From: Thermoplasmata archaeon
Lineage (GTDB): Archaea; Thermoplasmatota; Thermoplasmata; Thermoplasmatales; Thermoplasmataceae
NCBI GenBank assembly: GCA_021846395.1
Contig: JAJZXB010000002.1
Span: 124,001 to 188,000, forward strand
Direction of reading: 5' to 3'
Length of the DNA stretch: 64,000 bases
Made by a program: the position numbers and the translations under genes
Notes under the pieces: generated by a model
Seen by the model: the letters and a program-made list of their open reading frames with translations, nothing else
Databases searched by the model: none
Told to the model about the DNA's origin: nothing
Shown here: positions 1-64,000 of the stretch, one piece after another
Layout of the letters: every line of letters begins with the position of its first letter
How positions within the stretch are numbered: the first letter of the stretch is position 1

Positions 1-652
1 ATAGAGTATCGTCTATTCTGCCGAGCTCAATTGAGGTCGTTGCATTCCCGACAAGAATGCCCTTTGAATTGGTTATGATTGATGCCCCGAGATAATAGCT
101 CCCATAATTTGCAGTTCCAGTATTTACTGGTATGCCGAAAAGGTCGCTGAGGTTCTTTATTTCTTCATCGCTTGATTCAGGTGAAACCAGCATTCCATTG
201 TCATTCAGCACCGCAACACTGCCCACTGTTTTTACACCCGCAATTGTGGACTTGACCACCTCAACACCCAGTGTGTCGCTTATTGCCTTTTCTGAAGATT
301 CGGTAAATGATGGATGTATTACAGCAGCCTTGTCATTTGTAATAATATTGTTACCTACAGCATTCAACCTGTCTTTTAAAAAAAGTATGTTACGGCCGTC
401 AACGTTCATATCTGAAAAGTCATCTGGACTTGACATGCCGGATACAACAATTCCCTTGGAATTAAAAGCGACCATTGTGCCAATTAGGCTGAAATTGTTA
501 ATAATAACACGAAATGTCCTTACTCCAAGAATATCCTTTATTATATTCTCTGACTCTTCATCAAGGTTCTTTGGAATTAAAGCGGTATTCCCATAAGCTT
601 TTATATATACACCTATGAAATCGCTGCTGAATATGGATAATTTTCTTATCAT
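1..652 (-). CDS. eif6: Translation initiation factor 6 (aIF6), C-terminus cut by window edge
   Basis: The minus strand reads 217 codons from ATG at 652 and runs off the left edge. aIF6 binds the large ribosomal subunit and blocks premature joining with the small subunit. The translation begins MIRKLSIFSSDFIGVYIKA and carries the repeated alpha/beta-propeller pattern of the family, for example the stretches TANYGSYYLGASIITNSKG and VVSGMSSPDD. The family is usually about 220-225 residues, so only a few residues are missing. It follows the L31e gene after 6 bases, and the order L39e-L31e-aIF6 is common in archaea, so co-transcription with the ribosomal genes is expected. Function rests on family recognition and on the conserved neighbourhood. 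Confidence 0.93.
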   Translation of the reverse strand, partial: MIRKLSIFSSDFIGVYIKAYGNTALIPKNLDEESENIIKDILGVRTFRVIINNFSLIGTMVAFNSKGIVVSGMSSPDDFSDMNVDGRNILFLKDRLNAVGNNIITNDKAAVIHPSFTESSEKAISDTLGVEVVKSTIAGVKTVGSVAVLNDNGMLVSPESSDEEIKNLSDLFGIPVNTGTANYGSYYLGASIITNSKGILVGNATTSIELGRIDDTL

Positions 653-658
653 AATGTT

Positions 659-931
659 TTACGGCAAAATAATTTCTGTAGTTCCATCTTCCAGTTTTAT
701 TATTTTTAAGCTTATTTTGGTGGGTATATGCTTTCTACCCTTTTTCCAGATATCTTCATTGACTTTATTATCAACCCATATTTTATCCCTATCTGATTTG
801 GTATATCTTGCCACCCGGTCCTTAATTATTTCAATGGCGGTATCTGCTCTTCTCGCCTTTGATGAAAGCCTTGCTGTTCTCAATGAAACAGTTATTAATT
901 CCTCATTTGTAAGATTTTGATCTTCTACCAT
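659..931 (-). CDS. rpl31e: 50S ribosomal protein L31e
   Basis: A 90-residue basic protein of normal L31e length. The family-typical core TKSDRDKIWVDNKVNEDIWK and the segment RRADTAIEIIKDRVARY are visible. L31e lies near the exit of the peptide tunnel in the large subunit. It sits between L39e (9 bases upstream) and aIF6 (6 bases downstream), all on the minus strand, so these genes form one translation operon. The ATG start gives a full-length protein with no extra N-terminal extension. Confidence 0.95.
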   Translation of the reverse strand: MVEDQNLTNEELITVSLRTARLSSKARRADTAIEIIKDRVARYTKSDRDKIWVDNKVNEDIWKKGRKHIPTKISLKIIKLEDGTTEIILP

Positions 932-940
932 ATAATCACC

Positions 941-1096
941 TTATAATTTTAAATTTGACCTTCTCCAGTTTTTCCTTTTTGGATTCTGCGTCATTTTCCT
1001 GTCTGTTCTGAGCATTACCCATCCTGGTACCCTTCTATTGGATTTTACGTGTTTCATCAATCTTAGTTTTTTGCCTAATGGCTTATTTTTACTCAT
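941..1096 (-). CDS. rpl39e: 50S ribosomal protein L39e
   Basis: A 51-residue, very basic protein starting [20 protein letters not shown], the normal size and sequence pattern of L39e, which lines the ribosomal exit tunnel. A longer reading frame exists upstream, but the ATG at 1096 is preceded by a GAGGAG ribosome-binding site 6 bases away and gives the standard length, so that start was chosen. The gene begins one base after the end of the PDCD5-family gene and continues into L31e. Confidence 0.95.
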
Positions 1097-1097
1097 T

Positions 1098-1442
1098 TTA
1101 TCTCCTCTCAATTTTTGTTTCGTGTGGGTTTCCAATCAGCCTTGAAAGTATCCCTTTTAACTCAGCATCACTGATAATATGGTTTATTCTACCCATATTC
1201 GCCAGCTGTATGAGCTGATTCTCAACATTATCTACAAGCTCAGGCTTTACAAGTTTTAATGTGTTCAGCCTTTCTCTTGCATCATCCGCAAGTATTTGCC
1301 TTAATATTTGTTGCTTCCTTGCTTCTTCCTCCAGAGAACGTCTCCTGCTTTCATTTTCCATATCACGTTCCTGAGATGACCTTTCAAGCTCTTCGAATTT
1401 TTGTCTTCTTATACGTTCTATCTCGTCATCATCATTGGCCAT
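1098..1442 (-). CDS. DNA-binding protein of the PDCD5 (TFAR19) family
   Basis: A 114-residue, highly charged protein. Residues 5-55 form a long helix rich in Arg, Glu and Gln, followed by the conserved core around [11 protein letters not shown]-type sequence (here [20 protein letters not shown]) and the basic C-terminus with the GRI and LKGILSRL motifs of archaeal PDCD5 homologues. These small proteins bind DNA in vitro and are routinely found between the genes for S19e and L39e, exactly as here. The cellular role in archaea is not settled. Identification is from sequence pattern plus synteny. Confidence 0.92.
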
Positions 1443-1488
1443 TCATAACACCCGACATAACATATTGTATTTATATTCATAAATCTTA

Positions 1489-1938
1489 TTATAAATATTT
1501 CTCAAATGATTTATCCTTTTCGGAAAGTGATTTCATTGCTTCTCTTGATACCTTATCAAGAAGAGCCTGACCTGCTGGAGTTATTTCTCTGCCTATCTTA
1601 TTTTTTTTAAGATAACCAAGGGATTCAAGTGCATGAAACATTGACCTAATAATATATCTGCTGCTCTGAACAGGATGGTATCTCTTTGACCCTCTGTCCT
1701 GCCTGCTTCCATATTCCTGACTCATTCTTGCTATTCCAAGATTCCCATTTATATATATTTTTCTCAATATGGATGCCATTCGGGTATAATACCATCCTTC
1801 CTGTGTCCAGGATTTTTCTTTTCCTATACCGTCCTTCAAATATTTTGTCCATTCTGGTTCTTCAACCTTCATGGATTTTAATTCTAAAGCCAGATTGTGA
1901 ATTAATACATCAGCCGGAACTTCTTTTACATTTACCAT
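1489..1938 (-). CDS. rps19e: 30S ribosomal protein S19e
   Basis: A 149-residue protein of typical S19e length. The signature segments WYYTRMASILRKIYINGNLG and YGSRQDRGSKRYHPVQSS are present, followed by the winged-helix part IIRSMFHALESLGYLKK and ITPAGQALLDKV. S19e is needed for maturation of the small subunit. It is the first gene of the minus-strand set S19e-PDCD5-L39e-L31e-aIF6. The 46-base gap to the PDCD5 gene is AT-rich and could hold a second promoter. Confidence 0.95.
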   Translation of the reverse strand: MVNVKEVPADVLIHNLALELKSMKVEEPEWTKYLKDGIGKEKSWTQEGWYYTRMASILRKIYINGNLGIARMSQEYGSRQDRGSKRYHPVQSSRYIIRSMFHALESLGYLKKNKIGREITPAGQALLDKVSREAMKSLSEKDKSFEKYL

Positions 1939-1969
1939 TTTATCACGATATGGGTTTATTTATAAAGCA

Positions 1970-3559
1970 TTAATAATATTTTCGTATTTTGGGAATTTTT
2001 TTATTTAAAACAAAAATAAATAGTAAAATAATATTTACAGGGATATCAAAATAAATAAAATAATTTACAATATGATATATTGCAAATGAAATGATAATTC
2101 CTGCACCCAGAGATAGAGCAACAATTAAAACTGATATGACAAAAAGCATAAACATTGGATACCTCCCAAATGAATAATAATTAATGCTTGAAGAACCCTC
2201 GGGCAGTTTCATAATTAATCTTCTAATATTTATATAAATAATAATATAAAACAACAATACAATATTTATCCATTCAACTATATATACAACTCCTCTTGCA
2301 TTATTGAACAGAAACATTACAATCAGGAAAACTGTGATTAAAATTATGAAAATTGTCATGCCAAAAATTGTTTTGTAATTTGCTATGCGATTTCTTTTTA
2401 TTGGAAGTGAATCCAGAATTTCAATACCCTTTCCTTCTATTACTAGTAAAAAGATAGAATAGAATGTTGAAACTATTATGGTCAGGTATATCATCGATGA
2501 GAAGATGCTTATTGAAGTCCCACCAAGACCGTTTCCATTTAAGGCCAAAAAGAAGGGGAGAACAAATAAAATGGGCAGGAATATATATGTTAAATTCTGC
2601 ACCTTCCGGAATGTTGTTTTTATATCCTTTTTGAGAAAGGCAATATACGTCCTATCCAGTTTAATGCCTGTGGTTATCTTTTCTATAGAGCTGTTTTCCT
2701 CAGCCGCCATAAGAATATAATACAGTTTTCCGCGTATCCTGACATAAATTATGAATATCAGCAGGAAAAATAAAATGGAAAGCCCAATTTCAAGGGTTCT
2801 CACTGTAAAACTTGACAAATAATTCAAATATATTATGTATTCAAGATTTATTGGGAAAAGAAAATATTTTAACCCAAATGGAAGTGAGTTGAATAAATAT
2901 GTGAGAGATGCAAAATAGTCCGGGTTTTCAATGATTATATAAAAAAATCCAAGAAGCAAAAAGGTAAACAATATTCGTATAACATTTTTTACTGATGAAT
3001 GCCTTCTGGATGCTGCATAGTGATATATAAAAATGGTGCCAGAAATTATAAAGCTAAGGATCAGTGTCATAATGGAATATGCAATGCCAAGAAATATTGT
3101 CTGTAAATCACCTGTAAGAATAAAGAACATTGCTATTGAAGGAGCCATGACAAATATGTACGAAGAAGCATTATAAATAAACCATGAGATAAGAGGAACA
3201 TTTACATTTACATTCATTGGCAATGATTTCAATGGCCCCATCATATTATTTGCAAATATTGTATTCAAATAGTTTATTGAGTTATAAATTCCCATAAGAA
3301 AGAGGTAGGAAAAAAGCAAAATTCCAAATGATGCAATTGATAGCACATTTTTTTCTGCAAAATACATGGAATTTATAAGTATAGAGAATAGAATGAACGT
3401 AAAAGCATTCATAATATATGTTGAAATAATATTCCGGTAAAAATAGTCATTTTTATTGGTAATGTTCACGGTATTCTGAAATTTTGTTGTGTCCTTTACA
3501 GCAAGATAACGCTGTTCAATGATTAAAAGTCTGCTCATGAACAATGTATCATTTTTCAT
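1970..3559 (-). CDS. ABC transporter membrane subunit (exporter type)
   Basis: A 529-residue hydrophobic protein with about twelve predicted membrane-spanning stretches, beginning near residue 45 and ending close to the C-terminus (IPVNIILLFIFVLNKK). No ATP-binding motif is present. Its start overlaps the stop of the upstream ATPase gene by 4 bases (ATGA), so the two are translationally coupled and together form an ABC-2-like exporter. Substrate cannot be told from the sequence. The internal basic segment around residues 290-330 (DRTYIAFLKKDIKTTFRK) looks like the cytoplasmic coupling helix region between two halves. Confidence 0.8.
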   Translation of the reverse strand: MKNDTLFMSRLLIIEQRYLAVKDTTKFQNTVNITNKNDYFYRNIISTYIMNAFTFILFSILINSMYFAEKNVLSIASFGILLFSYLFLMGIYNSINYLNTIFANNMMGPLKSLPMNVNVNVPLISWFIYNASSYIFVMAPSIAMFFILTGDLQTIFLGIAYSIMTLILSFIISGTIFIYHYAASRRHSSVKNVIRILFTFLLLGFFYIIIENPDYFASLTYLFNSLPFGLKYFLFPINLEYIIYLNYLSSFTVRTLEIGLSILFFLLIFIIYVRIRGKLYYILMAAEENSSIEKITTGIKLDRTYIAFLKKDIKTTFRKVQNLTYIFLPILFVLPFFLALNGNGLGGTSISIFSSMIYLTIIVSTFYSIFLLVIEGKGIEILDSLPIKRNRIANYKTIFGMTIFIILITVFLIVMFLFNNARGVVYIVEWINIVLLFYIIIYINIRRLIMKLPEGSSSINYYSFGRYPMFMLFVISVLIVALSLGAGIIISFAIYHIVNYFIYFDIPVNIILLFIFVLNKKIPKIRKYY

Positions 3560-4329
3560 TCTATTGATTCCCTCAGTGAATTTAAAAGGTTGTCCAGATC
3601 CTCGTCTCCTGTCAATTTTAAAAATATCTCTTCCAGATCATTATTGCTGGATCCTGCTTCTTCCTTTAATTTTTCAAGGTTTCCAGTTCCGGCTATATCG
3701 CCATTGTAAAGAATTGATATTGTGTCGCATACGGTTTCGGCTATCTCCATTATGTGTGTTGAAAAGATAACGGTCTTCCCTTTTTTTGTAAGGTCTTTTA
3801 ACAATTCCCTTATTATTTTTGAAGATCTTGGGTCAAGGCCGTTCATTCCCTCATCCATTACTATTATGTCAGGATCGTGAATGAGGGAGCTTATTATAGC
3901 AATTTTCTGTTTTGTTCCAAAGGATAATGACCCAATAAATTCATTCATATATTTCTCCGTTTCAAGAGCTGCCGTAAATGCCCTTACTCGTTCATTTAAA
4001 ATGTCCGAATTTATATTGAATACGGAACCAATAAAGTTGAAAAATTCAATGGGTGTTAGGGATTCATATAATGATGGTGTTTCAGGTATATACCCGAGTA
4101 TGGCCTTTATTTTATCCTTATTTTCTGAAACATTCATATTATTTATGGCTATATTTCCTGAGGTCGGGGAAATAATGCCAGAAATGATCTTTAAAAGTGT
4201 TGTTTTACCAGAACCGTTGGGGCCAAGTATTCCGTAAATCTGGCCACCATCGATATTCAAGTTAATACCATTCAACGCGGTTGTATTTCCGTATTTTTTA
4301 TATAAATCGTGAATTTCTATAAAGCTCAA
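3556..4329 (-). CDS. ABC transporter ATP-binding subunit
   Basis: A 257-residue nucleotide-binding protein. Walker A is GPNGSGKT near residue 35, the signature region reads SLSFGTKQKIAI, Walker B is DIIVMDE followed by the D-loop NGLDPRSSK, and the switch histidine lies in FSTHIME. The domain order and length match ABC-2 exporter ATPases (CcmA type). It overlaps the downstream 12-TM permease gene by 4 bases, which names its partner. The pair probably moves a lipid, peptide or drug outward, but the substrate is not visible. Confidence 0.92.
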   Translation of the reverse strand: MSFIEIHDLYKKYGNTTALNGINLNIDGGQIYGILGPNGSGKTTLLKIISGIISPTSGNIAINNMNVSENKDKIKAILGYIPETPSLYESLTPIEFFNFIGSVFNINSDILNERVRAFTAALETEKYMNEFIGSLSFGTKQKIAIISSLIHDPDIIVMDEGMNGLDPRSSKIIRELLKDLTKKGKTVIFSTHIMEIAETVCDTISILYNGDIAGTGNLEKLKEEAGSSNNDLEEIFLKLTGDEDLDNLLNSLRESIE

Positions 4330-4362
4330 TGATGTAAGTAATTGAAAAGGTTATATATAATT

Positions 4363-5550
4363 TTATATAATTTCCAGCATTGAAATTTTATTTTCTCTGC
4401 GTAACGAGTACAAAATTATGAATCCGGCAATAATGGAAACAATTCCCGCATACATATAGGAATATGATGGTTTAATTTCATACAACACACCCATGATTAT
4501 ATTTGCAATGAAAAATCCAATTGACCTGGATGAGGATAATATTCCCATGCCCGAACCTATTCTTGATGGATGAACTATCCTTGAAATTATAGAGGGTTCA
4601 AATGTTTCAACCATGCCAAATGCAATTGCAACTACAGTAATGGAAAGATAAAATCCTGTTATACCAAGTGAATAAATAATGCTGAATGTAAATCCCAATG
4701 TACCAATACCAGACATTATATATCCAAATACCCCCAGTGATAGAGCTTCCCTTTTTATTGTGTATTTGCTTAATATAAACCCTGTCAATGAAGAAAATCC
4801 CAGAAAAATGCCATATGATGCCACACCGGATACAATTGCAATTGCACCGGGTATCGATGAGGATTGTGCAATGGTTATGATAGGAAAACCCATACTGTAT
4901 GACCCGAAACCAAATAATGATGTGCCAATAATTATTCCTTCGAAAAGATATTTGCTGTTTACATAATTTTTTTCCTTTTTTACAGGTTTTGAACGTTTTC
5001 TTTCATCTTTAACCGATGCTATAATTATTGTCGATATAATCAACGGAAATATTGAGAAAAAAAACAGGTATTTATAGGAAAAGTGAAGCAAAATAAGGGT
5101 TACAAGGATAATTATGGATATTAGGCCGCCGCCAACATCGAGGCCATGCAATATGCCAAAGGACGCTGTCCTCTGATTTTCTTCGACATTTTCCGCAAGG
5201 AGAGACCTTCTTGCAGGGGATCTTAAATTTCTCATCCACCAACCCGATGAAAAAAAGCCTATGGATATAAGAGGTATACTAAAAAATCCTGTGAATGATA
5301 GAAGAGGTATAAATGAATTGCCAATAACCGCGATTCTTTTGCTCCCGTATTTTTCGCTGAATCTGCCACCAATAAAAGAAAACAGTGCACCAAGCCCAAA
5401 TATAAATGCTTCAACTATTCCAAAAACATAAAAGTTAAGCTTCAGTACAAAAATGAGAAATATTGGCAATATTGCCATTGCTCCCTGATATCCCATATCC
5501 GCAAAGAAAGCGGAAAAACCGACAATATATGCTATTCTTGGTGCCTTCAT
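4363..5550 (-). CDS. Major facilitator superfamily transporter
   Basis: A 395-residue protein with twelve hydrophobic segments in two groups of six. The inter-helix 2/3 motif reads GGRFSEKYGSKRIAVIG, a good match to the MFS GxLaDrxGrkr pattern, and the second half carries a weaker copy. The family performs solute-proton exchange or symport across the cytoplasmic membrane. The central loop (KDERKRSKPVKKEK) is short and basic. It is on the same strand as the ABC genes but separated from them by 33 bases. Substrate is unknown. Confidence 0.85.
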   Translation of the reverse strand: MKAPRIAYIVGFSAFFADMGYQGAMAILPIFLIFVLKLNFYVFGIVEAFIFGLGALFSFIGGRFSEKYGSKRIAVIGNSFIPLLSFTGFFSIPLISIGFFSSGWWMRNLRSPARRSLLAENVEENQRTASFGILHGLDVGGGLISIIILVTLILLHFSYKYLFFFSIFPLIISTIIIASVKDERKRSKPVKKEKNYVNSKYLFEGIIIGTSLFGFGSYSMGFPIITIAQSSSIPGAIAIVSGVASYGIFLGFSSLTGFILSKYTIKREALSLGVFGYIMSGIGTLGFTFSIIYSLGITGFYLSITVVAIAFGMVETFEPSIISRIVHPSRIGSGMGILSSSRSIGFFIANIIMGVLYEIKPSYSYMYAGIVSIIAGFIILYSLRRENKISMLEII

Positions 5551-5585
5551 CTTTGCCTATTGATTACTTATTATTAGGATTTTCT

Positions 5586-6578
5586 CTACAGCAAGGATAT
5601 GTGAAATACAATATGGAATAGCTCTCCGGCAATAAATGTTAGCCCTGCGGCCCCAAGTGCTAGAAGAGCTGATCTTATTGCAGTTTTTAAAATTGGTGTG
5701 TTCAACGACAGCGCGACAATAGAATTTGAAAGGCCCTGTGCTATTCCAACAGCAATTATGGATATTACTATTGCCTCGTATTTTGGAAGAAAAATAAATG
5801 GCAGTATGGGTATGGCTGCGCCTATTATATAGGAAATGGCGGTATTCAGTGCAGAATTGGATGCTTCCTGGGAATATTTGCCAATAAGTTTGTTTACCTC
5901 CTTGCTTTTTGTAAATATGTTTTTTCTATTCAATATTGAGATTTTGTACTCGGATTCGGATTTCTGTGCAAGATAGGATCCGAGAGTCATGCTGAAGGTT
6001 CCACTGAGTCCTACAACAACACCGCTTAAGGCTATATCTATGTTGCTTGATATTATGGCTGTTAATCCTGCCAGTGTCGCAAGTATTTCAACAAGACCAT
6101 CACTCATTCCGTATAAAAAATCTCTACTTTTTTGGACTGTGTTTTTATTGGTTGATATTTTTTTTGCAAATATATCTTCATGGTCCATTTCTTGAGATAT
6201 GAGTTCATTGACTTTCTGTTTATAAGTATCCTCTTCCTTATATGAATCAAGATATTCCTTATATTTAATTATAGACCCGTATTCTCCATGTTCAAGCACA
6301 TTTATAATTAAACTCTTTCCTATAATATTGTATATTATTTTCATCAAAAAATATTTAAATTTGTGATAATGTATTTTATTTATATCTATATCTGCTGATT
6401 GTTTTAATTCATTGCCCCAGAAATTTGCATGTTCACTTTCGGTTTTTGCCAGGATTCTAAAATTTTTCTTCATCTGGTCATTCTGTGTTTTCCTGAATAA
6501 ATATGAGTAAAATACCATATCCGTAAGTTCATCCCTCAGAAATTTTATTTGACATTTCTGGTTATAATCGTATTTCAT
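5586..6578 (-). CDS. Ferritin-like domain fused to VIT1/CCC1 iron/manganese transporter
   Basis: A 330-residue protein with two parts. Residues about 5-150 are a ferritin/rubrerythrin-like helical domain with metal-ligand patterns ESEHANFW and QEMDHEDIF. Residues about 155-330 are a VIT1/CCC1 membrane module with the hallmark RDFLYGMSDGLVEILATLAG, GLSGTFSMTLGSYLAQKSE and three further membrane helices. Related fusions detoxify cytoplasmic iron by moving it across the membrane. A longer frame begins at 6626, but ATG at 6578 has a TATA-like TTTATATT about 25 bases upstream and removes a hydrophobic tail unlike the family, so it is preferred. An iron role fits an acidophile living in iron-rich water; that is inference. 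Confidence 0.83.
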   Translation of the reverse strand: MKYDYNQKCQIKFLRDELTDMVFYSYLFRKTQNDQMKKNFRILAKTESEHANFWGNELKQSADIDINKIHYHKFKYFLMKIIYNIIGKSLIINVLEHGEYGSIIKYKEYLDSYKEEDTYKQKVNELISQEMDHEDIFAKKISTNKNTVQKSRDFLYGMSDGLVEILATLAGLTAIISSNIDIALSGVVVGLSGTFSMTLGSYLAQKSESEYKISILNRKNIFTKSKEVNKLIGKYSQEASNSALNTAISYIIGAAIPILPFIFLPKYEAIVISIIAVGIAQGLSNSIVALSLNTPILKTAIRSALLALGAAGLTFIAGELFHIVFHISLL

Positions 6579-6747
6579 CCATAAATAATATTTTTGCAAT
6601 ATAAATAACTTTATTATATTAGGCATATCTAACCATTTTTCAAAATTTTTAACAAATATGCCGATTTATGAATCTAAAAAAGGAAATTTTGTTAAATGTC
6701 TTTAGAAATATCAAAAAACTATTTATTGGTAGATATATTATATAATC

Positions 6748-8100
6748 ATGGAAAAAACTAAATCTTTCAATAAGGTAAGCATTACAACTGAGCTACCCGG
6801 ACCAAAGGCGAAGGAAATAATACAGAGGGATGAAAAATTCCTTGCAAAATCAACAAAAACCTTGCCAGTGGTAGCTTCTCGAGGCTATGGGTGCTATGTT
6901 GAAGATGTGGATGGGAATACCTTTCTTGACTTTTCAAGTGGAATAAGCACAACCAACATCGGTTACTCCAACGATTATATTATATCAAAGGTTGAGGATC
7001 AACTGCACCGGATGTGGCATTTTGCCGGCACAGATTTTTATTATAGGGAACAGGTTGATGCCGCTGAAGCCCTTATAAATGTAATGCCTGGTTCAAAGGA
7101 TAAAAAGGTATTTTATACAAATAGTGGGGCTGAAAGCAATGAGGCTTCAATAAAATTTGCCAAAAGCTATACAAAGAGGCCACAGTTCATAGGTTTCATA
7201 GGAGGCTTTCATGGAAGGACCATGGGTGCACTGGGATTTACTGCATCAAAATCTGTCCATCATGAGGGATTTTTCCCCGAAATGCTGGGGGTGCACCATA
7301 TTCCATTCCCCGATCCATACAGGAATCCATTCAATATTGATGGGTATGAGAATCCAGATGACCTTACAAACGCAGTTCTTGATTATTTTGAGGAATACGT
7401 TCTTGATAAATATGTACCTGCAAACAGTATCGCAGGAATACTTACTGAACCCATACAGGGAGAGGGGGGATACATAGTACCACCCAAAAATTTCCATCAG
7501 AAATTAATGAAACTTGCCAATGATAATGGCATTTTGTATATGATGGACGAGGTTCAAACTGGGTTTGGAAGAACTGGAAATTTCTTTGCATCCGAATATT
7601 TTGGTGTTGATCCAGATATTATGTCTGTTGCCAAATCAATAGCTTCAGGTATACCAATGGGCGCTTCGGTAGTAAAATCAAAATATGAATTTGAAAAATC
7701 TGGCCTGCATTCAAATACTTTTGGCGGGAACATTCTGGCTTCAGTAGCAAGTATGGCAACCATTGAGGAAATAAAAAGACAGGATATGCTGAAAAATTCA
7801 AGGGAAACAGGATCCTATCTGAACAGGAGGCTGAAGGAGCTTATGGATAAATATGACAAAATTGGGGATGTTCGTGGACTTGGCTTAATGCAGGCAATTG
7901 ATTTTGTTACGGACAGAAGAACAAAAAAATACAATAAATCACTCAGGGACGCTGTGGCTGATAGGGCTTACCACAGAGGGTTGATACTTCTTGGTGCAGG
8001 TGAAAGTGCAATAAGATTTATACCTCCACTCATCATAAAACCAGAAGAAATAGATGATGCAATCAACATACTTGATAAATCAATAAAAGAATCATTATGA
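6748..8100 (+). CDS. Class III PLP-dependent aminotransferase (4-aminobutyrate/acetylornithine type)
   Basis: A 450-residue fold-type I aminotransferase. The phosphate-cup segment reads TNSGAESNEASIKFAKSY, the cofactor-pairing Asp lies in LYMMDEVQTGFGRTG, and the Schiff-base lysine is Lys296 in SVAKSIASGIPMG. The C-terminal half has GLGLMQAIDF and a final small domain. This subgroup uses omega-amino donors such as 4-aminobutyrate, ornithine or lysine; which one cannot be decided here. The ATG at 6748 lies 25-30 bases after a TATATTATATAA stretch, which suggests a nearly leaderless message. Its end overlaps the end of the opposing hjc gene by 6 bases. Confidence 0.9.
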   Translation: MEKTKSFNKVSITTELPGPKAKEIIQRDEKFLAKSTKTLPVVASRGYGCYVEDVDGNTFLDFSSGISTTNIGYSNDYIISKVEDQLHRMWHFAGTDFYYREQVDAAEALINVMPGSKDKKVFYTNSGAESNEASIKFAKSYTKRPQFIGFIGGFHGRTMGALGFTASKSVHHEGFFPEMLGVHHIPFPDPYRNPFNIDGYENPDDLTNAVLDYFEEYVLDKYVPANSIAGILTEPIQGEGGYIVPPKNFHQKLMKLANDNGILYMMDEVQTGFGRTGNFFASEYFGVDPDIMSVAKSIASGIPMGASVVKSKYEFEKSGLHSNTFGGNILASVASMATIEEIKRQDMLKNSRETGSYLNRRLKELMDKYDKIGDVRGLGLMQAIDFVTDRRTKKYNKSLRDAVADRAYHRGLILLGAGESAIRFIPPLIIKPEEIDDAINILDKSIKESL

Positions 8101-8610
8101 ATTGATATAATCAATCAAGCTGATAAGTGGAAGGCCATCCTCCCATTTCAAAATAAAATTGCCATTTTTTGTAGTTTCTTGTTTTGGCAATATACCATAT
8201 AGTCCCCTCATTTTACCGGCATAATCAATATTGCTTTTTATTGAAAAAAATCTCCATGCATCTCCTTTGAATCCCTTTAATCGATATGCATAGGTTATGA
8301 ATAGGCCTGAAGATATGCATTTATTATGCAATTTCAACGCCTGAATTTGCTTTACCCCTGATGATTCGCTAAAAGTTAATTGGTCCCTTTCAGATGATTT
8401 AACTTCGATAATCAGTGAATAATCGTCCCTCAGAGAAACAAGGTCCGCACCTAGAGATCCGGCTGCCCGTGCAACATAAAATGGCTTTTCCGTGATAGAA
8501 TACAGTATATCTTTTGATAGTGGGTCCAGATTCCGTGAAATCCTATCTATATAGGTTATATTACCGGATAAAATATTCAGCAGTTCACGCTCATAAATGC
8601 TTCCGTTCAT
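8095..8610 (-). CDS. hjc: Holliday junction resolvase, Hjc family
   Basis: A 171-residue protein. The nuclease core is seen as the N-terminal YERELLNIL glutamate, then RAAGSLGADLVSL with the catalytic aspartate, and IIEVKSSE with the Glu-x-Lys pair, which is the arrangement of archaeal Hjc and other PD-(D/E)xK enzymes. Hjc cuts four-way DNA junctions made in recombination. The protein is longer than the usual 130-140 residues because of an insertion near residues 25-42 and a longer C-terminus. It is 8 bases downstream of the thioesterase gene and probably co-transcribed. Confidence 0.87.
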   Translation of the reverse strand: MNGSIYERELLNILSGNITYIDRISRNLDPLSKDILYSITEKPFYVARAAGSLGADLVSLRDDYSLIIEVKSSERDQLTFSESSGVKQIQALKLHNKCISSGLFITYAYRLKGFKGDAWRFFSIKSNIDYAGKMRGLYGILPKQETTKNGNFILKWEDGLPLISLIDYINS

Positions 8611-8618
8611 TATATCGC

Positions 8619-9107
8619 CTAAAATAATACTGTTTCTTTCATATTTTTCAGTGCGTCAAGTCTGCTTTTGCTTCTGGTTTGGCCTTCACTGAACCTCTTT
8701 TCTTCCTCTGGCGTCTGCAATAGTAATCCTGGTATTTCTACAGCCCTTCCATTTTCATCTGTGGCCACGTATGTGAAATAAGCTCGGGTTGTTACTTTCT
8801 TGTCGCCTGTTTCAACATTTTCTGTTTGAACATCTATTTCCACTTCCATTGTTGACCGGGTGACATATGTTATAAAGGTGTGTATTGTTACAATGTACCC
8901 GAGATTTATTGGAGAGAGAAAAAAAAGATTATCAATGCTTCCAGTTACGACCTTTTTCCTTGCATGCTTGAAGGCCGTAATGCTTGCAATATTGTCCATC
9001 CATTCAACTAGCCTACCGCCATATAAAGCGCCAAAAATATTTGTATCTTCTGGCAAAACAAGTCTGTTAACTTCTGATTCAGAATTTTTTACAGTTTTAT
9101 TTTCCAT
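8619..9107 (-). CDS. Acyl-CoA thioesterase, hotdog fold
   Basis: A 162-residue protein with the hotdog-fold acyl-CoA hydrolase pattern: PEDTNIFGALYGGRLVEWMD at residues 18-37 with the catalytic-site Asp/Asn, the helix SITAFKHARK, and the strands TGSIDNLFFLSP and MEVEIDVQTEN. It resembles the YciA/BACH group, which hydrolyses acyl-CoA esters in the cytoplasm. Archaea with isoprenoid lipids still carry these enzymes and the physiological substrate is unclear. The gene is followed by hjc on the same strand. Confidence 0.88.
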   Translation of the reverse strand: MENKTVKNSESEVNRLVLPEDTNIFGALYGGRLVEWMDNIASITAFKHARKKVVTGSIDNLFFLSPINLGYIVTIHTFITYVTRSTMEVEIDVQTENVETGDKKVTTRAYFTYVATDENGRAVEIPGLLLQTPEEEKRFSEGQTRSKSRLDALKNMKETVLF

Positions 9108-9250
9108 GATTTGGGATAACCATTAAATTAATAATGTTATGCCCTGTACGTGCATAAATAAGATTATATTAAAAAATATTTAATCAAAAAATTATCCCAG
9201 ACATATTATAAAATTAAAAAAAATAATCTATTATTAAGGTATATACACAA

Positions 9251-9829
9251 ATGGAAATGAATGATATCAAAACAAAATTTCCAAAAAAAATTGAACTCGA
9301 AGATTCCAGAATTATCAATATTGGCAGGGATATGGTACCAAATGAAAATTTATTTTCCCTGTTATATAAGGCAGATATGGCTGATAAAATTGCAATAAAC
9401 CTTATCAAAAATGGATTTCATGACGCAGGGCCGAGTTTTTTCAAGGGGGAGATATACAGCTTATCAAAACCTTTGATTTTTCCATGGGAAATACACCTGA
9501 GATTGTTCATACGTGATGGTTATGGAAAAATATATGCGCATCTTGAGGTTTCAAGGAAATACTTTGAACATCTTTTTCTTATACAGCCCGTAATCTATGA
9601 ACCTTTTGAATTTTACAAGAGTGCGTATAAAAAATTTGAAGTCAATTATGAGCCAGAAAATAAAAAGGTTTCAAGGTTTATTGAAAATTATTATGTTAAG
9701 CTGGAACCACCTGAAGATCTTATACAGTGGATGCCAGTGGTTTTGGGCATGTATTCAGAGCTCACAAAAAATAAGGAAACGTTCAGGAAACTGCTTGACA
9801 TTGTGGATAATGTATTAAAAAAACTCTGA
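9251..9829 (+). CDS. Conserved-looking hypothetical protein
   Basis: A 192-residue acidic and basic mixed protein with no membrane segment or signal peptide. I do not recognise a family. It has a plausible compact fold with an aromatic-rich middle (SKPLIFPWEIHLRLFIRDGY and YFEHLFLIQPVIYEPFEFY) and a helical C-terminus. The frame is clean, its codon usage resembles the neighbours, and an AT-rich promoter-like stretch lies just upstream. A second ATG four bases of codon space later (MNDIKTKF) is an alternative start. It meets the nob1 gene tail to tail with no gap. Confidence 0.7.
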   Translation: MEMNDIKTKFPKKIELEDSRIINIGRDMVPNENLFSLLYKADMADKIAINLIKNGFHDAGPSFFKGEIYSLSKPLIFPWEIHLRLFIRDGYGKIYAHLEVSRKYFEHLFLIQPVIYEPFEFYKSAYKKFEVNYEPENKKVSRFIENYYVKLEPPEDLIQWMPVVLGMYSELTKNKETFRKLLDIVDNVLKKL

Positions 9830-10300
9830 TTATTTTTTTGTGTATCTCTTTACATTATGGCCACATACGGGGCATATTTTTGCATAGTCAAAAAAAATTT
9901 TATGGCAGCCGGTGCACCTGTATTTCCATTTTATTCTTTTTGATATGGTACTTATGGATGCCCCATTATATGGTATATTTAAATATGCTGCAATATTCTG
10001 AATTGCGTAATCATCTGATATTATGATTCCATTAAACTCCAGTGCAAGGGCAATAACGTCGATATCTGTTTTACTTAAAACATAAAAATCCCCTGTTTCT
10101 TTTGCAATTTTTATCACTTCATTTACATATTTGATTTCGGGAGAACGTATATCAATTTTTTCAACGGAGTCAAGAATATATTTGAAATTTCCATTCTTAA
10201 CCTCCTCAATAACACCAGAAGGAAATACATAGTCTTCACTGTTGAGGTTGAGTTTTCCGGATAATATAGCCGAGGTATCTATGATATATTTTATTGGCAC
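9830..10300 (-). CDS. nob1: Ribosome-maturation endonuclease Nob1 (PIN domain plus zinc ribbon)
   Basis: A 156-residue protein. The N-terminal PIN nuclease shows the acidic residues in YIIDTSAIL, VIEEVKNG, SKTDIDVIALA and ISDDYAIQNIA. The C-terminus is a zinc ribbon with two CxxC pairs, RCTGCHKIF and CPVCGHN. This domain order and size are those of archaeal Nob1, which cuts the 3' end of 16S rRNA precursor. The convergent hypothetical gene ends one base away. Confidence 0.92.
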   Translation of the reverse strand: MPIKYIIDTSAILSGKLNLNSEDYVFPSGVIEEVKNGNFKYILDSVEKIDIRSPEIKYVNEVIKIAKETGDFYVLSKTDIDVIALALEFNGIIISDDYAIQNIAAYLNIPYNGASISTISKRIKWKYRCTGCHKIFFDYAKICPVCGHNVKRYTKK

Positions 10301-10386
10301 TTGTATAGAGTATTATTTATAAAATAATAAACTATTTTTATTCTCCCAACATATAAAAAATATTTTCTTTTTAAAAGCCTATTTTA

Positions 10387-11174
10387 ATGATATTTCAATA
10401 TCTGGCTGTGTCTTTCATTATTTATATGCTCCTCATTGTTATTGGTGTGGCTGTTGGTGCATTAACTGGTATAACCGGAAGCAGTGGCGTAATTGTGGTT
10501 GTTTCCCGCACTATCTTACATGGCAATAAATTTTAAAACTGCAATCGGATCGAGCCTGCTTGTGGATGTAATTACCACATCAATAGTTATCTATGTGTAT
10601 TTTAAAAAGAAAACACTTAATATTGCTGTTGGCATAATTCTTGGTGTTGGTGCTATAATAGGTGCCCAGATAGGGTCTGCAATAGCACATATTTTGCCTG
10701 TAGTGCCTCTTGAATATTTTTTTCAATATGGCCCTTACAATGGGATATTATATGATAAATATGTCCTACCATATGGAAAAATTGGTTATGAATAAGCTGG
10801 AAATAAAAAATGGATGTCCTTTTCATTTGGGTTTATTTTAAGCATTCCTGTTGGAATACTAACAGGCATTATTGGTACTAGTGGCGGGATTATGTTTATC
10901 TTTATTATAATCGTATTGTTTTCAATGAAGGCACAGGATATGGTTGGAACAGCAACACTTGCTATGCTCCTTTCTGCCTTAAGCGGAACAGCAGGATACA
11001 TCATAATTGGGCATATAGATTATATGGCAGCCATAATAATTGGTGTTGTTGCACTTATTTCAGGCTATTATTTTTCGATTCTGGCACATAAGCTTGATCA
11101 GAAATATATATCGATTTCTTGGAATTGTCTTTATTATGGTGATGATCGGCGAAATGTCAAAAATATTTCTATGA
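10387..11174 (+). pseudogene. TauE/SafE-family anion exporter, broken by four frameshifts
   Basis: Reading across frames reconstructs a TauE/SafE membrane protein (export of sulfite, sulfoacetate or similar anions). Two repeats of the family motif are present: GALTGITGSSGVIVV at the start and GILTGIIGTSGGIMFIF in the middle. The first frame stops after 49 codons; an extra T near 10502 is needed to join it to PALSYMAINFKTAIGSSL. A shift at the T7 run near 10719-10726 and a compensating one at the A-run near 10802 are needed to avoid the stop at 10793. A last shift near 11115 restores LGIVFIMVMIGEMSK and a stop at 11172-11174. Neighbouring genes are all intact, so real decay is more likely than poor sequence, but base-call errors at the homopolymers cannot be excluded. 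Its 3' end overlaps the opposing ThiF gene by 6 bases. Confidence 0.8.
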
Positions 11175-11942
11175 CAGTATGGACTTTCCCATGTTTGAAT
11201 AATATGGAGTTAAATAATCATATTTTCTTTTTGAACAGGATCTACACTCTGGATTTTTATTTATTTTGATTGGATGCATATCAATATCATATACATCTAT
11301 GAAATATAAATCACCATTTATGTTTTCTCCCAACATAATTTTCATCCCTATATTGACTGCAAATGTGGATATATTAACCGGCAATGTGTTTATAACACCG
11401 GTGACTGCACATGAAGGCATATGTTCAGGCTTTTTATTGTAACAGGCATAGCACGATGTTTTTCCCGGCATTATTCCTTTTACCTCCCCGTAGAACTCGT
11501 TTGCGGATGTAAACACCCATGGCTTATTGAATTTATTGCATGCATCATTAATAATAAACCTCGTTGTCATGTTATCTGTGCCATCATAAACCAGATCTGC
11601 ATTTTCAATCAGATTTATTTTTGAGGAATCAAAGGTATTGTTATGGAATTCTACCTCTATATCGGGGTTTATTTCCATTACTTTATTTGCGGCCGTTTCC
11701 GCCTTGAAACTTCCAATGTCGCTATAATTATACAGTATCTGCCTGTGAATGTTTGTATCTTCAATTCTATCCCTGTCAATCATAATCAATTTTTTTACGC
11801 CAAGCCTAGAAAATAGATCGGCAGCTGCACTTCCCGTTCCACCAAGACCAACAATTAATATGGTCTTCTCAAGAAGTTTTTTCTGCCCTTCCATTCCTAT
11901 TGCTTTCAGTGATGTTTGCCTTGCATATTTCTGTAAATTCAC
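11169..11942 (-). CDS. ThiF/MoeB/UbaA-family E1-like adenylyltransferase
   Basis: A 257-residue protein. It shows the nucleotide loop IVGLGGTGSAAADLFSRLG near residue 30, the DRDRIEDTNIHRQILY segment with the conserved arginine and glutamine, DGTDNMTTRF, and two zinc CxxC pairs (SCYACYNK and CRSCSK). Members adenylate the C-terminal glycine of ubiquitin-like sulfur carriers for molybdopterin, thiamine or tRNA thiolation and, in archaea, SAMP modification. Which carrier is used is not visible because no small carrier gene is beside it. Confidence 0.9.
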   Translation of the reverse strand: MNLQKYARQTSLKAIGMEGQKKLLEKTILIVGLGGTGSAAADLFSRLGVKKLIMIDRDRIEDTNIHRQILYNYSDIGSFKAETAANKVMEINPDIEVEFHNNTFDSSKINLIENADLVYDGTDNMTTRFIINDACNKFNKPWVFTSANEFYGEVKGIMPGKTSCYACYNKKPEHMPSCAVTGVINTLPVNISTFAVNIGMKIMLGENINGDLYFIDVYDIDMHPIKINKNPECRSCSKRKYDYLTPYYSNMGKSILS

Positions 11943-12049
11943 AGTTAAATATCCAATTAAGATTTAAAGATTTTTCCAATCTTGCTGGAATCGTTATTGT
12001 TTAAATTTCCTGTGGATAAATTAATAAGATATGCTGAGATAAAAAAACC

Positions 12050-12925
12050 ATGGATTTGAAAATAAAGGAAAAATACTTACTGGCAGGAAAAATTGGAAAG
12101 AATGCCCTTAATTATGCCCAATCCCTTATAGAACCAGGCGCTTTATTTTATGATGTTGCAGAAAAGACTGAACAGTATATAAAAGATAACGGTGCAGTGC
12201 CTTCTTTTCCTGTAAATTTATCAATAAACAATGAGGCGGCACACTACACACCATTTGAAGGAGATAAAAAGAAATTCAAAACCGGTGATCTTGTGAAGGT
12301 TGATCTGGGTGCAATGGTTGATGGCTACATGTCAGATAATGCGACAACTGTGGAGGTCGGAAATACAGGAAAATATTCAGATTTAATAGATGCCACCAGA
12401 GAGGCTTTAAATGCAGCAATTAAAATATTAAGGCCAATGGTAAATATATACAGAATAGGAGAGGAAATAGAAAATGCCATAGATGCATATGGATTCAAAC
12501 CAGTAAAAAATCTTGGAGGTCATGGCATAAATAGGTATGATCTGCACTCAGAGATATTCATACCAAACTACAATGACGGAAATGATGAAACGATAAAAAC
12601 TGAGAAAGCAATAGCAATAGAACCATTTGCAAGCACAGGAATAGGTATGATACATAATGGGCCTCTTGGGAATATATACATAATAGATGATACAAAGGTC
12701 AGGGACAAAAATGAAATGATATATAAAAACTTCAATACAATACCATTCGCAGAGCGTTGGCTTGCCAAAATTACGCCTGAATATAAAAAGTACATAAATA
12801 AAACGATGCAAAATCGTTATGTTTCAGGATTTCCCATATTGAAGGAACACAATAAATCAATGATAGCTCAGTCAGAACATACAATACTCATATTGAATGA
12901 TGAAATAATTGTAACAACAAAATGA
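12050..12925 (+). CDS. map: Methionine aminopeptidase, type II
   Basis: A 291-residue metallopeptidase that removes N-terminal methionine. The metal ligands appear in order as the two aspartates in KVDLGAMVDGYMSDNAT, the histidine in NLGGHGINRYDLH, the glutamate in AIAIEPFASTG and the last glutamate in AQSEHTILI. The insertion between the fourth and fifth ligands (residues about 205-265) identifies the type II enzyme typical of archaea and eukaryotes. The ATG lies shortly after an AT-rich promoter-like stretch. It is a single gene with opposite-strand neighbours. Confidence 0.95.
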   Translation: MDLKIKEKYLLAGKIGKNALNYAQSLIEPGALFYDVAEKTEQYIKDNGAVPSFPVNLSINNEAAHYTPFEGDKKKFKTGDLVKVDLGAMVDGYMSDNATTVEVGNTGKYSDLIDATREALNAAIKILRPMVNIYRIGEEIENAIDAYGFKPVKNLGGHGINRYDLHSEIFIPNYNDGNDETIKTEKAIAIEPFASTGIGMIHNGPLGNIYIIDDTKVRDKNEMIYKNFNTIPFAERWLAKITPEYKKYINKTMQNRYVSGFPILKEHNKSMIAQSEHTILILNDEIIVTTK

Positions 12926-13029
12926 CCATTAATTATCAGTGGTTAGAATTTTCATATTTTAAAGGGCAATATAAAAATACAGGTATAAAAAAATATATTT
13001 TTTATTCAAAAACCACAGCCTGTGACCAA

Positions 13030-13650
13030 TTATAAATTCTTTATAATATTATACATATTTTTCTGAACATTTTCAATATCTTGATTTGCATCTATTCTAA
13101 TTACCTGTATATTTTTACCCGTGTATTTTTCAATATTTTTAAGGAAATAATCATAGTATTCAAGTACTTTTTTTAGGGTTTCAGCCTTTTCAAGAATTGA
13201 TAACCGTTCATTATTTTTTGATAGATTTTTTCTGTTGTTTTTAATTCTTTCCATTGCACTTTCAATAGAAACGCCAAGGTATATTATTATATCCGGCATG
13301 AACCTTATTACTTTAGATACATTTAGCATATATTTTATTGTTTCATCCTTATTTCCAAATAACTTTTCTATTAATGGGCCTTCATACGCTATTGATGATG
13401 CAATATAACGATCCGAAATTATTGTTTTATCCTTATTTTCTTCAATGTACTTTTGGTGGTCCAGTCTATCATATGTAAATAAAAAGAAGTTGTAAATTGA
13501 ATCATATTCATTATCCAGCGGCCTCAGTCTGCTAAATTCAAAATTCTCAGTGGGTTCACTTGTATAGCATATATCTGTAAAATTTTTTCTGAGATATTTT
13601 ACCATAGCTGTTTTGCCAGAACCATCTATACCTTCTATAGTGATAAGCAT
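13030..13650 (-). CDS. tmk: Thymidylate kinase
   Basis: A 206-residue P-loop kinase that phosphorylates dTMP to dTDP. Motifs are the P-loop IEGIDGSGKTAMVKYL at residues 5-20, the DRX motif SDRYIASSIAYEG, and the lid region RIKNNRKNLSKNNERLS. Length is normal. The C-terminal half is AT-rich and lysine/isoleucine-rich like the chromosome background. It is a single minus-strand gene, with the TnpB fragment upstream. Confidence 0.92.
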   Translation of the reverse strand: MLITIEGIDGSGKTAMVKYLRKNFTDICYTSEPTENFEFSRLRPLDNEYDSIYNFFLFTYDRLDHQKYIEENKDKTIISDRYIASSIAYEGPLIEKLFGNKDETIKYMLNVSKVIRFMPDIIIYLGVSIESAMERIKNNRKNLSKNNERLSILEKAETLKKVLEYYDYFLKNIEKYTGKNIQVIRIDANQDIENVQKNMYNIIKNL

Positions 13651-13735
13651 AGAACATTATAAAAGAATATTATAATAAATTTTATACATAAAAATTAAAA
13701 AATTTTAAAATTTATTTTTTCTTGTAAGAATAGAA

Positions 13736-13764
13736 GTGAACTACCTCACCCTAAAGCGGTGAAG
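13736..13764 (-). repeat. Right end hairpin of an IS200/IS605-type element
   Basis: On the minus strand the sequence just after the TnpB stop can fold as TCACC-GCTTTAG-GGTGA followed by GGTAGTTCAC, the kind of subterminal hairpin and cleavage end found at the right ends of IS200/IS605 elements. In active TnpB elements this end also encodes the guide (omega) RNA; whether it is still transcribed here is unknown. Confidence 0.45.
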
Positions 13765-14159
13765 CTTCCTATATCAACCACAAAACTTGCCTCCACGCCT
13801 GGAATACTGTTCAGGTATTCCATCATGCAGGTATAGGCTTTCATGTCCATATGCATATATTCCCTGCGTTCCACAGGTACTATATATTCTAAAATATTTA
13901 TTGATGCATTTAGATCCCGATCAATAGATAGGTTGCATGATCCACAGTTGAATGTTCGTTCTTCCAGAGGCATCTTCTGCCTGTGACCACATATTGAGCA
14001 TACCTGTGATGTGGGTGTATATCTTGGAACAATAATAGGAGTACGTGATTTTCTCTTTAAATCCTCCATTATTCCTCCTATTGCTGATCCTTGAATCTTC
14101 CTTCCCAATAAATCTCTGCATATCTCTGCTATCGATATATTATTCTCAAAAGATTTCAT
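13746..14159 (-). pseudogene. TnpB C-terminal fragment (IS200/IS605 family)
   Basis: A 137-residue remainder of the RNA-guided nuclease TnpB, normally 370-430 residues. What remains is the zinc ribbon (VCSICGHRQ and NCGSCNLS) and the third RuvC motif DRDLNASINIL; the first two RuvC aspartate/glutamate motifs are gone. The sequence upstream of the apparent ATG (14160-14280) does not continue the protein. No TnpA gene is nearby. It can no longer cut DNA in the known way. The fragment ends at a recognisable right-end hairpin, so the loss was on the 5' side. Confidence 0.85.
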
Positions 14160-14416
14160 TATCTCCTGAGATTCTCAAGAGTATACGGAATACAACAGTG
14201 AGACCCTGCAATGGTTGAAAACTCGACGGATCACTTGGACTGGATATACCTCCTAAAAAATAGGTTGTTAAGGTTTAAAATATATATATTATCCATAAAA
14301 TTTTATTTCATTTTTAACAGTATTTTTTTCAATAATAAAAATGTAAAGTGAACTGCACACATTGCCTACATTTATCATTGTGCAAACTTTAATATTATTA
14401 TAGGTAATATTATATT

Positions 14417-15562
14417 ATGGTTAAGAATGGTTTTAATTCCAGAGCGGTTCATTCTGGCGACCTTAAAATTGATGGTATAGGGAATGTTGTTACACCGATA
14501 TTTGAAAACTCAACCTTTGAGTTTAATGAAGATGGAACTTCGGGAAAATATATATATTCAAGATGGGGAAACCCAACAATAGAATCTCTTGAAGATAAAT
14601 ATGCTTCACTTGAAGAATCAAAATATGCCTTTGCGTTTTCATCGGGAATGTCCGCTATCACCAGCATAATTATGGGCATATTAAAAAAAGGAGACAAATT
14701 GTTAAGTATAAATGAATTGTATGGGCAAACATTTTCATTTTTTGCTGAGACATTGCCATTATATGGTATAGATGTTGATTTTATATCAGTAAGGAATTTA
14801 AACGATTTAAAAATTGACAATAGGAAATATAAAGCGTTTTATGTTGAATCGATAACAAACCCACTGCTTGAAATACCCGACATAGAAAAAATATCAAAAT
14901 ATTGCAGGGAAAACGATATAATTCTTATTGTGGATGCCACATTTGCAACACCGTATAATCAAAATCCCCTATCTCTTGGAGCTGATATAGTTGTTCATAG
15001 CGGCACAAAATATTTGTCAGGGCATACGGATCTTCTGATAGGTCTATTGGGTTCAAATAAATATTATGATGAAATAATTAAATCAAGAAAAACATTCGGT
15101 GGAATACCCGATGCATTTCAGGCATATCTAGTTTACAGGGGAATAAAAACTCTTGGCCTGAGAATGAAACAACACAACCAGAATGGGAAGGCGGTGGCAG
15201 ATATATTGAACGATTCTCATAAAATTGAGGCAGTTTATTACCCTGGTCTGGAGAACGGTTATTTTCACAACATAGCAAAGAGAAATCTGAGGGGTTATGG
15301 TGGCATGGTTTCCTTCAAGGTAAGAGGTGGTATTGAAAAATCCCATAAATTGATAAATAATATGAAGATTCCATTATATGCAGTGAGCCTTGGTGGTGTA
15401 GAGAGCCTCATATCAATTCCTGTTGAGGGCACACACAGCGCTTTATCAAAGGCAGAAAGGGAGGAATCTGGAATAACTGATAATCTCATAAGATTGTCTC
15501 TGGGCATTGAGGACACGGAAGATCTTGTACAGGATGTGTCCAGTGCACTTGAAAAATTATAA
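14417..15562 (+). CDS. Cys/Met metabolism PLP enzyme (cystathionine gamma-synthase/gamma-lyase family)
   Basis: A 381-residue trans-sulfuration enzyme. Family landmarks are SRWGNPTIESLEDKYASLE, the cofactor-stacking GQTFSFF, DATFATPYNQNPLSLGAD, and the Schiff-base Lys198 in HSGTKYLSGHTDLLIG, followed by the C-terminal SLGGVESLISIP. Members include cystathionine gamma-synthase, gamma-lyase, methionine gamma-lyase and O-acetylhomoserine sulfhydrylase, and sequence alone does not separate them safely. An AT-rich promoter lies at 14385-14415 next to the start. It runs into the opposite-strand pth2 gene with a 6-base overlap. Confidence 0.9.
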   Translation: MVKNGFNSRAVHSGDLKIDGIGNVVTPIFENSTFEFNEDGTSGKYIYSRWGNPTIESLEDKYASLEESKYAFAFSSGMSAITSIIMGILKKGDKLLSINELYGQTFSFFAETLPLYGIDVDFISVRNLNDLKIDNRKYKAFYVESITNPLLEIPDIEKISKYCRENDIILIVDATFATPYNQNPLSLGADIVVHSGTKYLSGHTDLLIGLLGSNKYYDEIIKSRKTFGGIPDAFQAYLVYRGIKTLGLRMKQHNQNGKAVADILNDSHKIEAVYYPGLENGYFHNIAKRNLRGYGGMVSFKVRGGIEKSHKLINNMKIPLYAVSLGGVESLISIPVEGTHSALSKAEREESGITDNLIRLSLGIEDTEDLVQDVSSALEKL

Positions 15563-15907
15563 TAATTTATATTTTCCTGTAATTTTATCCAGTGCGTCAT
15601 CCCTGTCTGGGCCAATGCCCATGCATGTCACGGTTCCGGGTGTTATCTGTGTATGCCCTGCATCCGTTATTATTTGATTTATAATTCCTGCATTATCAAG
15701 TTCATCCTTTAATTTATAAATTTCAGCAAGGTTATCAACCTTTATAATAACCTTTTTCTGACCTTCAAGCATCCATAAACTGAATATCATTTTATTTTTT
15801 TTCATTGATGTAATTGCACACGAAACAGCTGCATGCGCTACCTGTGCCGCAATTTTCCCCTTTCCCATATCGACATCCTTTCTTACAGCTATGACCATCT
15901 TTACCAT
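15557..15907 (-). CDS. pth2: Peptidyl-tRNA hydrolase, type 2
   Basis: A 116-residue protein, the standard length of archaeal Pth2, which recycles peptidyl-tRNA lost from ribosomes. The active-site region KGKIAAQVAHAAVS at residues 15-28 and the C-terminal TDAGHTQITPGTVTCMGIGP are diagnostic. It overlaps the end of carS by 7 bases on the same strand, so XRE-CBS, carS and pth2 form a tightly packed set. Confidence 0.95.
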   Translation of the reverse strand: MVKMVIAVRKDVDMGKGKIAAQVAHAAVSCAITSMKKNKMIFSLWMLEGQKKVIIKVDNLAEIYKLKDELDNAGIINQIITDAGHTQITPGTVTCMGIGPDRDDALDKITGKYKLL

Positions 15908-16458
15908 GGAACATCCTTCATCTTGAGCTTATGGGCGAGCACATTCACACCCCTGTGTACTGGTGGTGTTATAATCAATAGCACAATTATTGGTATGGTA
16001 TCCCCATAGAACTTGATAAAGAAGGCTCTTGCAAAGAACAGCAGGAATATGAATGACATGATCACAAAGGGCCATTGGTCAAGTATGGAACCTCTGGCAC
16101 CTCTTTTCATTCCCAACCTTCTTTTTATAAATGAACCTGCTATATCCCCAAATAAAGAACCAAAACTCATGATAAATAAAACATACAGGGCACCCAAAAG
16201 ATTTGATGAATAATTTCCATAGGAACTATGCACAAGTTCCAATATATAGAAAATTATTAAACCTGAAAGCATTCCTATAAGAGTCCCCCCAATAAGACCA
16301 GACCATGTTTTACCATCCCCCAGAATCCTCTTATTATGGAAACTTTTCCCCATGTCTATTCTGAAATGTCCGCCGGTTATCACGGCACCGGGATTGGCTA
16401 TATATGCCGGCATAAATAGTATCATTGAATAGATAGTAAATAGAAAGATATTATCCAT
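15901..16458 (-). CDS. carS: CDP-archaeol synthase
   Basis: A 185-residue membrane protein with about five hydrophobic segments. The DGKTWSGLIGGTLIGM motif and GDIAGSFIKRRLGMKRGARG are the signatures of CarS (formerly DUF46), which activates unsaturated archaetidic acid with CTP in ether-lipid synthesis. Length matches the family. It overlaps the upstream regulator gene by 8 bases and the downstream pth2 gene by 7 bases. Confidence 0.93.
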   Translation of the reverse strand: MDNIFLFTIYSMILFMPAYIANPGAVITGGHFRIDMGKSFHNKRILGDGKTWSGLIGGTLIGMLSGLIIFYILELVHSSYGNYSSNLLGALYVLFIMSFGSLFGDIAGSFIKRRLGMKRGARGSILDQWPFVIMSFIFLLFFARAFFIKFYGDTIPIIVLLIITPPVHRGVNVLAHKLKMKDVPW

Positions 16459-17029
16459 ATGTCTCTACCGCTTTTAGTATATCCGCCTTTGTAATAATCC
16501 CCTTGAGCTCAGTGCCATCCAGAATCAATATGGCATTAGAATATTTCAGTAAAGGATATATCATTGATATTGGACTCTGTTTATCCAGCTGGGGCAAAAT
16601 ATTGCCCATTACCTTTCTTACAGTTAAATGTTTCAGTGATTCAATTGATGTGCCTTTAATAAGCATATCATTTATATCCGCCTCGGTAATGGTCCCAATT
16701 ATTCTTTTATCTGTTGTTACAACTGGCAACTGTGAAAATCCTTTTTCCCTCATTTTGTTTAGAGCGGATATTATGGAATCATTCATCTCACATGTAATAA
16801 CATTTTTGGTCATTATTAAATCTGCCTTGATATCTATATCTTTAGCACGATTTCCTGATGTATTCAAATACTCAAAAATTTTTCTTATCTTATCGTATGC
16901 AGGATTTATCTCACCCTTCTCTAACCTTGCAATATACGACTGACTTACACCACTAATTTTCGCAAGTTCCTTCTGGCTTATACCCAGGGATTTTCTCATT
17001 TTCCTTAATTCTTCAATACTGGGAAGCAT
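16451..17029 (-). CDS. XRE-type HTH plus paired CBS domain regulator
   Basis: A 192-residue protein. Residues 5-55 are a lambda-repressor-like helix-turn-helix (LRKMRKSLGISQKELAKISG then SQSYIARLEKGEINPAYDKI). Residues about 70-190 are two CBS repeats (MTKNVITCEMNDSIISALNK and VRKVMGNILPQ). CBS pairs bind adenine nucleotides, so this is probably a ligand-sensing transcription factor. The overlap with carS suggests it regulates its own operon and hence membrane lipid synthesis, which is inference. This domain pairing is common in euryarchaea. Confidence 0.9.
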   Translation of the reverse strand: MLPSIEELRKMRKSLGISQKELAKISGVSQSYIARLEKGEINPAYDKIRKIFEYLNTSGNRAKDIDIKADLIMTKNVITCEMNDSIISALNKMREKGFSQLPVVTTDKRIIGTITEADINDMLIKGTSIESLKHLTVRKVMGNILPQLDKQSPISMIYPLLKYSNAILILDGTELKGIITKADILKAVETYG

Positions 17030-17448
17030 TTATTTTGTATTAATTATTACTATTAATAATTATTGTCTCCAACTATTCTGAACAATCCCTTTAGAAAAAT
17101 TTCTGAAATAAATACTCGATTGAAATCTTATAAATGACTTAAAGCACGAAATCCACTGAGCTTGGGATGTGGATGAAGTCTAAATTTTATATTATTGAAT
17201 TGCATATTTTCGATATATGAAGATATAACAGCCGATAAAGCCTATAGGGGAACAGAAACATGTCTGAGAAGAATGGTGCAATCAGAAAAACCATAACGGA
17301 GACAAGAGAAAGGAGGAATTTTCAATGATTTATTTGAAGACACAAAATTTAAAAGTTACTAAAAAAGTATGTTTTTTAGAAATTATCTGCTCTATACCCA
17401 GCATAGATAGTATATAAAACTTATTATAATTTATTGTTATAATCTTAT
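17030..17448 (+). other. Intergenic region with a hairpin and mobile-element-like traces
   Basis: No gene is supported in these 419 bases. Around 17150-17185 the sequence ATCCAC-TGAGCTTGGGAT-GTGGAT followed by GAAGTC can form a hairpin like the right ends of IS200/IS605 elements. From about 17222 a short broken frame (ITADKAYRGTETCLRR) may be a leftover transposase tail. The last 40 bases (TATAAAACTTATTATAATTT) look like the promoter of the DUF488 gene. Confidence 0.4.
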
Positions 17449-18039
17449 ATGATTAATCAAAATGAAAAACATTATAGGAAACTTATTCGACAGGGAGCAA
17501 CCTATATGGTTTCACTACCTAAAGATGACCTTATTGAGTTACAATGGAAGCACGGAGACAAAATTCTTGTAGAAAAAATTGGCAAATCGATACAATTAAT
17601 GAGATCGGGGAAACCAAAAATATTTTCCATAGGATATTCGGGCAGGAAAATAAAAGATTTTATAGAAATTTTAAAGGAAAATAAAATAGATTATTTGGTT
17701 GATGTAAGAAACAATGCTTTCAGTTGGAATAAGGAATTTTCCAGAAATAATATAGTTGAAAATTTAGCAGCACATGGAATTAAATATATAAATTTGCCTA
17801 AACTGGGTGCACCAAAAGATATTCGGGTTGAAATTAAAGAATATGGAAATAGAAATAAATTTTTTGAATTATATTCTAAATGGTTACAGTTAAACATATC
17901 CTATATGAATCTTATTGATGTTTTTGCCAGGAATAACAATACAGTATTAATGTGTTTAGAAGAGGATTATAGGAATTGCCATAGGAAAGTTATAGGTGAA
18001 AAATTGGAAGAAGATGGGTATGAAGTGATTCAATTATGA
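17449..18039 (+). CDS. AbrB-like N-terminus fused to DUF488
   Basis: A 196-residue protein. Residues 8-46 look like a SpoVT/AbrB swapped-hairpin DNA-binding domain (RQGATYMVSLPKDDLIELQW then HGDKILVEK). Residues about 58-196 are DUF488, with FSIGYSGRKIKDFIEILKEN, LVDVRNNAFSWNKEFS and the family-typical VLMCLEEDYRNCHRKVIGE. DUF488 has no firm biochemical role. The stop overlaps the start of the next gene by 4 bases (ATGA), so the two are coupled. The promoter is immediately upstream and leaderless in style. The fused AbrB domain suggests that the cassette controls its own expression; that is inference. Confidence 0.82.
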   Translation: MINQNEKHYRKLIRQGATYMVSLPKDDLIELQWKHGDKILVEKIGKSIQLMRSGKPKIFSIGYSGRKIKDFIEILKENKIDYLVDVRNNAFSWNKEFSRNNIVENLAAHGIKYINLPKLGAPKDIRVEIKEYGNRNKFFELYSKWLQLNISYMNLIDVFARNNNTVLMCLEEDYRNCHRKVIGEKLEEDGYEVIQL

Positions 18040-18809
18040 ATTACGAGAAAAAAAAGGTTTTAGTTACAGTTAAGGCATATCCAGAAAAGAGTAAGAAATA
18101 TGGAGCATCTGTATGTACAGCTGGGATAACAGATCAGGGTGAATTTATTCGTCTTTATCCTATACCGTTCGAGAATTTTAGAGGGGGAAAATCGATTCCT
18201 AAATATTCCTGGATAACGGTTGAATGTAAACAGGCTTCCGAATATCTAATGAGAAAAGAAAGCTACAGGGTCAGGTATGAAAACATAAAAATCGGAGAAC
18301 AAATTACTACAAAAAATAATTGGAATGAAAGAAATAAAATTGTTCTTCCTTTACTTTCAAATTCATTGGAGGAACTTAAGAAATCCCAGAAAGATGTGCC
18401 AAAATCTCTTGGAATTATAAAACCAAAGAAAATATTGGATTTTACTATTGATGAAAAGTGGAGGCAAAACGATGATGAAGACAAAATCCTTAAAGGAATA
18501 CAATTAACTCTAGATGGGGAAGAGAGAACCAAACTGGAAAATATACCATATAACTTTAGGTACCAATTTTATTGTGATATAGATGAGTGTAGTGGACATA
18601 ATATTATGTGTGAAGATTGGGAAATGTTGCAGGCGTGGAGAAGTTGGAAGCAGAAATATAAAGATAGGGATAAATTGGTGGAAAAATTCAAGAAAAAATT
18701 TTATTATGATATGATAGAAAACAAAGATCTATATTTTTTCTTAGGAACACATTCTCAATTTAATACATGGATAATAATTGGCCTCTACTACCCTCCCAAA
18801 ATCAAATAA
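18036..18809 (+). CDS. Uncharacterised partner of DUF488 protein
   Basis: A 257-residue soluble, lysine-rich protein. I do not recognise a named domain with confidence. The N-terminus (VLVTVKAYPEKSKKYGASV then CTAGITDQGEFIRLYPIPF) has a beta-rich look, and a Cys/Trp-rich stretch follows near residues 178-205 (YCDIDECSGHNIMCEDWEML). The C-terminus has FFLGTHSQFNTWIIIGLYY. Translation is coupled to the AbrB-DUF488 gene. From memory, proteins with this N-terminal pattern do occur beside DUF488 genes in other prokaryotes, which would make a two-gene module, but I cannot confirm that here. Confidence 0.75.
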   Translation: MNYEKKKVLVTVKAYPEKSKKYGASVCTAGITDQGEFIRLYPIPFENFRGGKSIPKYSWITVECKQASEYLMRKESYRVRYENIKIGEQITTKNNWNERNKIVLPLLSNSLEELKKSQKDVPKSLGIIKPKKILDFTIDEKWRQNDDEDKILKGIQLTLDGEERTKLENIPYNFRYQFYCDIDECSGHNIMCEDWEMLQAWRSWKQKYKDRDKLVEKFKKKFYYDMIENKDLYFFLGTHSQFNTWIIIGLYYPPKIK

Positions 18810-19140
18810 ATGAAACACTAATCCTTTGAAATATGATATCTCAAAGAATTTTTATAAATAATAGTAATTTTAAAACGTTTATTTTCAATGGTAATTTATT
18901 ATTATACCATTGCCCAAAAGGTATGCCTCTCCCTTATACCTGTCTATCGGTAGATTTAGTAATTATGTTTGAAGTTTGATGCGGGTTTGTAAACGGCGGA
19001 TGATTTTTTCCAAAAACGGCAGTTAAATATTTCCATTTCCGTTTATGGAAATAGTGGTTTGGCTGTTGGAAGCGGAGGTGTGGCATATGATTATATTTGA
19101 CCGGAAGATGGTTTCTGAAGGCAATAAGAAAAAGATGGTT
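18810..19140 (+). other. Intergenic region, probable decayed DNA
   Basis: These 331 bases carry no supportable gene. The first 80 bases are AT-rich. From about 18905 the base composition is more even, and nonsense-broken frames on the minus strand continue the direction of the truncated ISH3-like transposase that follows, so part of this may be an old transposon body. Confidence 0.35.
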
Positions 19141-19358
19141 TCAAAACAGGTTATAACCAAATGGGCTTGCCATCGTAGAATGGAAAAACTTTTTAACTTT
19201 TTTTGCATCTCTCAATAGGGTAATGTTTGTTATTTTCATAATTCAACCACTATCTCCATCAATTTTAATTTATCTGAAAGGGCCATTCATATTATTTTAA
19301 AAAAATATAAACAATAAAATCATGTTGTTTATAAAAAAATAGACATACGGAGAGTCTG
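19141..19358 (-). mobile_element. Truncated ISH3-like insertion sequence end (remnant A)
   Basis: The plus-strand sequence AGACATACGGAGAGTCTG at 19341-19358 matches the 18-base terminal repeat of the intact element at 20.6-22.2 kb except for one base. The next 100 bases on the minus strand follow the same untranslated leader almost base for base. A start ATG at 19239 opens a transposase frame beginning MKITNITLLRDAKKVKKFF that aligns loosely with the intact protein (MKQQITPINDIKLVKKPFY) and stops after 32 residues at 19141. So this is the left end of a diverged relative, pointing the other way; the rest is deleted or decayed. Confidence 0.75.
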
Positions 19359-19400
19359 TTTATTGTGATAACTTTAAATATCATTAAATAATTTTATCAT

Positions 19401-20030
19401 GTGTCAGAAAAGATCAAAGATTGTTTAATAGCATTAATCAAGGTTAGCAGAACTGACTGTGGTGTTACTAATTATGTAAATACTTATTTTAAAAATGTAT
19501 CAATTAAAAGAATTAAAATGATGGAAGATTTCACATTACATTGTCTTATGTTTGATAAAATAGATGAACCTGATGATAGGTTAATACAATTGAAAAAGAT
19601 ATCCAGCAACTATATAAGAGTGGGGAAAAATAAGATATGGGCTGAAGAAAAGAACTGCCATGCCTGTAATTTTTTTTTAAAATGCAATGTTGATATACTT
19701 AGCAGCAAGGTTATAGGAAATAACACCGTTATATATAGAATATTATTTCCAAATAAAAACAAGCTTAAGGATGTGGAGAGAGAAATGGAAAATGCAGATC
19801 TGAATTATCAAATTATAGAATTTTATTATTCAAATGAAGTTGAATTAACTGAAAGAGAAAAATTTGTAATAAATAAAATATTTAATGGCGGTTATTTTAA
19901 TATTAATAGAGAATTATCTTTAACAGAACTTGCAAATTCAATGGATATATCCACAGCAAGTTTATCCGAAACAATGAGAACTGCATTGAAGAAAATTGTT
20001 AAAAACTATATTGATGATAACATTAATTAA
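19401..20030 (+). CDS. Bat-type (HTH_10) transcriptional regulator
   Basis: A 209-residue protein starting at GTG 19401. The C-terminal 60 residues (LTEREKFVINKIFNGGYF and LSLTELANSMDISTASLSE) match the bacterio-opsin-activator helix-turn-helix family. The N-terminal part has a Cys cluster (NCHACNFFLKCN near residues 83-94) that could bind a metal or sense redox state. Upstream is the terminal repeat of ISH3-like remnant A, only 42 bases away; downstream is the G+C-richer strip leading to the sulfite reductase island. Regulation of the island is a reasonable guess from position only. Confidence 0.8.
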   Translation: MSEKIKDCLIALIKVSRTDCGVTNYVNTYFKNVSIKRIKMMEDFTLHCLMFDKIDEPDDRLIQLKKISSNYIRVGKNKIWAEEKNCHACNFFLKCNVDILSSKVIGNNTVIYRILFPNKNKLKDVEREMENADLNYQIIEFYYSNEVELTEREKFVINKIFNGGYFNINRELSLTELANSMDISTASLSETMRTALKKIVKNYIDDNIN

Positions 20031-20605
20031 AATAAAAAATTGTATTTGTGTAACTCCACTGGATTGGAATTTGAGCTGATATTAGAACTGTAATAATTAA
20101 ACCGACTTTGTCGAGTAGAGAGCAAGCACAGTTATTGTGAAGTATGCTAACGTGACCATGACATCACATCATGGAAGATGCCCCTCAATTCTGTTTCCAA
20201 CTCCCTCTCTAAAATTCCAGACTGGCTCATTTCGAGCGTCCGACTTCAAGTGTTGCATTTCATGTGAGATTTTCCCCTTCGGTTATATGCACACATCACC
20301 TTCCCTTCATATGACTACATAACACTGCAAGATTTCGCGTTACCCTGAACAGTTACGGTTAATAACCATTTCTGGTAATCCGTAATGCCGCATTCCTATT
20401 TGTAGGGATACACAGAGGTCATTTGCTCCTCCAGTTTGTTATCGTTGGTATCATAACTACTACGACCTCATCCGCAGAGCCATGAACAATGCGTAAGGTT
20501 GGCTTTCCGCATTCTCCTGTATCTTCTATGTTCATGGTTCATCCCTGTTTGCCCATCATACCTTGCAAATGGGCATTTTATCCTATTTGAGTGTTTCTGA
20601 ATTTG
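20031..20605 (+). other. G+C-richer non-coding stretch between regulator and ISH3 element
   Basis: About 575 bases with clearly less A+T than the surroundings and no convincing reading frame. Both strands have many stops. On the minus strand, broken fragments in changing frames (for example LECMSQSGILERELETELRG-like and LALYSTKS) suggest an old coding sequence that has decayed. The composition resembles the dsr island rather than the chromosome, so this may be the left fringe of the acquired segment. No tRNA or attachment site was seen in it. Confidence 0.4.
20601..20605. repeat. 5-bp target-site duplication, left copy (ATTTG)
   Basis: ATTTG lies directly against the outer edge of the left terminal repeat and is repeated at 22156-22160 against the right repeat. 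A 5-bp duplication fits ISH3-family transposition. Confidence 0.8.
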
Positions 20606-20623
20606 CAGACTCTCCGCATGTCT
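20606..20623. repeat. ISH3 terminal inverted repeat, left
   Basis: Eighteen bases, an exact reverse complement of 22138-22155. One-mismatch and more diverged relatives occur at 19341-19358 and 50530-50547. Confidence 0.92.
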
Positions 20624-20723
20624 AATTTTTTATAAACAGCAGGATTTTATTGTTTGTAGTTTTTTAAAATAACATGAATGACATTGTCAGATAAATTAAA
20701 ATCAATGGGGGTAATATTGAATT

Positions 20724-21890
20724 ATGAAACAACAAATCACCCCCATAAATGATATAAAACTTGTTAAAAAACCTTTTTATTTTGGAATAAGGAATATATT
20801 CAAGGATAATATACATAAACAATCCAAATATGATTCCCTTGATATACCCAGCACATTGATAAATGCGATAGGAAGAAATATGTACATAGAATCATATGTA
20901 AGGAATTACAATAATAATAGGAATATGCCATCCGCTGATACATTGTTTAGAAGGGTAAAGGATACCCATGTTGTATGCAATGATAATGAGTATGATAAGA
21001 ATTCTGGATCTGATATAATTTCAAAGATGGTTGACCTTACTGTAACCAATGCCAAATCATTGGGATTGGTTGATAAGAAGATAAATGTTGCAATAGATGA
21101 ACATGATGAGCCATATTATGGGCATAGTAATAATAAACTGATCTATACACCTTACCATAAATATAGGGGCACTGATAAGGCTTATAGGCTTGCCACAATG
21201 GAATCTGTAGACAAACCAAGAATGACACTATCAGTTATAAGGAAAATACCCTTAGACGGTATTGATTTATCAAAGGAGGTAAGATTGTTGGTTGGGCATG
21301 CTATCTCACTTGGAATAATGATAAACATACTTTTAATGGACAGGGGATATTTAAGTGCAAAGGTATTGAAGGCACTTGGCAATATGGATATTAATTATAT
21401 TATTCCCGTTAAGCTTAATAAGAAGGCAAAGAGGCTTATGGATACAAATATGAATGAATATAACAATATAAGATATTCAATAATAAAAACAGGGATATCA
21501 TCATATAAGGATAAGGCTGAAACATATTTAGTCCATGTAATATACAATAAGAATGGGAAAAAATATGATTTTGCATTCTATACAAACATGGATGCCAATA
21601 TGGATAATATAATAGAATTGGCGGAATTATATAGAAAGAGATGGTGCATAGAGAATGGATATTTGGAAAAGAAGGAATCAAAGGAGAAAACACATTCATA
21701 TACAATGTATGTAAGGTATTTCTTATATTTGCTGGCAATATTGTTGTATAATTTATGGATCCTTATAAATTGTATAATATCAATAATGGGGAAAACACAT
21801 CTTATATTCATCGATTTCCTCATATCACTGGGGAGGAGTATTAAAAGAGAGGGGAATAACAGGTATAAAATGATAAACCACAATGTATAG
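20724..21890 (+). CDS. ISH3-family DDE transposase
   Basis: A 388-residue transposase of the IS4 superfamily. The catalytic triad is Asp125 in VAIDEHDEPYY, Asp206 in LLMDRGYLSAK and Glu310 within YRKRWCIENGYLEKK, which satisfies the Y-x2-R-x3-E-x6-K signature exactly. Length is normal. It opens about 100 bases inside the left terminal repeat and is the only gene of the element. The C-terminus is hydrophobic (YFLYLLAILLYNLWILIN), as in relatives. Confidence 0.93.
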   Translation: MKQQITPINDIKLVKKPFYFGIRNIFKDNIHKQSKYDSLDIPSTLINAIGRNMYIESYVRNYNNNRNMPSADTLFRRVKDTHVVCNDNEYDKNSGSDIISKMVDLTVTNAKSLGLVDKKINVAIDEHDEPYYGHSNNKLIYTPYHKYRGTDKAYRLATMESVDKPRMTLSVIRKIPLDGIDLSKEVRLLVGHAISLGIMINILLMDRGYLSAKVLKALGNMDINYIIPVKLNKKAKRLMDTNMNEYNNIRYSIIKTGISSYKDKAETYLVHVIYNKNGKKYDFAFYTNMDANMDNIIELAELYRKRWCIENGYLEKKESKEKTHSYTMYVRYFLYLLAILLYNLWILINCIISIMGKTHLIFIDFLISLGRSIKREGNNRYKMINHNV

Positions 21891-22137
21891 CTTATAGAAT
21901 ATAGAAATTGATTCTATTCTATATAATTCCAGTAATTGTTGATAATTATATATTATAGCGATAACTATGTAAAATTGCTCTTTAGGCCATAACAATATAC
22001 CATTGATATACCAATAATACCCGTTCATATGTAGTTTATAATGCTAAATAATAACAAATTATTATAGAGATTATAATAATTTTGATGATTTATTGTAAAA
22101 TAATTGAAAATACCAATCCATCATTTAAAATATTTTA

Positions 22138-22155
22138 AGACATGCGGAGAGTCTG
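22138..22155. repeat. ISH3 terminal inverted repeat, right
   Basis: Eighteen bases, an exact reverse complement of 20606-20623. The 245 bases between the transposase stop and this end are AT-rich and non-coding. Confidence 0.92.
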
Positions 22156-22160
22156 ATTTG
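22156..22160. repeat. 5-bp target-site duplication, right copy (ATTTG)
   Basis: Identical to 20601-20605 and adjacent to the right terminal repeat. Confidence 0.8.
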
Positions 22161-22376
22161 ACAAATTCAATATAAAAGAAAGAAATATTTTAAAAATATT
22201 GAATCATTTTATCTATGGTCGCCATAGGATATTCGTGGTTATTCCGGATCCTACACAACTATCAAGATGCCCAGTAAAACCCAATGAATTGGTGGATTAA
22301 AAAAAATTTGGACTTCCGTTAAAACCGATAAATTTTTATGTAATAAACACTATCTAATATTAGAGGTGCATAAGAT
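22161..22376 (+). promoter_or_regulatory. Upstream region of dsrC with ribosome-binding site
   Basis: This leader lies between the ISH3 element and dsrC. A TATA-like AAATTTTTATG is near 22330 and a GAGGTG ribosome-binding site sits about 9 bases before the ATG at 22377. A clear Shine-Dalgarno site contrasts with the leaderless genes around the island. Confidence 0.5.
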
Positions 22377-22715
22377 ATGGAAGATGATACTAAAGAAAAG
22401 AAGCATGTTGTCAACGGAAAAGAGATAGGTCTTGACGAAGATGATTTCATGCAGGATCCGGAGCAGTGGGATAAGGATGTTGCAAAGTGGCTGGCGAAAG
22501 AATATGCAGGGGTCAGTGAGATGACAGAAGAACACTGGAAATTGGTAAATTATCTCAGACAGTACTGGGAAACTTTTGGAGTCTGTCCCCCAATTAAAAT
22601 TATCACGAAGAATACTGGGCTGACTCTTGAGAGGATGTACGAGCTGTTTCCTGATGGACCGGCTCATGGTGCGTGCAAGGTGTCTGGTGCTCCAAAACCA
22701 ACTGGCTGTGTTTAA
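22377..22715 (+). CDS. dsrC: DsrC, sulfur carrier of dissimilatory sulfite reduction
   Basis: A 112-residue protein of DsrC/TusE fold. The typical core FMQDPEQWDKDVAKWLAKEY, LTEEH-like MTEEHWKLVNYLRQYW and GVCPPIKIITKNTG are present. The flexible C-terminal arm carries both conserved cysteines, Cys100 and Cys111, spaced C-x10-C with the second being the penultimate residue. Both cysteines are needed for the trisulfide made by DsrAB, so this is a true DsrC rather than a one-cysteine TusE-like protein. It is the first gene of the island and is followed by sirC on the same strand. Confidence 0.95.
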   Translation: MEDDTKEKKHVVNGKEIGLDEDDFMQDPEQWDKDVAKWLAKEYAGVSEMTEEHWKLVNYLRQYWETFGVCPPIKIITKNTGLTLERMYELFPDGPAHGACKVSGAPKPTGCV

Positions 22716-22835
22716 TTTTGGTTGCGTAAACTGATGTCGCGTTTCAATGCACTGGTACATAGAAATGCATAGATCTGGAAGTATATCTTCAACAATATCT
22801 GAGGCCGATGCACATGAACATACAGGGGGATTATC

Positions 22836-23483
22836 TTGAGCTATATCCCCGTAATGTTAAATGCCTCAAATAAAAAAATACTGATAATTGGGGGGAGCAA
22901 GATCGCTGCTCGGAAAGCAAGAAGTTTACTTCCATACTGTAACAAAATAATAGCTATATCAGAGGAATTCTCAAGAGATTTTGATGGTCTTCCTGTCAAC
23001 ACGATAAGATCGATAGTTGAAGATGTGGATCTGAATGCCCTTATAGATCGGGACACAATCGTTATAATTACAACGGAACTGAAACATTTGAACAGATCAA
23101 TCGAGGATCTGTGTGATGAGAAAGGGGCTTTATACAATAGGGTAGATGACAGATCTAGCCCCATTATATTTCCAGCTATCTCAGAAATTAATGGTACTAC
23201 TGTAACAGTATCCACTTCGGGAAAATCTCCATCCCTTGCAAAGTTTCTCAGAGACCTCCTGTCCAGAGAAGCAGGAAAATATGTTATTGCACTGCCAGTT
23301 GTCGAACGCCTGCGAAAAGATGTATTGATCAGTAAAATTGATATGAAAGGAAAGTTCTTCGAGACCCTCTTCAATGACAGAATTTTTTGGGATCTCATAA
23401 CGGCAAATAAGCCCAATGAAGCATATACACAGGGGATTGAAATCTCAGAGAGACTTTCAAAAAAATATAAAAGTAAAAAATGA
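22836..23483 (+). CDS. sirC: Precorrin-2 dehydrogenase / sirohydrochlorin ferrochelatase-type protein
   Basis: A 215-residue protein similar to the N-terminal half of CysG/Met8. It has the NAD-binding KKILIIGGSKIAARKARSLL at residues 13-32, then ALYNRVDDRSSPIIFPAISE, and TTVTVSTSGKSPSLAKFLRD. It oxidises precorrin-2 to sirohydrochlorin on the way to sirohaem, the DsrAB cofactor. The start is TTG at 22836, chosen because GGGGGAT lies 5 bases upstream and the resulting N-terminus matches the family. Uroporphyrinogen III methyltransferase is not in the window, so earlier steps must be encoded elsewhere. Confidence 0.88.
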   Translation: MSYIPVMLNASNKKILIIGGSKIAARKARSLLPYCNKIIAISEEFSRDFDGLPVNTIRSIVEDVDLNALIDRDTIVIITTELKHLNRSIEDLCDEKGALYNRVDDRSSPIIFPAISEINGTTVTVSTSGKSPSLAKFLRDLLSREAGKYVIALPVVERLRKDVLISKIDMKGKFFETLFNDRIFWDLITANKPNEAYTQGIEISERLSKKYKSKK

Positions 23484-23528
23484 TGGCTATATTATGATTT
23501 TAAGTTTACAGAAATTCCCGTCTTGCCT

Positions 23529-23903
23529 TTAGCTCCATGATAGTACTATATCTGCATTCTCCGCATATAAATAGAAAGATGCTATCCCGCCTATTTCTGC
23601 CCCTTCTATAACGTCACTTTCCGCTATACCGAAAGTCTGGGCTGACGCAGAGCACACATGCATCATTACACCGTCCGCAAGGCAATCATTTATTCCGTTC
23701 CTGATTTTAAAATCCATCTTTTCAAATATCTGCCTCTTCGCCACTAGTGCACTGTCAAGAGCGTAAAATATGAGTATTTCGTAATCCATTGCGGCCGCAG
23801 CTCTTGCATATCCGAGCATGGTCTCTATCCTTGCCGTATCACCAGGTGCTATGGTGGAGAAGAACGCAATTTTCTTCTTCTGGTCTTCGTTGTGTTCTGT
23901 CAA
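23529..23903 (-). CDS. DsrE-family sulfurtransferase-like protein (second of pair)
   Basis: A 124-residue DsrE/DsrF-like protein starting at TTG 23903, chosen because AAAGGGGGAT sits about 8 bases upstream; the frame stays open further but overlaps the previous gene. The likely persulfide cysteine lies in VMMHVCSASAQTFG, followed by GAEIGGIASFYLYAENADIV, the C-terminal pattern of the family. It is 14 bases downstream of a paralogue. Proteins of this type shuttle persulfide sulfur with TusA and DsrC. Confidence 0.85.
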   Translation of the reverse strand: MTEHNEDQKKKIAFFSTIAPGDTARIETMLGYARAAAAMDYEILIFYALDSALVAKRQIFEKMDFKIRNGINDCLADGVMMHVCSASAQTFGIAESDVIEGAEIGGIASFYLYAENADIVLSWS

Positions 23904-23917
23904 GAATCGATCCCCCT

Positions 23918-24367
23918 TTAGATAAATAGTGTTATTGCACTTGGATCCGAGGCCCATTCAAGGAATGTTGCAGCTCCAACCACATCAATCTGAGGAAGAA
24001 TTAGGTTCTCCTTCGTCGTTCCAAATAGCTGCATAGTAGGAGAACAGGCATTGATGTGAACACCCGCATCCGCTGCCATCTTTAGCATCTCGTCTACTGT
24101 TGGTAGCCCACCTTTTGACACGAGGGCTTTCAGCTCCTCAGATGTGATTCCCAAATCTTTTGAAGGTACTACCGTTTCGTTTTGCCCTCGAGTAAGGAAC
24201 TTCATTCCACCAAAGGTGAAATACATAAAAACCTCCATTCCTTGTGAAGCTGCTGTGGTGGCTAATATAAGGGCCGGATATGCAGCATCCGATGTTCCCT
24301 TGCTTATGACCATTACAAGCTTGTCCTTGAGTGCTTTTCCCCCTTTTCCTCTTTCTTCTTCTGTCAT
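23918..24367 (-). CDS. DsrE-family sulfurtransferase-like protein (first of pair)
   Basis: A 149-residue DsrE/DsrF/DrsH-like protein. The fold starts at residue 16 (LVMVISKGTSDAAYPALILA) and the candidate reactive cysteine is in VHINACSPTMQLFG, the same position as in its neighbour. The C-terminus VVGAATFLEWASDPSAITLF is typical. The first 15 residues are a charged extension. It is transcribed away from tusA, with 87 bases between them that should hold two promoters. In acidophilic archaea such as Metallosphaera, tusA is also grouped with dsrE-type genes. Confidence 0.87.
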   Translation of the reverse strand: MTEEERGKGGKALKDKLVMVISKGTSDAAYPALILATTAASQGMEVFMYFTFGGMKFLTRGQNETVVPSKDLGITSEELKALVSKGGLPTVDEMLKMAADAGVHINACSPTMQLFGTTKENLILPQIDVVGAATFLEWASDPSAITLFI

Positions 24368-24454
24368 ATTATATAAAACATCATATTATATATAAAGCTC
24401 AACCCTTACATATGAGGGCAATTATTTAATAATAACTATAAGGTTATATTTAGC
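24368..24454. promoter_or_regulatory. Divergent promoter region between dsrE pair and tusA-dsrABMK
   Basis: An 87-base AT-rich spacer between divergent units. ATATTATATATAA reads as a TATA-like element toward the dsrE pair on the minus strand, and ATTTAATAATAACTATAAGG lies about 30 bases before the tusA ATG on the plus strand. Confidence 0.5.
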
Positions 24455-24688
24455 ATGGCAAAAGACAACAAGAATTTTGATTTTAGAGGATTAAGATGTC
24501 CTGCACCAATATTGGAAACAAGCAAGATTATGAAAGACCTGAATGTTGGGGATATTGCCATTATAATGGCGAATGACCCCGCCGCGAAATCGGATTTTCA
24601 GGCATGGTGCAGGAGGACGGGAAATACCTTGGTTGAGATCAATGAAAAAGGTAACGACATAGAGCTAAGAATAAGAAAGGAGCATTGA
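24455..24688 (+). CDS. tusA: TusA-family sulfur carrier
   Basis: A 77-residue protein of normal TusA length. The sulfur-carrying cysteine is Cys15 in RGLRCPAPILETSK, the diagnostic CPxP motif. It starts the plus-strand unit tusA-dsrA-dsrB-dsrM-dsrK, 22 bases before dsrA. TusA passes persulfide sulfur to DsrE-type partners and ultimately to or from DsrC. Its presence with two DsrE-like genes suggests that sulfur trafficking is integral to this reductase system. Confidence 0.93.
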   Translation: MAKDNKNFDFRGLRCPAPILETSKIMKDLNVGDIAIIMANDPAAKSDFQAWCRRTGNTLVEINEKGNDIELRIRKEH

Positions 24689-24710
24689 TCTGAGTTCTGG
24701 AGATGAAAGG

Positions 24711-25931
24711 ATGAAAACCGATTCAAATCATCAAAATGGCAAACTTACAGGCATAGAGATGCTTGAGTATTACGAGAAAGGACCGTGGCCAAGCCACGTC
24801 AATGAAATGAAAAAAACAGCTTATCCGCTGGAAGTGTATGCCAGTGGATTAGAAACAAGAGCGTCACCATGGTTCGGAGGTTCTGCGAAGGTCAGGTATG
24901 TCTATGTTGGGTTTATAGCCAGAAGAAGTAAGGACGGTAAGAACACTGAATTGCATTTCAGGGTGTTCCAGCCCTCCGGTCAGATCTATAGAACAGAGAC
25001 GCTTAGAAAGCTTCTTGATTTTTCAGACAAATATGGGCTCGGATTGCTTCAGGTGATGGGACAAACAGGCGGTTTGATCATATCTATCGATCCAGAAAAA
25101 GCTGATGAAGCGGTTGATGCCCTCCGATCTCTGGGAACCGACATAGGCGATACAGGAGACACATTCAGGGACTTTGCATCATGTATTGGGCCGGCACTTT
25201 GCGAGTATTCTCTGTTTAACACTCTAGAAGCCCGTGATTACTACCTCTCCTATCCTCCAATCTATGAAAAGATATCCAATCAGTTGTTTCCATTCAAGGT
25301 GAAGCTTAAGTTCAGCGGATGCCCAATGGATTGTTCAAGGGCAGTCCATCGTGCTGATTTTGGTTTTATCGGGACATGGGAAGGGGCACCTGAAGTCGAT
25401 CAGGCGCTTCTTAAAGATAAGGATAAATCCGGACAAATATCCATGGAAGATCTTGCAAGGAACTGTCCATCAAGCTCTATAAATGTCAGTGTTTCTGGAG
25501 ATCTTAGCATAGATCCCGAAAAATGCGAGAAGTCCATGAATTGCATCAAACGTGCGTTTCCTGCAATCAAACCGGGAAAGACAAGAAAAATTGCATTCAT
25601 GGCAGGTGGAAATATCAAGGGAAGATTCGGCCCCAAGATGGCAAAACCAGTTGCGTTGCTTGATGATTACAAACAGGCTGAAGTCTTTATTACGAGTGTT
25701 ATAGATCGGTGGGAGGAAAATTATCCACACAAGGACAGGATCGGAGATATGCTTGCTAAGGAGGGTTTTTCGCGTGTAGTTGAGGCCCTCAAGGAAACAC
25801 TTCCTGTTGCACCGAATGGCAAACCTTCCGGACAGACAAGGATCATAGACAGTGCTGTATTAAGCGATGAGGAGAGGGATCTCTACGCAACATGGTCCAG
25901 AAAGATCATGGATGAATATAGAGGTGCTTGA
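24711..25931 (+). CDS. dsrA: Dissimilatory sulfite reductase alpha subunit
   Basis: A 406-residue subunit. The N-terminus has the characteristic LEYYEKGPWPSHV. The sirohaem/4Fe-4S ligands are Cys158 and Cys164 (CIGPALC, C-x5-C) and Cys204 and Cys208 (GCPMDC, C-x3-C). The inserted ferredoxin domain spans about residues 240-300 with Cys252, Cys272 and Cys278; the position expected to hold a further cysteine is Ser275 (KCEKSMNC), so one cluster ligand is missing. Length is typical. A GGAGATGAAAGG ribosome-binding site precedes the ATG. With DsrB it reduces sulfite to a DsrC-bound trisulfide in the cytoplasm. Base composition is richer in G+C than the chromosome around it. Confidence 0.95.
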   Translation: MKTDSNHQNGKLTGIEMLEYYEKGPWPSHVNEMKKTAYPLEVYASGLETRASPWFGGSAKVRYVYVGFIARRSKDGKNTELHFRVFQPSGQIYRTETLRKLLDFSDKYGLGLLQVMGQTGGLIISIDPEKADEAVDALRSLGTDIGDTGDTFRDFASCIGPALCEYSLFNTLEARDYYLSYPPIYEKISNQLFPFKVKLKFSGCPMDCSRAVHRADFGFIGTWEGAPEVDQALLKDKDKSGQISMEDLARNCPSSSINVSVSGDLSIDPEKCEKSMNCIKRAFPAIKPGKTRKIAFMAGGNIKGRFGPKMAKPVALLDDYKQAEVFITSVIDRWEENYPHKDRIGDMLAKEGFSRVVEALKETLPVAPNGKPSGQTRIIDSAVLSDEERDLYATWSRKIMDEYRGA

Positions 25932-25932
25932 A

Positions 25933-27045
25933 ATGCCGGATCTTTCTGAAAGAATGAAAAAGAAACTTCCGATACCTTATACTGATTTTCTCCCCGTTCA
26001 GATTGGAGATAATGTTGGAAAGTGGGTGGATAGAAGGTTTCACGGGCATGGAATAGTTGAACACATATCTTCCTCAGGCGACCATATTTTCACTGTCAAG
26101 GTTGGTTCACCAGCAAATGTGAGGTTCAGTACGGATACACTAAGAAAGTTTAATAAAATTGAGGATGAGTATGGCATTGGGTCATTAAGGTTCACCAGGT
26201 CTGGAAACGTGGAACTCATTGCTGATTCTCTGGACAAGGCTGAGAAGCTTAAGGATGAGGTCGAAAAGATAGGGTTTTACGTTGGAGGATGGGGGAATAC
26301 CCTCTGGTCAATATCATCATGCACTGCATACCTCACATGCACGACTGCTGTCATAGACTCTCCATCCCTAACTAAGGTGCTGTACGACAATTTTTACCGC
26401 TATTTCACGGGCGAGGAGGAACTTCCTACTAAATTAAAGATTAGTGTTGGTGGATGCCCTACAAGCTGTGGTGGGCTTGTTGCAGATCTGGTTCTGGTTG
26501 GCCACTATGGCGATGCCCCCTCATACGATCCAGAGAGGATAGGTTTATGCCTCCCAAGAAAAGCCGAGGCCCTGGATGTCGCCGTGCCGGAAATCGTAAA
26601 TGTGTGCCCTGTTGGTGCTATAGATGCTTTCAAGAAAGATGACAATACCGTCGGAATAAACATAAAAAGGGAGAAGTGCATTGCATGCGGTAGATGTAAA
26701 GATGTATGTGACCATATAATCTTCGATCCAGATAAGTCCGGGGTTGCGATCATGGTTGGGGGGAAGAGCAGCAACACAGGTTCTGGCCCTGAGCTTGCCA
26801 GAGTACTGATCCCCTGGGTCCCGGTAACACTTCCTGCATATGGGGAGATTGTAGCCGTAGTGAGAAAGATCATAGATATATGGAAGAAAAACGCAAGTGA
26901 TGGCGAAAGACTTGGAGACTACGTGAGAAGAATTGGGCTCTCCAATCTGCAAGAGGCGATGCATATTCCTGTAACCAAGTGGAACAGAACTGGATTTGGA
27001 AAGTCCACCTTTGGCATCAGGCAATTTCAGGAGAGAGGTGCGTAA
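25933..27045 (+). CDS. dsrB: Dissimilatory sulfite reductase beta subunit
   Basis: A 370-residue subunit starting at ATG 25933 with GAGGTG 6 bases upstream; only one base separates it from the dsrA stop. Sirohaem/cluster cysteines are Cys130 and Cys136 (CTAYLTC) and Cys175 and Cys179 (GCPTSC). The ferredoxin domain has Cys225 (NVCPVGAID) and the run Cys249, Cys252, Cys255, Cys259 in CIACGRCKDVC. The C-terminus KWNRTGFGKSTFGIRQF is typical for the family. Bacterial DsrB proteins, as I recall them, use a double-cysteine CCx3C; here a single C-x3-C with a preceding C-x5-C is seen, so the protein is divergent. Confidence 0.94.
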   Translation: MPDLSERMKKKLPIPYTDFLPVQIGDNVGKWVDRRFHGHGIVEHISSSGDHIFTVKVGSPANVRFSTDTLRKFNKIEDEYGIGSLRFTRSGNVELIADSLDKAEKLKDEVEKIGFYVGGWGNTLWSISSCTAYLTCTTAVIDSPSLTKVLYDNFYRYFTGEEELPTKLKISVGGCPTSCGGLVADLVLVGHYGDAPSYDPERIGLCLPRKAEALDVAVPEIVNVCPVGAIDAFKKDDNTVGINIKREKCIACGRCKDVCDHIIFDPDKSGVAIMVGGKSSNTGSGPELARVLIPWVPVTLPAYGEIVAVVRKIIDIWKKNASDGERLGDYVRRIGLSNLQEAMHIPVTKWNRTGFGKSTFGIRQFQERGA

Positions 27046-27842
27046 TGGATTATGCCATCGCATTTATTCTGTTCCTGATTCTTCCATACTTTGCGCTATT
27101 ATCATTTATCATAGGGATAATATACAGAATATATTCCTGGATGCATGTCCATGGGCTAACCGCCCTTAGATCTGTTTCCTTGATACCCAATTCTTTTGGA
27201 ATAAGGGACATTTTTGTTGATTTGGTGAAGAGGGTAACTACCTTTCACACCCTAAGAAAAATGGAAAAGGATACTCCATTGACCGTTGGAGCAATGATGT
27301 TTCACTATGGCATATGGATATCCCTACTTGGTCATATTGCTATGATTGTTCCACTTCCTATCTCCCTGAAGGTTCATGAGATGATTGCCCTGTATATCGG
27401 AGCCCCAGCAGGCATATTAGCCGCCGTGGGTCTCTTGATCCTAATATTCCGGAGAATTTTTGTCGGAAAAATGCGAAAAATCAGCAGTCTTGAGGATTAC
27501 TTTATCTCTTTCCTGCTCATATCTGTTATAATATTTGGCATTGTCCAAACCCTGTATATAAGGCCGAATTTCATGGCGACCGTTTCCCCATGGCTTATCT
27601 CTATATTTCAGTTTCATCCGGAAGTTGCAACCATGACATCGGTGGGATTAGTAACGATAGTACACATCACGCTTGCCTTCCTGTTCATAGCATGTATACC
27701 ATATACAAAAATGATACACATCATATCTTACTTGTTTCAACCAACTATAACAAAAAAGAGTTTCAGTGTTCAGGCTAAGGTGGAGGATATCAAAGGAGGG
27801 GTGTCTACACCCGCGAAGGAGGTTGGTGACAGTGGCCGATAA
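27045..27842 (+). CDS. dsrM: DsrM, membrane cytochrome b subunit
   Basis: A 265-residue membrane protein of the nitrate-reductase gamma/DsrM type with five hydrophobic helices. Histidines suited to haem b binding lie in MMFHYGIWISLLGHIAMI, KVHEMIALYIG, VTIVHITLAF and MIHIISYLF. It oxidises menaquinol and passes electrons to DsrK. The ATG at 27045 overlaps the last base of the dsrB stop (TAATG) and follows a GAGAGAGGTG ribosome-binding site. A longer upstream frame overlapping dsrB is not used. The C-terminal tail overlaps dsrK by 11 bases. Confidence 0.92.
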   Translation: MDYAIAFILFLILPYFALLSFIIGIIYRIYSWMHVHGLTALRSVSLIPNSFGIRDIFVDLVKRVTTFHTLRKMEKDTPLTVGAMMFHYGIWISLLGHIAMIVPLPISLKVHEMIALYIGAPAGILAAVGLLILIFRRIFVGKMRKISSLEDYFISFLLISVIIFGIVQTLYIRPNFMATVSPWLISIFQFHPEVATMTSVGLVTIVHITLAFLFIACIPYTKMIHIISYLFQPTITKKSFSVQAKVEDIKGGVSTPAKEVGDSGR

Positions 27843-29223
27843 GATCGTGTTTACGTACGGAGACACCTCCGATTTCCGTTCAAATTGGGCTAATGATGCA
27901 CTGGTGGAGAAGTTGCACAAGAACGTTAATGTTTCCGCCTGTGATTCTCGGCTTGAGTCATTCATGGAAAAGATTGTAGAGGCAACAGCCAACAATAGAA
28001 ACGTCAAAATGGCGATGGAAGTCTGCATACATTGTGGAGCTTGTCTCAATGCCTGTCCCACATTTTTATCATCTGGAGACATTCGAAACTCACCCGTTGG
28101 ACGCGGAGATCTTATACGCAACCTCAACAAGTCCAGGAAGTTTTCAGGAAAAGTGTTTGGTAAGCTTGTCGGTTCTGTTTCACTGGATCAGGAGTATTTT
28201 GATACCATATCAACTTACTACTATCAGTGCCTTGAATGCCGTAGGTGCGGAGAAATCTGTCCGTTCGGAGTTGATCAAGCCGATGTCACCAGAACTGTCA
28301 GATCCGCTCTTCATGATGTGGGGAAAATCTCCAGATATACTGCTACCGTTATAGACAACGTGGAAAGGACAGGCAACAATATGGCACTCCCTCCTGCGGC
28401 GCTCAAATCCACAATAGAGTTTGCCAGAGATGAGATAAAGGAGGAAAAGAACATTGACCTAAAGATCAAGATCGATGAGCCAGCAGATGCAATGCTTGTT
28501 CCACCCTCTGCAGATTTCTTCAGCAACATAGAGACTTTGAAGGGTTACATGCTATTTCTCCATGTCATGGGCATAGACTATACTTTCACAACGGAACATG
28601 CCGAACTGGCCAACTTTGGGCTGTTTTCTGATTACAAACACATGGGAATAATAGCAGACCATCTCACCGAGGTTGCAAAAAAGAATGGTGTGAAGACCGT
28701 CATTGCGGGAGAGTGTGGCCATGGGTGGAGAGCTTTCAAGAACCATGTGATTCCAAAACTTGAGAAACAGGGAATCAAAGGTGTCCACATATTCCATCTT
28801 GTAGAGGATTCCATAAGGTCCGGAAAATTACCTCTTGATCCTAGCGTGAATGACGGAAAATCCTATGTTTACCAGGACCCGTGTAATTACGCGAGGGGAG
28901 GAGATCTGATAAACGAGCCAAGGTACATTCTCTCTAAAGTAGTTTCAGAATACAAGAATTCCCCACATTCCAGGGAACGGACATGGTGTTGTGGCGGTGG
29001 CGGGGGCCTTCTCAGTGATGAACTCCTACCGCTCAGAACTGAATACGCAAAGCTATGGTATAACGATGCACGTTCCGTGGGTGGAACACATGTTATAAGG
29101 CCCTGCGCAATTTGCAAAGCACAGATGAGCCATACTCTGCCAAGTCTGAACAAGACCTATTCAGACAGTGTTACCTCTTCAGGATTGATGGACCTGGTCT
29201 ACACTGCGATCCCGGGGGTATAA
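27832..29223 (+). CDS. dsrK: DsrK, HdrD-like iron-sulfur subunit
   Basis: A 463-residue protein with two 4Fe-4S motifs, Cys65-68-71-75 (CIHCGACLNACP) and Cys133-136-139-143 (CLECRRCGEICP). The C-terminal half has the CCG-type non-cubane cluster residues: VIAGECGHGWR, YQDPCNYARG and Cys386-Cys387 in TWCCGGGGGLL, plus RPCAICKAQM. This is the catalytic subunit that reduces the DsrC trisulfide. The start is GTG 27832, with GGAGGT about 7 bases upstream; an earlier GTG at 27826 is too close to that site. dsrJ, dsrO and dsrP are absent, so the complex is the simple DsrMK form. Confidence 0.93.
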   Translation: MADKIVFTYGDTSDFRSNWANDALVEKLHKNVNVSACDSRLESFMEKIVEATANNRNVKMAMEVCIHCGACLNACPTFLSSGDIRNSPVGRGDLIRNLNKSRKFSGKVFGKLVGSVSLDQEYFDTISTYYYQCLECRRCGEICPFGVDQADVTRTVRSALHDVGKISRYTATVIDNVERTGNNMALPPAALKSTIEFARDEIKEEKNIDLKIKIDEPADAMLVPPSADFFSNIETLKGYMLFLHVMGIDYTFTTEHAELANFGLFSDYKHMGIIADHLTEVAKKNGVKTVIAGECGHGWRAFKNHVIPKLEKQGIKGVHIFHLVEDSIRSGKLPLDPSVNDGKSYVYQDPCNYARGGDLINEPRYILSKVVSEYKNSPHSRERTWCCGGGGGLLSDELLPLRTEYAKLWYNDARSVGGTHVIRPCAICKAQMSHTLPSLNKTYSDSVTSSGLMDLVYTAIPGV

Positions 29224-29287
29224 TTTTTGATCATACAAAAGAGAGAGGTATTGGAGCGGAGTTGAGTTACAATCACCTATGAGGGCT

Positions 29288-30751
29288 TCATGGGGAATCT
29301 TCGAAGTCATACTGGTGACCCAGAGATGCTTTTCCTGCTAGTTTGGAAACAAAGTCGTACACGTCCGGGTGAAGATGCATATAATGAGCGTATGTGTTTC
29401 TGACGAGTATTCCATCTGCACCTGCCTTGATTCCACTTCCCTTCTCATGCGAGAGCATGAAATTGTACTCCCTGCCCAGCAGGATCCTCGAATAGTGAAA
29501 TTCATGCCCTCTCAAAATCTCACCCTTATCTGCTATTGGAGTCTCATGCACTACCTTCGCAATGGAATAGCCATGCGCCACGGGTTTATTGCTGACTGTG
29601 GCAGTACCATCTATTATTCCGATCATATCGAATTCGTTGTTGTTAAAAACTATAGAATTTGTGAGATACATTAACCCACCGCATTCAGCGTATATGAGTC
29701 CCCCCTTTTCAGAAAATGTCCGAATGGATTTCGCGAGTGACCGGTTCTTCTCCAATGATTCAGCGTAAATCTCCGGAAATCCGCCACCAATCAGCAGGAC
29801 ATTAATTCCTGTCAGGTCTGAATCTTTCTCAGCATTAATGAATCTAATATTTCCATACGAACTTGCCTTTTCTATTGTTTCTGGATAGTAAAATGAGAAA
29901 GCCCTTCCGCCGATGATGCCAAAATTCACAGAGTGTGGGGTTGGGTTATCCTGGAGTTTATGCGACTGGATCGAAAGTTCTCTTGAGTATTCTTTCGCTC
30001 CTGAAATTATTTCTGGAATGTTTATTGATGGGTTCTCGTACTCGCGAAGAAAATCGTTGATAGATGAGCCACCAGTCTCTCCAACAGGAATCAAGCCCAG
30101 GTGCCTGTAGCTCATCATTCTTTCGAGTTGCTGGTCCCTGTATATTGCTCCAAGAACAGGTACGCCCTCCTTCTCAATCACATTCTTGATCTTTTCATAT
30201 TGTCTTGGAATTACATCTGTCAGCACGACTCCCATTATCTTTAATTCTGTATCGTAGTTTACCATTCCCCTTACTATCGCACCGAGTGTTCTGTTGGTTT
30301 TAGATCCATTTAATGTCAGGAGAACCGGAGCTTTCAGCTCCTTCGCCAGTTGAGCAGTACTTCCCAGTTCTGAGATTCCATCCACACTGTCATATAACCC
30401 ATGGTTGCCTTCTATTAGTGAGATATCGGATCCAGACGAATATCTCATAAACCTCTCTTTCAAGGAATCACCCATCAGAAAGAAATCAAGGTTTCTTGAA
30501 TAGTTTCCTGTGACCATCTGATGATACCCTGGATCTATGAAATCTGGTCCGTTCTTGAAGACGCTCACGCTGTATCCTTTTCTGATCAGTTGCCTCAGGA
30601 GGACCATTGTGACGAGCGTTTTACCGGATTTGCCTTTCGTAGAGGATATTATGATTCTTGGCACGTTTGTGATATCCTTACCACTGTAATTTGATGAAAA
30701 CCTGTTTTTACTAATTTCGGGCCAACTCTTTCTTAAACTAATCTCTGACAT
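29288..30751 (-). CDS. dsrN: CbiA-like sirohaem amidase DsrN
   Basis: A 487-residue protein of the cobyrinic acid a,c-diamide synthase family. The ATP-binding part begins RIIISSTKGKSGKTLVTM and includes KNGPDFIDPGYHQ; the glutaminase half has the cysteine in IYAECGGLMYLTN and the histidine in RGHEFHYS. In sulfite reducers the dsr-linked copy (DsrN) amidates sirohaem, and no other cobalamin gene is near, so DsrN is preferred over CbiA. The start at 30751 has AAGGAG 8 bases upstream; ATG codons at 30802 and 30853 are alternatives. It is convergent with dsrK and marks the right end of the G+C-richer island. Confidence 0.88.
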   Translation of the reverse strand: MSEISLRKSWPEISKNRFSSNYSGKDITNVPRIIISSTKGKSGKTLVTMVLLRQLIRKGYSVSVFKNGPDFIDPGYHQMVTGNYSRNLDFFLMGDSLKERFMRYSSGSDISLIEGNHGLYDSVDGISELGSTAQLAKELKAPVLLTLNGSKTNRTLGAIVRGMVNYDTELKIMGVVLTDVIPRQYEKIKNVIEKEGVPVLGAIYRDQQLERMMSYRHLGLIPVGETGGSSINDFLREYENPSINIPEIISGAKEYSRELSIQSHKLQDNPTPHSVNFGIIGGRAFSFYYPETIEKASSYGNIRFINAEKDSDLTGINVLLIGGGFPEIYAESLEKNRSLAKSIRTFSEKGGLIYAECGGLMYLTNSIVFNNNEFDMIGIIDGTATVSNKPVAHGYSIAKVVHETPIADKGEILRGHEFHYSRILLGREYNFMLSHEKGSGIKAGADGILVRNTYAHYMHLHPDVYDFVSKLAGKASLGHQYDFEDSP

Positions 30752-31160
30752 GGTTTCTTCTCCTTTGGACAGCTTTTTTAGATTATTCGAGGAATTTAAC
30801 ATATTCATACCCCCCTTTCTGTTTTTCAATCCACTTATTTTTAAATTCTTCATTCCCTATAGCTATTTCAAACTCATTAGGGGAAAGATAATTCAGTGAA
30901 AGAATGTAGCCCCCACTAAATTATTGCCCTTTACAGCCCAATCCATATAATCCTGAAATTTATTATATATATTGAATTCTTTTATGTATATATAGTCTTC
31001 TTTGAATTCCATGGCAATAATTTCCCGTTAGAATTTTCCAATAATAATTACAATCAGGTAAAATATTGTACGAGCATATTATGCAAAAAAACATTATCCA
31101 AGTTCACTGTGTATATTGACAACAATTAATCATTTATACAATAACATTATATGCTTGTGA
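30752..31160 (+). other. Intergenic region at the right border of the dsr island
   Basis: No gene is supported. Composition switches back to very AT-rich between about 30800 and 30870. The first 100 bases hold alternative dsrN starts (a GGGGGG site at about 30809-30814 on the minus strand). TTATATATATTGAATTC near 30962 could be a promoter of dsrN. The last 30 bases contain the promoter of the next plus-strand gene. No terminal repeat, tRNA or duplication that would mark an attachment site was found. Confidence 0.5.
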
Positions 31161-31874
31161 ATGAACTTTAAAAGTTTTCTGATTAAACACAACAGAATAT
31201 TTATCCCAGTAATATCCATAATACCAGCGGTGTTGATTTTTTACCTATCTGTTTATATTCCTGAGTTACTATTATTGATATTTGCAATACCTGTAATCAT
31301 ATTTCTTTTAATGCACTTTCTTAATATCTACAAATTCAAGCCCCGATTATACGGGGGGTTGGTGATATTATTAATTGTGCTTTTAATTGCATCTGGATTT
31401 TATACAAATTCTCTGTATTCATCTGGAGGTACCTCTCATACTACAGTGGATGGAGCATATATGGAAACAAGTATCTCCCCATTTACAGAATACAGTGGAA
31501 AATACAATATAACAGCATTGACAAACTACACTGGCTCTTTAAAAAACGCAAGCATAGCAATAGTCTCATTAACTCACAGCCAGGTGGAACATTATAATTC
31601 ATCATATGCCATTAAAAAGAATGGTTACAGTGGGTTTTATTTAAATATAAAATTACAGCCTGGCATTTACAGAGTGTATTTTAACATTACCACGAATACA
31701 GGCAAGAATATCAGTATGGAAAGCATAGGGCCATTAAATGTAAGTGAATTTACAATGTATGAATACTATATATTTGCCACGGCATTCAAATACATCATAT
31801 CGATCGGCATACTCTATATTGCAGGTATCAGCATAGCTTATTTTATGCAAAGAGGGGCATTAAATAATAAATAA
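31161..31874 (+). CDS. Membrane protein with sequon-rich external loop
   Basis: A 237-residue protein of unknown function. Three hydrophobic helices occupy residues about 12-85, followed by a roughly 115-residue polar region and one last membrane helix (YIISIGILYIAGISIAYF). The polar region contains seven N-x-S/T sequons (NIT, NYT, NAS, NSS, NIT, NIS, NVS), so it is probably outside the cell and glycosylated, as in other wall-less acidophiles. ATG follows directly after a promoter-like stretch, in leaderless style. No family name is offered. Confidence 0.75.
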   Translation: MNFKSFLIKHNRIFIPVISIIPAVLIFYLSVYIPELLLLIFAIPVIIFLLMHFLNIYKFKPRLYGGLVILLIVLLIASGFYTNSLYSSGGTSHTTVDGAYMETSISPFTEYSGKYNITALTNYTGSLKNASIAIVSLTHSQVEHYNSSYAIKKNGYSGFYLNIKLQPGIYRVYFNITTNTGKNISMESIGPLNVSEFTMYEYYIFATAFKYIISIGILYIAGISIAYFMQRGALNNK

Positions 31875-31943
31875 ATTTAAACTAAAATAAATATAAACTA
31901 CCATAATACATATTTATATATAGTTTAATTGCTTATATATAAC

Positions 31944-32915
31944 ATGTCTTCAATAAGAAAAATACAATTAACCGGCGGGTCCACGTATATAGTTTCATTA
32001 CCATCAAAATGGGTTAAAAATAATAATTTAACCAGAAGCAGCGAGGTCAAGGTTGAAGAATCAAACAACAGGTTGATACTTTATGGCAATTCTGATGTCA
32101 AAACTGAAATAAATAAACGCCTGACACTCAGTAATAAAATGGAGCCAAAAAACTTGCAGAGGGTGTTGATATCACTTTATATTTCCGGCTATGATACCCT
32201 GACAATCAGAAGCATCAATTATATAGATGATAATACGCGTGAAACAATCAAAAAATTTTCAAAACTTGTTATTGGAATAGAAATATTTGAAGAAGATGCA
32301 AAAAGGATTGTTTTGCAAAACGTTTTAAATTCAAGTTCGTATCCCATATATAATTCCATAAAAAGAATGTCCTTAAACGTTGAATCAATGATTTCAGATG
32401 TTATTGAGGGGATAAAATCAAGGGATAGGGAATTGCTGAAAAATGTGATAATCCGGGATGATGAAATTGACAGATTTCAATGGTATATATATCGTGAAGT
32501 AAAGGCAAAGAGCTGTGAGGATAGCAACAGTATTTTTTACCTGCTACTGTCAAGAATTCTGGAAAGGGTAGCGGACCATTCAGTTAACCTGTGCAATATT
32601 TGGATGGATACAGGTAAAATTGATGAAAGAACCATGAATAAAACTGTTGAGAATATAAAAACTGTTCTTGACCAGTTCAAAAAATCAATGTCACTTTTTT
32701 ACTCAAAAAAATATATTGGACTCAATGATATAATATCCGGAAAAAAACTTATTTTAAAGGATAAAAAAGAATTGCTTGACCTTGCAAATCCAGAGAGCAT
32801 AACAGTCATTTCATTTTCTTCTGAAGAAATTTCAAGGATAGGGTTATATTCAACTGATATAGCGGAACTTGCAATGGATATGATATTTTCAACATCAAAT
32901 GAAATGGAATTGTGA
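31944..32915 (+). CDS. AbrB-PhoU phosphate-uptake-type regulator
   Basis: A 323-residue protein. Residues 1-45 form a SpoVT/AbrB-like DNA-binding domain (RKIQLTGGSTYIVSLPSKWV). The rest is helical with PhoU features (IRDDEIDRFQWYIYREVKA and RILERVADHSVNLCNIWMD). Archaeal fusions of this kind are annotated as phosphate uptake regulators. A TTG 15 bases earlier keeps the frame open, but ATG 31944 lies about 25 bases after TTTATATATAG, as expected for a leaderless transcript. Its 3' end overlaps the end of rpiA by 21 bases. No phosphate transporter is nearby. Confidence 0.85.
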   Translation: MSSIRKIQLTGGSTYIVSLPSKWVKNNNLTRSSEVKVEESNNRLILYGNSDVKTEINKRLTLSNKMEPKNLQRVLISLYISGYDTLTIRSINYIDDNTRETIKKFSKLVIGIEIFEEDAKRIVLQNVLNSSSYPIYNSIKRMSLNVESMISDVIEGIKSRDRELLKNVIIRDDEIDRFQWYIYREVKAKSCEDSNSIFYLLLSRILERVADHSVNLCNIWMDTGKIDERTMNKTVENIKTVLDQFKKSMSLFYSKKYIGLNDIISGKKLILKDKKELLDLANPESITVISFSSEEISRIGLYSTDIAELAMDMIFSTSNEMEL

Positions 32916-33578
32916 CTTTTTTATATTTTTTATGTGGCATTCACCATTCCTGCCTTCAAATATTCTTGTTGTGATGTTTTTAAATATGCCAACCTCAACA
33001 ACTCCAGGAATCATTTTTATTTTTTCTTCCAGGTCCGTATGTGTATAATCAAATTTGCAATCGATAATATAATTCCCATTATCGCTTTTGAAATTTTTAT
33101 TATCCCTGAATGTTGCTTCACATCCCAGTTTTTCAATATTCAATTTTGTTTTTTCTTCCATAAATGGTAAAATCTCAACGGGCAATGGAAATTTATGCAA
33201 TTTTTCCGAGAATTTTGAGCTGTCAACCATGATAAATACCATTTTGCTGTTATATGCAACAATTTTTTCCCGTACAAGAGCACCTCCGCCACCTTTAATT
33301 AAATTTCCTGAAGAGTCATATTCATCTGCCCCATCAAAATCAATGTCAATGCTGTCAAGATTGCTGAATGTCTGAATGCCATATGAGTTGACAAGTTTTT
33401 CTGTTTTTTTTGATGTTGGAACTCCGGTAATATTTTTTAATTCACCGCTCTTTACCTTTTCTCCCAGTGCTTCAAGAAAAAATTCAGTTGTTGATCCTGT
33501 ACCCAGACCGAGTTTCATATTGCTCTGAACATATTTTAACGCTTCAATTGCAGCCACTTTCTTTTCATTTTCATACAT
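32895..33578 (-). CDS. rpiA: Ribose-5-phosphate isomerase A
   Basis: A 227-residue enzyme that interconverts ribulose 5-phosphate and ribose 5-phosphate. Clear motifs are LGLGTGSTTEFFLEALG, IDFDGADEYDSSGNLIKGGG with the substrate-binding aspartates, GGALVREKIV and LPVEILPF. Length is normal. It serves nucleotide synthesis together with PRPP synthetase and ribokinase, which also occur in the window but are not in the same operon. Confidence 0.95.
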   Translation of the reverse strand: MYENEKKVAAIEALKYVQSNMKLGLGTGSTTEFFLEALGEKVKSGELKNITGVPTSKKTEKLVNSYGIQTFSNLDSIDIDFDGADEYDSSGNLIKGGGGALVREKIVAYNSKMVFIMVDSSKFSEKLHKFPLPVEILPFMEEKTKLNIEKLGCEATFRDNKNFKSDNGNYIIDCKFDYTHTDLEEKIKMIPGVVEVGIFKNITTRIFEGRNGECHIKNIKKSQFHFI

Positions 33579-33693
33579 AAAACGATGATACTGTTTTTAT
33601 AATTAATTTTTATTCTTTTAATGTTTTAATATATAAAATAGCTTGTGTAACTATTTTGCTGTAAATTTGTAATACCTTCATGCCACTATTAAT

Positions 33694-34017
33694 TTATAAT
33701 GTGGACAAATAAAAAATTATTATCATCAACAAAATTGCTATGATTATTATTATATATTTTGTTCTTAAATTAAATTTATAATTATCTATTTTATAAAATA
33801 ATTTATGTTTATTTTTATCTATTCCGGCAAATGAAAAATAAATCATTATAATATCAAAAATTAATAAAATGAATAATATGAACATAAAAATGGTAAAAAA
33901 ATATACATTATTATCTACACTTATGCTATGAATCGAAACAACCATTTCTCCTAAAATTATAATTAAAATATCAATAAAGACGAAAAGTTCCTTTTTATTT
34001 ACATTATTTCTGTTCAT
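33694..34017 (-). CDS. Small membrane protein (third gene of a three-gene cassette)
   Basis: About 107 residues with three hydrophobic helices separated by short basic loops (FAGIDKNKHKLFYKIDNYK). I do not recognise it. ATG 34017 has AGGTGAT 5 bases upstream; an in-frame GTG at 34026 overlaps the upstream frame by 4 bases. It resembles its neighbour at 34402-34644 in size, charge and helix layout. Such small proteins often act as immunity or accessory membrane factors, but nothing proves that here. Confidence 0.6.
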   Translation of the reverse strand: MNRNNVNKKELFVFIDILIIILGEMVVSIHSISVDNNVYFFTIFMFILFILLIFDIIMIYFSFAGIDKNKHKLFYKIDNYKFNLRTKYIIIIIAILLMIIIFYLSTL

Positions 34018-34022
34018 AGTAA

Positions 34023-34397
34023 TCACCTTTTTAGACTTTTACTTATACCGGGATTGGTTAAATGGTGTGTCCAATTACACGCATATAGAATGGCAGCCCA
34101 TGATCCTTCAAGCAACAAAAAGGCAAGTATTAATCCCCAACCTCCAGTAGCAGTTATAAATGCTGCCCATCGACCAATATATAATAATGGCTAAATACAG
34201 CCCCAATTTAAATCTATTACCATTGCATTCGTTTCACTTATATTCATGGACTTTACAGTATTATTTGTTTTACTTAACATTGAATTCATTGCCATTGAGA
34301 TGTAATTATTTTCTATACCGAATTTATGCATTGTAATATTGTTTGAATTCATATAATACATTGATAATAAATAAATGGAATTTATTAAAGTTTTCAT
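34023..34397 (-). pseudogene. Small peptide-like gene interrupted by an in-frame TAG
   Basis: One frame runs from ATG 34397 for 68 codons, meets TAG at 34191-34193, and then continues open for 55 codons to TGA at 34023. The first part is polar and Asn/Met/Ser-rich (MNSMLSKTNNTVKSMNISE). The second part is hydrophobic and Gly/Ala/Trp-rich (AAFITATGGWGLILAFLLLE, then AAILYACNWTHHLTNPG). A leader followed by a glycine-rich membrane-active segment is reminiscent of a bacteriocin-like precursor, but no known family is recognised. It is packed between two tiny membrane-protein genes with 4-base spacing or overlap, so it probably belonged to a working cassette. Confidence 0.5.
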
Positions 34398-34401
34398 CTG
34401 G

Positions 34402-34644
34402 TTATCGTAATATATTTTTTATGTTGGCAAATTGTTTTCTTTTATGTATATATAGATACAAATTAGATCCCAATAATATTAAAAATGCAATATATAGAAT
34501 CAATATTGTAAACATGTTTTTATGTGCATTTTTTAAATCAATAAATATTGCCAGAGTTAGGAAAATTAAAAATAGGGAATACACTACAATTCCAATTTTC
34601 AATTTTTTCAATAGTGCAAATTCATTATCCCTATTATCTTTCAT
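34402..34644 (-). CDS. Small membrane protein (first gene of a three-gene cassette)
   Basis: An 80-residue protein with two hydrophobic helices (IGIVVYSLFLIFLTLAIF and MFTILILYIAFLILLGSN) and a basic C-terminus (HKRKQFANIKNILR). No family is recognised. AAGGTG lies 6 bases before the ATG, which supports translation. It heads a tight minus-strand set with the interrupted peptide gene and a second small membrane protein. Confidence 0.6.
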   Translation of the reverse strand: MKDNRDNEFALLKKLKIGIVVYSLFLIFLTLAIFIDLKNAHKNMFTILILYIAFLILLGSNLYLYIHKRKQFANIKNILR

Positions 34645-34834
34645 GTTAACACCTTAACCAAATATGGAAGAGCCTATTAAATTTACAGCAATTATGTTAC
34701 ACAATCCATTTTACACATGCCAAGTATAACGGTTCAGCCTTTAATATCCTCACTTTCAGTGACGGCCCCCCATTTTCCATTTTTTCAGCCTTACCAGGTA
34801 TCACATGTCCGAAAATTATTCGCAATTTTCAACA

Positions 34835-35743
34835 CTAATTATTATTTTTCTTAGCTGTGAGGTTCTTTACCAGATGAATTGACAATTTAAGTATTTCACT
34901 CCTGGGATGCTCTTCATACGTTGTTTTGCACATTGCCTGAACCACCATAATATATGTTGTTAATGTTGTTTCGTAAATGTGTATATCCGCTTCATTCACT
35001 ATAAAATCAAATTTTTTAATTTCTGCCCTCAATGCTGGTATCAAAACATCAGGGTCCAAGTCCTTTGAAACCTCAAATTTGGTTCTAACCATTCTGGAAT
35101 TGTTTCTGCTCTGCAGAAATATTGCGGATTGTATCATTATGCTATTTGGTATTTTCACTGGTACATTATCATCAGTTATCATCGAGGTATACATCAATGA
35201 AATATCCGTTATAACACCGGTGTATCCAGGAATTAAAAAATCGGTTGAATAAAATTTTGGTGGATATGCCGGTGCAACCATGCCGTATTGCCATGTTGAA
35301 AAAGTGATGCGATCACCAATCTTAAATGGCCTTGCACCAACCATTGCTATGCCGCCAAATATGTTTGATAAAACATACTGTGATGCAAGGCCCAGAACTA
35401 GGCCTGCAAAACCTCCTGCTGCAAGTGCTGCACCTACATTTACCCTTACAAATGTAAAGAATACTGCAACTATAAGAAGATACCCCACAATCCTTATTGT
35501 AAAACTCAATGTTCCTGCCGTTGATTTTCCGACGACTTTCGATGTTTTTTTACTTATCAATGATGCTATAAGATTTGTAATTATAACACCACCAGCAACA
35601 AGAAGCATGGCGTACAGGAATAAGTGATAGGAAACAAAAAACGATATTTTGTAAATTGTGTCAAGAATGAATAATATAGAAAATAACGATACTAGGGATA
35701 TTATTACAATTATTAAAAGTGAGAGCATTCTTCGATATTTCAT
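34835..35743 (-). CDS. mscS: Small-conductance mechanosensitive channel (MscS family)
   Basis: A 302-residue channel with four N-terminal hydrophobic helices. The pore-lining helix and its continuation are clear (VRVNVGAALAAGGFAGLVL and GLASQYVLSNIFGGIAMVG), followed by the beta domain starting FKIGDRITF and the mixed C-terminal domain. It opens under membrane tension to release solutes on hypo-osmotic shock. Length fits the compact archaeal type. It is a single gene. Confidence 0.93.
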   Translation of the reverse strand: MKYRRMLSLLIIVIISLVSLFSILFILDTIYKISFFVSYHLFLYAMLLVAGGVIITNLIASLISKKTSKVVGKSTAGTLSFTIRIVGYLLIVAVFFTFVRVNVGAALAAGGFAGLVLGLASQYVLSNIFGGIAMVGARPFKIGDRITFSTWQYGMVAPAYPPKFYSTDFLIPGYTGVITDISLMYTSMITDDNVPVKIPNSIMIQSAIFLQSRNNSRMVRTKFEVSKDLDPDVLIPALRAEIKKFDFIVNEADIHIYETTLTTYIMVVQAMCKTTYEEHPRSEILKLSIHLVKNLTAKKNNN

Positions 35744-35887
35744 GAAATTTTATTTCAACATTGTTAATAAAAATTATCATAAAAATCATATATCAGTATA
35801 TATAAATATATATAATGTTGTGATTAAATATATATATTTTTAAAATATATTTATAATGGTGATAAAATTACAGACATTTTTGAAGAT

Positions 35888-37252
35888 TTGAATAAAAAGA
35901 AATTTGGTTGGTTTCATGCCAGATCAATATTGACCACGGGCATGGGAGTTTTCACTGATGGATATGACCTTTCATCCGTTGGCCTTGTACTTGCCATAAT
36001 ACTGACGTCGTATGGAATTACAACGAACTCCAAGAACTATATACTCTTCACAAGCCTGGTTGCAGGGTCAGCACTTATAGGAGCTGCAGTCGGTGCGTTG
36101 ATATTTGGTGAGCTCGCAAAAATGGGAAGGAAAAAATTCTATGGGGTTGATGTTCTTATTCTAGGTATATTTGCTTTTCTACAGATATTTGCAGTCAATA
36201 TTTACCTCCTGATAATCATAAGGCTGATTCTTGGCATAGGCGTGGGTGCAGATTATGTTTTATCCCCTGTTATAATGGGCGAACATTCAAACGAAAGGGA
36301 CAGGGGAAAATCAATGGCATTTGGTTTTGGCTTAATGTGGGGATTTGGTGCAACAGTAGCGGCTGTTACCTACCTGGTATTTTCTCCATTTGTAACATCT
36401 GCAGAGCTATGGAGAATTGTTCTTGCAGCTGGTGCAATACCTGCACTTGGTGTTATATACCTAAGAAGAAAAATGCCAGAAACGCCAAGATTTATAGCAA
36501 GGATAGTTGGTGACAAAAAGAAATTTGAAGATGAAATAAAATACGTCGCACATAGGGAAGTGAGAATCGAGGGAGATATACAGGATAAACACAACTTCAA
36601 ATATTATTTCAAAAAATATAAAAGGCAATATATTTCTGCAATGGTTTTATGGTTTTTATTCGATCAGGTGGCATATTCTGGAATATTATTTGGACCAACG
36701 TTAATAGCTAAGGGTCTGGGCATGACGCCAGATGGATTTACATTTCTTATGGAACTTGGTTTCACAATTCCCGGAGGTCTTTTCCTATTATCGTTGATAG
36801 ATAAAAAGGGAAGAAAAAAATTGCAGATAAGTGGATTTATATTAATGGGATCAATGCTTTTATTATTCTCACTGTTTGACAGCGCAGGTATTATGACACC
36901 AATAATTGGTTTGCTTTTATATGGAATTGGAATGAATTTTGCGAGCCAGGCGGGTCCGGGATCAATTACAGCATCGGGCATGTACGGTGTTGAACTTTCA
37001 CCCACAAAAATAAGGTCACAAATACAGTCATATACTGTTGCTTCAGGAAGAATTGGGGCGTCTATGGCGGCATTTGTTTTCCCAACGCTATTCTTAGTTC
37101 TTGGAACACAGTTCGCTTTCTATTATTTATCCTCACTTGCAATAGTGGCAGCGGCCATAACTTTTCTGTTTATACCGGAAACACTTGGATCACTGGAGAA
37201 CTCATCCAATGAGAAAATTGAGATGAAGGATATAGCAGTATTTAACGAGTGA
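35888..37252 (+). CDS. MFS transporter, metabolite:H+ symporter type
   Basis: A 454-residue carrier with twelve hydrophobic helices. It has the sugar/metabolite-porter signatures GELAKMGRKKFYGVDVLILG and DKKGRKKLQISGF after helices 2 and 8, and LILGIGVGADYVLSPVIMGE with RGKSMAFGFGLMWGFG. The start is TTG 35888; no ATG in frame lies upstream, and a promoter-like TATATATATTTTTAAAATAT is 40-60 bases before it. Similar in design to the carrier at 39895-41310. The substrate is not visible; organic acids, sugars or phosphate are possible. Confidence 0.88.
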   Translation: MNKKKFGWFHARSILTTGMGVFTDGYDLSSVGLVLAIILTSYGITTNSKNYILFTSLVAGSALIGAAVGALIFGELAKMGRKKFYGVDVLILGIFAFLQIFAVNIYLLIIIRLILGIGVGADYVLSPVIMGEHSNERDRGKSMAFGFGLMWGFGATVAAVTYLVFSPFVTSAELWRIVLAAGAIPALGVIYLRRKMPETPRFIARIVGDKKKFEDEIKYVAHREVRIEGDIQDKHNFKYYFKKYKRQYISAMVLWFLFDQVAYSGILFGPTLIAKGLGMTPDGFTFLMELGFTIPGGLFLLSLIDKKGRKKLQISGFILMGSMLLLFSLFDSAGIMTPIIGLLLYGIGMNFASQAGPGSITASGMYGVELSPTKIRSQIQSYTVASGRIGASMAAFVFPTLFLVLGTQFAFYYLSSLAIVAAAITFLFIPETLGSLENSSNEKIEMKDIAVFNE

Positions 37253-37285
37253 AGTTTTATATTTTATAGATATTTTAATAATTTT

Positions 37286-37858
37286 TTATACATTGCCGTA
37301 ACTTTCACCTTTTATTATTGCAGTTGCAACTATATGGGCAAGCCGTATTGGTTCAGGAATGTTTCCCATAATGGTTGTTTTTTCTATGATACCTTTCACT
37401 TCAGTATAATCAAGGCCAGCATAATTTACATAAAGTTTTTTTCCAGAAAATAGAAATTCTTCTGGATATGATTTTTTTATTATGGAAATTCTATATTCAC
37501 TATCTTCAAAATGTTTTATTATTGCATTTTCCATTGAAGCAATATTTGGTTTTTTCCTTACCACGGATATAACAGGTATTTTTGTTTTGTCATGTATCAG
37601 TGAAATGTCCATTATATTGAAGCCGCCAAATGTAATTCCATTAGTCATGATAAGGTTTATTTCCCTATTGAATCTTCCATTGAACATCGACAATATCTGA
37701 TCGTTTACATCTGTTCCATCAATGTCAATTTTTCTTATTGTTATGCCCTCAATATATGAATTGAATTTTGTGAGCACACCAACAAGTACAGTTTTATAAT
37801 TTTCACCCTTTTTGAAGGGGCCATCGTCAATTCCGAGTATTCTCAGGCCGCGTTTCAT
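37286..37858 (-). CDS. DUF99 (UPF0215) family protein, endonuclease V-like fold
   Basis: A 190-residue archaeal protein of the DUF99 family. The N-terminal RILGIDDGPFKKG contains the acidic residues shared with endonuclease V-like enzymes, and NLIMTNGITFGGFNIMDISL and IPEPIRLAHIVATAIIKGES are typical. The biochemical activity of this archaeal branch is unproven. It overlaps the stop of the prs gene by 4 bases, so it is translated together with PRPP synthetase. Confidence 0.85.
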   Translation of the reverse strand: MKRGLRILGIDDGPFKKGENYKTVLVGVLTKFNSYIEGITIRKIDIDGTDVNDQILSMFNGRFNREINLIMTNGITFGGFNIMDISLIHDKTKIPVISVVRKKPNIASMENAIIKHFEDSEYRISIIKKSYPEEFLFSGKKLYVNYAGLDYTEVKGIIEKTTIMGNIPEPIRLAHIVATAIIKGESYGNV

Positions 37859-38718
37859 GCCCTTATTTTATTCAATAATGCCGATGCTATTTCGCCAGCT
37901 ATTGTTATTTTGCTATATTTTGATTCTATTGTATCGGTGACAATCAGGTTGGTAGCAATGTCACTAATTTTTTTATCGCTGTTGCCCGCAAAAATACCGT
38001 GAACTGCACAGACGCCTATCTGATTAACCCCCCTATCCTTCAACATCTGTGATGCCCTGATAATTGTGCCTCCTGTGGATATTATATCATCCACCAGCAG
38101 TACATTTTTATTTTTATAATTGACATTGGGCAAATCCATCTGTACAGTATTGGAATTTATTCTTTTCTTATTTATATAGTATGATTCCACCCCAAGCTTA
38201 TTTGCAAGATTTCTTGCGCGTTCATATCCACCATCATCAGGTGATATAATATAATCAATATCACCATTTTTAAAATATTGATAAATTGGATTCATAATTT
38301 TTATATTTATAAATGGAACTTTTGAATATTTAATTGTCTGATCATTATGCAATTCAACAGAAATTATTCTATCGGCATATTCACTAATTGCTTCTGTAAA
38401 AACCTTTGAAGATATGGGCTCACCGCTATGGTATCTCATATGCTGCCTCGCATAGCCAAAATACGGAATTATTGCGGTTAAGCTTTTTGGATCTTCCTCC
38501 CTAACTGCATTTAAAAGCAGCAAATACTCAATTAAATCACTGTCATTTTTTGTATTTCCTATCACCATCACATCCTGACCGGAGATATCTTCCTTTACTC
38601 TTACATACATTTCATTATCTGGAAACCTCTTTCTTTCCACTTCTGAAATATCAGCTGATAAAATACTGGCCAGTTTTTCAGATAAACCGTAAGCTGTTGA
38701 GGAGGGAACTATATACAT
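37855..38718 (-). CDS. prs: Ribose-phosphate pyrophosphokinase (PRPP synthetase)
   Basis: A 287-residue enzyme that makes PRPP from ribose 5-phosphate and ATP. Motifs are RFPDNEMYVRV, AIIPYFGYARQHMRYHSGEP, PDDGGYERARNLANKLG and the PRPP loop VLLVDDIISTGGTI. A frame to 38829 adds 37 residues unlike the family and overlaps the reductase gene, so ATG 38718 with a TATA-like CTATATAGATTATAAA just upstream was chosen. It is followed by the overlapping DUF99 gene. Confidence 0.94.
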   Translation of the reverse strand: MYIVPSSTAYGLSEKLASILSADISEVERKRFPDNEMYVRVKEDISGQDVMVIGNTKNDSDLIEYLLLLNAVREEDPKSLTAIIPYFGYARQHMRYHSGEPISSKVFTEAISEYADRIISVELHNDQTIKYSKVPFINIKIMNPIYQYFKNGDIDYIISPDDGGYERARNLANKLGVESYYINKKRINSNTVQMDLPNVNYKNKNVLLVDDIISTGGTIIRASQMLKDRGVNQIGVCAVHGIFAGNSDKKISDIATNLIVTDTIESKYSKITIAGEIASALLNKIRA

Positions 38719-38779
38719 TTTATAATCTATATAGGTATTAACATCTTTTAAAAAAACTTTTTGTATTGGGCAAATAAAA

Positions 38780-39796
38780 TCAATATTCAATGAGGACTCT
38801 TCCAAATATTTTCCGGGCAAGCATGTCATCGTAAGTTCTGTTTATTTCATTTATGCCTATCTTCTTGCCAATTACGGGCTTCACGTTACCACTGGCATTT
38901 AGGTCGAGTGCCATCTTTAAATCTTCTTTTGTGGATGTTATACTTCCCTTTATTGTATTTCCCTTTAATATTATTAATCCCAGGGGAAGGCTTACGGGTT
39001 CAGGATTTAAATTTCCGATAACAATCATGCGGCCACCGGTTTTTAGGCTTCTGAGGCTTTTATTGAATGTCAGTATCCCGACATCCTCAAGAACTATGTC
39101 AGCACCACCAAGTTTTTTAACATCGGTGTTAAAATCATCATTGGCATGAACTATGTGCTCCGCTCCAAGTTTGTACAGTTCATCCTCCTTCCATTGGGAG
39201 CTGGTTTCAGCTATTGGGTGCCCACCAAATGCTTTCACTATTTGAATGGCATGAACACCAACTCCGCCACCGGCTCCTGTAATGAGAACATTATCGCCTT
39301 TTTTTATTTTGCCCATTTTTACTATGGCGTGCACAAGCATTGCAGTAACACATGCTGCTATTGGAATTGCCTCTTCTGGAACCCCAGCAGGAACTCTGAC
39401 AAGTGAATCAGTGCTGACATTAACATATTTTGAATATCCGCCATTTAGGGCTTCGCCGAAGCTTTTTTTGTTTGGGCATAGATTTTCCTGCCCGGTTGAA
39501 CAGAATTCGCATTTGCCACATGGCACATAAATCAATGAAGATACCCTGTCACCAGTGTTAACGGATGTTACATTCTTGCCTTTTTTTATTACTGTTCCAC
39601 CTATTTCATGGCCCGGAATTATTGGCAGTGCAACTCTTGGGAAAAACCCCTGTTTCGTCAGTATATCTCTGAAACAAACACCCGAATATTTTTGCTCTAC
39701 CGTCACTTCATCATCAGCTGGTTCAGGAATTTCATAATTTTTTATTACTATATCACCATTGATTTTATTTAAAAATCCGGATTCTGAGCGGTACAT
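38780..39796 (-). CDS. Zinc-dependent medium-chain reductase (acryloyl-CoA reductase/alcohol dehydrogenase type)
   Basis: A 338-residue MDR-family enzyme. Catalytic zinc residues are in SGVCFRDIL and IPGHEIGG; the structural zinc lobe has four cysteines in CGKCEFCSTGQENLC. The cofactor loop is GAGGGVGVHAIQIVKAFG. The layout resembles archaeal acryloyl-CoA reductases and alcohol dehydrogenases, which differ only in substrate; this cannot be decided here. It is a single gene upstream of prs on the same strand, with 61 bases between. Confidence 0.87.
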   Translation of the reverse strand: MYRSESGFLNKINGDIVIKNYEIPEPADDEVTVEQKYSGVCFRDILTKQGFFPRVALPIIPGHEIGGTVIKKGKNVTSVNTGDRVSSLIYVPCGKCEFCSTGQENLCPNKKSFGEALNGGYSKYVNVSTDSLVRVPAGVPEEAIPIAACVTAMLVHAIVKMGKIKKGDNVLITGAGGGVGVHAIQIVKAFGGHPIAETSSQWKEDELYKLGAEHIVHANDDFNTDVKKLGGADIVLEDVGILTFNKSLRSLKTGGRMIVIGNLNPEPVSLPLGLIILKGNTIKGSITSTKEDLKMALDLNASGNVKPVIGKKIGINEINRTYDDMLARKIFGRVLIEY

Positions 39797-39894
39797 CGAT
39801 AAACATCATAAAATTATATATAAATATTCTTAACTAAAATGTTAAAAAACAGTAAATTTATTTTAAGAATAATAAAAATATATTGTTTTTAAAA

Positions 39895-41310
39895 TTATTG
39901 GTTTTGCTCGGCCTTTTCCTCTGTTTTTATTGATGAGGATTTTTCACTTCTGTAGTTCCCAAGTGCCATATCTGCATTTTCTTCAAGGGTTTTACTCTTT
40001 GTTTCATATGATACAAGGTAGAATATGATACCCGCCACTATTGACATTATTGTGTCGTAAAGCAATGAATATTTTAGCCCCATGTATGCATATAGGGTTA
40101 ACATAGGTAATGCAAGGCCAAATTCAAATAATTTTTCCCATCCTACTGAAAGCCCTCTTGATCTTGTTGTTGAGATCTCAGCCGCTGGCAGATACTGCAG
40201 TGTTCCCACAAATCCAACGTTGATCATGAAAAACAGCCCAAACATTGCGATTAATAATGGAATTGACAGAAAATGGTATTCTGATGCAAAGAAAAGCACG
40301 CCCATGGGTATTGCGCCGAGAATAAAACCATAGGCTCCCATTTTTCTCCTTCCGATTTTATCCACAATCAACAGTGTTACAACAACACCCAGTGTTCCCA
40401 CAAGGTCAATTATGAATGCTCCAAGCACTGAAAATGTAGACGAGGCCCCAAGGCTTTTGAGTTCAACTGCTGCATAAACGCTTGCAAGATTAACGGTTAA
40501 TGAATAAGCAGCTCCAATCCAGAATATGTAAACTACTGCCCTTATATTCCTCCTGTTAAAAAACTCCTTTGCATTCCCCAGAACACTTTTTGCCTGTTCA
40601 ATTTGCACAGTACTGGGATCTATTGATATTCCTTCTTTTTTAAGTTTTGCCAGTATTTTTGGTATTAATTTTGTTTTTCCATTTGCCTTTGCCCATCTTA
40701 GGGATGCAGGCATATCAAATCTCAGGAAGAATAGTATTATTGCAGGAACTGCTGCCGCTAAAAAATCATATCTCCATGCAAGTAAGGACCCGACATATAC
40801 AGTTAATCCAAGGCCTATCATAACAGTTGCCAGAGTTCCAAACATGAAGAATAATTTTTCTGTTGATAATAGTTTTCCTCTGTGCTCTGCTGGAGAATAT
40901 TCGGATAACAATGGTACTGCTGCTGCATAATCAACTCCTATAAATATGCCAAGAGCCAGTCTTGTAATAAAGAATTCAAGATAATCTCCTGACGCTGCAC
41001 TTAATATTGCGAATAAAGCCATTCCAACGGTATCATATAGGAAAAGGTTCTTTCTACCTATTTTATCACTCAGAATGCCACCAAATATTGCCCCACCTGC
41101 CACACCAACCCAGTATGCACCAGTTGCAATAGCAACCAGAATGGGTGGTAAACGGAACAGTATACCAACAGCTATTAAAGCAACGGATGAACCGAATTCA
41201 TTAAATGCGTCCGTGAATGGCCCAAGCGCTGCAGTAACAGCAAGTCTTCTCTGGAATTTTGTTACCTTTGCGTTATCTATTACGGAATAGGTATCTCTGT
41301 CACCATACAT
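39895..41310 (-). CDS. MFS transporter, sugar/metabolite porter type
   Basis: A 471-residue carrier with twelve hydrophobic helices. Typical porter motifs are GGILSDKIGRKNLFLYDTVG, LALGIFIGVDYAAAVPLLSEY with PAEHRGK, and DKIGRRKMGAYGF after helix 8. The C-terminal 45 residues are polar and Glu/Lys-rich. It shares its design with the carrier at 35888-37252 and probably works by proton symport, which suits an acidophile. Substrate unknown. Confidence 0.88.
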   Translation of the reverse strand: MYGDRDTYSVIDNAKVTKFQRRLAVTAALGPFTDAFNEFGSSVALIAVGILFRLPPILVAIATGAYWVGVAGGAIFGGILSDKIGRKNLFLYDTVGMALFAILSAASGDYLEFFITRLALGIFIGVDYAAAVPLLSEYSPAEHRGKLLSTEKLFFMFGTLATVMIGLGLTVYVGSLLAWRYDFLAAAVPAIILFFLRFDMPASLRWAKANGKTKLIPKILAKLKKEGISIDPSTVQIEQAKSVLGNAKEFFNRRNIRAVVYIFWIGAAYSLTVNLASVYAAVELKSLGASSTFSVLGAFIIDLVGTLGVVVTLLIVDKIGRRKMGAYGFILGAIPMGVLFFASEYHFLSIPLLIAMFGLFFMINVGFVGTLQYLPAAEISTTRSRGLSVGWEKLFEFGLALPMLTLYAYMGLKYSLLYDTIMSIVAGIIFYLVSYETKSKTLEENADMALGNYRSEKSSSIKTEEKAEQNQ

Positions 41311-41581
41311 AATGTAACATTAAAATAAATTATATAAATATTTTCCTTTTTATAATAGATAATATTATATACTACTATAATAATTTTATGGTAAACTATA
41401 AAGAAATATCATTATATTTATTATAATTGTTAATTTTTTAAAATATTTTATTTTATACACAATAAATTTTGTGTATAGAGAAATATATCTGTTAAATAAC
41501 CATTATTCCAATATATTTAACTTAAGGATTGTAGAATATTCGCAATAGAAAAAATATTATGCATAAAATAAATTCATTATA

Positions 41582-42049
41582 ATGTCTATAGCAGTTTTGG
41601 ATACAAATATGGGTGAAATAGAAATAGAGCTCTATGAAAAGGAGATGCCAATCACGGCAGGCAATTTTAAAAAACTTGTTGAGCAGGGCTTTTATAATAA
41701 TGTTATTTTTCATAGAGTTATACCAAACTTTATGATACAGGGCGGAGACCCAACTGGAACCGGTATGGGTGGACCCGGGTATAAAATAAAGGATGAGTTT
41801 ACAAAAAGTAATAAAAACGACAGGGGAACAATTGCAATGGCAAATGCAGGGCCAAATACAGGCGGGAGCCAGTTTTTTATAAATACCGTCAATAACAACT
41901 ATCTTGATAAGATGCACCCTGTTTTTGGCAAGGTTATAAAAGGCATGGATGTTGTTGATAAAATCGGCTCGGCAAAAAGAGATAGAAACGATAAGCCTCT
42001 TGAGAAGATCTATATTAAAAAAGCACATGTGAAATCCTCTCACGCTTAA
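41582..42049 (+). CDS. Peptidyl-prolyl cis-trans isomerase, cyclophilin type
   Basis: A 155-residue cyclophilin of the short prokaryotic type. The active-site residues are in NVIFHRVIPNFMIQGGDPTG and GGSQFFINTVNN, followed by HPVFGKVIKGMDVVDKI. It has no signal peptide and so acts in the cytoplasm on protein folding. The 270 bases upstream are AT-rich and non-coding, with the start directly preceded by promoter-like sequence. Confidence 0.94.
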   Translation: MSIAVLDTNMGEIEIELYEKEMPITAGNFKKLVEQGFYNNVIFHRVIPNFMIQGGDPTGTGMGGPGYKIKDEFTKSNKNDRGTIAMANAGPNTGGSQFFINTVNNNYLDKMHPVFGKVIKGMDVVDKIGSAKRDRNDKPLEKIYIKKAHVKSSHA

Positions 42050-42459
42050 AGATGGCATGCTTCGGCGATCTGAATCACACTTCAGGTGTTGATCTAATTT
42101 CCCCGGACATAAATTTGCAACCGTCCATTCATACCATATTTATTTATTATTCAATGTGTTGGTGGCAACATTGTAATCTCTAGTGATTTTATCGCCGCAG
42201 GAATCTCGGGTAAAAATTTCTCCATATATTTTAATGACCCTTTTATATTGCCACGTTCAGTGAGTTTTCTGGACTCCATTGTATTTCTGTTGAAATTATA
42301 AAAACGCCTGTATTGATGCGGACCTGTGCATTTCATTCCTAAATGTGTGAATTTTTATTGCTTCTCTTAAACATCTAACAATATCTATAAAATAAACATC
42401 ATTTTCTCATTTTACTTCCGTGCCAAAAATATTTTTAAAAATAAATTTATGATTAACTT
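42050..42459 (+). other. Intergenic region; possible short frame or decayed DNA
   Basis: No confident gene. A minus-strand frame of 61 codons at 42151-42336 (beginning MKCTGPHQYRRFYNF) has a weak TAGGA site but no recognisable family, and could be the remains of a longer protein. At 42074-42095 the text ATCTGAATCACACTTCAGGTG can form a small hairpin that may serve as the cyclophilin terminator. The last 40 bases hold the promoter of the DNA polymerase operon. Confidence 0.4.
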
Positions 42460-42816
42460 ATGCACGGTAAACTGAAAATTTTAAAAAATAATGATACGCC
42501 GTATAAAATACTGGATAGAAATGAGATGGATCTGTTTTTAATATCGGATGGCATACGGTTAAATAAAAATACATTGAAGTACAGCGTAAAAATACAGAGA
42601 ATACTCACACCTTATCAACTTTTAAGAACCATATCACTATCCACATATGATAACTATTACATAGTAATCGAATCAAGGATTTTCGATTCATGGAAACTTA
42701 TGGTAATACAGGAAATCTATAACGTCATAAAAATGAAGGCTTATTACCATAATTCAAACATAATTTTCCATATATATGGTAATAAAACCGTCAATGAAGA
42801 TTTAATGGGTGATTGA
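42460..42816 (+). CDS. Small hypothetical protein, first gene of PolB2 operon
   Basis: A 118-residue soluble protein with alternating strands and helices (IQRILTPYQLLRTISLSTYD and WKLMVIQEIYNVIKMKAYYH). No domain is recognised. It opens directly after AAAATAAATTTATGATT and ends immediately before the next gene (stop TGA then ATG with no gap), so it is co-transcribed with the polymerase. Small unknown genes upstream of PolB2 genes have been noted in other archaea; whether this is the same one needs a profile comparison. Confidence 0.7.
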   Translation: MHGKLKILKNNDTPYKILDRNEMDLFLISDGIRLNKNTLKYSVKIQRILTPYQLLRTISLSTYDNYYIVIESRIFDSWKLMVIQEIYNVIKMKAYYHNSNIIFHIYGNKTVNEDLMGD

Positions 42817-43053
42817 ATGGGCAGAAGCATACCATCTTCACGTGAAAATGTAAAACTTATGATAAATGATTTGAAAAAATTTGAAATTTATATGAAAAAT
42901 GAGGATATAATAAAATTCAGGGAAATGCTTCTTCTGGGAGAAAAACATGCCGTTGAAATTGGCCATAATGGTACATATATTGATTTATTACTGATGATTT
43001 TACTGGAAATTTATAAAAAGATGGAAGATGATAATCAACGCAAGTGGTTCTGA
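42817..43053 (+). CDS. Small helical protein, second gene of PolB2 operon
   Basis: A 78-residue protein, mostly helical and charged (NVKLMINDLKKFEIYMKNED then KFREMLLLGEKHAVEIG). It starts directly after the stop of the 118-residue gene and overlaps the start of the polymerase gene by 26 bases, so all three are translationally linked. No known family is recognised. A partner or regulatory subunit of the polymerase is the simplest inference. Confidence 0.7.
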   Translation: MGRSIPSSRENVKLMINDLKKFEIYMKNEDIIKFREMLLLGEKHAVEIGHNGTYIDLLLMILLEIYKKMEDDNQRKWF

Positions 43054-44884
43054 TATAATAACGCTCTGGTACTTTAATGGGAATCTTCATAGAAAGCAAT
43101 TTAAAAATGGCACGTGGATATTTGTTTCAGGTGATTCATACAATATGTCATTGCTTGAAAGGAGCCTGGATAGCTCCAGTATTATATACAGATATGACAG
43201 CATGGATGACATTTATGGAAAAATTCATGGCATTAAAATATATATAAATCCTTCAAAAATAAGCGATATTGTTTACCGTATTGAGAATTCCTTCGGATAT
43301 AAAATTAAAATATACAATGCAGATATAAATCCTGTTATGAGGTTTATGACAACCAGAAATCTTGAGTTTTTTAAAATTAAAAATCTTTATGATGATGATT
43401 TATTTATACCATCAACAAAAATAGAGGTTAATGGCCTCAATGATATAACCATAGATAATAGAAATATAAAAGGAAATATATCTGAGAGTGTTTACAATGC
43501 AATAAATTCCAGTATTGTTATAATATATAATAATTATAATGGCATATTTTCCCGTGTTTTAAAAAGAATGGAAATCGATGGATATAAAATTGAATATAGG
43601 GTGTTAAAAAAGAGAAGTTTTGAATCCTATGGCAGAAATGTATTTAAAAATGAAACCATACACATAAAAAATAAGATAATGATTTGTTCTGAATCTTTTA
43701 TATACTCTGAATCTGGACTGCCAGGAATATATGAAATTTCAAGAGTTTCTGGAATTCCTCCTGAAACGGTGTCAGAAATTACGCCTGGAACAGCAGTTTC
43801 GACTGTTGAAGAGAAGAGGGCCCTGCAGATGGGCATACTGATTCCATTGAGAAAGGACGATAATGAAGATCCTAAAAATCCAAAAACTCTTTTTGAAATG
43901 GATGCTGGTGGCCTTGTTCTGAACCCTGACCCTGGAGTATACAAAAATGTGTATGAAATTGATTTTACATCAATGTATCCGGGCATTATAATAAAATATA
44001 ATCTTTCTCCAGAAGGGAGGGGTTATTTATCCAAATTTCTTAATGACATATTTGAAAGGAGAATATTTTATAAAAAAATAAAAAACAGGTCATATATTTT
44101 TTATCAAAGGGATAAGGCACTTAAGTGGTTATTGCTTACATCGTTTGGTTATACCGGATATAAAAATGCGAAATTCGGCAAAATAGAAATACATGAAAAA
44201 ATAACATCGGCCGGGAGGGAGATATTGTCCAGATCAATGAGAATATGTGAGAAAAATGGATTTAAAGTTTTGCATGGCATTGTTGACTCATTATGGATAA
44301 TGGGAAATGGAAATATAAACAAAGTTCTGGAAGAAATAAAAGATGAAACACGGCTTGAAATAATTATCGATTCACATTATAAATGGTTAGGTTTTCTGCC
44401 TTCAGTAAGCGGTGCTGGTTCAGCCAACAGGTATATTGGTTTAAGGTATGATGATACATTTAAAATAAGAGGGGTAGAGTTGAGGCAGAAGAATGCTCCA
44501 GGCATTGTCAAAAAATTTCAGATAGAGGCTTTGAATGAATTGAAGTGTGATGTTGAGGAGATAAAAAACAGGAAAAATAATATAGAAAGTATAAAAAAAT
44601 ACCATATGAATTTCAATAATTTTGACATAAACGATTTTATGATTGAATTTACCATTAATAAGAGACAGGGAGAATATAAAGTTAAAACCATGCTTTCCAA
44701 TTTTACAACACAGATTGAGCGTTCGGGAATAGAAATATTTCCGGGAATGAGAGTGAGTGGTGCTGTTGTGGATAAAAAGCACAATATTATTGATGAAAAC
44801 CCCTCCCATATAGATAAAACTTTTTATAAAATAATGCTCATGAGATCCTTCAAACCAATAGATTACATACTTTCACATTCTTGA
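43028..44884 (+). CDS. Family B DNA polymerase, PolB2 type
   Basis: A 618-residue divergent family B polymerase. Motif A is IDFTSMYPGIII with Asp312. Motif B region is DKALKWLLLTSFGYTGYKN with Lys363. Motif C, usually YGDTDS, reads HGIVDSLW: Asp420 is kept but the first aspartate is Ile418. No DxE exonuclease motif is seen in the N-terminal 300 residues. These are the marks of the archaeal PolB2 group, once thought inactive and later linked to damage tolerance in Sulfolobus. It is the last gene of a three-gene operon and converges with the Orc1/Cdc6 gene with a 12-base overlap. Confidence 0.87.
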   Translation: MIINASGSDIITLWYFNGNLHRKQFKNGTWIFVSGDSYNMSLLERSLDSSSIIYRYDSMDDIYGKIHGIKIYINPSKISDIVYRIENSFGYKIKIYNADINPVMRFMTTRNLEFFKIKNLYDDDLFIPSTKIEVNGLNDITIDNRNIKGNISESVYNAINSSIVIIYNNYNGIFSRVLKRMEIDGYKIEYRVLKKRSFESYGRNVFKNETIHIKNKIMICSESFIYSESGLPGIYEISRVSGIPPETVSEITPGTAVSTVEEKRALQMGILIPLRKDDNEDPKNPKTLFEMDAGGLVLNPDPGVYKNVYEIDFTSMYPGIIIKYNLSPEGRGYLSKFLNDIFERRIFYKKIKNRSYIFYQRDKALKWLLLTSFGYTGYKNAKFGKIEIHEKITSAGREILSRSMRICEKNGFKVLHGIVDSLWIMGNGNINKVLEEIKDETRLEIIIDSHYKWLGFLPSVSGAGSANRYIGLRYDDTFKIRGVELRQKNAPGIVKKFQIEALNELKCDVEEIKNRKNNIESIKKYHMNFNNFDINDFMIEFTINKRQGEYKVKTMLSNFTTQIERSGIEIFPGMRVSGAVVDKKHNIIDENPSHIDKTFYKIMLMRSFKPIDYILSHS

Positions 44885-45961
44885 TAGCAGATCCTCTATT
44901 TTTCTTCCCAGTATGGATACTGGAACGTCATCAATGGAAACAAATTTGTAAACGCCCTTTTTATTTCCTTCGCTCTCTATATTGCCATTTATTATCCCAA
45001 GGATTTCCAGCCTGGTGATAATTTCGTACAGTTCCTTTCTTGATATGTTCTCATAATGTGTATTTGAAATTATTGATACGCCCGTGTATATATCTGAAAC
45101 ACTGGTTTTTAGCTCATTTTTCAGATTTGAGCATATGGAAAAAAGTACAATGAGCTCTTTTTTATTGAGCCCGGAGAGCTTGCTTTCCGTTATATATGGA
45201 TTTATAAGGGAAACAGCAGATCTGACATCATCATTCTCAATAATATCAGAGAGCCTGTATTCTGCAAGATATGCAGATTTTTGAAGGAGCTCTATTGCAA
45301 ATCTTGCACTTCCAAATTCTGATGAAATGCTTGATATGAATTGTAGTATCTCGCCAGTATATGATCCAGGTTTAAGAGCCTTTATGGACCTATCTCTTAT
45401 AATATTGAAAAGTTCCCTTTCATTATATTTTGAAAATTTTATTTCAGATACTGTTCCGTAATTTTTCCCAAGATATGTAAATGGATAATCCATTGTTATT
45501 AGAATGAGGCTTAAATGCGTATTGAATATCTCATTGTTCCGGAAGATATTGTACATACCTTCCTGATCATTTTTCAACAAATTTGTGGCCTCATCTATGA
45601 CGAGAACAATGTTCCCTCTTAATTTCATTATTGAATTTAATAATGTGAATATATTTTCCATGGAAATTCCCCTGAATGCAGTTGGCTTACCAAGCCTTGT
45701 TATTGCATGTTCAAGCAATTGCCGGATACTGCTGAATGATAACCCATTTTCATATATCATCGATGGATTTTCCTTCATTAAATATTTTATTGTTGCAGTT
45801 TTGCCAGTTCCTGAATGGCCATAAATAATGGTATTGGAAGTTACACCGTTTTTCAATGGAACTATTGTCGAGGCCATAATCTTATTTATTTCATTTTCCC
45901 TGAAGAGAAGTTTTTCAGGCACGAATGAAGTATCAAGTGGTGGCGGATTCAAAACTATCAT
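44873..45961 (-). CDS. Orc1/Cdc6-family AAA+ ATPase
   Basis: A 362-residue protein. The N-terminus LLFRENEINKIMASTIVPL is typical of archaeal Orc1/Cdc6. Walker A is IIYGHSGTGKTATIKYL, Walker B is NIVLVIDEATNLL, and a winged-helix region follows after residue 265 (TRLEILGIINGNIE). The family marks replication origins and loads MCM. No origin is visible: only 61 bases separate it from lysS and they lack repeats. It may be a secondary paralogue rather than the main initiator. It converges with the PolB2 gene. Confidence 0.86.
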   Translation of the reverse strand: MIVLNPPPLDTSFVPEKLLFRENEINKIMASTIVPLKNGVTSNTIIYGHSGTGKTATIKYLMKENPSMIYENGLSFSSIRQLLEHAITRLGKPTAFRGISMENIFTLLNSIMKLRGNIVLVIDEATNLLKNDQEGMYNIFRNNEIFNTHLSLILITMDYPFTYLGKNYGTVSEIKFSKYNERELFNIIRDRSIKALKPGSYTGEILQFISSISSEFGSARFAIELLQKSAYLAEYRLSDIIENDDVRSAVSLINPYITESKLSGLNKKELIVLFSICSNLKNELKTSVSDIYTGVSIISNTHYENISRKELYEIITRLEILGIINGNIESEGNKKGVYKFVSIDDVPVSILGRKIEDLLSRM

Positions 45962-46022
45962 TTACTTTACAATACAATTAACGTAAAAATATTTTGTATA
46001 TGTTTTTAGCAATAATCTGGAA

Positions 46023-47528
46023 TTAAATTACAGAGCTTATTCTTGAATGAACATAATCCCTTCCAAGATTGTACATAAAATACCCAAGCCTTGGCCCTCT
46101 TTCCTTACCGATAAATACTCTGTAGAACAATGAAAACCCATTCTTGGGAGTTATGCCGTATTTCCCTATAATGTCGTGTATTGTATTGTGTAAATCTTCT
46201 GAAGTCCATTCAACATTTTCAATGGCATCTGAAAATGATTTTAAAATTGATTTTTCCTGGTCATTTAAATCAACGCCTGTATCTATTAAAGAAAACTTGA
46301 TTGTTTCTGGTGCATATGTCTCGAGCCAGTATCTGGCAGTATCTATTTCATTCTGCAGATAACTGTCAATATGGTCCCTGTCATATCCGCTTCTATTAAG
46401 GGCATCAAGGAGTGATTTGCCATTTTTGTATATCTGTACCAGTGTGACAATATGCCTGAAATTAATATTTTCCGGTGCACTCAGTGTTTTTATTCTGGAC
46501 ATTTCATAAATTCTCTTATAATTTTCATTGTTTGGCTTTTCCAGGCCAAAATATGCTTTTTCCTGCTTTTCATAGTCATCGATAAGATTCAGCAATCCGA
46601 GCCCGGGGTCGAAATCTATATGCCTTGATGGATCATTTTTGGCTATAATAAACCTTAAAATTTCGGGTGGTGCAAATTTAATAACCTCTGCAGCAGAAAT
46701 TGACACGCCGGTCGATGAATGCATCACACCAATGCCCTTTAAAAGTATTCGTTCATACATCAATGGAACAGGGGGATTTATATGATAAACGTCCTTTGCA
46801 ATCAATTTACCAGTATCATATGACCCGCCAGATGCGGCATGGTCCTTTCCAAATGGCTCAATTGTGACGTTAAGGGCGAACCATTTTGCGGGCCACTCAA
46901 CACGCCATGGCATTTTTCCATCGTCCCTTCTTATATCAGCCCTGTCCTCATTACCGCAGAAATTGCATTTATATTTTGCATATGGGTATTCGTATGAAAT
47001 GACATGGGAAGAATTGATTTTGCCACAACTGGAACACCTTGGCTCATATGGATACCATGAGTCACTAAGGTCATTCCCGGCAACATCGTGCATAATTTCC
47101 TTTATTCTATCCTTGTTTTTTATAGCCATATCTATGGCTTTTGAAAGGGTGCCGTTTTTATAAAGATCCGTTGTCCGGATAACATTCACGTTTACATTTA
47201 TTTTATCCAGTGTTTGGAGAAATGGCCTTAAAAAATATTCTGAATATGTTCCATTTCCATCTGGTGATGGTATATAACTCAATGGCATTCCAACATAGTT
47301 TGAATAGGACTCGTTTAAAAATGGATACACCTTCCTCAACGGATCAAGGTCATCACACAAATATATAAATTTTGATTCTAGATTTTTGTCCATACAGGCT
47401 TTGTATAGTATGTCACCGGTAAGTATTTCCCTCATATTTCCAACGTGTATTGGACCAGATGGGGAGATGCCTGTTGAAATCAACTGTTTTCCTGAAAGAT
47501 CTTTGACAGTAGAATCAGCCCAATACAA
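46023..47528 (-). CDS. lysS: Lysyl-tRNA synthetase, class I
   Basis: A 501-residue class I enzyme, the archaeal form unrelated to the class II LysRS of most bacteria. The HIGH-type motif is ISPSGPIHVGNMREI at residues 22-36, a zinc site follows in PRCSSCGKINSSH and YKCNFCGNED, and the KMSKS-like loop is in GVMHSSTGVSISAAE. It ends in a helical anticodon-binding domain. It lies 2 bases downstream of the gfcR-like gene and probably shares its transcript. Confidence 0.95.
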   Translation of the reverse strand: MYWADSTVKDLSGKQLISTGISPSGPIHVGNMREILTGDILYKACMDKNLESKFIYLCDDLDPLRKVYPFLNESYSNYVGMPLSYIPSPDGNGTYSEYFLRPFLQTLDKINVNVNVIRTTDLYKNGTLSKAIDMAIKNKDRIKEIMHDVAGNDLSDSWYPYEPRCSSCGKINSSHVISYEYPYAKYKCNFCGNEDRADIRRDDGKMPWRVEWPAKWFALNVTIEPFGKDHAASGGSYDTGKLIAKDVYHINPPVPLMYERILLKGIGVMHSSTGVSISAAEVIKFAPPEILRFIIAKNDPSRHIDFDPGLGLLNLIDDYEKQEKAYFGLEKPNNENYKRIYEMSRIKTLSAPENINFRHIVTLVQIYKNGKSLLDALNRSGYDRDHIDSYLQNEIDTARYWLETYAPETIKFSLIDTGVDLNDQEKSILKSFSDAIENVEWTSEDLHNTIHDIIGKYGITPKNGFSLFYRVFIGKERGPRLGYFMYNLGRDYVHSRISSVI

Positions 47529-47530
47529 GT

Positions 47531-48118
47531 TTACCCCACCATTGTAGTACGTATTAATGATCTGATCTTGACACCGTTGATTTCATCAACATTTAGTTTT
47601 GATACAAGGACAACACACAATAATACATGGCCACCCTGATTTTTTACATCTGTTATTGTCCTTCTTATCGTTTCTCCTGTGCTTATAACATCATCTATTA
47701 TTATGACATTTTTGCCCTTTATGCCAGAAAAATTACTGCTGAAAAGCCCTTCCTTTCCAGTGGGATGTGGCCTGTAAACCATTAGTTCCTTATTCAGAAG
47801 ATCGGATAGCATTGTGGCAAATGGTATGCCATTTATTGTGATTCCGAGAATTGATGTTATGTCTCCCATATCCAGTTCTTCTGTTATAACGTCAGCCATT
47901 ATTTCTGCTATGTGCTCTATTCTGTTTCCGTATACCCCTATGCTTCTCCACCCAATTTTTACATCCTGTATTTTATTGTTTGTAATATCCTTACTTAACA
48001 GCCATGATATTGTATTAACGGAAAGATGCAATTCCGTTGATATCTGCTTATCGGACATTCCATTATTTTTTAATTCTATTGCTCTATTATGTAATTCTTC
48101 CAGACTTTTCATATTCAT
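47531..48118 (-). CDS. gfcR: PyrE-like transcriptional regulator GfcR
   Basis: A 195-residue protein. Residues 1-55 form a helix-turn-helix ([20 protein letters not shown] and [15 protein letters not shown]). The rest is a phosphoribosyltransferase fold with the PRPP loop [16 protein letters not shown]. This combination is that of GfcR, a regulator of glycolytic genes known from haloarchaea, and not a true orotate phosphoribosyltransferase. Its start lies inside the 3' end of the HIT gene (32-base overlap); ATG 48112 two codons later is also possible. PRPP or another phosphosugar is the likely effector. Confidence 0.85.
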
Positions 48119-48536
48119 CCACCTTTTTTAGGTTTTCCCTAATCTTTTTTGCAATTATTTCCAGATCTGCTTTATCAACAATTTCACGTTCCCAGTTTAT
48201 TTTTTTAGGGTAATATCTTGGTATTATATGCATATGATAATGCATTACAACCTGGTTTGCCACTCTTCCATTATTCTGGCCTATATTCAGACCGTTGCAT
48301 TTCAATGAATCCTGTATAGCCATTGTAATTTTCTTAACTGCTAATTGTATTTTTATATATATTTCTTTATCTATATCAAAAATATTTTCATAATGGCCTT
48401 TTGGTATAACAAGAACATGCCCATCTTCTATTGGTGCACTGTCCATAAATGCAGAGACACAGTCATCCTCATATACAAATGCAGCGTTTCGATTTTTTAT
48501 TATTTCCCTGCAAAAAACGCATGTTTCATCATACAT
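48087..48536 (-). CDS. HIT-family nucleotide hydrolase
   Basis: A 149-residue histidine-triad protein. The triad is in [14 protein letters not shown] (HxHxH). An N-terminal CVFCREI pair is common in zinc-binding HIT proteins, and [20 protein letters not shown] is typical. The family cleaves nucleotide phosphoramidates or AppppA-like compounds. It heads the set HIT-gfcR-lysS, and the overlap with gfcR shows coupled translation. Confidence 0.92.
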
Positions 48537-48839
48537 TGATGGATATATTCTTTATTATTAAAAATATTTTTATTTTATACCTATTTTTATATCCTTTTAT
48601 TTTTTATTAAATGCATTTCATAACTATATTAAAATTATTTAGATAACCACAATGTACATAAATCAAAGGTGAAGCGTCTATCATCAAAACCATACAGGTT
48701 CAATTTTATATTCACCCCAAAGTATCCATCATGGTTGAATATAATAGAAACATTCTTCAGCAAATTAATAAGGGCAATAATTATTATAAATTAAAATTAA
48801 TAAAATATTTATATCATTTGTACATAACAATATTGTTAT
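48537..48839 (+). other. Intergenic region upstream of the AbiE pair
   Basis: No gene. It is AT-rich at both ends with a more balanced centre. At 48668-48700, GGTGAAGCGTCTATCATCAAAACC resembles, weakly, the right end of the TnpB element at 13756 and onward (GGTGAAGCTTCCTATATCAA), so an old insertion end is possible. The final 40 bases (AAATATTTATATCATTTG) contain a TATA-like promoter immediately before the AbiEi start. Confidence 0.4.
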
Positions 48840-49421
48840 ATGAACATGACAAAACGGTTATCATTATATAAAATTCGTGATATGGCAATAAATTCGGGCA
48901 TTTCTGTATTCAACGTTGATGGGTTTGCAAAATTAATAAACAAAAATGCCAATATATCAAGAGTTTACATGAATAGGTTAGTGAAAAATAATCTTGCTGT
49001 TAAATTGTTGAATGGAAAAATAGCATTTACAGATGATGTTTTTGTTATAGCATCTCAGTTAATTGATTATTCATATATATCAATGAATTCCGCGCTTGAA
49101 TTTCATGGTATATCGTATCAGGTAACAAAAAACGTCGAATGCGTCACTACTATAAATTCAATTAAATTTGAAAATCTTGGCATAGAATATCATAAAATTA
49201 AACCTGAATTATATTTTGGTTATAAAAGGTATAAAAAAGGAGTGAATTATATTTTTGTCGCTGATCCTGATAAGGCTGTAATAGATGGCTTGTATCTTGG
49301 ATTATATAATGATTATGATATTTCTGAATTTAAAGAAAATATTGATTTTTTAAATATTATAAATACGTTAAAAAATATAAAAATAAGAGGCGTTAAAAAA
49401 ATTCTTGAGGTTTTAAAATGA
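48840..49421 (+). CDS. AbiEi-like antitoxin / transcriptional regulator
   Basis: A 193-residue protein. The N-terminal 75 residues look like the winged-helix of AbiEi-type regulators (FNVDGFAKLINKNANISRVY and NLAVKLLNGKIAFTDDVFVI). The following part has SYISMNSALEFHGISYQ and DPDKAVIDGLYLGLYND, the core pattern of the family. The stop overlaps the start of the toxin gene by 4 bases. In type IV systems this partner represses the operon and counters the toxin. The gene is very AT-rich and leaderless. Confidence 0.82.
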   Translation: MNMTKRLSLYKIRDMAINSGISVFNVDGFAKLINKNANISRVYMNRLVKNNLAVKLLNGKIAFTDDVFVIASQLIDYSYISMNSALEFHGISYQVTKNVECVTTINSIKFENLGIEYHKIKPELYFGYKRYKKGVNYIFVADPDKAVIDGLYLGLYNDYDISEFKENIDFLNIINTLKNIKIRGVKKILEVLK

Positions 49422-50182
49422 TGTTAAGGGAGGAAATTATAAAATTATCCCGATTGCATGGATTAAAGCCATGGCAGGAAGAAAAGAGATATATGTTTTC
49501 CATGATTTTGAATACAATATATAATGAATCAATTATATTTAAAGGTGGAACGTATTTATGGTTATTTCATGGCCTTAGAAGATTTTCCGAGGATCTTGAT
49601 TTCACTTTATATCATAGGGTTGAAAAAGATTTGCCCTATATAATATCAGAGAATTTAGAATTATTAGGAATTAAAAATGATGTTAAAATTTTAAAAAACA
49701 ACGAAATAACATTTTCATTCAGAATTCTCTCTGAAGGGCCCTTGAATACTGGATATAGAGATAGAGTTCCAGTATATATAGAAATTAGTGAAAGAGAATC
49801 TATAATAAAAAATCCTTTGCAGATAAAATTTGATTTTCCAGAGTATAATCTTCCTGTAAGATTATTATATGGTATGGATTTAAATGAAGTTTTATCTGAA
49901 AAAATAAGAGCCATATATATAAGAAAAAAACCCAAAGATGTTTATGATCTATATTATCTGTTATCAAAAAAAGATGTTTATTGTGATTTATATATGGTGA
50001 ATAAAAAACTTGAATATTATAACATAAAATTCGATTTAAATACATTTGAGAATAAACTAAATAGTCAGAAAGGAACATTCAATAAAGAACTAAAAAATCT
50101 TGTTCTGGATAATTTGCCAGAAATAAATACCATAATACCTGAAATTATTTTGTGGATAAATAATAATATTGATAAAAAATAA
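49418..50182 (+). CDS. AbiEii-like nucleotidyltransferase toxin
   Basis: A 254-residue protein of the nucleotidyltransferase AbiEii/AbiGii family. The active-site motif is IIFKGGTYLWLFHGLRRFSE followed by DLDFTLYH, and the C-terminal helix has RAIYIRKKPKDVYDLYYLL, all diagnostic. Members transfer nucleotides to tRNA or other targets and give abortive phage resistance. The gene is coupled to the AbiEi gene and ends just before an ISH3-like remnant, which suggests an accessory locus. Confidence 0.88.
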   Translation: MMLREEIIKLSRLHGLKPWQEEKRYMFSMILNTIYNESIIFKGGTYLWLFHGLRRFSEDLDFTLYHRVEKDLPYIISENLELLGIKNDVKILKNNEITFSFRILSEGPLNTGYRDRVPVYIEISERESIIKNPLQIKFDFPEYNLPVRLLYGMDLNEVLSEKIRAIYIRKKPKDVYDLYYLLSKKDVYCDLYMVNKKLEYYNIKFDLNTFENKLNSQKGTFNKELKNLVLDNLPEINTIIPEIILWINNNIDKK

Positions 50183-50547
50183 CCTTTTTATCATTTCCCT
50201 TAATTGCATAAATTGCTGGCAGTATCTCATATCTGTGATCATTGAACCTCTCTTTTCTACCATTTGAATGGTTCTGGATGTTTGTTACAATCCCAACATA
50301 GGTTTTTTGGTTTTTGAAAGGAAATCCGTGTTTTCAAAACTAGCCATAACCAAATGAGCTTGCCATCAAAGAATGGAAAGACCTTTTAACCTTCTTTGCA
50401 TTATTTAATAGGGTAATATTGTGATACCTCTAATTAATATTGCCACCCACACTTTTAATTTCTTTGAGAATGGTATCCACATTATTTTAAAAATTGCAAA
50501 AAATAAAATCTCATCATTTATAAAAAAATAGACATGCGAAGTGTCCG
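50183..50547 (-). mobile_element. Decayed ISH3-like insertion sequence end (remnant B)
   Basis: AGACATGCGAAGTGTCCG at 50530-50547 is a worn copy of the ISH3 terminal repeat. The adjacent leader and a minus-strand frame ITLLNNAKKVKRSFHSLMAS match remnant A at 19.1-19.36 kb (ITLLRDAKKVKKFFHSTMAS), and both keep the text GCTTGCCATC. Here the start codon is lost and stops interrupt the frame, after which traces such as KTYVGIVTNIQNHSNGRKER continue. The opposite end is missing. It abuts the AbiEii gene. Confidence 0.7.
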
Positions 50548-50590
50548 AGTCTACAGATAAACCTTTATATACTGTAGATATTACGCAAGC

Positions 50591-51070
50591 ATGCAATCGA
50601 ATGTAAAATACTGTCAGGTATGTGGTTCTGCTGTTGAACAGAATGCCATGTTTTGCCCGAATTGCGGAGAAACCAAAAGATTTTCCTCAACTCCGCCAGA
50701 TAGAATAGAGAGACCTTTGGGAGTTACCTTGCTGGGAATATTACAGATTATCTTCTCTCTGGGAATGTTTATAATTGCGTTAACGTTGATTACTACGGGT
50801 GCTGCTTCAAGCACAAGCTCTTTTGCCGCTTTTGCCCCAATTTTAGAGATACTGGGAATAATGATGCTGATACCAATGATTTTTGCAATATTATTCCTAA
50901 TGGGATTAAATTTTGCAAGAATATTGATGATAATTGGGGCGATTCTGGATATACTATCCATTGCTGGAATAATATGGGGAATCATAGTGTTATGGTATCT
51001 AACCAGGCCAAGAGTGAGGGCATATTTCAAACAACCAAGACATAGAAAGACATCTGAGATACAAAATTAA
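50591..51070 (+). CDS. Zinc-ribbon membrane protein
   Basis: A 159-residue protein. Residues 8-30 are a zinc ribbon with two CxxC pairs (YCQVCGSAVEQNAMFCPNCG). Three hydrophobic helices follow (LGVTLLGILQIIFSLGMF, LGIMMLIPMIFAILFLMG, IIGAILDILSIAGIIWG), ending in a basic tail. Such short ribbon-plus-membrane proteins are common in archaea and of unknown role. The start follows a promoter-like TTTATATACTGTAG and is leaderless in style. Confidence 0.75.
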   Translation: MQSNVKYCQVCGSAVEQNAMFCPNCGETKRFSSTPPDRIERPLGVTLLGILQIIFSLGMFIIALTLITTGAASSTSSFAAFAPILEILGIMMLIPMIFAILFLMGLNFARILMIIGAILDILSIAGIIWGIIVLWYLTRPRVRAYFKQPRHRKTSEIQN

Positions 51071-51223
51071 GTTAAACCAAAAATACTTTTATATATATAA
51101 TTTTTATTATATAACCATACAATTTATTATTGGCCATTCAACGGAATATGATATTACAATATTATGATTTGAAAAAGGTATTCACTTTATTATAAAAATA
51201 TTTAAAGGCATATAAATTAGGGA

Positions 51224-52126
51224 ATGATGAAACAAATATTTGTAATAGGAAGCATCAACGTTGATATATTGATGGTTTCAAAAAAACTACCGAAAATTGG
51301 GGAAACTATAAAGGTCGATAATTTCTACATTTATCCTGGAGGAAAGGGTGCAAATCAGGCAGTTGCATCATCAAGGAATGGATCAAAAACATCCCTTATT
51401 GGAAAAATAGGGAATGATTATTTTGGTGATTTCATAACAACTTACCTCAAAAAGGAAAATATCCAAAGTCAGATCAAATATGGGAATAAAACGGGAACAG
51501 CACTTATTAACACTGAAACATCTGGAAAAAACATGATTTCGGTATTTGCGGGAGCAAATTCAGAGTTAAATATAAACGATTTGAAGAATGTTGAAATAAG
51601 TGACTCCATAGTACTATTCCAGCAGGAAATACCACTTAAAACAATTGAAGATGAAATTAGAATTTTAAAAAATGGGCATAATATAATTATTACAGATCCG
51701 AGCCCAGTGACAGAAATAAATGAATATATATTAAAAAACAGCGATTATATAACACCAAATGAAACAGAAGCAGCCAAATTGTCTGGGATCAAAATAAAAT
51801 CAATAGGTGATGCCAGAAGGGCCTCCGAAATATTATATGAAAAATATGGGAACAACATTATAATCAAGCTTGGAGAGCGGGGTTCAATTATCAATGTTAG
51901 TAATAATATTGAATACTTCAAACCATACAAAATAATACCTGTTGATACCACCGGTGCAGGAGATTGCTTTAATGGTGCATTTGCCTCCCATCTTTTATCA
52001 ACGGGTAATGTGAGGGAAAGTGTGGAATTTGCCAATATATCCGCTGCCATTTCAACCACAGGGTATGGTGCCTTTCCATCATTTCCATATTTAAATGAAG
52101 TTCTGGAAAAATTCAAGAATAGATAA
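51224..52126 (+). CDS. rbsK: Ribokinase, PfkB family
   Basis: A 300-residue sugar kinase. Substrate motif NFYIYPGGKGANQAVASSRN and the C-terminal anion-hole PVDTTGAGDCFNGAFASHLL are the two PfkB signatures. Strong similarity in layout to ribokinases suggests ribose or a related nucleoside sugar, but archaeal PfkB specificity varies. ATG 51224 is followed at once by a second ATG at 51227; either may be used. It is a single gene. Confidence 0.86.
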   Translation: MMKQIFVIGSINVDILMVSKKLPKIGETIKVDNFYIYPGGKGANQAVASSRNGSKTSLIGKIGNDYFGDFITTYLKKENIQSQIKYGNKTGTALINTETSGKNMISVFAGANSELNINDLKNVEISDSIVLFQQEIPLKTIEDEIRILKNGHNIIITDPSPVTEINEYILKNSDYITPNETEAAKLSGIKIKSIGDARRASEILYEKYGNNIIIKLGERGSIINVSNNIEYFKPYKIIPVDTTGAGDCFNGAFASHLLSTGNVRESVEFANISAAISTTGYGAFPSFPYLNEVLEKFKNR

Positions 52127-52163
52127 TTATCAAAAATTAAATATCATTATAAAATACTAAGCC

Positions 52164-52997
52164 ATGACAGGCACAATAAAAATGAACCAGCCACCGCCAA
52201 GACCTCAGATGGCACCGGAAAAGTCGTTAAAATACAATGTTAAGCATACCATAATGGTAATGAGCGGCAAAGGTGGAGTTGGCAAATCAACGGTGGCAAC
52301 GAATCTTGCAGTTGCACTTGCATCAAAGAATTTCAAGGTAGGTTTGGTTGATGCCGATATTAATGGCCCGGATGACCCAAAAATGCTGGGAATTGAAAAT
52401 GAGAAAATATATGCCAATAAGGAAGGAAAAATACTTCCCACCGAAACAAAATACAATGTAAATGTTGTATCAATGGCCATGCTTCTTGATAAGGATGATA
52501 CCCCTGTTATATGGAGAGGATCTATCAGGCATAAAGCACTACAGCAGTTTCTTGAGGACACTGTATGGACTGACCGTGATATTCTCATAGTTGATTTGCC
52601 TCCTGGAACTGGGGATGAACCTTTGAGCATATGCCAGATGATACCTGATGCAGACGGCATTGTAATAGTGATAACACCACAGGACGTTGCATTGCTGGAT
52701 GCAAAAAAGGCAATAAACTTTGCCAAAAAGGTCAATATACCTGTACTTGGCATGATAGAGAATATGAGTGGTTTTGTATGCCCTCATTGCGGACATGAAA
52801 CAGATATATTTAAAAAAGGAGGGGCAGAGAAAATATCAAAGGATTACAGCATTTCTTATCTTGGCAATATTCCAATAATGCCAGAAATTGTTGAGGACTC
52901 AGACAATGGAATACCTGCAAGTTTCAAAAATGATATTGTCAAAAAATTTTTTGATAATGTTGCTGATAATATAGTCAAAAATTTAAAGGAAAAATAA
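52164..52997 (+). CDS. Mrp/NBP35-family iron-sulfur carrier ATPase
   Basis: A 277-residue P-loop protein. The deviant Walker A is VMSGKGGVGKSTVATNLAVA, Walker B region is ILIVDLPPGTGDEP, and a cluster-binding CxxC lies in GFVCPHCGHETD near residue 210. It assembles and delivers Fe-S clusters, which fits an organism with many Fe-S proteins including the Dsr enzymes in this window. It is separated from ribokinase by 37 bases and has its own AT-rich leader. Confidence 0.93.
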   Translation: MTGTIKMNQPPPRPQMAPEKSLKYNVKHTIMVMSGKGGVGKSTVATNLAVALASKNFKVGLVDADINGPDDPKMLGIENEKIYANKEGKILPTETKYNVNVVSMAMLLDKDDTPVIWRGSIRHKALQQFLEDTVWTDRDILIVDLPPGTGDEPLSICQMIPDADGIVIVITPQDVALLDAKKAINFAKKVNIPVLGMIENMSGFVCPHCGHETDIFKKGGAEKISKDYSISYLGNIPIMPEIVEDSDNGIPASFKNDIVKKFFDNVADNIVKNLKEK

Positions 52998-53014
52998 TCC
53001 CTTTAATATATACT

Positions 53015-53320
53015 CTATTTGAACAATTTCCCAAATCTTCTATAGTCTATCATTGAGATAGTACTCATTGTCAAAGAGCCGGTCAGTGTTATTGCAAGAG
53101 GTAATTCAAACTCTGATACATTTGGTTTAACTATTGTTGTTATAAATTTCTCTGTCAGATTATGCTTTAAAATAAGAAAATGTTTTATTAGACTGTTGTT
53201 TTTACCGATTCTGTAGGTGATTTTCAATTCAGGAGTTATATTATAAGTTCCAATCAATACAAATAAAACCAGAAGAGCCTCGGCAGAAAGAAATGGGCTT
53301 TTCGAAACAGTTGATATCAT
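53015..53320 (-). CDS. Hypothetical small protein
   Basis: A 101-residue frame with one N-terminal hydrophobic stretch (AEALLVLFVLIGTYNI) and a polar remainder. No family is recognised. An AGGGGGTG site lies right before the ATG and a TATGTATATTTT box is further upstream, which gives some support that it is expressed. It converges with the Mrp gene. It could also be a remnant of a longer gene, and confidence is low. Confidence 0.4.
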   Translation of the reverse strand: MISTVSKSPFLSAEALLVLFVLIGTYNITPELKITYRIGKNNSLIKHFLILKHNLTEKFITTIVKPNVSEFELPLAITLTGSLTMSTISMIDYRRFGKLFK

Positions 53321-53776
53321 GCACCCCCTACCTGTAAAATATACATAATTTTCGCCTGTGTATTTGCCAGTAATTATTTGTTAAGGCACTTACACTTTCA
53401 TACATTTCTCAGTGTAACACAGATTGGAACGCCGATTTTTTGTATGAAATAATATGTTCATACAATATTTTGATTCGTAGGCCCAATATTTTACTTGATT
53501 AATTGCAATTATTGATTATCAGACTGTAACGATTTCCCTTATTCTGCTTCTCTTGAATGCCCTTATTTCTTTTATCAAGTGAGAATTGCATTACCGCCTC
53601 ATTTCTCGTTTATTTAGATTGTTGAAAAATAACATATAAAATATAAAAAGTTAAGTAAAATACCCTATAATATACAATAATAATGTGTGTTAATAAATCT
53701 GAGTTTAAATATTTAAATAAAAATCAGAAAATAATATTATAATAAATAAAATAAAATATCAATAAAATGTGGTAAA
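53321..53776 (+). other. Intergenic region downstream of 23S rRNA
   Basis: No gene supported. The half next to the rRNA (53600-53776) is extremely AT-rich; on the minus strand it reads as several T-runs and likely ends 23S transcription. No 5S rRNA or tRNA follows the 23S gene here. The left half has more balanced sequence without a clear reading frame. Confidence 0.5.
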
Positions 53777-53802
53777 TACCAGATATTCAATTAGCATAGA
53801 CT
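53777..53802 (-). repeat. 23S rRNA processing stem, 3' side
   Basis: The first 11 bases, TACCAGATATT, are an exact inverted match to the far end of 56701-56727, and shorter paired blocks (CAA/TTG, AGACT-like/AATCT) continue inward with small bulges. Such bulged stems around archaeal rRNAs are cut by the splicing endonuclease. Confidence 0.65.
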
Positions 53803-56700
53803 GTGCTTTTAACCTATTAGTAGTCGTGGACTTAATACCTCGCAAAAGCTTGATACTTATATCCCGACTCTATCAATCTCTTCTTTTAAGAGTGGTCTCA
53901 AACAATGTCTATTTTCAGGGGCGACTTCAAGCTTAGATGCTTTCAGCTTTTATTCGCGTATGACGTGGCTACTCGGCAACTGCCCTGTCGGACAACCGAT
54001 AAACTAGAGGTCACGAACCCCCGTTCCTCTCGTACTAAAGGCTCCTTCCCTTCAGACATTGAACACTCCCACAGAGAAGCAACCCTACTGTCTCGCGACG
54101 TAGTGAACCCATCTCAGGATCCCTTTTAATGGGCGAACAGCCCCACCCTTGGTGTCTTATGCAGCACCAGGATAGGAACAGACGACATCGAAGTAGCAAA
54201 CCCTCGGGTCGATGTGTACTCTTGCCGAGGACAACTCAGTTATCCCTGGGGTAACTTCTCTCTTATCACCTGCCCTCATAAAGAGGGTACTAGGTGGTTC
54301 GTTAAACCCTGCTTTCGCATCTGCGTTCCCTATTGTCTGGAACACAGTCAACTTAGCTTTTGCTTTTATACTCCACGAAGGATTTCTGACCCTTCTGAGC
54401 TAAGCATTGGAGGCCTCTGTTTTCTTCTTAGAGGCGTGGCGCCCCACCCAAACTGCCCACCAATAGTTGTCCCTTTATTAAAGGTTAGTGATGCAACTTT
54501 CAAAGGGAAGTGTTTCATCGTTGTCTCCATTCCGACCACGATCGGAACTTCTAAGACTCCTTCCTACCCTACGCATTGAGAATCGCGTCACAGCTACAGG
54601 CTGCAGTAAAGCTCCACGGGGACTTCGCTTTCATGTGGGAGAGACTGGATTGTGCACCAGTACATTAATTTCACGGGGCTGAATGTGGGGACAGTAGGAC
54701 TCTCGTTGAACCTTCATGCGAGCCGCCAATTAAGCGGCTAGGTATTACGCTACCTTGAGAGGGTCATAGTTACCCCCGCCGTTTATTGGCCCTTCTTCTC
54801 CTTGAACGAAGCTTTCAGGTACCAACACTGGGCAGGTTTCGACCACTATACACATCCTTACGGACTAGCAGTGGTCTGTGTTTTTGGTAAACAGTCGGGG
54901 TCCTCTTGCCACTGCGACCTATCCTATTTCTGGATAGGCATCCCTTCTACCTAAGATACGGGACCATTTGGCCGAGTTCCCTCACATCCATTATTCCCAA
55001 ACGCCTAAGACTGTTCATCTAGGGGCACCTGTGTCGGTTCTTGGTACGAACTCAGGCTTGGCCCATATATATTTTTCATAGACTCCGGGACTCATGGAAA
55101 TTCCCACAGGGGAACAGATATTCTTTCACGAACTTCTCGTCATTACAACTCTCCATTCGCTTATTGATACCCATATGTAGACAAGCATACTTCCATTATC
55201 CCAAAGCGAATATATATGGCAAAACACCTGAGGCACTGGAATATTAACCAGTTTCCCATTCGATCGTTTCCTGTTAGGGACGACCTTAGGATCGGCTAAC
55301 CCTCGGCTGACGAACATTGCCAAGGAACCTTTGCCCTTTCGGCGGAGTGGATTTTCACCACTCTATTCTGCTACTTTTACCAGGATCCGCGATACTATAC
55401 GGTCCATACCTCCTCTCGAAGATACTTCTATCCATACAGCACGCCCCCCTACCACATCACCTTTCGGTGGTCTAATGTATCGGTAATTGACTTTAGCCTC
55501 GTCCATCTTGGAGGCATATAACCTCGGTGAGTGAGCTGTTACGCACTCTTTAAAGGATAGCTGCTTCTAAGCTAACCTCCACACTGTCTTCGGTCGTAAA
55601 CCTCTTTAAATAGCACTTAGTCAATTTTAGAGACCTTAACATTAGTCTCGGTTGTTTCCGTCACGTGCTTAGAGCTTATCCCTAAGCACTAGCACCTAGC
55701 ATCTACGATTCTAGCAAGTTCGGAGTTTGACAAAGTGGCGCAGTATTTCTACTGCTAACCACCCAATCGGTCGCTCTACCTCACTAGAAATCTCCGCTAA
55801 GGTCTACCTACGGGTAGTATTGGGGGGAACCCGCTATTGCCACTCTAGATTAGCCTTTAACCCCTATACCCAAGTCATCCAAACGATTTGCACATCAGAA
55901 CTGGTTCGGTCCTCCACCTAGCTTTCGCTAAGCTTCAACCTGCTCAGGTATAGATCGAGTGGCTTCGGGTCTGCCACAGATGACTAACGCATTTATTACG
56001 CTACTCCTCCCTTACGGTGCGAGTAATCGCCTTCGCTTCGGCTACTTCTTTCAAAATTAACCTCGCCATCCATCGCAACTCCCTGGCCCGTTCTTCAACA
56101 CGGACAATAGAACACTGGTCACTCTTTCGAGATCATTCCTTTAATGCCCTATAAAGTTTTTACTGCTTGGTTTCAGGCTCTTTTCACAGCCCTTCCGGGT
56201 TGCTTTTCAGTTTTCCCTCACGGTACTTCTTTGCTATCGGACTTGAGTAATATTTAGGGTTGGATGTTCATGCCACCCATATTCCCACGCGAATAACGAC
56301 GCATGGTACTCAGGATACCTTCTCTCATAGCTTCTTTAATTACTTTCACGGGACTATCACCCTCTAAGGTAAAGCTTTCCAGCTTTTTAAAATTCTTAAA
56401 GTAGGCATTGGAAAAGGTCCGTACTCCACATCTCTTTTATTTTTCAATAAAAGATTCGGTTTGCCCTTTACCGCTTTCGATCGCCTTTACTCACGGCATC
56501 TCTATTGATTTCTCTTCCTCCCGGTACTAAGATGTTTCAATTCCCGGGGTTCCCTCTCCTTGTGGAGTGAAAAACAGGAAGTCCCATTCGGAAATCCTTG
56601 GATCAACGGCTCCATGCACCTACCCAAGGCTTATCGCAGCTTGGCACGTCCTTCATCGGCACTCAAACCAAAACCATTCCCCAAGCAGTTTTTGATACAC
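53803..56700 (-). rRNA. rrl: 23S ribosomal RNA
   Basis: The reverse complement is a full-length archaeal 23S rRNA of about 2,900 bases. Landmarks include the sarcin-ricin loop (AGTACGAGAGGAAC on the minus strand near 54030), the domain IV/V core GTAACTATGACCCTCT and GGTAGCGTAATACCTAGC near 54740-54780, and a normal 5' domain close to 56600. The ends are placed just inside the flanking inverted repeat. No intron or extra insertion is needed to account for the length. Neither 16S nor 5S rRNA is adjacent, as in Thermoplasma relatives where rRNA genes are unlinked. Confidence 0.96.
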
Positions 56701-56727
56701 AATCTATATTGCTTGAAATATCTGGTA
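56701..56727 (-). repeat. 23S rRNA processing stem, 5' side
   Basis: Pairs with 53777-53802 (AATATCTGGTA complementary to TACCAGATATT). Encloses the mature 23S rRNA. Confidence 0.65.
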
Positions 56728-56760
56728 TCATCGGTTATAATAAATAACCTCGCCCTTCCC

Positions 56761-56830
56761 TATTAATATATATTTAATAGGTGCATACATTTTATTGGTA
56801 TGGATGATATTACTTACCATAATATAAACG
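56761..56830 (-). promoter_or_regulatory. Promoter region of 23S rRNA
   Basis: On the minus strand CGTTTATATTATGG (56817-56830) is a strong TATA-like box with an A-rich element just upstream, and a second AT-only stretch (AAATATATATTAATA) lies nearer the gene. Transcription from the first would begin about 70 bases before the processing stem. Confidence 0.55.
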
Positions 56831-56967
56831 TTTTGATAAAAAACTCAGTGCTAATAGCATATTTTAAAGCACCAAAATTATATTATTCTGTGATTAAAAT
56901 TGTTAAGTGTTGATTTTTGACCCCCAGAGATAAACAATTGAAAAAGCTTTGTTATGCCACTATTATA

Positions 56968-57744
56968 TCACTTGTCAATATTATTTATTAATTCGGGTTT
57001 GATTTTTCCATATTCTGTTATATAATTATCAATTAATTCCCCATATGTGAAATCAAAAAATCTGTTTGTATAGCTATTTATTTCAGAATGATTCTTTATC
57101 CTATAATAGTCGTCCTCCGTAAAATTTTTATCAATTTTTTCATGTGTTGTCATGGAATATACTGGTTTTTTGAATTTATTCATTGAAAGGCAGAGTGGGA
57201 AGGTGCCGTTTTTATGAATGAGGTCCCCATTTATTGTAATCAGGTCAGATCCTATTATGCAGATATCAACGGATTTGGCAAACTCATACATTGATAAATC
57301 AGCAAACACTCTGGTATTAATTTTATTCCTGCCCAAATTACTGGCAAGTAATTTTCCTTCATATCCTGGGCCGCTTTCAAGTACATATACTGATTTTATT
57401 TTATCCCGATTATTTATAATAGCATCCTTCACCAATGAACTATAGCTGATTGTGCCTATTACCACATCATCATTTATTATCCCATCACAATTTTTGATGG
57501 ATAGTTTTATATTATTTTCTATAGAATTTTTTAATTGAAATGATATTTTGCCATGGTCCCCTTCCCCATATTTTTCTAGAAAATCACACACATAGGAAAT
57601 TATGGCCATACCATAATAACTTTCTTTAATCAATGGGAGATACTTTTTGTAATCCTCATTTGTTTCTTTGTACCAATTAATTACATTATAGGATATTTTT
57701 GTTGCTGATGAAATACTGTCATTGACCAGATCTTCAAAATTCAT
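56968..57744 (-). CDS. eIF2B-like / ribose-1,5-bisphosphate isomerase-family protein
   Basis: A 258-residue protein. The C-terminal two-thirds have the family pattern: YVLESGPGYEGKLLASNLG, INTRVFADLSMYEFAKSVD, IIGSDLITINGDLIHKNGTF and a final DFTYGELID. The N-terminal helical part is short and divergent. The family includes eIF2B subunits, methylthioribose-1-phosphate isomerase and archaeal ribose-1,5-bisphosphate isomerase; no catalytic assignment is safe from the sequence. It follows the NifX-like gene by 26 bases and may be co-transcribed. Confidence 0.75.
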   Translation of the reverse strand: MNFEDLVNDSISSATKISYNVINWYKETNEDYKKYLPLIKESYYGMAIISYVCDFLEKYGEGDHGKISFQLKNSIENNIKLSIKNCDGIINDDVVIGTISYSSLVKDAIINNRDKIKSVYVLESGPGYEGKLLASNLGRNKINTRVFADLSMYEFAKSVDICIIGSDLITINGDLIHKNGTFPLCLSMNKFKKPVYSMTTHEKIDKNFTEDDYYRIKNHSEINSYTNRFFDFTYGELIDNYITEYGKIKPELINNIDK

Positions 57745-57770
57745 AATTAATATATAAAAAAATAAGATTA

Positions 57771-58124
57771 TTAATGTTCCCTATATAAAATAGGTTCAAG
57801 CTCTTCAACAGAATTCTTTTCAAGTTCTTTCAGATTTTTTATTACATCTCCAATTGGTTTTTCTTCTGTTATAACATATTTCACTTTTCCAAGGGACATG
57901 TTATATGAACCTGGGCACAGTGAGTTTTCAGTTACCAGAAATATATCTGGCTTTAATGAAAGAATTCCAGCCATGGCAACTTCTCTGCCACCGTGTGTTC
58001 TTCCAAATCCCGGATTTTCATACTCTTCTATTTTATCTGTTTCATCGTCGATCAAAAAGATAGAATTCCCATATTCTAAGGGGCTTAACATATTTTCTTC
58101 ATCCACTACACATGCTACTTTCAT
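57771..58124 (-). CDS. NifX/NifB-type dinitrogenase-cofactor domain protein
   Basis: A 117-residue protein beginning MKVACVVDEENMLSPLEYG, with PGFGRTHGGREVAMAGI and a C-terminal VKYVITEEKPIGDVIKNL. The fold and the GxNPGF-like opening are those of the small NifX/NifY-like domain family, which in non-diazotrophs has unknown metal-cofactor roles. No nif genes are near. Assignment to the family is moderately confident, function is not known. Confidence 0.6.
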   Translation of the reverse strand: MKVACVVDEENMLSPLEYGNSIFLIDDETDKIEEYENPGFGRTHGGREVAMAGILSLKPDIFLVTENSLCPGSYNMSLGKVKYVITEEKPIGDVIKNLKELEKNSVEELEPILYREH

Positions 58125-58182
58125 GATTACTTAAATATAACCAAAAATTTAAGTTAATTGTAACATATATAACTAATAAAGA

Positions 58183-59190
58183 TTAATAATAGCCATGCAT
58201 TTCTATTGAATGCTCGGGTATATAAATTCCGGAACCCTTCTCAACATGACCTATCTCCTGAACATCCACACGATTTTTCATTAAACTTAAGAAATCACGC
58301 TTGCTTCCTTCATCTATTACAATAACATAGCCAATGCCCATGTTAAATATTTCATACATCTGGGATATGGATAAATTACCATATTCCATTAATTTATTAA
58401 ACACGTTTTGGGGTTTTACTGGGTTATCTATAATATATTTCATATCTTTCATTCTAGAGATATTCTTTATTCCACCACCGGTTATATTGGCCATTCCCTT
58501 TATATTAACCAGGTTCATAGAATCTAGTATTTCCCTAACGTAAATCCTCGTTGGTTCCAATAATATATCAGCAACAGATTTATTTTCTCCGGGAAAATTA
58601 TCGGTGTATTTTATTTCATTATCCTGTATTATCTTTCTTACTGTTGTATATCCATTTGAATGAATGCCGCTGCTTTTCAATGAAAATATTAAATCCCCGC
58701 TGTTTATTTTTTCTCCGGTGATCATCTGGCTCTTCTGTAATATCCCAAGTGATGTGCCAGAAACATCAATATTTTTTACAAGGTCAGGAACAATGGCTGT
58801 TTCGCCTCCAACAATATTTATATTTGCCATCTGAGCAGCCACATTAAACCCAAGGCCGAGCTGTTTGGCAGCTTCACTATCTGCCTCTTTCAGTGAAATA
58901 TAATCTAGCATCGCTATTGGCTCTGCACCAACGGTAATAGCATCATTAACATTCATTGCGACACAATCTATACCAATGGTATTGAATTTATGTGCTTCAC
59001 TCGCAATAATTGTCTTGGTGCCAACCCCATCAGTATTGAATGAGAGATAAAAATTTCCCAGATCCAAGATAGATGTAAAACCGCCAAGAGGGTTAACTGA
59101 TTTAAAATCATCTCTTTTAAATTTTATTTGCCTTAAAAAATTTGTAACGAATTCTCCTTGAGTTTTCCTATCTAAAATCTTTTCCTCCAT
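58183..59190 (-). CDS. purM: Phosphoribosylformylglycinamidine cyclo-ligase (AIR synthetase)
   Basis: A 335-residue PurM. Motifs include STDGVGTK-like LSFNTDGVGTKTIIASEA, DCVAMNVNDAITVGAEPIAM, IVGGETAIVPDLV, LKSSGIHSNGYTTVRKI and ITGGGIKNISRM. It performs the fifth step of purine synthesis. Length is standard. It lies upstream of the NifX-like gene on the same strand with 58 bases between, and no other pur gene is in the window. Confidence 0.95.
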   Translation of the reverse strand: MEEKILDRKTQGEFVTNFLRQIKFKRDDFKSVNPLGGFTSILDLGNFYLSFNTDGVGTKTIIASEAHKFNTIGIDCVAMNVNDAITVGAEPIAMLDYISLKEADSEAAKQLGLGFNVAAQMANINIVGGETAIVPDLVKNIDVSGTSLGILQKSQMITGEKINSGDLIFSLKSSGIHSNGYTTVRKIIQDNEIKYTDNFPGENKSVADILLEPTRIYVREILDSMNLVNIKGMANITGGGIKNISRMKDMKYIIDNPVKPQNVFNKLMEYGNLSISQMYEIFNMGIGYVIVIDEGSKRDFLSLMKNRVDVQEIGHVEKGSGIYIPEHSIEMHGYY

Positions 59191-59337
59191 TATACGATAT
59201 TACTTTATTAAATAAAGATTTTTATATTTTTTACTGATTATTTATTTGGTTTGGAATATTATTTATAAAATCTAACTTATTGGAAAAAGAAAAATATTTT
59301 AAATAATATAAGTATTACACCATTAAGGTGATATTTA

Positions 59338-59772
59338 GTGGTAAAGTTGGAATCTTTAGATTATAAGCCCAAGCCCATAGATCAAAATTACATAAATGAC
59401 GAAAAGAACTACCCGGTAACAGGAGAAGAGAATGGCACTAAAGTAAGAGCTGGCGGAATGGAAAGAATGGATGCTGATGGCAAACCATATCCCACAAAAT
59501 TGGGTATCCATGGATCCATAGTTGGCGTTGACTGGGAAGCATGCATAGCAGATGGAGCGTGTATGGATGTCTGCCCTGTTTCATTATTTGAATGGGCCTT
59601 GAATCCTGGCCAATCTGGAACCGGAAACGATAAACCAATAGCTGATGACAAAGACGCATATGCCAAATACAGAACAGATAAAAGCAATCCCGTAAGAGAG
59701 ACAGAATGCATATTCTGTATGGCGTGTGAAAGTGTTTGCCCAACTCTTGCAATAAAAATAAATCCGGAATAA
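59338..59772 (+). CDS. zfx: Zinc-containing seven-iron ferredoxin
   Basis: A 144-residue ferredoxin starting at GTG 59338, with AAGGTGAT 6 bases upstream. The N-terminal 60 residues are the zinc-binding extension known from Thermoplasma and Sulfolobus. Cluster motifs are CIADGACMDVCP, which lacks one cysteine and so fits a 3Fe-4S cluster, and CIFCMACESVCP for a 4Fe-4S cluster. It is the main electron acceptor for 2-oxoacid oxidoreductases in these archaea. A strong TATA-like region (AATATTTTAAATAATATAAG) precedes it. Confidence 0.95.
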   Translation: MVKLESLDYKPKPIDQNYINDEKNYPVTGEENGTKVRAGGMERMDADGKPYPTKLGIHGSIVGVDWEACIADGACMDVCPVSLFEWALNPGQSGTGNDKPIADDKDAYAKYRTDKSNPVRETECIFCMACESVCPTLAIKINPE

Positions 59773-59793
59773 ATATTTTTATTTTTTTAAAAT

Positions 59794-60411
59794 TTATTGA
59801 CCCATTAACGATTCATATGCTTTTATACCTTCACTTCTTTTAACTATAATTATTGTTTCGTTTGAACATGATATGAGTTGAAGCACATTTATCTCAGATG
59901 AAAACAATTTTTCGTTTATTTTCATCACAAATCCTGGTGTTTTTATGATTTCTGGTGATGAAAATATGTGAATAGAGCTAACATTTTTTTCAATTAAAGC
60001 ATTTTTAGGTATTTCGGATATTTTGTTCTTTGTTTCATCAATAATATAAACAATGGAATCCGTAAGATATGTTGCCGAGACATAATTTAAATTTTCAAGT
60101 TTCCTGTTGATGGTTATCACCATAATTTTATCCTGCAAGGTTATTTTACTTTCAGCAATTAATTTGTCTATATGTGATGTAAAATCCTCTCCAGAATTTT
60201 CAAGAAATAGTTTATTCAGGGCTGATCTTATGGATATCAGATTATAATTTGGCATTTCATTATACATTTTTCTCGCAAGTTTGCTTATATTAACAATACC
60301 CATACGCAGGGATATTACAATTTCAGGATTTCTCTTCAAATAGGATCTTACCGCAGTTTCAACATTTCCCCTTCTTAATCTTTTTTGCTTCATAATATAT
60401 AATTTATTCAT
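59794..60411 (-). CDS. HTH-ACT-like regulatory protein divergent from argGH
   Basis: A 205-residue protein. The N-terminal 85 residues are basic and helical (RLRRGNVETAVRSYLKRNPE and ISKLARKMYNEMPN) and may bind DNA. The C-terminal 100 residues have two strand-helix-strand units that resemble ACT domains (NYVSATYLTDSIVYIID and VLQLISCSNETIIIVKRSEG), which sense amino acids. It is transcribed divergently from argGH with 102 bases between, so control of arginine synthesis is a fair inference. Family naming is uncertain. Confidence 0.65.
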   Translation of the reverse strand: MNKLYIMKQKRLRRGNVETAVRSYLKRNPEIVISLRMGIVNISKLARKMYNEMPNYNLISIRSALNKLFLENSGEDFTSHIDKLIAESKITLQDKIMVITINRKLENLNYVSATYLTDSIVYIIDETKNKISEIPKNALIEKNVSSIHIFSSPEIIKTPGFVMKINEKLFSSEINVLQLISCSNETIIIVKRSEGIKAYESLMGQ

Positions 60412-60513
60412 ATAATATAATTTTTTACATTATATTATTTTTTATAATATTAAATTTAATTATTTGATAATTTTTTACAAAAAATATAAAATAGAGATTG
60501 AATATTTTAATTC
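60412..60513. promoter_or_regulatory. Divergent promoter region between ACT-like regulator and argGH
   Basis: A 102-base, almost pure A+T spacer. ACAAAAAATATAAAATAG about 30 bases before the argG ATG is TATA-like, and TATAATATAATTTTTTAC serves the opposite gene. The partial palindrome ATAATATAATTTTTTACATTATATTATT (60413-60440) could be an operator. Confidence 0.45.
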
Positions 60514-61707
60514 ATGGAAAAAGTATTATTATTATATTCAGGAGGATTAGATACTTCGGTAATGGTAAAATGGATACAGGAGAAACTCAAAAAAGATGTT
60601 GTCACATTAACATTGAATATTGGAAACAGCAACTTAAAAGAGATACAGGAAAAGGCATTTTCCCTTGGAGTATCAGATGCAATAGTTGCTGATGTTAAAA
60701 ATGAATTTGCAGATGAATACATAAAAAAGGAAATTTATGCTGATGGCTTTTATCAGGATTACCCGCTATCAACAGCAATTGCCAGGCCGCTAATGGCTGA
60801 AAAAGCCGTGAATTATGCCGAAGAATATGGATGCAATACAATAGCACATGGTTCTACAGGCAAGGGGAATGATCAGGTCAGGTTTGAAGTTACTATCAAA
60901 GCCCTGAATGAGAGTATAAATGTAATAGCACCTATCAGGGACTGGAACATGAACAGGGTAGAAGAACTGTCATACGCAAAATCAAATGGAATCTATATAA
61001 GCAAAAATGGCAAGTATTCTGTTGATGAAAATCTCTGGGGAAGGTCCGTTGAGGGTTCAACAATTGAAAACATATCTTCACCGCTGGAGAATGATGTGTA
61101 TGAATGGGTTACACCGTTAGAAAAATGCGATGATTCAGGAATGGATTTAAAGTTAAGTTTTAAAGAAGGCGTGCCTGTTTCCATTAACAATATTAATTAT
61201 GATCTTGTTGAAATAACGGAAAAATTAAATCAAATTGCCGGATCAAATGGGATTGGCCTTATAAACCATATTGAAGACAGGGTTACAGGAATAAAAAGCC
61301 ACGAGGTTTATGAGTGCCCTGCAGCTGTTTTAATATTAAAAGCACATAAAATGATTGAATCCCTTACATTGAACAAGAACGAGATGGATGTTAAAAACTA
61401 TCTAGATTATCAGTGGTCAAACAACGTATACAATGGATTATGGTATGATCCTGTAATGGAGCATATAAATGCATTTGAAAACAGCATCAATAAATATATA
61501 AATGGGGATATCAGCTTAAAACTTTATAAAGGCAATATCATAATGAAATCCATAGGCAGTGATAATTCCATGTATGACTACAACACAATAACTTACGATA
61601 ACAGCTTATTTGACCAAAATTCAGGAAAGGGCTTCATTGACATATTCAAAAATAACACTGTTATAGGCAACTCATCCAGGAAGGAGAAGTTGAAAGTGAT
61701 TCAATGA
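60514..61707 (+). CDS. argG: Argininosuccinate synthase
   Basis: A 397-residue enzyme joining citrulline and aspartate with ATP. The N-type ATP loop is LLYSGGLDTSVMVKWIQE at residues 5-22, followed by AHGSTGKGNDQVRFE and the VDENLWGRSVEGS citrulline/aspartate-binding region. Length is typical. It overlaps argH by 4 bases (ATGA), giving a two-gene arginine unit. Confidence 0.96.
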   Translation: MEKVLLLYSGGLDTSVMVKWIQEKLKKDVVTLTLNIGNSNLKEIQEKAFSLGVSDAIVADVKNEFADEYIKKEIYADGFYQDYPLSTAIARPLMAEKAVNYAEEYGCNTIAHGSTGKGNDQVRFEVTIKALNESINVIAPIRDWNMNRVEELSYAKSNGIYISKNGKYSVDENLWGRSVEGSTIENISSPLENDVYEWVTPLEKCDDSGMDLKLSFKEGVPVSINNINYDLVEITEKLNQIAGSNGIGLINHIEDRVTGIKSHEVYECPAAVLILKAHKMIESLTLNKNEMDVKNYLDYQWSNNVYNGLWYDPVMEHINAFENSINKYINGDISLKLYKGNIIMKSIGSDNSMYDYNTITYDNSLFDQNSGKGFIDIFKNNTVIGNSSRKEKLKVIQ

Positions 61708-63023
61708 AAATATGGTCCGGAAGTGCAGCTTCTGAGGGGAAAAACAGTGCCTATGATGCAATGCTTGACAAAGATTTGCCAGTTGATAAATTGCTTATCA
61801 GATATGAAGCACTGTCATTGATGGCCTATAACAGGGCAATTTATGATGAGGGCATACTGAATAAAAATAATATATCAAGTGTCCTGAATGAGCTCCTGGA
61901 GATATATTACAATGGCATTGACCTTGATAAGGAATTTGAGGATGTTCATGGTAATGTAGAGCATTATATATTGAACAAACTGCCAGATGCGGGAAAAAAT
62001 TTGAGGATGTTTTTATCAAGGAATGAGGAAGTGCATACGGATGTAAATTTATTTATTAATGATTTATTAATAGAATACGAAAGTATACTATATAGAACGA
62101 TGTTAGGAATAAAGGAAAACAAATATGAAGGGGTTCTTCCAGGATATACGCATTTCAGGCAGGCAATGCCCATTAGTTTTGGAACATATAAGGATTACAT
62201 TGAAAATATTATTGTTAACGCATTCAATAAAATAAACAATCTATATGCTGGCATGAAGGAATTGCCATTGGGATATGGTTCCGGATTCGGGTCGTTATCT
62301 GACGTAAATTTTGAAAAGGCTGCCAAATATCTGGATCTAAAAAAAGATATAAAAAATCCGCTGTATTCTGCACATTTATACATTGATATGTACATTGATA
62401 CATTATCAATTATAACCGAATTTTTAATCAGTATGTCAAGGGTATTTCAGGATTTGATAATATTCTCTGGAGATGAGATGGGCATAATTGAGTTGCCTTC
62501 GGGTTACGTCACAGGAAGTTCGTTAATGTCAAATAAGGTAAATCCGGATTATCTTGAAATATTTCAAGGATATGCATCAAAATCCATATCATTGATGAAT
62601 TTAGTATACAGTATATCAATAAACAAAACACCAGGATACCACAGGGATTTTCAGATGATAAAGGATGAAGTAATACCGTTTATATATGAGTTGACGGATG
62701 TTTTAAACGGCTTGCCTGACTTGTTTTCAAAGATGAAATTCAACGCCGAAAAATCATTAAAACTGATAAAAAACTCAACATATGCAACATACAATTCAAA
62801 GATATATTTCGGGAAAAGCGGTGATTGGAAATCATCGTACAAAGAAGCGGGGAACAGAATAAAAAATAAAGATAAGCTTGAGGAATACACTCCTGAAACC
62901 ATAATAACATTTAATGGATTTGATAATATAGGGAAAATTATTGATAACAATATGAATGCTGCAAAGGAATCTAGGGGTATTTTTCTCATGGAAATAAAAA
63001 AAATCGTTGATAATTTAAAGTAA
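61704..63023 (+). CDS. argH: Argininosuccinate lyase
   Basis: A 439-residue fumarase/aspartase-superfamily enzyme that releases arginine and fumarate. The signature loop GSSLMSNKVNPDYLEIF, the GYTHFRQAMPISFGTY segment and the DVHGNVEHYILNKL N-terminal motif with the RNEEVHTDVNLF helix are present. It is the second gene of argGH, coupled by a 4-base overlap, and is followed after 80 bases by valS. Confidence 0.94.
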   Translation: MKIWSGSAASEGKNSAYDAMLDKDLPVDKLLIRYEALSLMAYNRAIYDEGILNKNNISSVLNELLEIYYNGIDLDKEFEDVHGNVEHYILNKLPDAGKNLRMFLSRNEEVHTDVNLFINDLLIEYESILYRTMLGIKENKYEGVLPGYTHFRQAMPISFGTYKDYIENIIVNAFNKINNLYAGMKELPLGYGSGFGSLSDVNFEKAAKYLDLKKDIKNPLYSAHLYIDMYIDTLSIITEFLISMSRVFQDLIIFSGDEMGIIELPSGYVTGSSLMSNKVNPDYLEIFQGYASKSISLMNLVYSISINKTPGYHRDFQMIKDEVIPFIYELTDVLNGLPDLFSKMKFNAEKSLKLIKNSTYATYNSKIYFGKSGDWKSSYKEAGNRIKNKDKLEEYTPETIITFNGFDNIGKIIDNNMNAAKESRGIFLMEIKKIVDNLK

Positions 63024-63103
63024 ACAAAAACTTATTCTAAAACTCATTTTTAAACTGGTAATGTCTGAAAAGATATATAATACAGTTAGAAATAAAGATT
63101 ATT

Positions 63104-64000
63104 ATGCTTGACCTTAAATCGATGGAAGATAAATGGAGAGATTACTGGGGTGAAAACAATGTATTCAAATTTACAAAGGGCGAAAAAAACTTTTCTATAG
63201 ACACACCGCCTCCAACAGTATCTGGAAAAATGCATTTAGGACATGCATATTCATACCCCCATCAGGATTTTATTGCCAGATATAAAAGAATGAAGGGGTT
63301 TAACGTATTCTACCCCTGGGGCTTTGATGATAATGGCTTACCAACAGAAAGATATGTTGAAAAGATAAAAAATGTAACCATAGATAATACATCCCTGGCA
63401 GAATATATAAGGATATGCAGGGAAGTAAGCAAGGAGGCTGAAAAGGCACTTGCAAAAACATGGTACTCTATTGGATTAAGCGCATCCTTCAATGATTACA
63501 TCGATACATCTTCTGATTTTTCAATAGGGATGTCACAGAAACTATTTCTTGACCTTATAAAAATGGAAAGGGCATATCGTGCAGAAGCTCCATCCATACG
63601 CTGCCCAACCTGCAAAACTGCAATATCTCAAATAGAAATGAAAGATTCAATAGTTGATACTAATCTTGTTTATATTAATTTCAATGGAATAGAAATTGCA
63701 ACAACCAGGCCTGAGATGCTGGGGGCCTGTGTGGCAATATTTGTAAACCCAGATGATGATAGATATAAAGATAAAATCGGCAAAACAATAAGGATTCCAA
63801 TTTACAACAATGAAGTTAAAATTATGTCAGATGAATCTGTGGATAAAGATTTTGGAACGGGGGCGGAAATGCTATGCACCTTCGGTGACCAGAATGATCT
63901 GGAATTATGGAGAAAATACAACATGCCACCCCGGATTATTTTAAAAAATGACAGGATAAATGATGACGAATTTTTGAATAATTTAAGTATAAAGGAGGGG
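63104..64000 (+). CDS. valS: Valyl-tRNA synthetase, N-terminal part (cut by window edge)
   Basis: The frame opens at ATG 63104 and is still open after 299 codons at the window end; the full enzyme is about 800 residues or more. The class I motif is TPPPTVSGKMHLGHAYSYPH, where the HIGH site reads HLGH. YPWGFDDNGLPTERYVEK and the start of the editing domain with EIATTRPEMLGACVAIFVNP follow, and ALCTF-like AEMLCTFGDQNDLELW confirms ValRS rather than IleRS or LeuRS. A promoter-like AAAGATATATAATAC lies about 30 bases before the start. Confidence 0.95.
   Translation, partial: MLDLKSMEDKWRDYWGENNVFKFTKGEKNFSIDTPPPTVSGKMHLGHAYSYPHQDFIARYKRMKGFNVFYPWGFDDNGLPTERYVEKIKNVTIDNTSLAEYIRICREVSKEAEKALAKTWYSIGLSASFNDYIDTSSDFSIGMSQKLFLDLIKMERAYRAEAPSIRCPTCKTAISQIEMKDSIVDTNLVYINFNGIEIATTRPEMLGACVAIFVNPDDDRYKDKIGKTIRIPIYNNEVKIMSDESVDKDFGTGAEMLCTFGDQNDLELWRKYNMPPRIILKNDRINDDEFLNNLSIKEG

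Follow-up and report, generated by a model that had tools for sequence, protein, structure and literature searches.

The systems closest to the gene pair described here are two separately listed phage defence candidates, PDC-M19 and PDC-M45. The abbreviation PDC is resolved as phage defence candidate in PMC11514479, and such candidates are characterised in PMC12988326 as putative systems from a guilt-by-embedding approach that are mostly unvalidated. Since PADLOC names the two genes PDC-M19A and PDC-M19B, the pair already has a catalogue entry, as a predicted system. A literature search whose coverage ended short of the candidate preprint of Payne et al. (2024) returned no experiment on PDC-M19 or PDC-M45, nothing on a pair of DUF488 and partner, on DUF488 within work on rhodaneses and nucleic-acid modification, or of relevance on dual-OB proteins and DuOB (all by title), and nothing on DUF488 together with restriction-modification (R-M) or RapZ.

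The pair lies in the window, the stretch of 64,000 nucleotides of a Thermoplasmata archaeon that was analysed as a whole. Like PDC-M19, it consists of adjacent genes that both match strongly (M19A and M19B), but residues 1-50 of its first protein are AbrB-like and lie beyond the PDC-M19A match. With PDC-M45 it shares an OB-type protein (M45A, DuOB) adjoining DUF488 genes (M45B and M45C); PDC-M45, however, has three genes with two DUF488 proteins, and M45A and M19B are weakly similar. Certain relatives of M19B match the Pfam family DuOB (PF22557), whereas gene B of the window does not. A further parallel is a ParB-CTPase-DUF488-HTH fusion, which according to PMC12704722 binds CTP; DUF488 is joined to a DNA-binding module as in the window, this module being ParB in the fusion and AbrB in the window. 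In the following, loci are designated by L and genomes by G numbers.

Results

Gene A (17449-18039, plus strand, 196 aa) comes from the ORF list and was assigned by Pfam, PADLOC and a structure model as a fusion of an AbrB/MazE-like hairpin with DUF488. The swapped-hairpin half covers residues ~10-52 (17476-17604, plus strand; TIGR02609, PF04014 and model), and the DUF488 domain covers residues ~56-196 (17614-18036, plus strand; Pfam, residue conservation and fold comparison). Gene B (18036-18809, plus strand, 257 aa) encodes a DuOB-like protein assigned to the OB fold on the basis of PADLOC, the model and the DuOB relatives. The two reading frames overlap by 4 nt, an ATGA that holds the stop codon of A and the start codon of B, so that the fusion gene with an overlapping second frame proposed in the preliminary description is borne out. 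The same description had placed the pair in an accessory strip between insertion remnants and dsr genes, and this setting was found again: a TnpB-like fragment lies at 13746-14159, a transposase at 20724-21890 to the right of the pair, and the dsr genes begin at 22377, ~3.6 kb downstream (all named by eye). Inverted-repeat arms occur near the transposase (20575-20713, 20606-20646 and 22115-22155), with an extra end remnant at 19251-19389, and the strip to the right of the pair is therefore regarded as insertion-element debris. With a GC content of 29-32%, compared to 35% in the window, the pair is at the 15th percentile among equal-sized stretches, and its composition is thus unexceptional.

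In Pfam, DUF488 (PF04343) gave a full-length match to gene A, at residues 67-185, with an E-value of 1.5e-22 and 80.9 bits against a curated cut-off of 22.2, while DUF488-N3a (PF22751) remained narrowly under its cut-off (25.6 vs 27). The PADLOC match to PDC-M19A (E 2.1e-32) aligned residues 51-189 with profile positions 144-284, and PDC-M45B and PDC-M45C were matched additionally. Upstream of this domain, TIGR02609 gave a weak match in NCBIfam (E 0.0026) and PF04014 stayed below the Pfam cut-off (15.1 vs 24.7 bits), but the AbrB-type relatives L024, L028 and L003, each scanned alone, exceed the latter. In the AlphaFold model of A, built from 19 sequences (pLDDT 88.7, pTM 0.75), residues 12-52 form a beta-beta-alpha-beta-beta arrangement according to DSSP, with pLDDT block means of 76-83 for residues 11-50. 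The AbrB-like hairpin fused to DUF488 that had been claimed earlier is thus predicted by the model as well, with a profile match that is weak in the window protein and above the cut-off in relatives.

The DUF488 residues G62, Y63, D85, R87, C169, E171, C177, H178 and R179 do not vary in either of two sets, of 18 and of 19 sequences; they include the CxE, CHR and DxR motifs, which resemble an active site, may be catalytic and are kept in the window protein. A sequence search of the PDB with A gave a best E-value of 0.1 for an entry of unrelated name. In the fold comparison with VIA-align, the domain was nearest to CbiL and diphthine synthase, which align over 106-116 residues at about 3 A (Z 9.4-9.5), and PTP-type phosphatases follow at lower rank, with Z 8.4 for KAP and Z 8.2 for the Sulfolobus PTP. 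These values are to be read with the caution that a Z under 8 can mean a common arrangement and that the best scores here, 9.5 for A and 8.9 for B, are middling. Burroughs and Aravind are said to have placed DUF488 in the rhodanese-phosphatase superfamily in 2023, with a predicted role in DNA-end processing.

The N-terminal part of the DUF488 partner is variable. Of 18 partners scanned, seven match the AbrB/MazE family PF04014 at E<=0.1; others carry ParB and HTH (L036, a Saccharolobus plasmid locus where the ParB-DUF488 gene immediately precedes the M19B gene) or an XRE HTH (L031), both loci being assigned by reading the sequences, and L037 has HTH_59 according to Pfam. A further type, e.g., in L027, L040 and L062, possesses a ‘FVPYKYG’ region of ~140 aa that has no Pfam match and may resemble Panacea/DUF4065, and the convergent Pseudomonadota-type copies have a DUF488 partner in which no N-terminal module is recognisable. 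Judged from these sequences, the AbrB part is one among several interchangeable N-terminal modules and therefore cannot define the system by autoregulation. AbrB autoregulation as the defining trait of the whole module was rejected, as other copies have a different N-terminal part or none.

Gene B had been described as a protein of unknown fold, a view that no longer holds. PADLOC assigns it to PDC-M19B with an E-value of 4e-69, although the window protein alone gave no match in Pfam (0 families at E<=1, DuOB included) or NCBIfam, and the best PDB sequence match (E 0.13) had an unrelated name. The AlphaFold model built from 21 sequences (pLDDT 85.4, pTM 0.86) retrieved RPA, telomere end-binding proteins (TEBP), Teb1 and SSB with Foldseek, and PriB, SSB, RecO and LEF-3 with VIA-align, the best match reaching Z 8.9 at 2.8 A over 83 residues. 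LEF-3, first in the viral library, was aligned over 174 residues (Z 8.2, 6.4 A). B is therefore predicted to be an OB-fold protein similar to single-strand binders, perhaps with two barrels, of which the second has less support since most of the fold matches span residues 1-90.

The relationship of B to DuOB is graded. Among 19 B proteins, four match PF22557 in Pfam (best E 5e-4). In the group around G295, DuOB was found in 14 of 245 genomes; a separate search of 16 chosen genomes found it in none. Four of the hits (G300, G426, G318 and G509) are M19B proteins, of which G300 alone is above the cut-off (29.2 bits vs 27), and at the nine other loci (L118-L126) two DUF488 ORFs stand beside each DuOB ORF, L119 being recognised by PADLOC as PDC-M45A, M45B and M45C. 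The DUF488 proteins read among these nine loci retain the CHR motif. A comparison of M19B with canonical DuOB by hhalign gave a low probability of 7.7% and an E-value of 0.0045. We tentatively propose that M19B grades into DuOB and that M19 and M45 represent two branches of a common theme.

For the neighbourhood analysis, loci were gathered from genomes, plasmids, phages and IMG/VR, with 7 of 22 plasmid records and 1 of 7 phage records drawn upon; this gave 62 distinct B ORFs, of which 51 span the domain and 11 partial ones were excluded. A DUF488 ORF lies within 400 bp of 47 of the 51 full-length proteins, which, together with the predicted AbrB-like fold, upholds the two-gene module suggested before. 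The orientation of the 47 pairs is A then B in 31 cases, convergent in 15 and B then A in one, and as the linkage survives inversion, it points to function rather than to co-transcription alone. Pairwise distances of the A and B domains correlate across the 47 pairs (Mantel r = 0.72; maximum of 2000 permutations 0.15), a correlation to which common ancestry of whole loci contributes.

The four exceptions are L004, L008, L030 and L057, the contig of the last offering 46 bases upstream. At L004 (2274-3281, minus strand), L008 (2265-3278, minus strand), L099 and L101, a ParB-type protein stands beside M19B in place of DUF488; in L099, a copy of L004, this protein contains an ASCH domain (E 2.1e-6), and this seems to be a swap of the enzyme partner. 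The gene upstream at these loci is AbrB-like by eye and has no match in Pfam. At L030 (4852-5355, plus strand), on the Sulfolobus plasmid pSOG2, M19B overlaps a protein of 168 aa that is nuclease-like by eye and has neither a Pfam match above the cut-off nor a PADLOC match.

Of 292 genomes from the phylum of the window, 12 have a match to the PDC-M19B model and 77 one to DUF488. The pair is carried on 22 plasmid records, seven Gordonia phage records and 18 IMG/VR loci; in Gordonia phage Eviarto, the ORF immediately after the annotated immunity repressor is B, with a DUF488 ORF next on the opposite strand and an integrase close by. Scans of viral contigs with B of the window, B of L035 or the wide alignment A1 yielded nothing useful. 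Block 14430-17066 is kept in the relatives L076-L079, whereas G292 and G183 have the pair or what remains of it on a separate contig. Decaying M19 copies were observed within the same family at L011 and L012 (G183 and G134), with B truncated and, in G134, stops within DUF488. These copies indicate that the pair is dispensable, which is compatible with defence and equally with any accessory function.

Within the genome group to which L027, a Thermodesulfovibrionia MAG, belongs, R-M operons enclose the pair, all genes being on the same strand: L088 contains HsdM (3733-5838), HsdS (5838-7055), DUF488 (7082-7972), B (7982-8800) and HsdR (8808-12212), L090 has HsdM, HsdS, Shedu, DUF488, B and HsdR in this order, and L086 contains Mod (5023-7197), DUF488 (7197-8090), B (8090-8917) and Res (8926-11607). 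HsdM, HsdS and HsdR also flank the pair in L091, as recognised by similarity to the proteins of L086, L088 and L090. On the phage contig L047, an HsdR-like ORF (by similarity) stops just upstream of B, and in L045 a Mod-like ORF is followed by a long ORF, restriction-subunit-like by eye, that ends 30 bases before B. R-M genes thus stand beside the pair at six of the 51 examined, partly redundant loci, or at seven if L099 is counted, where an ORF after B is R-M-enzyme-like by eye only. In L093 and L037, HsdM-like ORFs lie several kb from the pair.

At 20 loci, the nearest flanking proteins, up to three on each side of the pair and 111 in all, gave hits to 192 PADLOC families (E<=1e-15) with type I R-M foremost, a count exaggerated by the redundancy of these families. 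By number of member proteins, the top families were MTase_I with four and REase_I with three proteins. The control, 110 proteins drawn from arbitrarily chosen stretches in 16 of these genomes, matched 12 families, none of them R-M. In the vicinity of seven loci from archaea (window, L024, L025, L026, L028, L098 and L100; 84 genes), no R-M family was found among the best 25 of 35 families; the matches at E<=1e-10 are scattered or generic, among those listed mad2, IetA, E1-E2, Cas12f-like, TRIP13 and VakA. The case for defence consequently rests on the bacterial and viral relatives. The preliminary description had noted that compact two-gene modules with an autoregulating partner in such places are often defence, stress or modification systems; defence is supported by R-M nesting in bacteria and carriage by phages and plasmids, but not by the genes that surround the AbrB-type loci of archaea.

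In front of gene A lies an element of the form TATAAA-N2-TTNTTATAAT-N7-TATAAT (17413-17443, plus strand), which combines a TATA box with an operator-like repeat and is conserved in four AbrB-type loci. Its TATAAA begins 36 nt before the ATG of gene A and its end is 5 nt before it; no Shine-Dalgarno-like stretch occurs upstream of the gene, and the leaderless promoter postulated earlier fits this arrangement, as far as sequence alone can suggest. The element stands out in the alignment of the upstream DNA of the window and L024-L026, which is poorly conserved elsewhere. As the pattern was derived from these four loci, their matches arise by construction; it was searched for in four whole genomes with <=2 mismatches, using the reversed pattern as a control. 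In G292, G293 and G294 it occurs solely at the promoter of the pair, with no match of the control, and the genome of the window has four matches, two exact and two with two mismatches, compared to two of the control. This near-unique occurrence per genome indicates that the element is not a general promoter motif. The second exact copy from the pattern search (13656-13686, minus strand), 36 nt before a gene that is thymidylate-kinase-like by eye (13030-13650), may reflect co-regulation or chance and is without counterpart in the three related genomes. The natural reading is that the element would serve as operator for the AbrB part, and its near-uniqueness makes autoregulation more plausible in the AbrB-type form, although it falls short of proof.

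Discussion

Both genes, their linkage, the predicted folds, the conserved motifs, the nesting in R-M operons and the near-unique element were computed directly. From these we infer nucleic acid binding, catalysis, autoregulation and defence. The pair recurs in bacteria, archaea, plasmids and phages, sometimes inside R-M operons, and is therefore probably a defence part. The reading that we favour, and which we consider about evenly balanced between right and wrong, sees in the pair a compact conflict module that is directed at nucleic acids, serves in defence or as an accessory of restriction, and is most likely aimed at phages or plasmids. B would recognise single-stranded DNA or RNA, such as exposed ends or intermediates of replication or restriction, and the rhodanese/phosphatase-like DUF488 domain of A, with its invariant cysteine and CHR motif, would act on the nucleic acid bound by B or on its ends. 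Tethering or regulation of the DUF488 enzyme may fall to the N-terminal module of A; in the window, the AbrB-type hairpin probably represses the leaderless promoter of the pair through the TTATAAT repeat. The position that the pair has in some bacteria, between the modification/specificity and the restriction genes of type I/III R-M systems, suggests cooperation with the cleavage of foreign DNA.

A more specific version of this module is tentative, and we regard it as rather unlikely in its full form: PDC-M19 and PDC-M45 would be one type of system, consisting of an OB single-strand reader and a DUF488 terminus-modifier that finishes restriction. In such a system, B would hold the single-stranded ends left by type I/III cleavage, and DUF488 would chemically block or trim them and thereby prevent repair of the invader. 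The stand-alone AbrB-type copies would then be self-regulated forms responding to ends exposed in other ways, and the neighbours of ParB-ASCH type could be enzyme swaps on the same OB reader.

Among the other explanations, an accessory function in DNA repair or maintenance survives best and is a possible, if doubtful, one. The OB protein and DUF488 would in this case process DNA ends of the host or of mobile elements, arising after replication stress or self-restriction, for protection rather than attack, and the pair would accompany R-M systems and mobile elements. The resemblance of the OB folds to repair and replication proteins agrees with this, as do carriage by plasmids and temperate phages and the presence of RecT and of a PD-(D/E)XK nuclease-like gene not far from it on a Pseudochrobactrum plasmid; the patchy distribution of the pair in the phylum, the decayed copies and, within R-M operons, the location between modification and restriction genes speak against it.

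A toxin-antitoxin module, with an AbrB/MazE-type antitoxin fused to or paired with a growth inhibitor, is improbable. The MazE-like N-terminal region, the 4-nt overlap, the accessory location and the self-regulatory-looking promoter would all be expected of one, but the MazE-like part is located on the enzyme gene and is missing or swapped in most branches, 15 of the 47 pairs are convergent, which is unusual for toxin-antitoxin operons, and B matches no toxin family in Pfam or NCBIfam. A sulfur-metabolism pair tied to the neighbouring dsr island by rhodanese-like chemistry is very unlikely indeed, for while DUF488 is grouped with rhodaneses, its model resembles PTP-type phosphatases, among others, and dsr genes are close by, the OB-fold partner and the R-M nesting fit nucleic acids. 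A dsr-linked function was also rejected on the basis of the related genomes, in which the pair is found on another contig than the core block (G292) or its decayed copy lies apart from that block (G183).

Returning to the conflict module, the pair of the window is an accessory two-gene module and a listed defence candidate in an AbrB-fused archaeal form, defence itself being predicted. Beyond the existing catalogue entry, the present analysis contributes the assignment of B to the OB fold, a proposed connection of M19 with M45, the nesting in R-M operons, the swaps of partners and modules, and the near-unique promoter element. Two defence candidates that were listed separately would thereby become linked. 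DUF488 is widespread and no established chemistry was found for it; a fixed OB partner, the placement in R-M operons, swappable N-termini and a near-unique promoter together provide a concrete, testable hypothesis for this domain.

Follow-up and report, generated by a model that had tools for sequence, protein, structure and literature searches.

Probable horizontal gain of a minimal archaeal dissimilatory sulfite reductase system by a Thermoplasmatales archaeon

How did a compact set of genes for dissimilatory sulfite reduction come to lie in the genome of a Thermoplasmatales archaeon, and what would it do there? This question is raised by a cluster at 22.38-30.85 kb of the window, i.e., the stretch of 64,000 nucleotides analyzed here, where dsrC, a sirC-like gene and two dsrE-like genes are found together with tusA-dsrA-dsrB-dsrM-dsrK and dsrN (Table 1). 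All dsr genes named in an initial annotation of this DNA were recovered at the place given there, and they match their families: DsrC (5e-31), DsrA (8e-90), DsrB (1e-100), DsrK (3e-92), DsrM (NarI/DsrM type; 1e-18) and the CobB-type DsrN (7e-118). Further family matches identify TusA, two DsrE/DsrE2 proteins and one precorrin-2 dehydrogenase domain. The DsrM and DsrK scores do not reach the curated NCBIfam cut-offs, as is to be expected of a divergent archaeal type. From dsrA to dsrK, consecutive frames overlap or abut. The extent originally assigned to the island, 22377-30751, is right with respect to the gene set, but its end falls inside dsrN, the frame of which continues to 30853. Moreover, the segment that is missing from a congener is larger than this island (17074-31118; see below). 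A tRNA-Gln predicted by ARAGORN (26744-26825) is situated inside dsrB and found no confirmation in Rfam at the curated cut-off; it was taken as a false positive.

Table 1. Features of the segment, with positions in the window
Feature	Coordinates	Strand	Remarks
Dispersed host-genome repeat, left segment edge	17128..17318	.	dozens of genome copies
DUF488 gene and 257-aa gene	17449..18809	+	host-like composition
HTH_10 (Bat-like) regulator	19401..20030	+	relocated host-genus gene
Insertion sequence (IS), ~1.55 kb	20606..22158	+	terminal inverted repeats CAGACTCTCCGCATGTCT; transposase 20724-21890
3' DUF302 scrap	22159..22207	+	gene that follows HTH_10 in G225
dsrC	22377..22715	+	both C-terminal cysteines kept (GACKVSGAPKPTGCV)
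sirC-like precorrin-2 dehydrogenase	22836..23483	+	siroheme synthesis; domain match
dsrE-like sulfur carrier a	23529..23957	-	family match
dsrE2-like sulfur carrier b	23918..24367	-	family match
tusA	24455..24688	+	family match
dsrA	24711..25931	+	siroheme motif CX5C...CX3C intact; ferredoxin site CxxSxxC
dsrB	25912..27045	+	siroheme motif and CX2CX2C ferredoxin site intact
dsrM, NarI-type cytochrome b	27045..27842	+	five histidines invariant across relatives
dsrK, HdrD-like	27826..29223	+	cysteine-rich domain C...CCG...CxxC
dsrN, CobB-type siroheme amidase	29288..30853	-	family match

The whole segment 17074..31118 (14.05 kb) is missing from the genome G225, the closest congener compared (LysRS 90% identical). 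The flanks are contiguous in G225 with ~34 bp between them; the left flank (14279-17073) corresponds to L040 5454-2665 (90%) and the right flank (31119-33618) to L040 2630-131 (86%). Both junctions are located within one intergenic spacer, which is unbroken in G225. Because of this empty site, and because dsrB is missing also from a second congener, G182, and from most of the family, a gain in the lineage of the window is a simpler reading than a loss in G225, although G225 could instead have lost the segment. A repeat common to both segment edges was looked for and not found. The foreign G+C of the island (see below) and the multi-copy repeat at the segment's left edge would also be compatible with a chimeric contig, to which the island was joined by an assembly or binning error. 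However, the two junctions share a spacer that is contiguous in the congener, the right edge showed no repeat, and the left part of the segment contains DNA specific to the genus as well as an IS that has relatives in the host. In addition, the contig is a single piece of 199.5 kb, and the island occurs at near identity in no other genome among the 117 of the order. We consider a chimera very improbable.

The composition of the island also points to a foreign origin. The G+C content of 22377-30751 is 0.435 (43.5%) compared with 33.8% in the genome, and it exceeds the maximum of 0.409 among 232 windows of 8.4 kb (mean 0.337, s.d. 0.020) from a background of ~390 kb of the source genome, bearing out the earlier impression that the island is richer in G+C. 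For every dsr gene but sirC, GC3 reaches at least the 97th percentile, and the codon use of the dsr genes is an outlier, with sirC the least so. In G+C, the island resembles the dsr loci of G378, G255 and G210 (0.417-0.442), unlike the host (0.338). The window has a second G+C peak, which corresponds to the 23S rRNA gene (53797-56706). The suggested contrast in Shine-Dalgarno sites between island and neighbors is weak; although dsrC, dsrM and dsrK each have a good site upstream, under one rule a site of at least 4 nt is present in six of the ten island genes compared with 34% of the background genes.

The left 5.1 kb of the segment, on the other hand, has a G+C content of 0.304 and is not foreign in composition. 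The 257-aa gene next to the DUF488 gene is patchy within the order, being present in 9 of 117 genomes. The HTH_10 gene is 79% (amino acids) and 86% (nucleotides) identical to a copy in G225, where it precedes a DUF302 gene and then an acyl-CoA dehydrogenase gene; in G182, the HTH_10 gene likewise adjoins the acyl-CoA dehydrogenase gene. In the window, the IS, which has relatives in the host genome, sits in the DUF302 gene with ATTTG at each side and the gene is reduced to scraps flanking it, the last of which ends near 22207. The foreign block proper begins directly after this scrap, near 22.2 kb. The IS debris reported to the left of the island is real, and a single insertion now contains both the dsr block and host DNA that came from elsewhere. 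Because rearranged host sequence makes up these left 5 kb, the block may first have landed elsewhere. Further to the left, at 13746-14159, a C-terminal TnpB-type fragment (Cas12f1-like TNB domain) is likely left over from an IS605-type element.

HTH_10 proteins with three invariant cysteines are encoded near dsrC in the window and at L043, L052, L054, L055, L056 and L058; the HTH_10 profile is present at these seven dsr loci and at no position in ~390 kb of host background. HTH_10 as a dsr-specific regulator was nevertheless rejected. The family is present in 70 of the 117 genomes of the order (the best scores in this search are biased, as the model was made from dsr-linked copies), and the 79%-identical copy resides in a dsr-free genome, G225. 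Hence, the gene is a relocated native gene. It is conceivable, but doubtful, that an IS-linked rearrangement placed the cysteine-bearing HTH_10 of the host beside dsrC after arrival of the block and that HTH_10 took over dsr control. If true, such a takeover would repeat the arrangement with HTH_10 near dsrC at six other Thermoplasmatales dsr loci.

Within the order, dsrAB is present in 14 of the 117 genomes and is of two types; in a 400-genome sample of the class, 18 genomes have strong DsrB matches. The window type (DsrB 59-70% identity) is found in G378, G255, G210 and four genomes of the family f15 (one UBA61), while the second type, e.g., in ARK-15, is near 40% identical to the window, and the two distant types occur in one family. 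The gene order tusA-dsrABMK with divergent dsrE genes is seen also in G378, G255 and G210. Outside the phylum, Vulcanisaeta and a Thermoproteales MAG (named GTDB contigs) are 59-62% identical to the window. As a separate observation, locus L060 of a Thermoproteales MAG (CALJAK010000007.1) carries two different dsrAB copies within ~9 kb. The scan for viral carriers returned no dsrB.

In a concatenated DsrAB tree, the window groups with G378 plus G210 and with G255 (99/98 and 97/98), and is next joined by f15 (100/99) and then by Thermoproteota copies. This clade of the window is composed of eight Thermoplasmatota only and lies beside Vulcanisaeta-type copies, a composition that could suggest that the cluster was present in the family ancestor and was lost from most lineages. 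The initial annotation had raised such grouping with a vertical Thermoplasmata lineage as an argument against transfer; the window does group with Thermoplasmatota, but the pattern is not that of vertical descent. G378, from the family of the window, and G210, from another family, pair at 100/100 (G378 is 77% complete, and binning could affect its placement). Moreover, a tree that keeps the Thermoplasmataceae copies together is rejected both within the window type (a cost of 87 log units, p-AU 3e-74) and over both types (990 units, p-AU 1e-62), in support of transfer between members of the order. Vertical descent is also at odds with the small fraction of genomes having dsrAB, the two distant types in one family, the still donor-like G+C and codon use and the clean empty site in the sister genome G225; it appears quite improbable. 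As a yardstick of transfer, the LysRS identity to G378 and G255 (48-58%) contrasted with that of DsrB (68-70%) is suggestive; it is not decisive, because LysRS and DsrB differ in rate.

Collectively, the empty site, the foreign composition, the patchy distribution and the DsrAB tree against family monophyly support the horizontal gain of a minimal module as first proposed. We find it very probable that this Thermoplasmatales archaeon gained a minimal archaeal sulfite-reduction system from an unsampled archaeon. The donor would have had ~42-46% G+C and the same DsrAB type, and was most likely another Thermoplasmatota; the closest candidates are only ~68-70% identical.

With respect to function, the cysteines of the siroheme-[4Fe-4S] site, CX5C...CX3C, are complete in DsrA and DsrB, the genes of which are adjacent. 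The ferredoxin site of DsrA deviates from CX2CX2C and reads CxxSxxC in the window and in the seven nearest Thermoplasmatota. Its second cysteine is replaced by Ala in Vulcanisaeta (CxxAxxC) and is kept in the second type, in Thermocladium and in Archaeoglobus. Since Vulcanisaeta is a genus with known Dsr-based reducers, CX2CX2C in DsrA does not define the wider family. To judge from these residues, cluster ligation at the DsrA ferredoxin site must differ in the clade of the window and Vulcanisaeta.

In the source genome, which is 97% complete such that a gene might have been missed, there is no PF01747 match for sat, the best match for aprA reaches 31 bits compared with a cut-off of 642, and no [NiFe] hydrogenase was found. 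The absence of sat and aprA noted for the window therefore extends to this whole genome, which does not have the sat and aprA pair of a sulfate reducer, and this makes sulfite, not sulfate, the likely acceptor. In other Thermoplasmata, sat and aprA are found on the dsrAB contig, ~4-36 kb away (G148:C6, G324:C32, G096:C4 and G161:C12; loci L052, L055, L050 and L048). Because they share a contig with dsrAB, there may be sulfate reducers in the order and class.

The gene content predicts a system of DsrABCMK and DsrN, accompanied by TusA, two carriers of the DsrE-like kind and a gene for siroheme synthesis. In this model, DsrAB would reduce sulfite (SO2/bisulfite) and the product would be loaded onto DsrC as a trisulfide. 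DsrMK would regenerate DsrC using quinol electrons, which are suggested to come from organic substrates, with release of sulfide. DsrN and SirC would provide amidated siroheme, the precursor of which would be supplied by the host, as its genome has its own uroporphyrinogen methyltransferase (SUMT) gene. TusA and DsrE-like carriers are used in sulfur oxidation too, and under acidic conditions SO2 is toxic. The presence of these carriers and the toxicity of SO2 would thus suit a main role in sulfur oxidation (reverse Dsr) or in the removal of toxic sulfite instead of sulfite respiration. The reverse Dsr pathway is marked by DsrL and a DsrEFH trio; two DsrE-like proteins are encoded in the cluster. 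However, in a tree without a bacterial oxidative-type reference, DsrAB groups with the archaeal reductive branch. Oxidation would also lack its usual route from sulfite to sulfate via APS, as sat and aprA are missing, and DsrMK, which suits electron transport, is retained. A main role in oxidation or detoxification is unlikely on balance, even though detoxification and respiration involve the same chemistry and cannot be separated by sequence. Archaeal Dsr has been described as solely reductive (PMC10591310).

The view in the initial annotation that Dsr-type sulfite reduction is not known from this group does not hold, given the 14 genomes with dsrAB and published reports of Dsr in Thermoplasmatota (PMC12948486, PMC7174415, PMC9326234, PMC10591310). 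The minimal archaeal set has been defined as DsrABCMK(N) (PMC10504309). Thermoplasmatota DsrAB forms two clades, with transfers involving Thermoplasmataceae (PMC12948486); a Thermoplasmatales MAG with dsrAB and aprAB has been described (PMC9326234), and in Lutacidiplasmatales dsrAB is present in one genome only (PMC9287336). Compared with the systems in PMC12948486, the enzyme is alike, as are the host families as far as the names match, and transfers within the phylum were already inferred there; in the present case, a single transfer can be traced to an empty site whose edges are defined to the base. The DsrA filter used in that study is CX2CX2C, which is missing in DsrA of the window, and the window type may or may not be included. 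Enrichments with Diaforarchaea produced sulfide from sulfite and not from sulfate (PMC7174415). These YNP-TEG Diaforarchaea resemble the system predicted here in the use of sulfite without sulfate activation and in having archaeal DsrABC, but their DsrA is reported with CX2CX2C (PMC7174415) instead of CxxSxxC.

Vulcanisaeta and other Thermoproteota share 59-62% DsrB identity with the window, and together with it they form a fully supported clade that leaves out the second Thermoplasmatota type; the altered second ferredoxin cysteine of DsrA is a further likeness to Vulcanisaeta. In contrast, their DsrA is only 45-52% identical and the gene order is another. Archaeoglobus DsrAB (PDB 3mm5) belongs to the same protein family and has the siroheme-site cysteines of DsrA, but it is distant (E-values of 2e-46 and 3e-51) and, unlike the window, comes from a sulfate reducer with a full DsrA ferredoxin site.

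Since Thermoplasmatota DsrAB and its transfer have been described, the finding is one more case of a known phenomenon; this group was already known to carry the system, and the window is a clear, well-resolved added example. Transfers of archaeal dsr genes have mostly been inferred from trees. Here, the transfer is visible as a physical insertion, through the empty site of a congener, the contrast in composition and a left edge of host mobile DNA. This supports the idea that archaea of the group pass on sulfite respiration to one another as a compact block, and two close relatives, of which one has the block and the other lacks it, constitute a pair for growth comparison.
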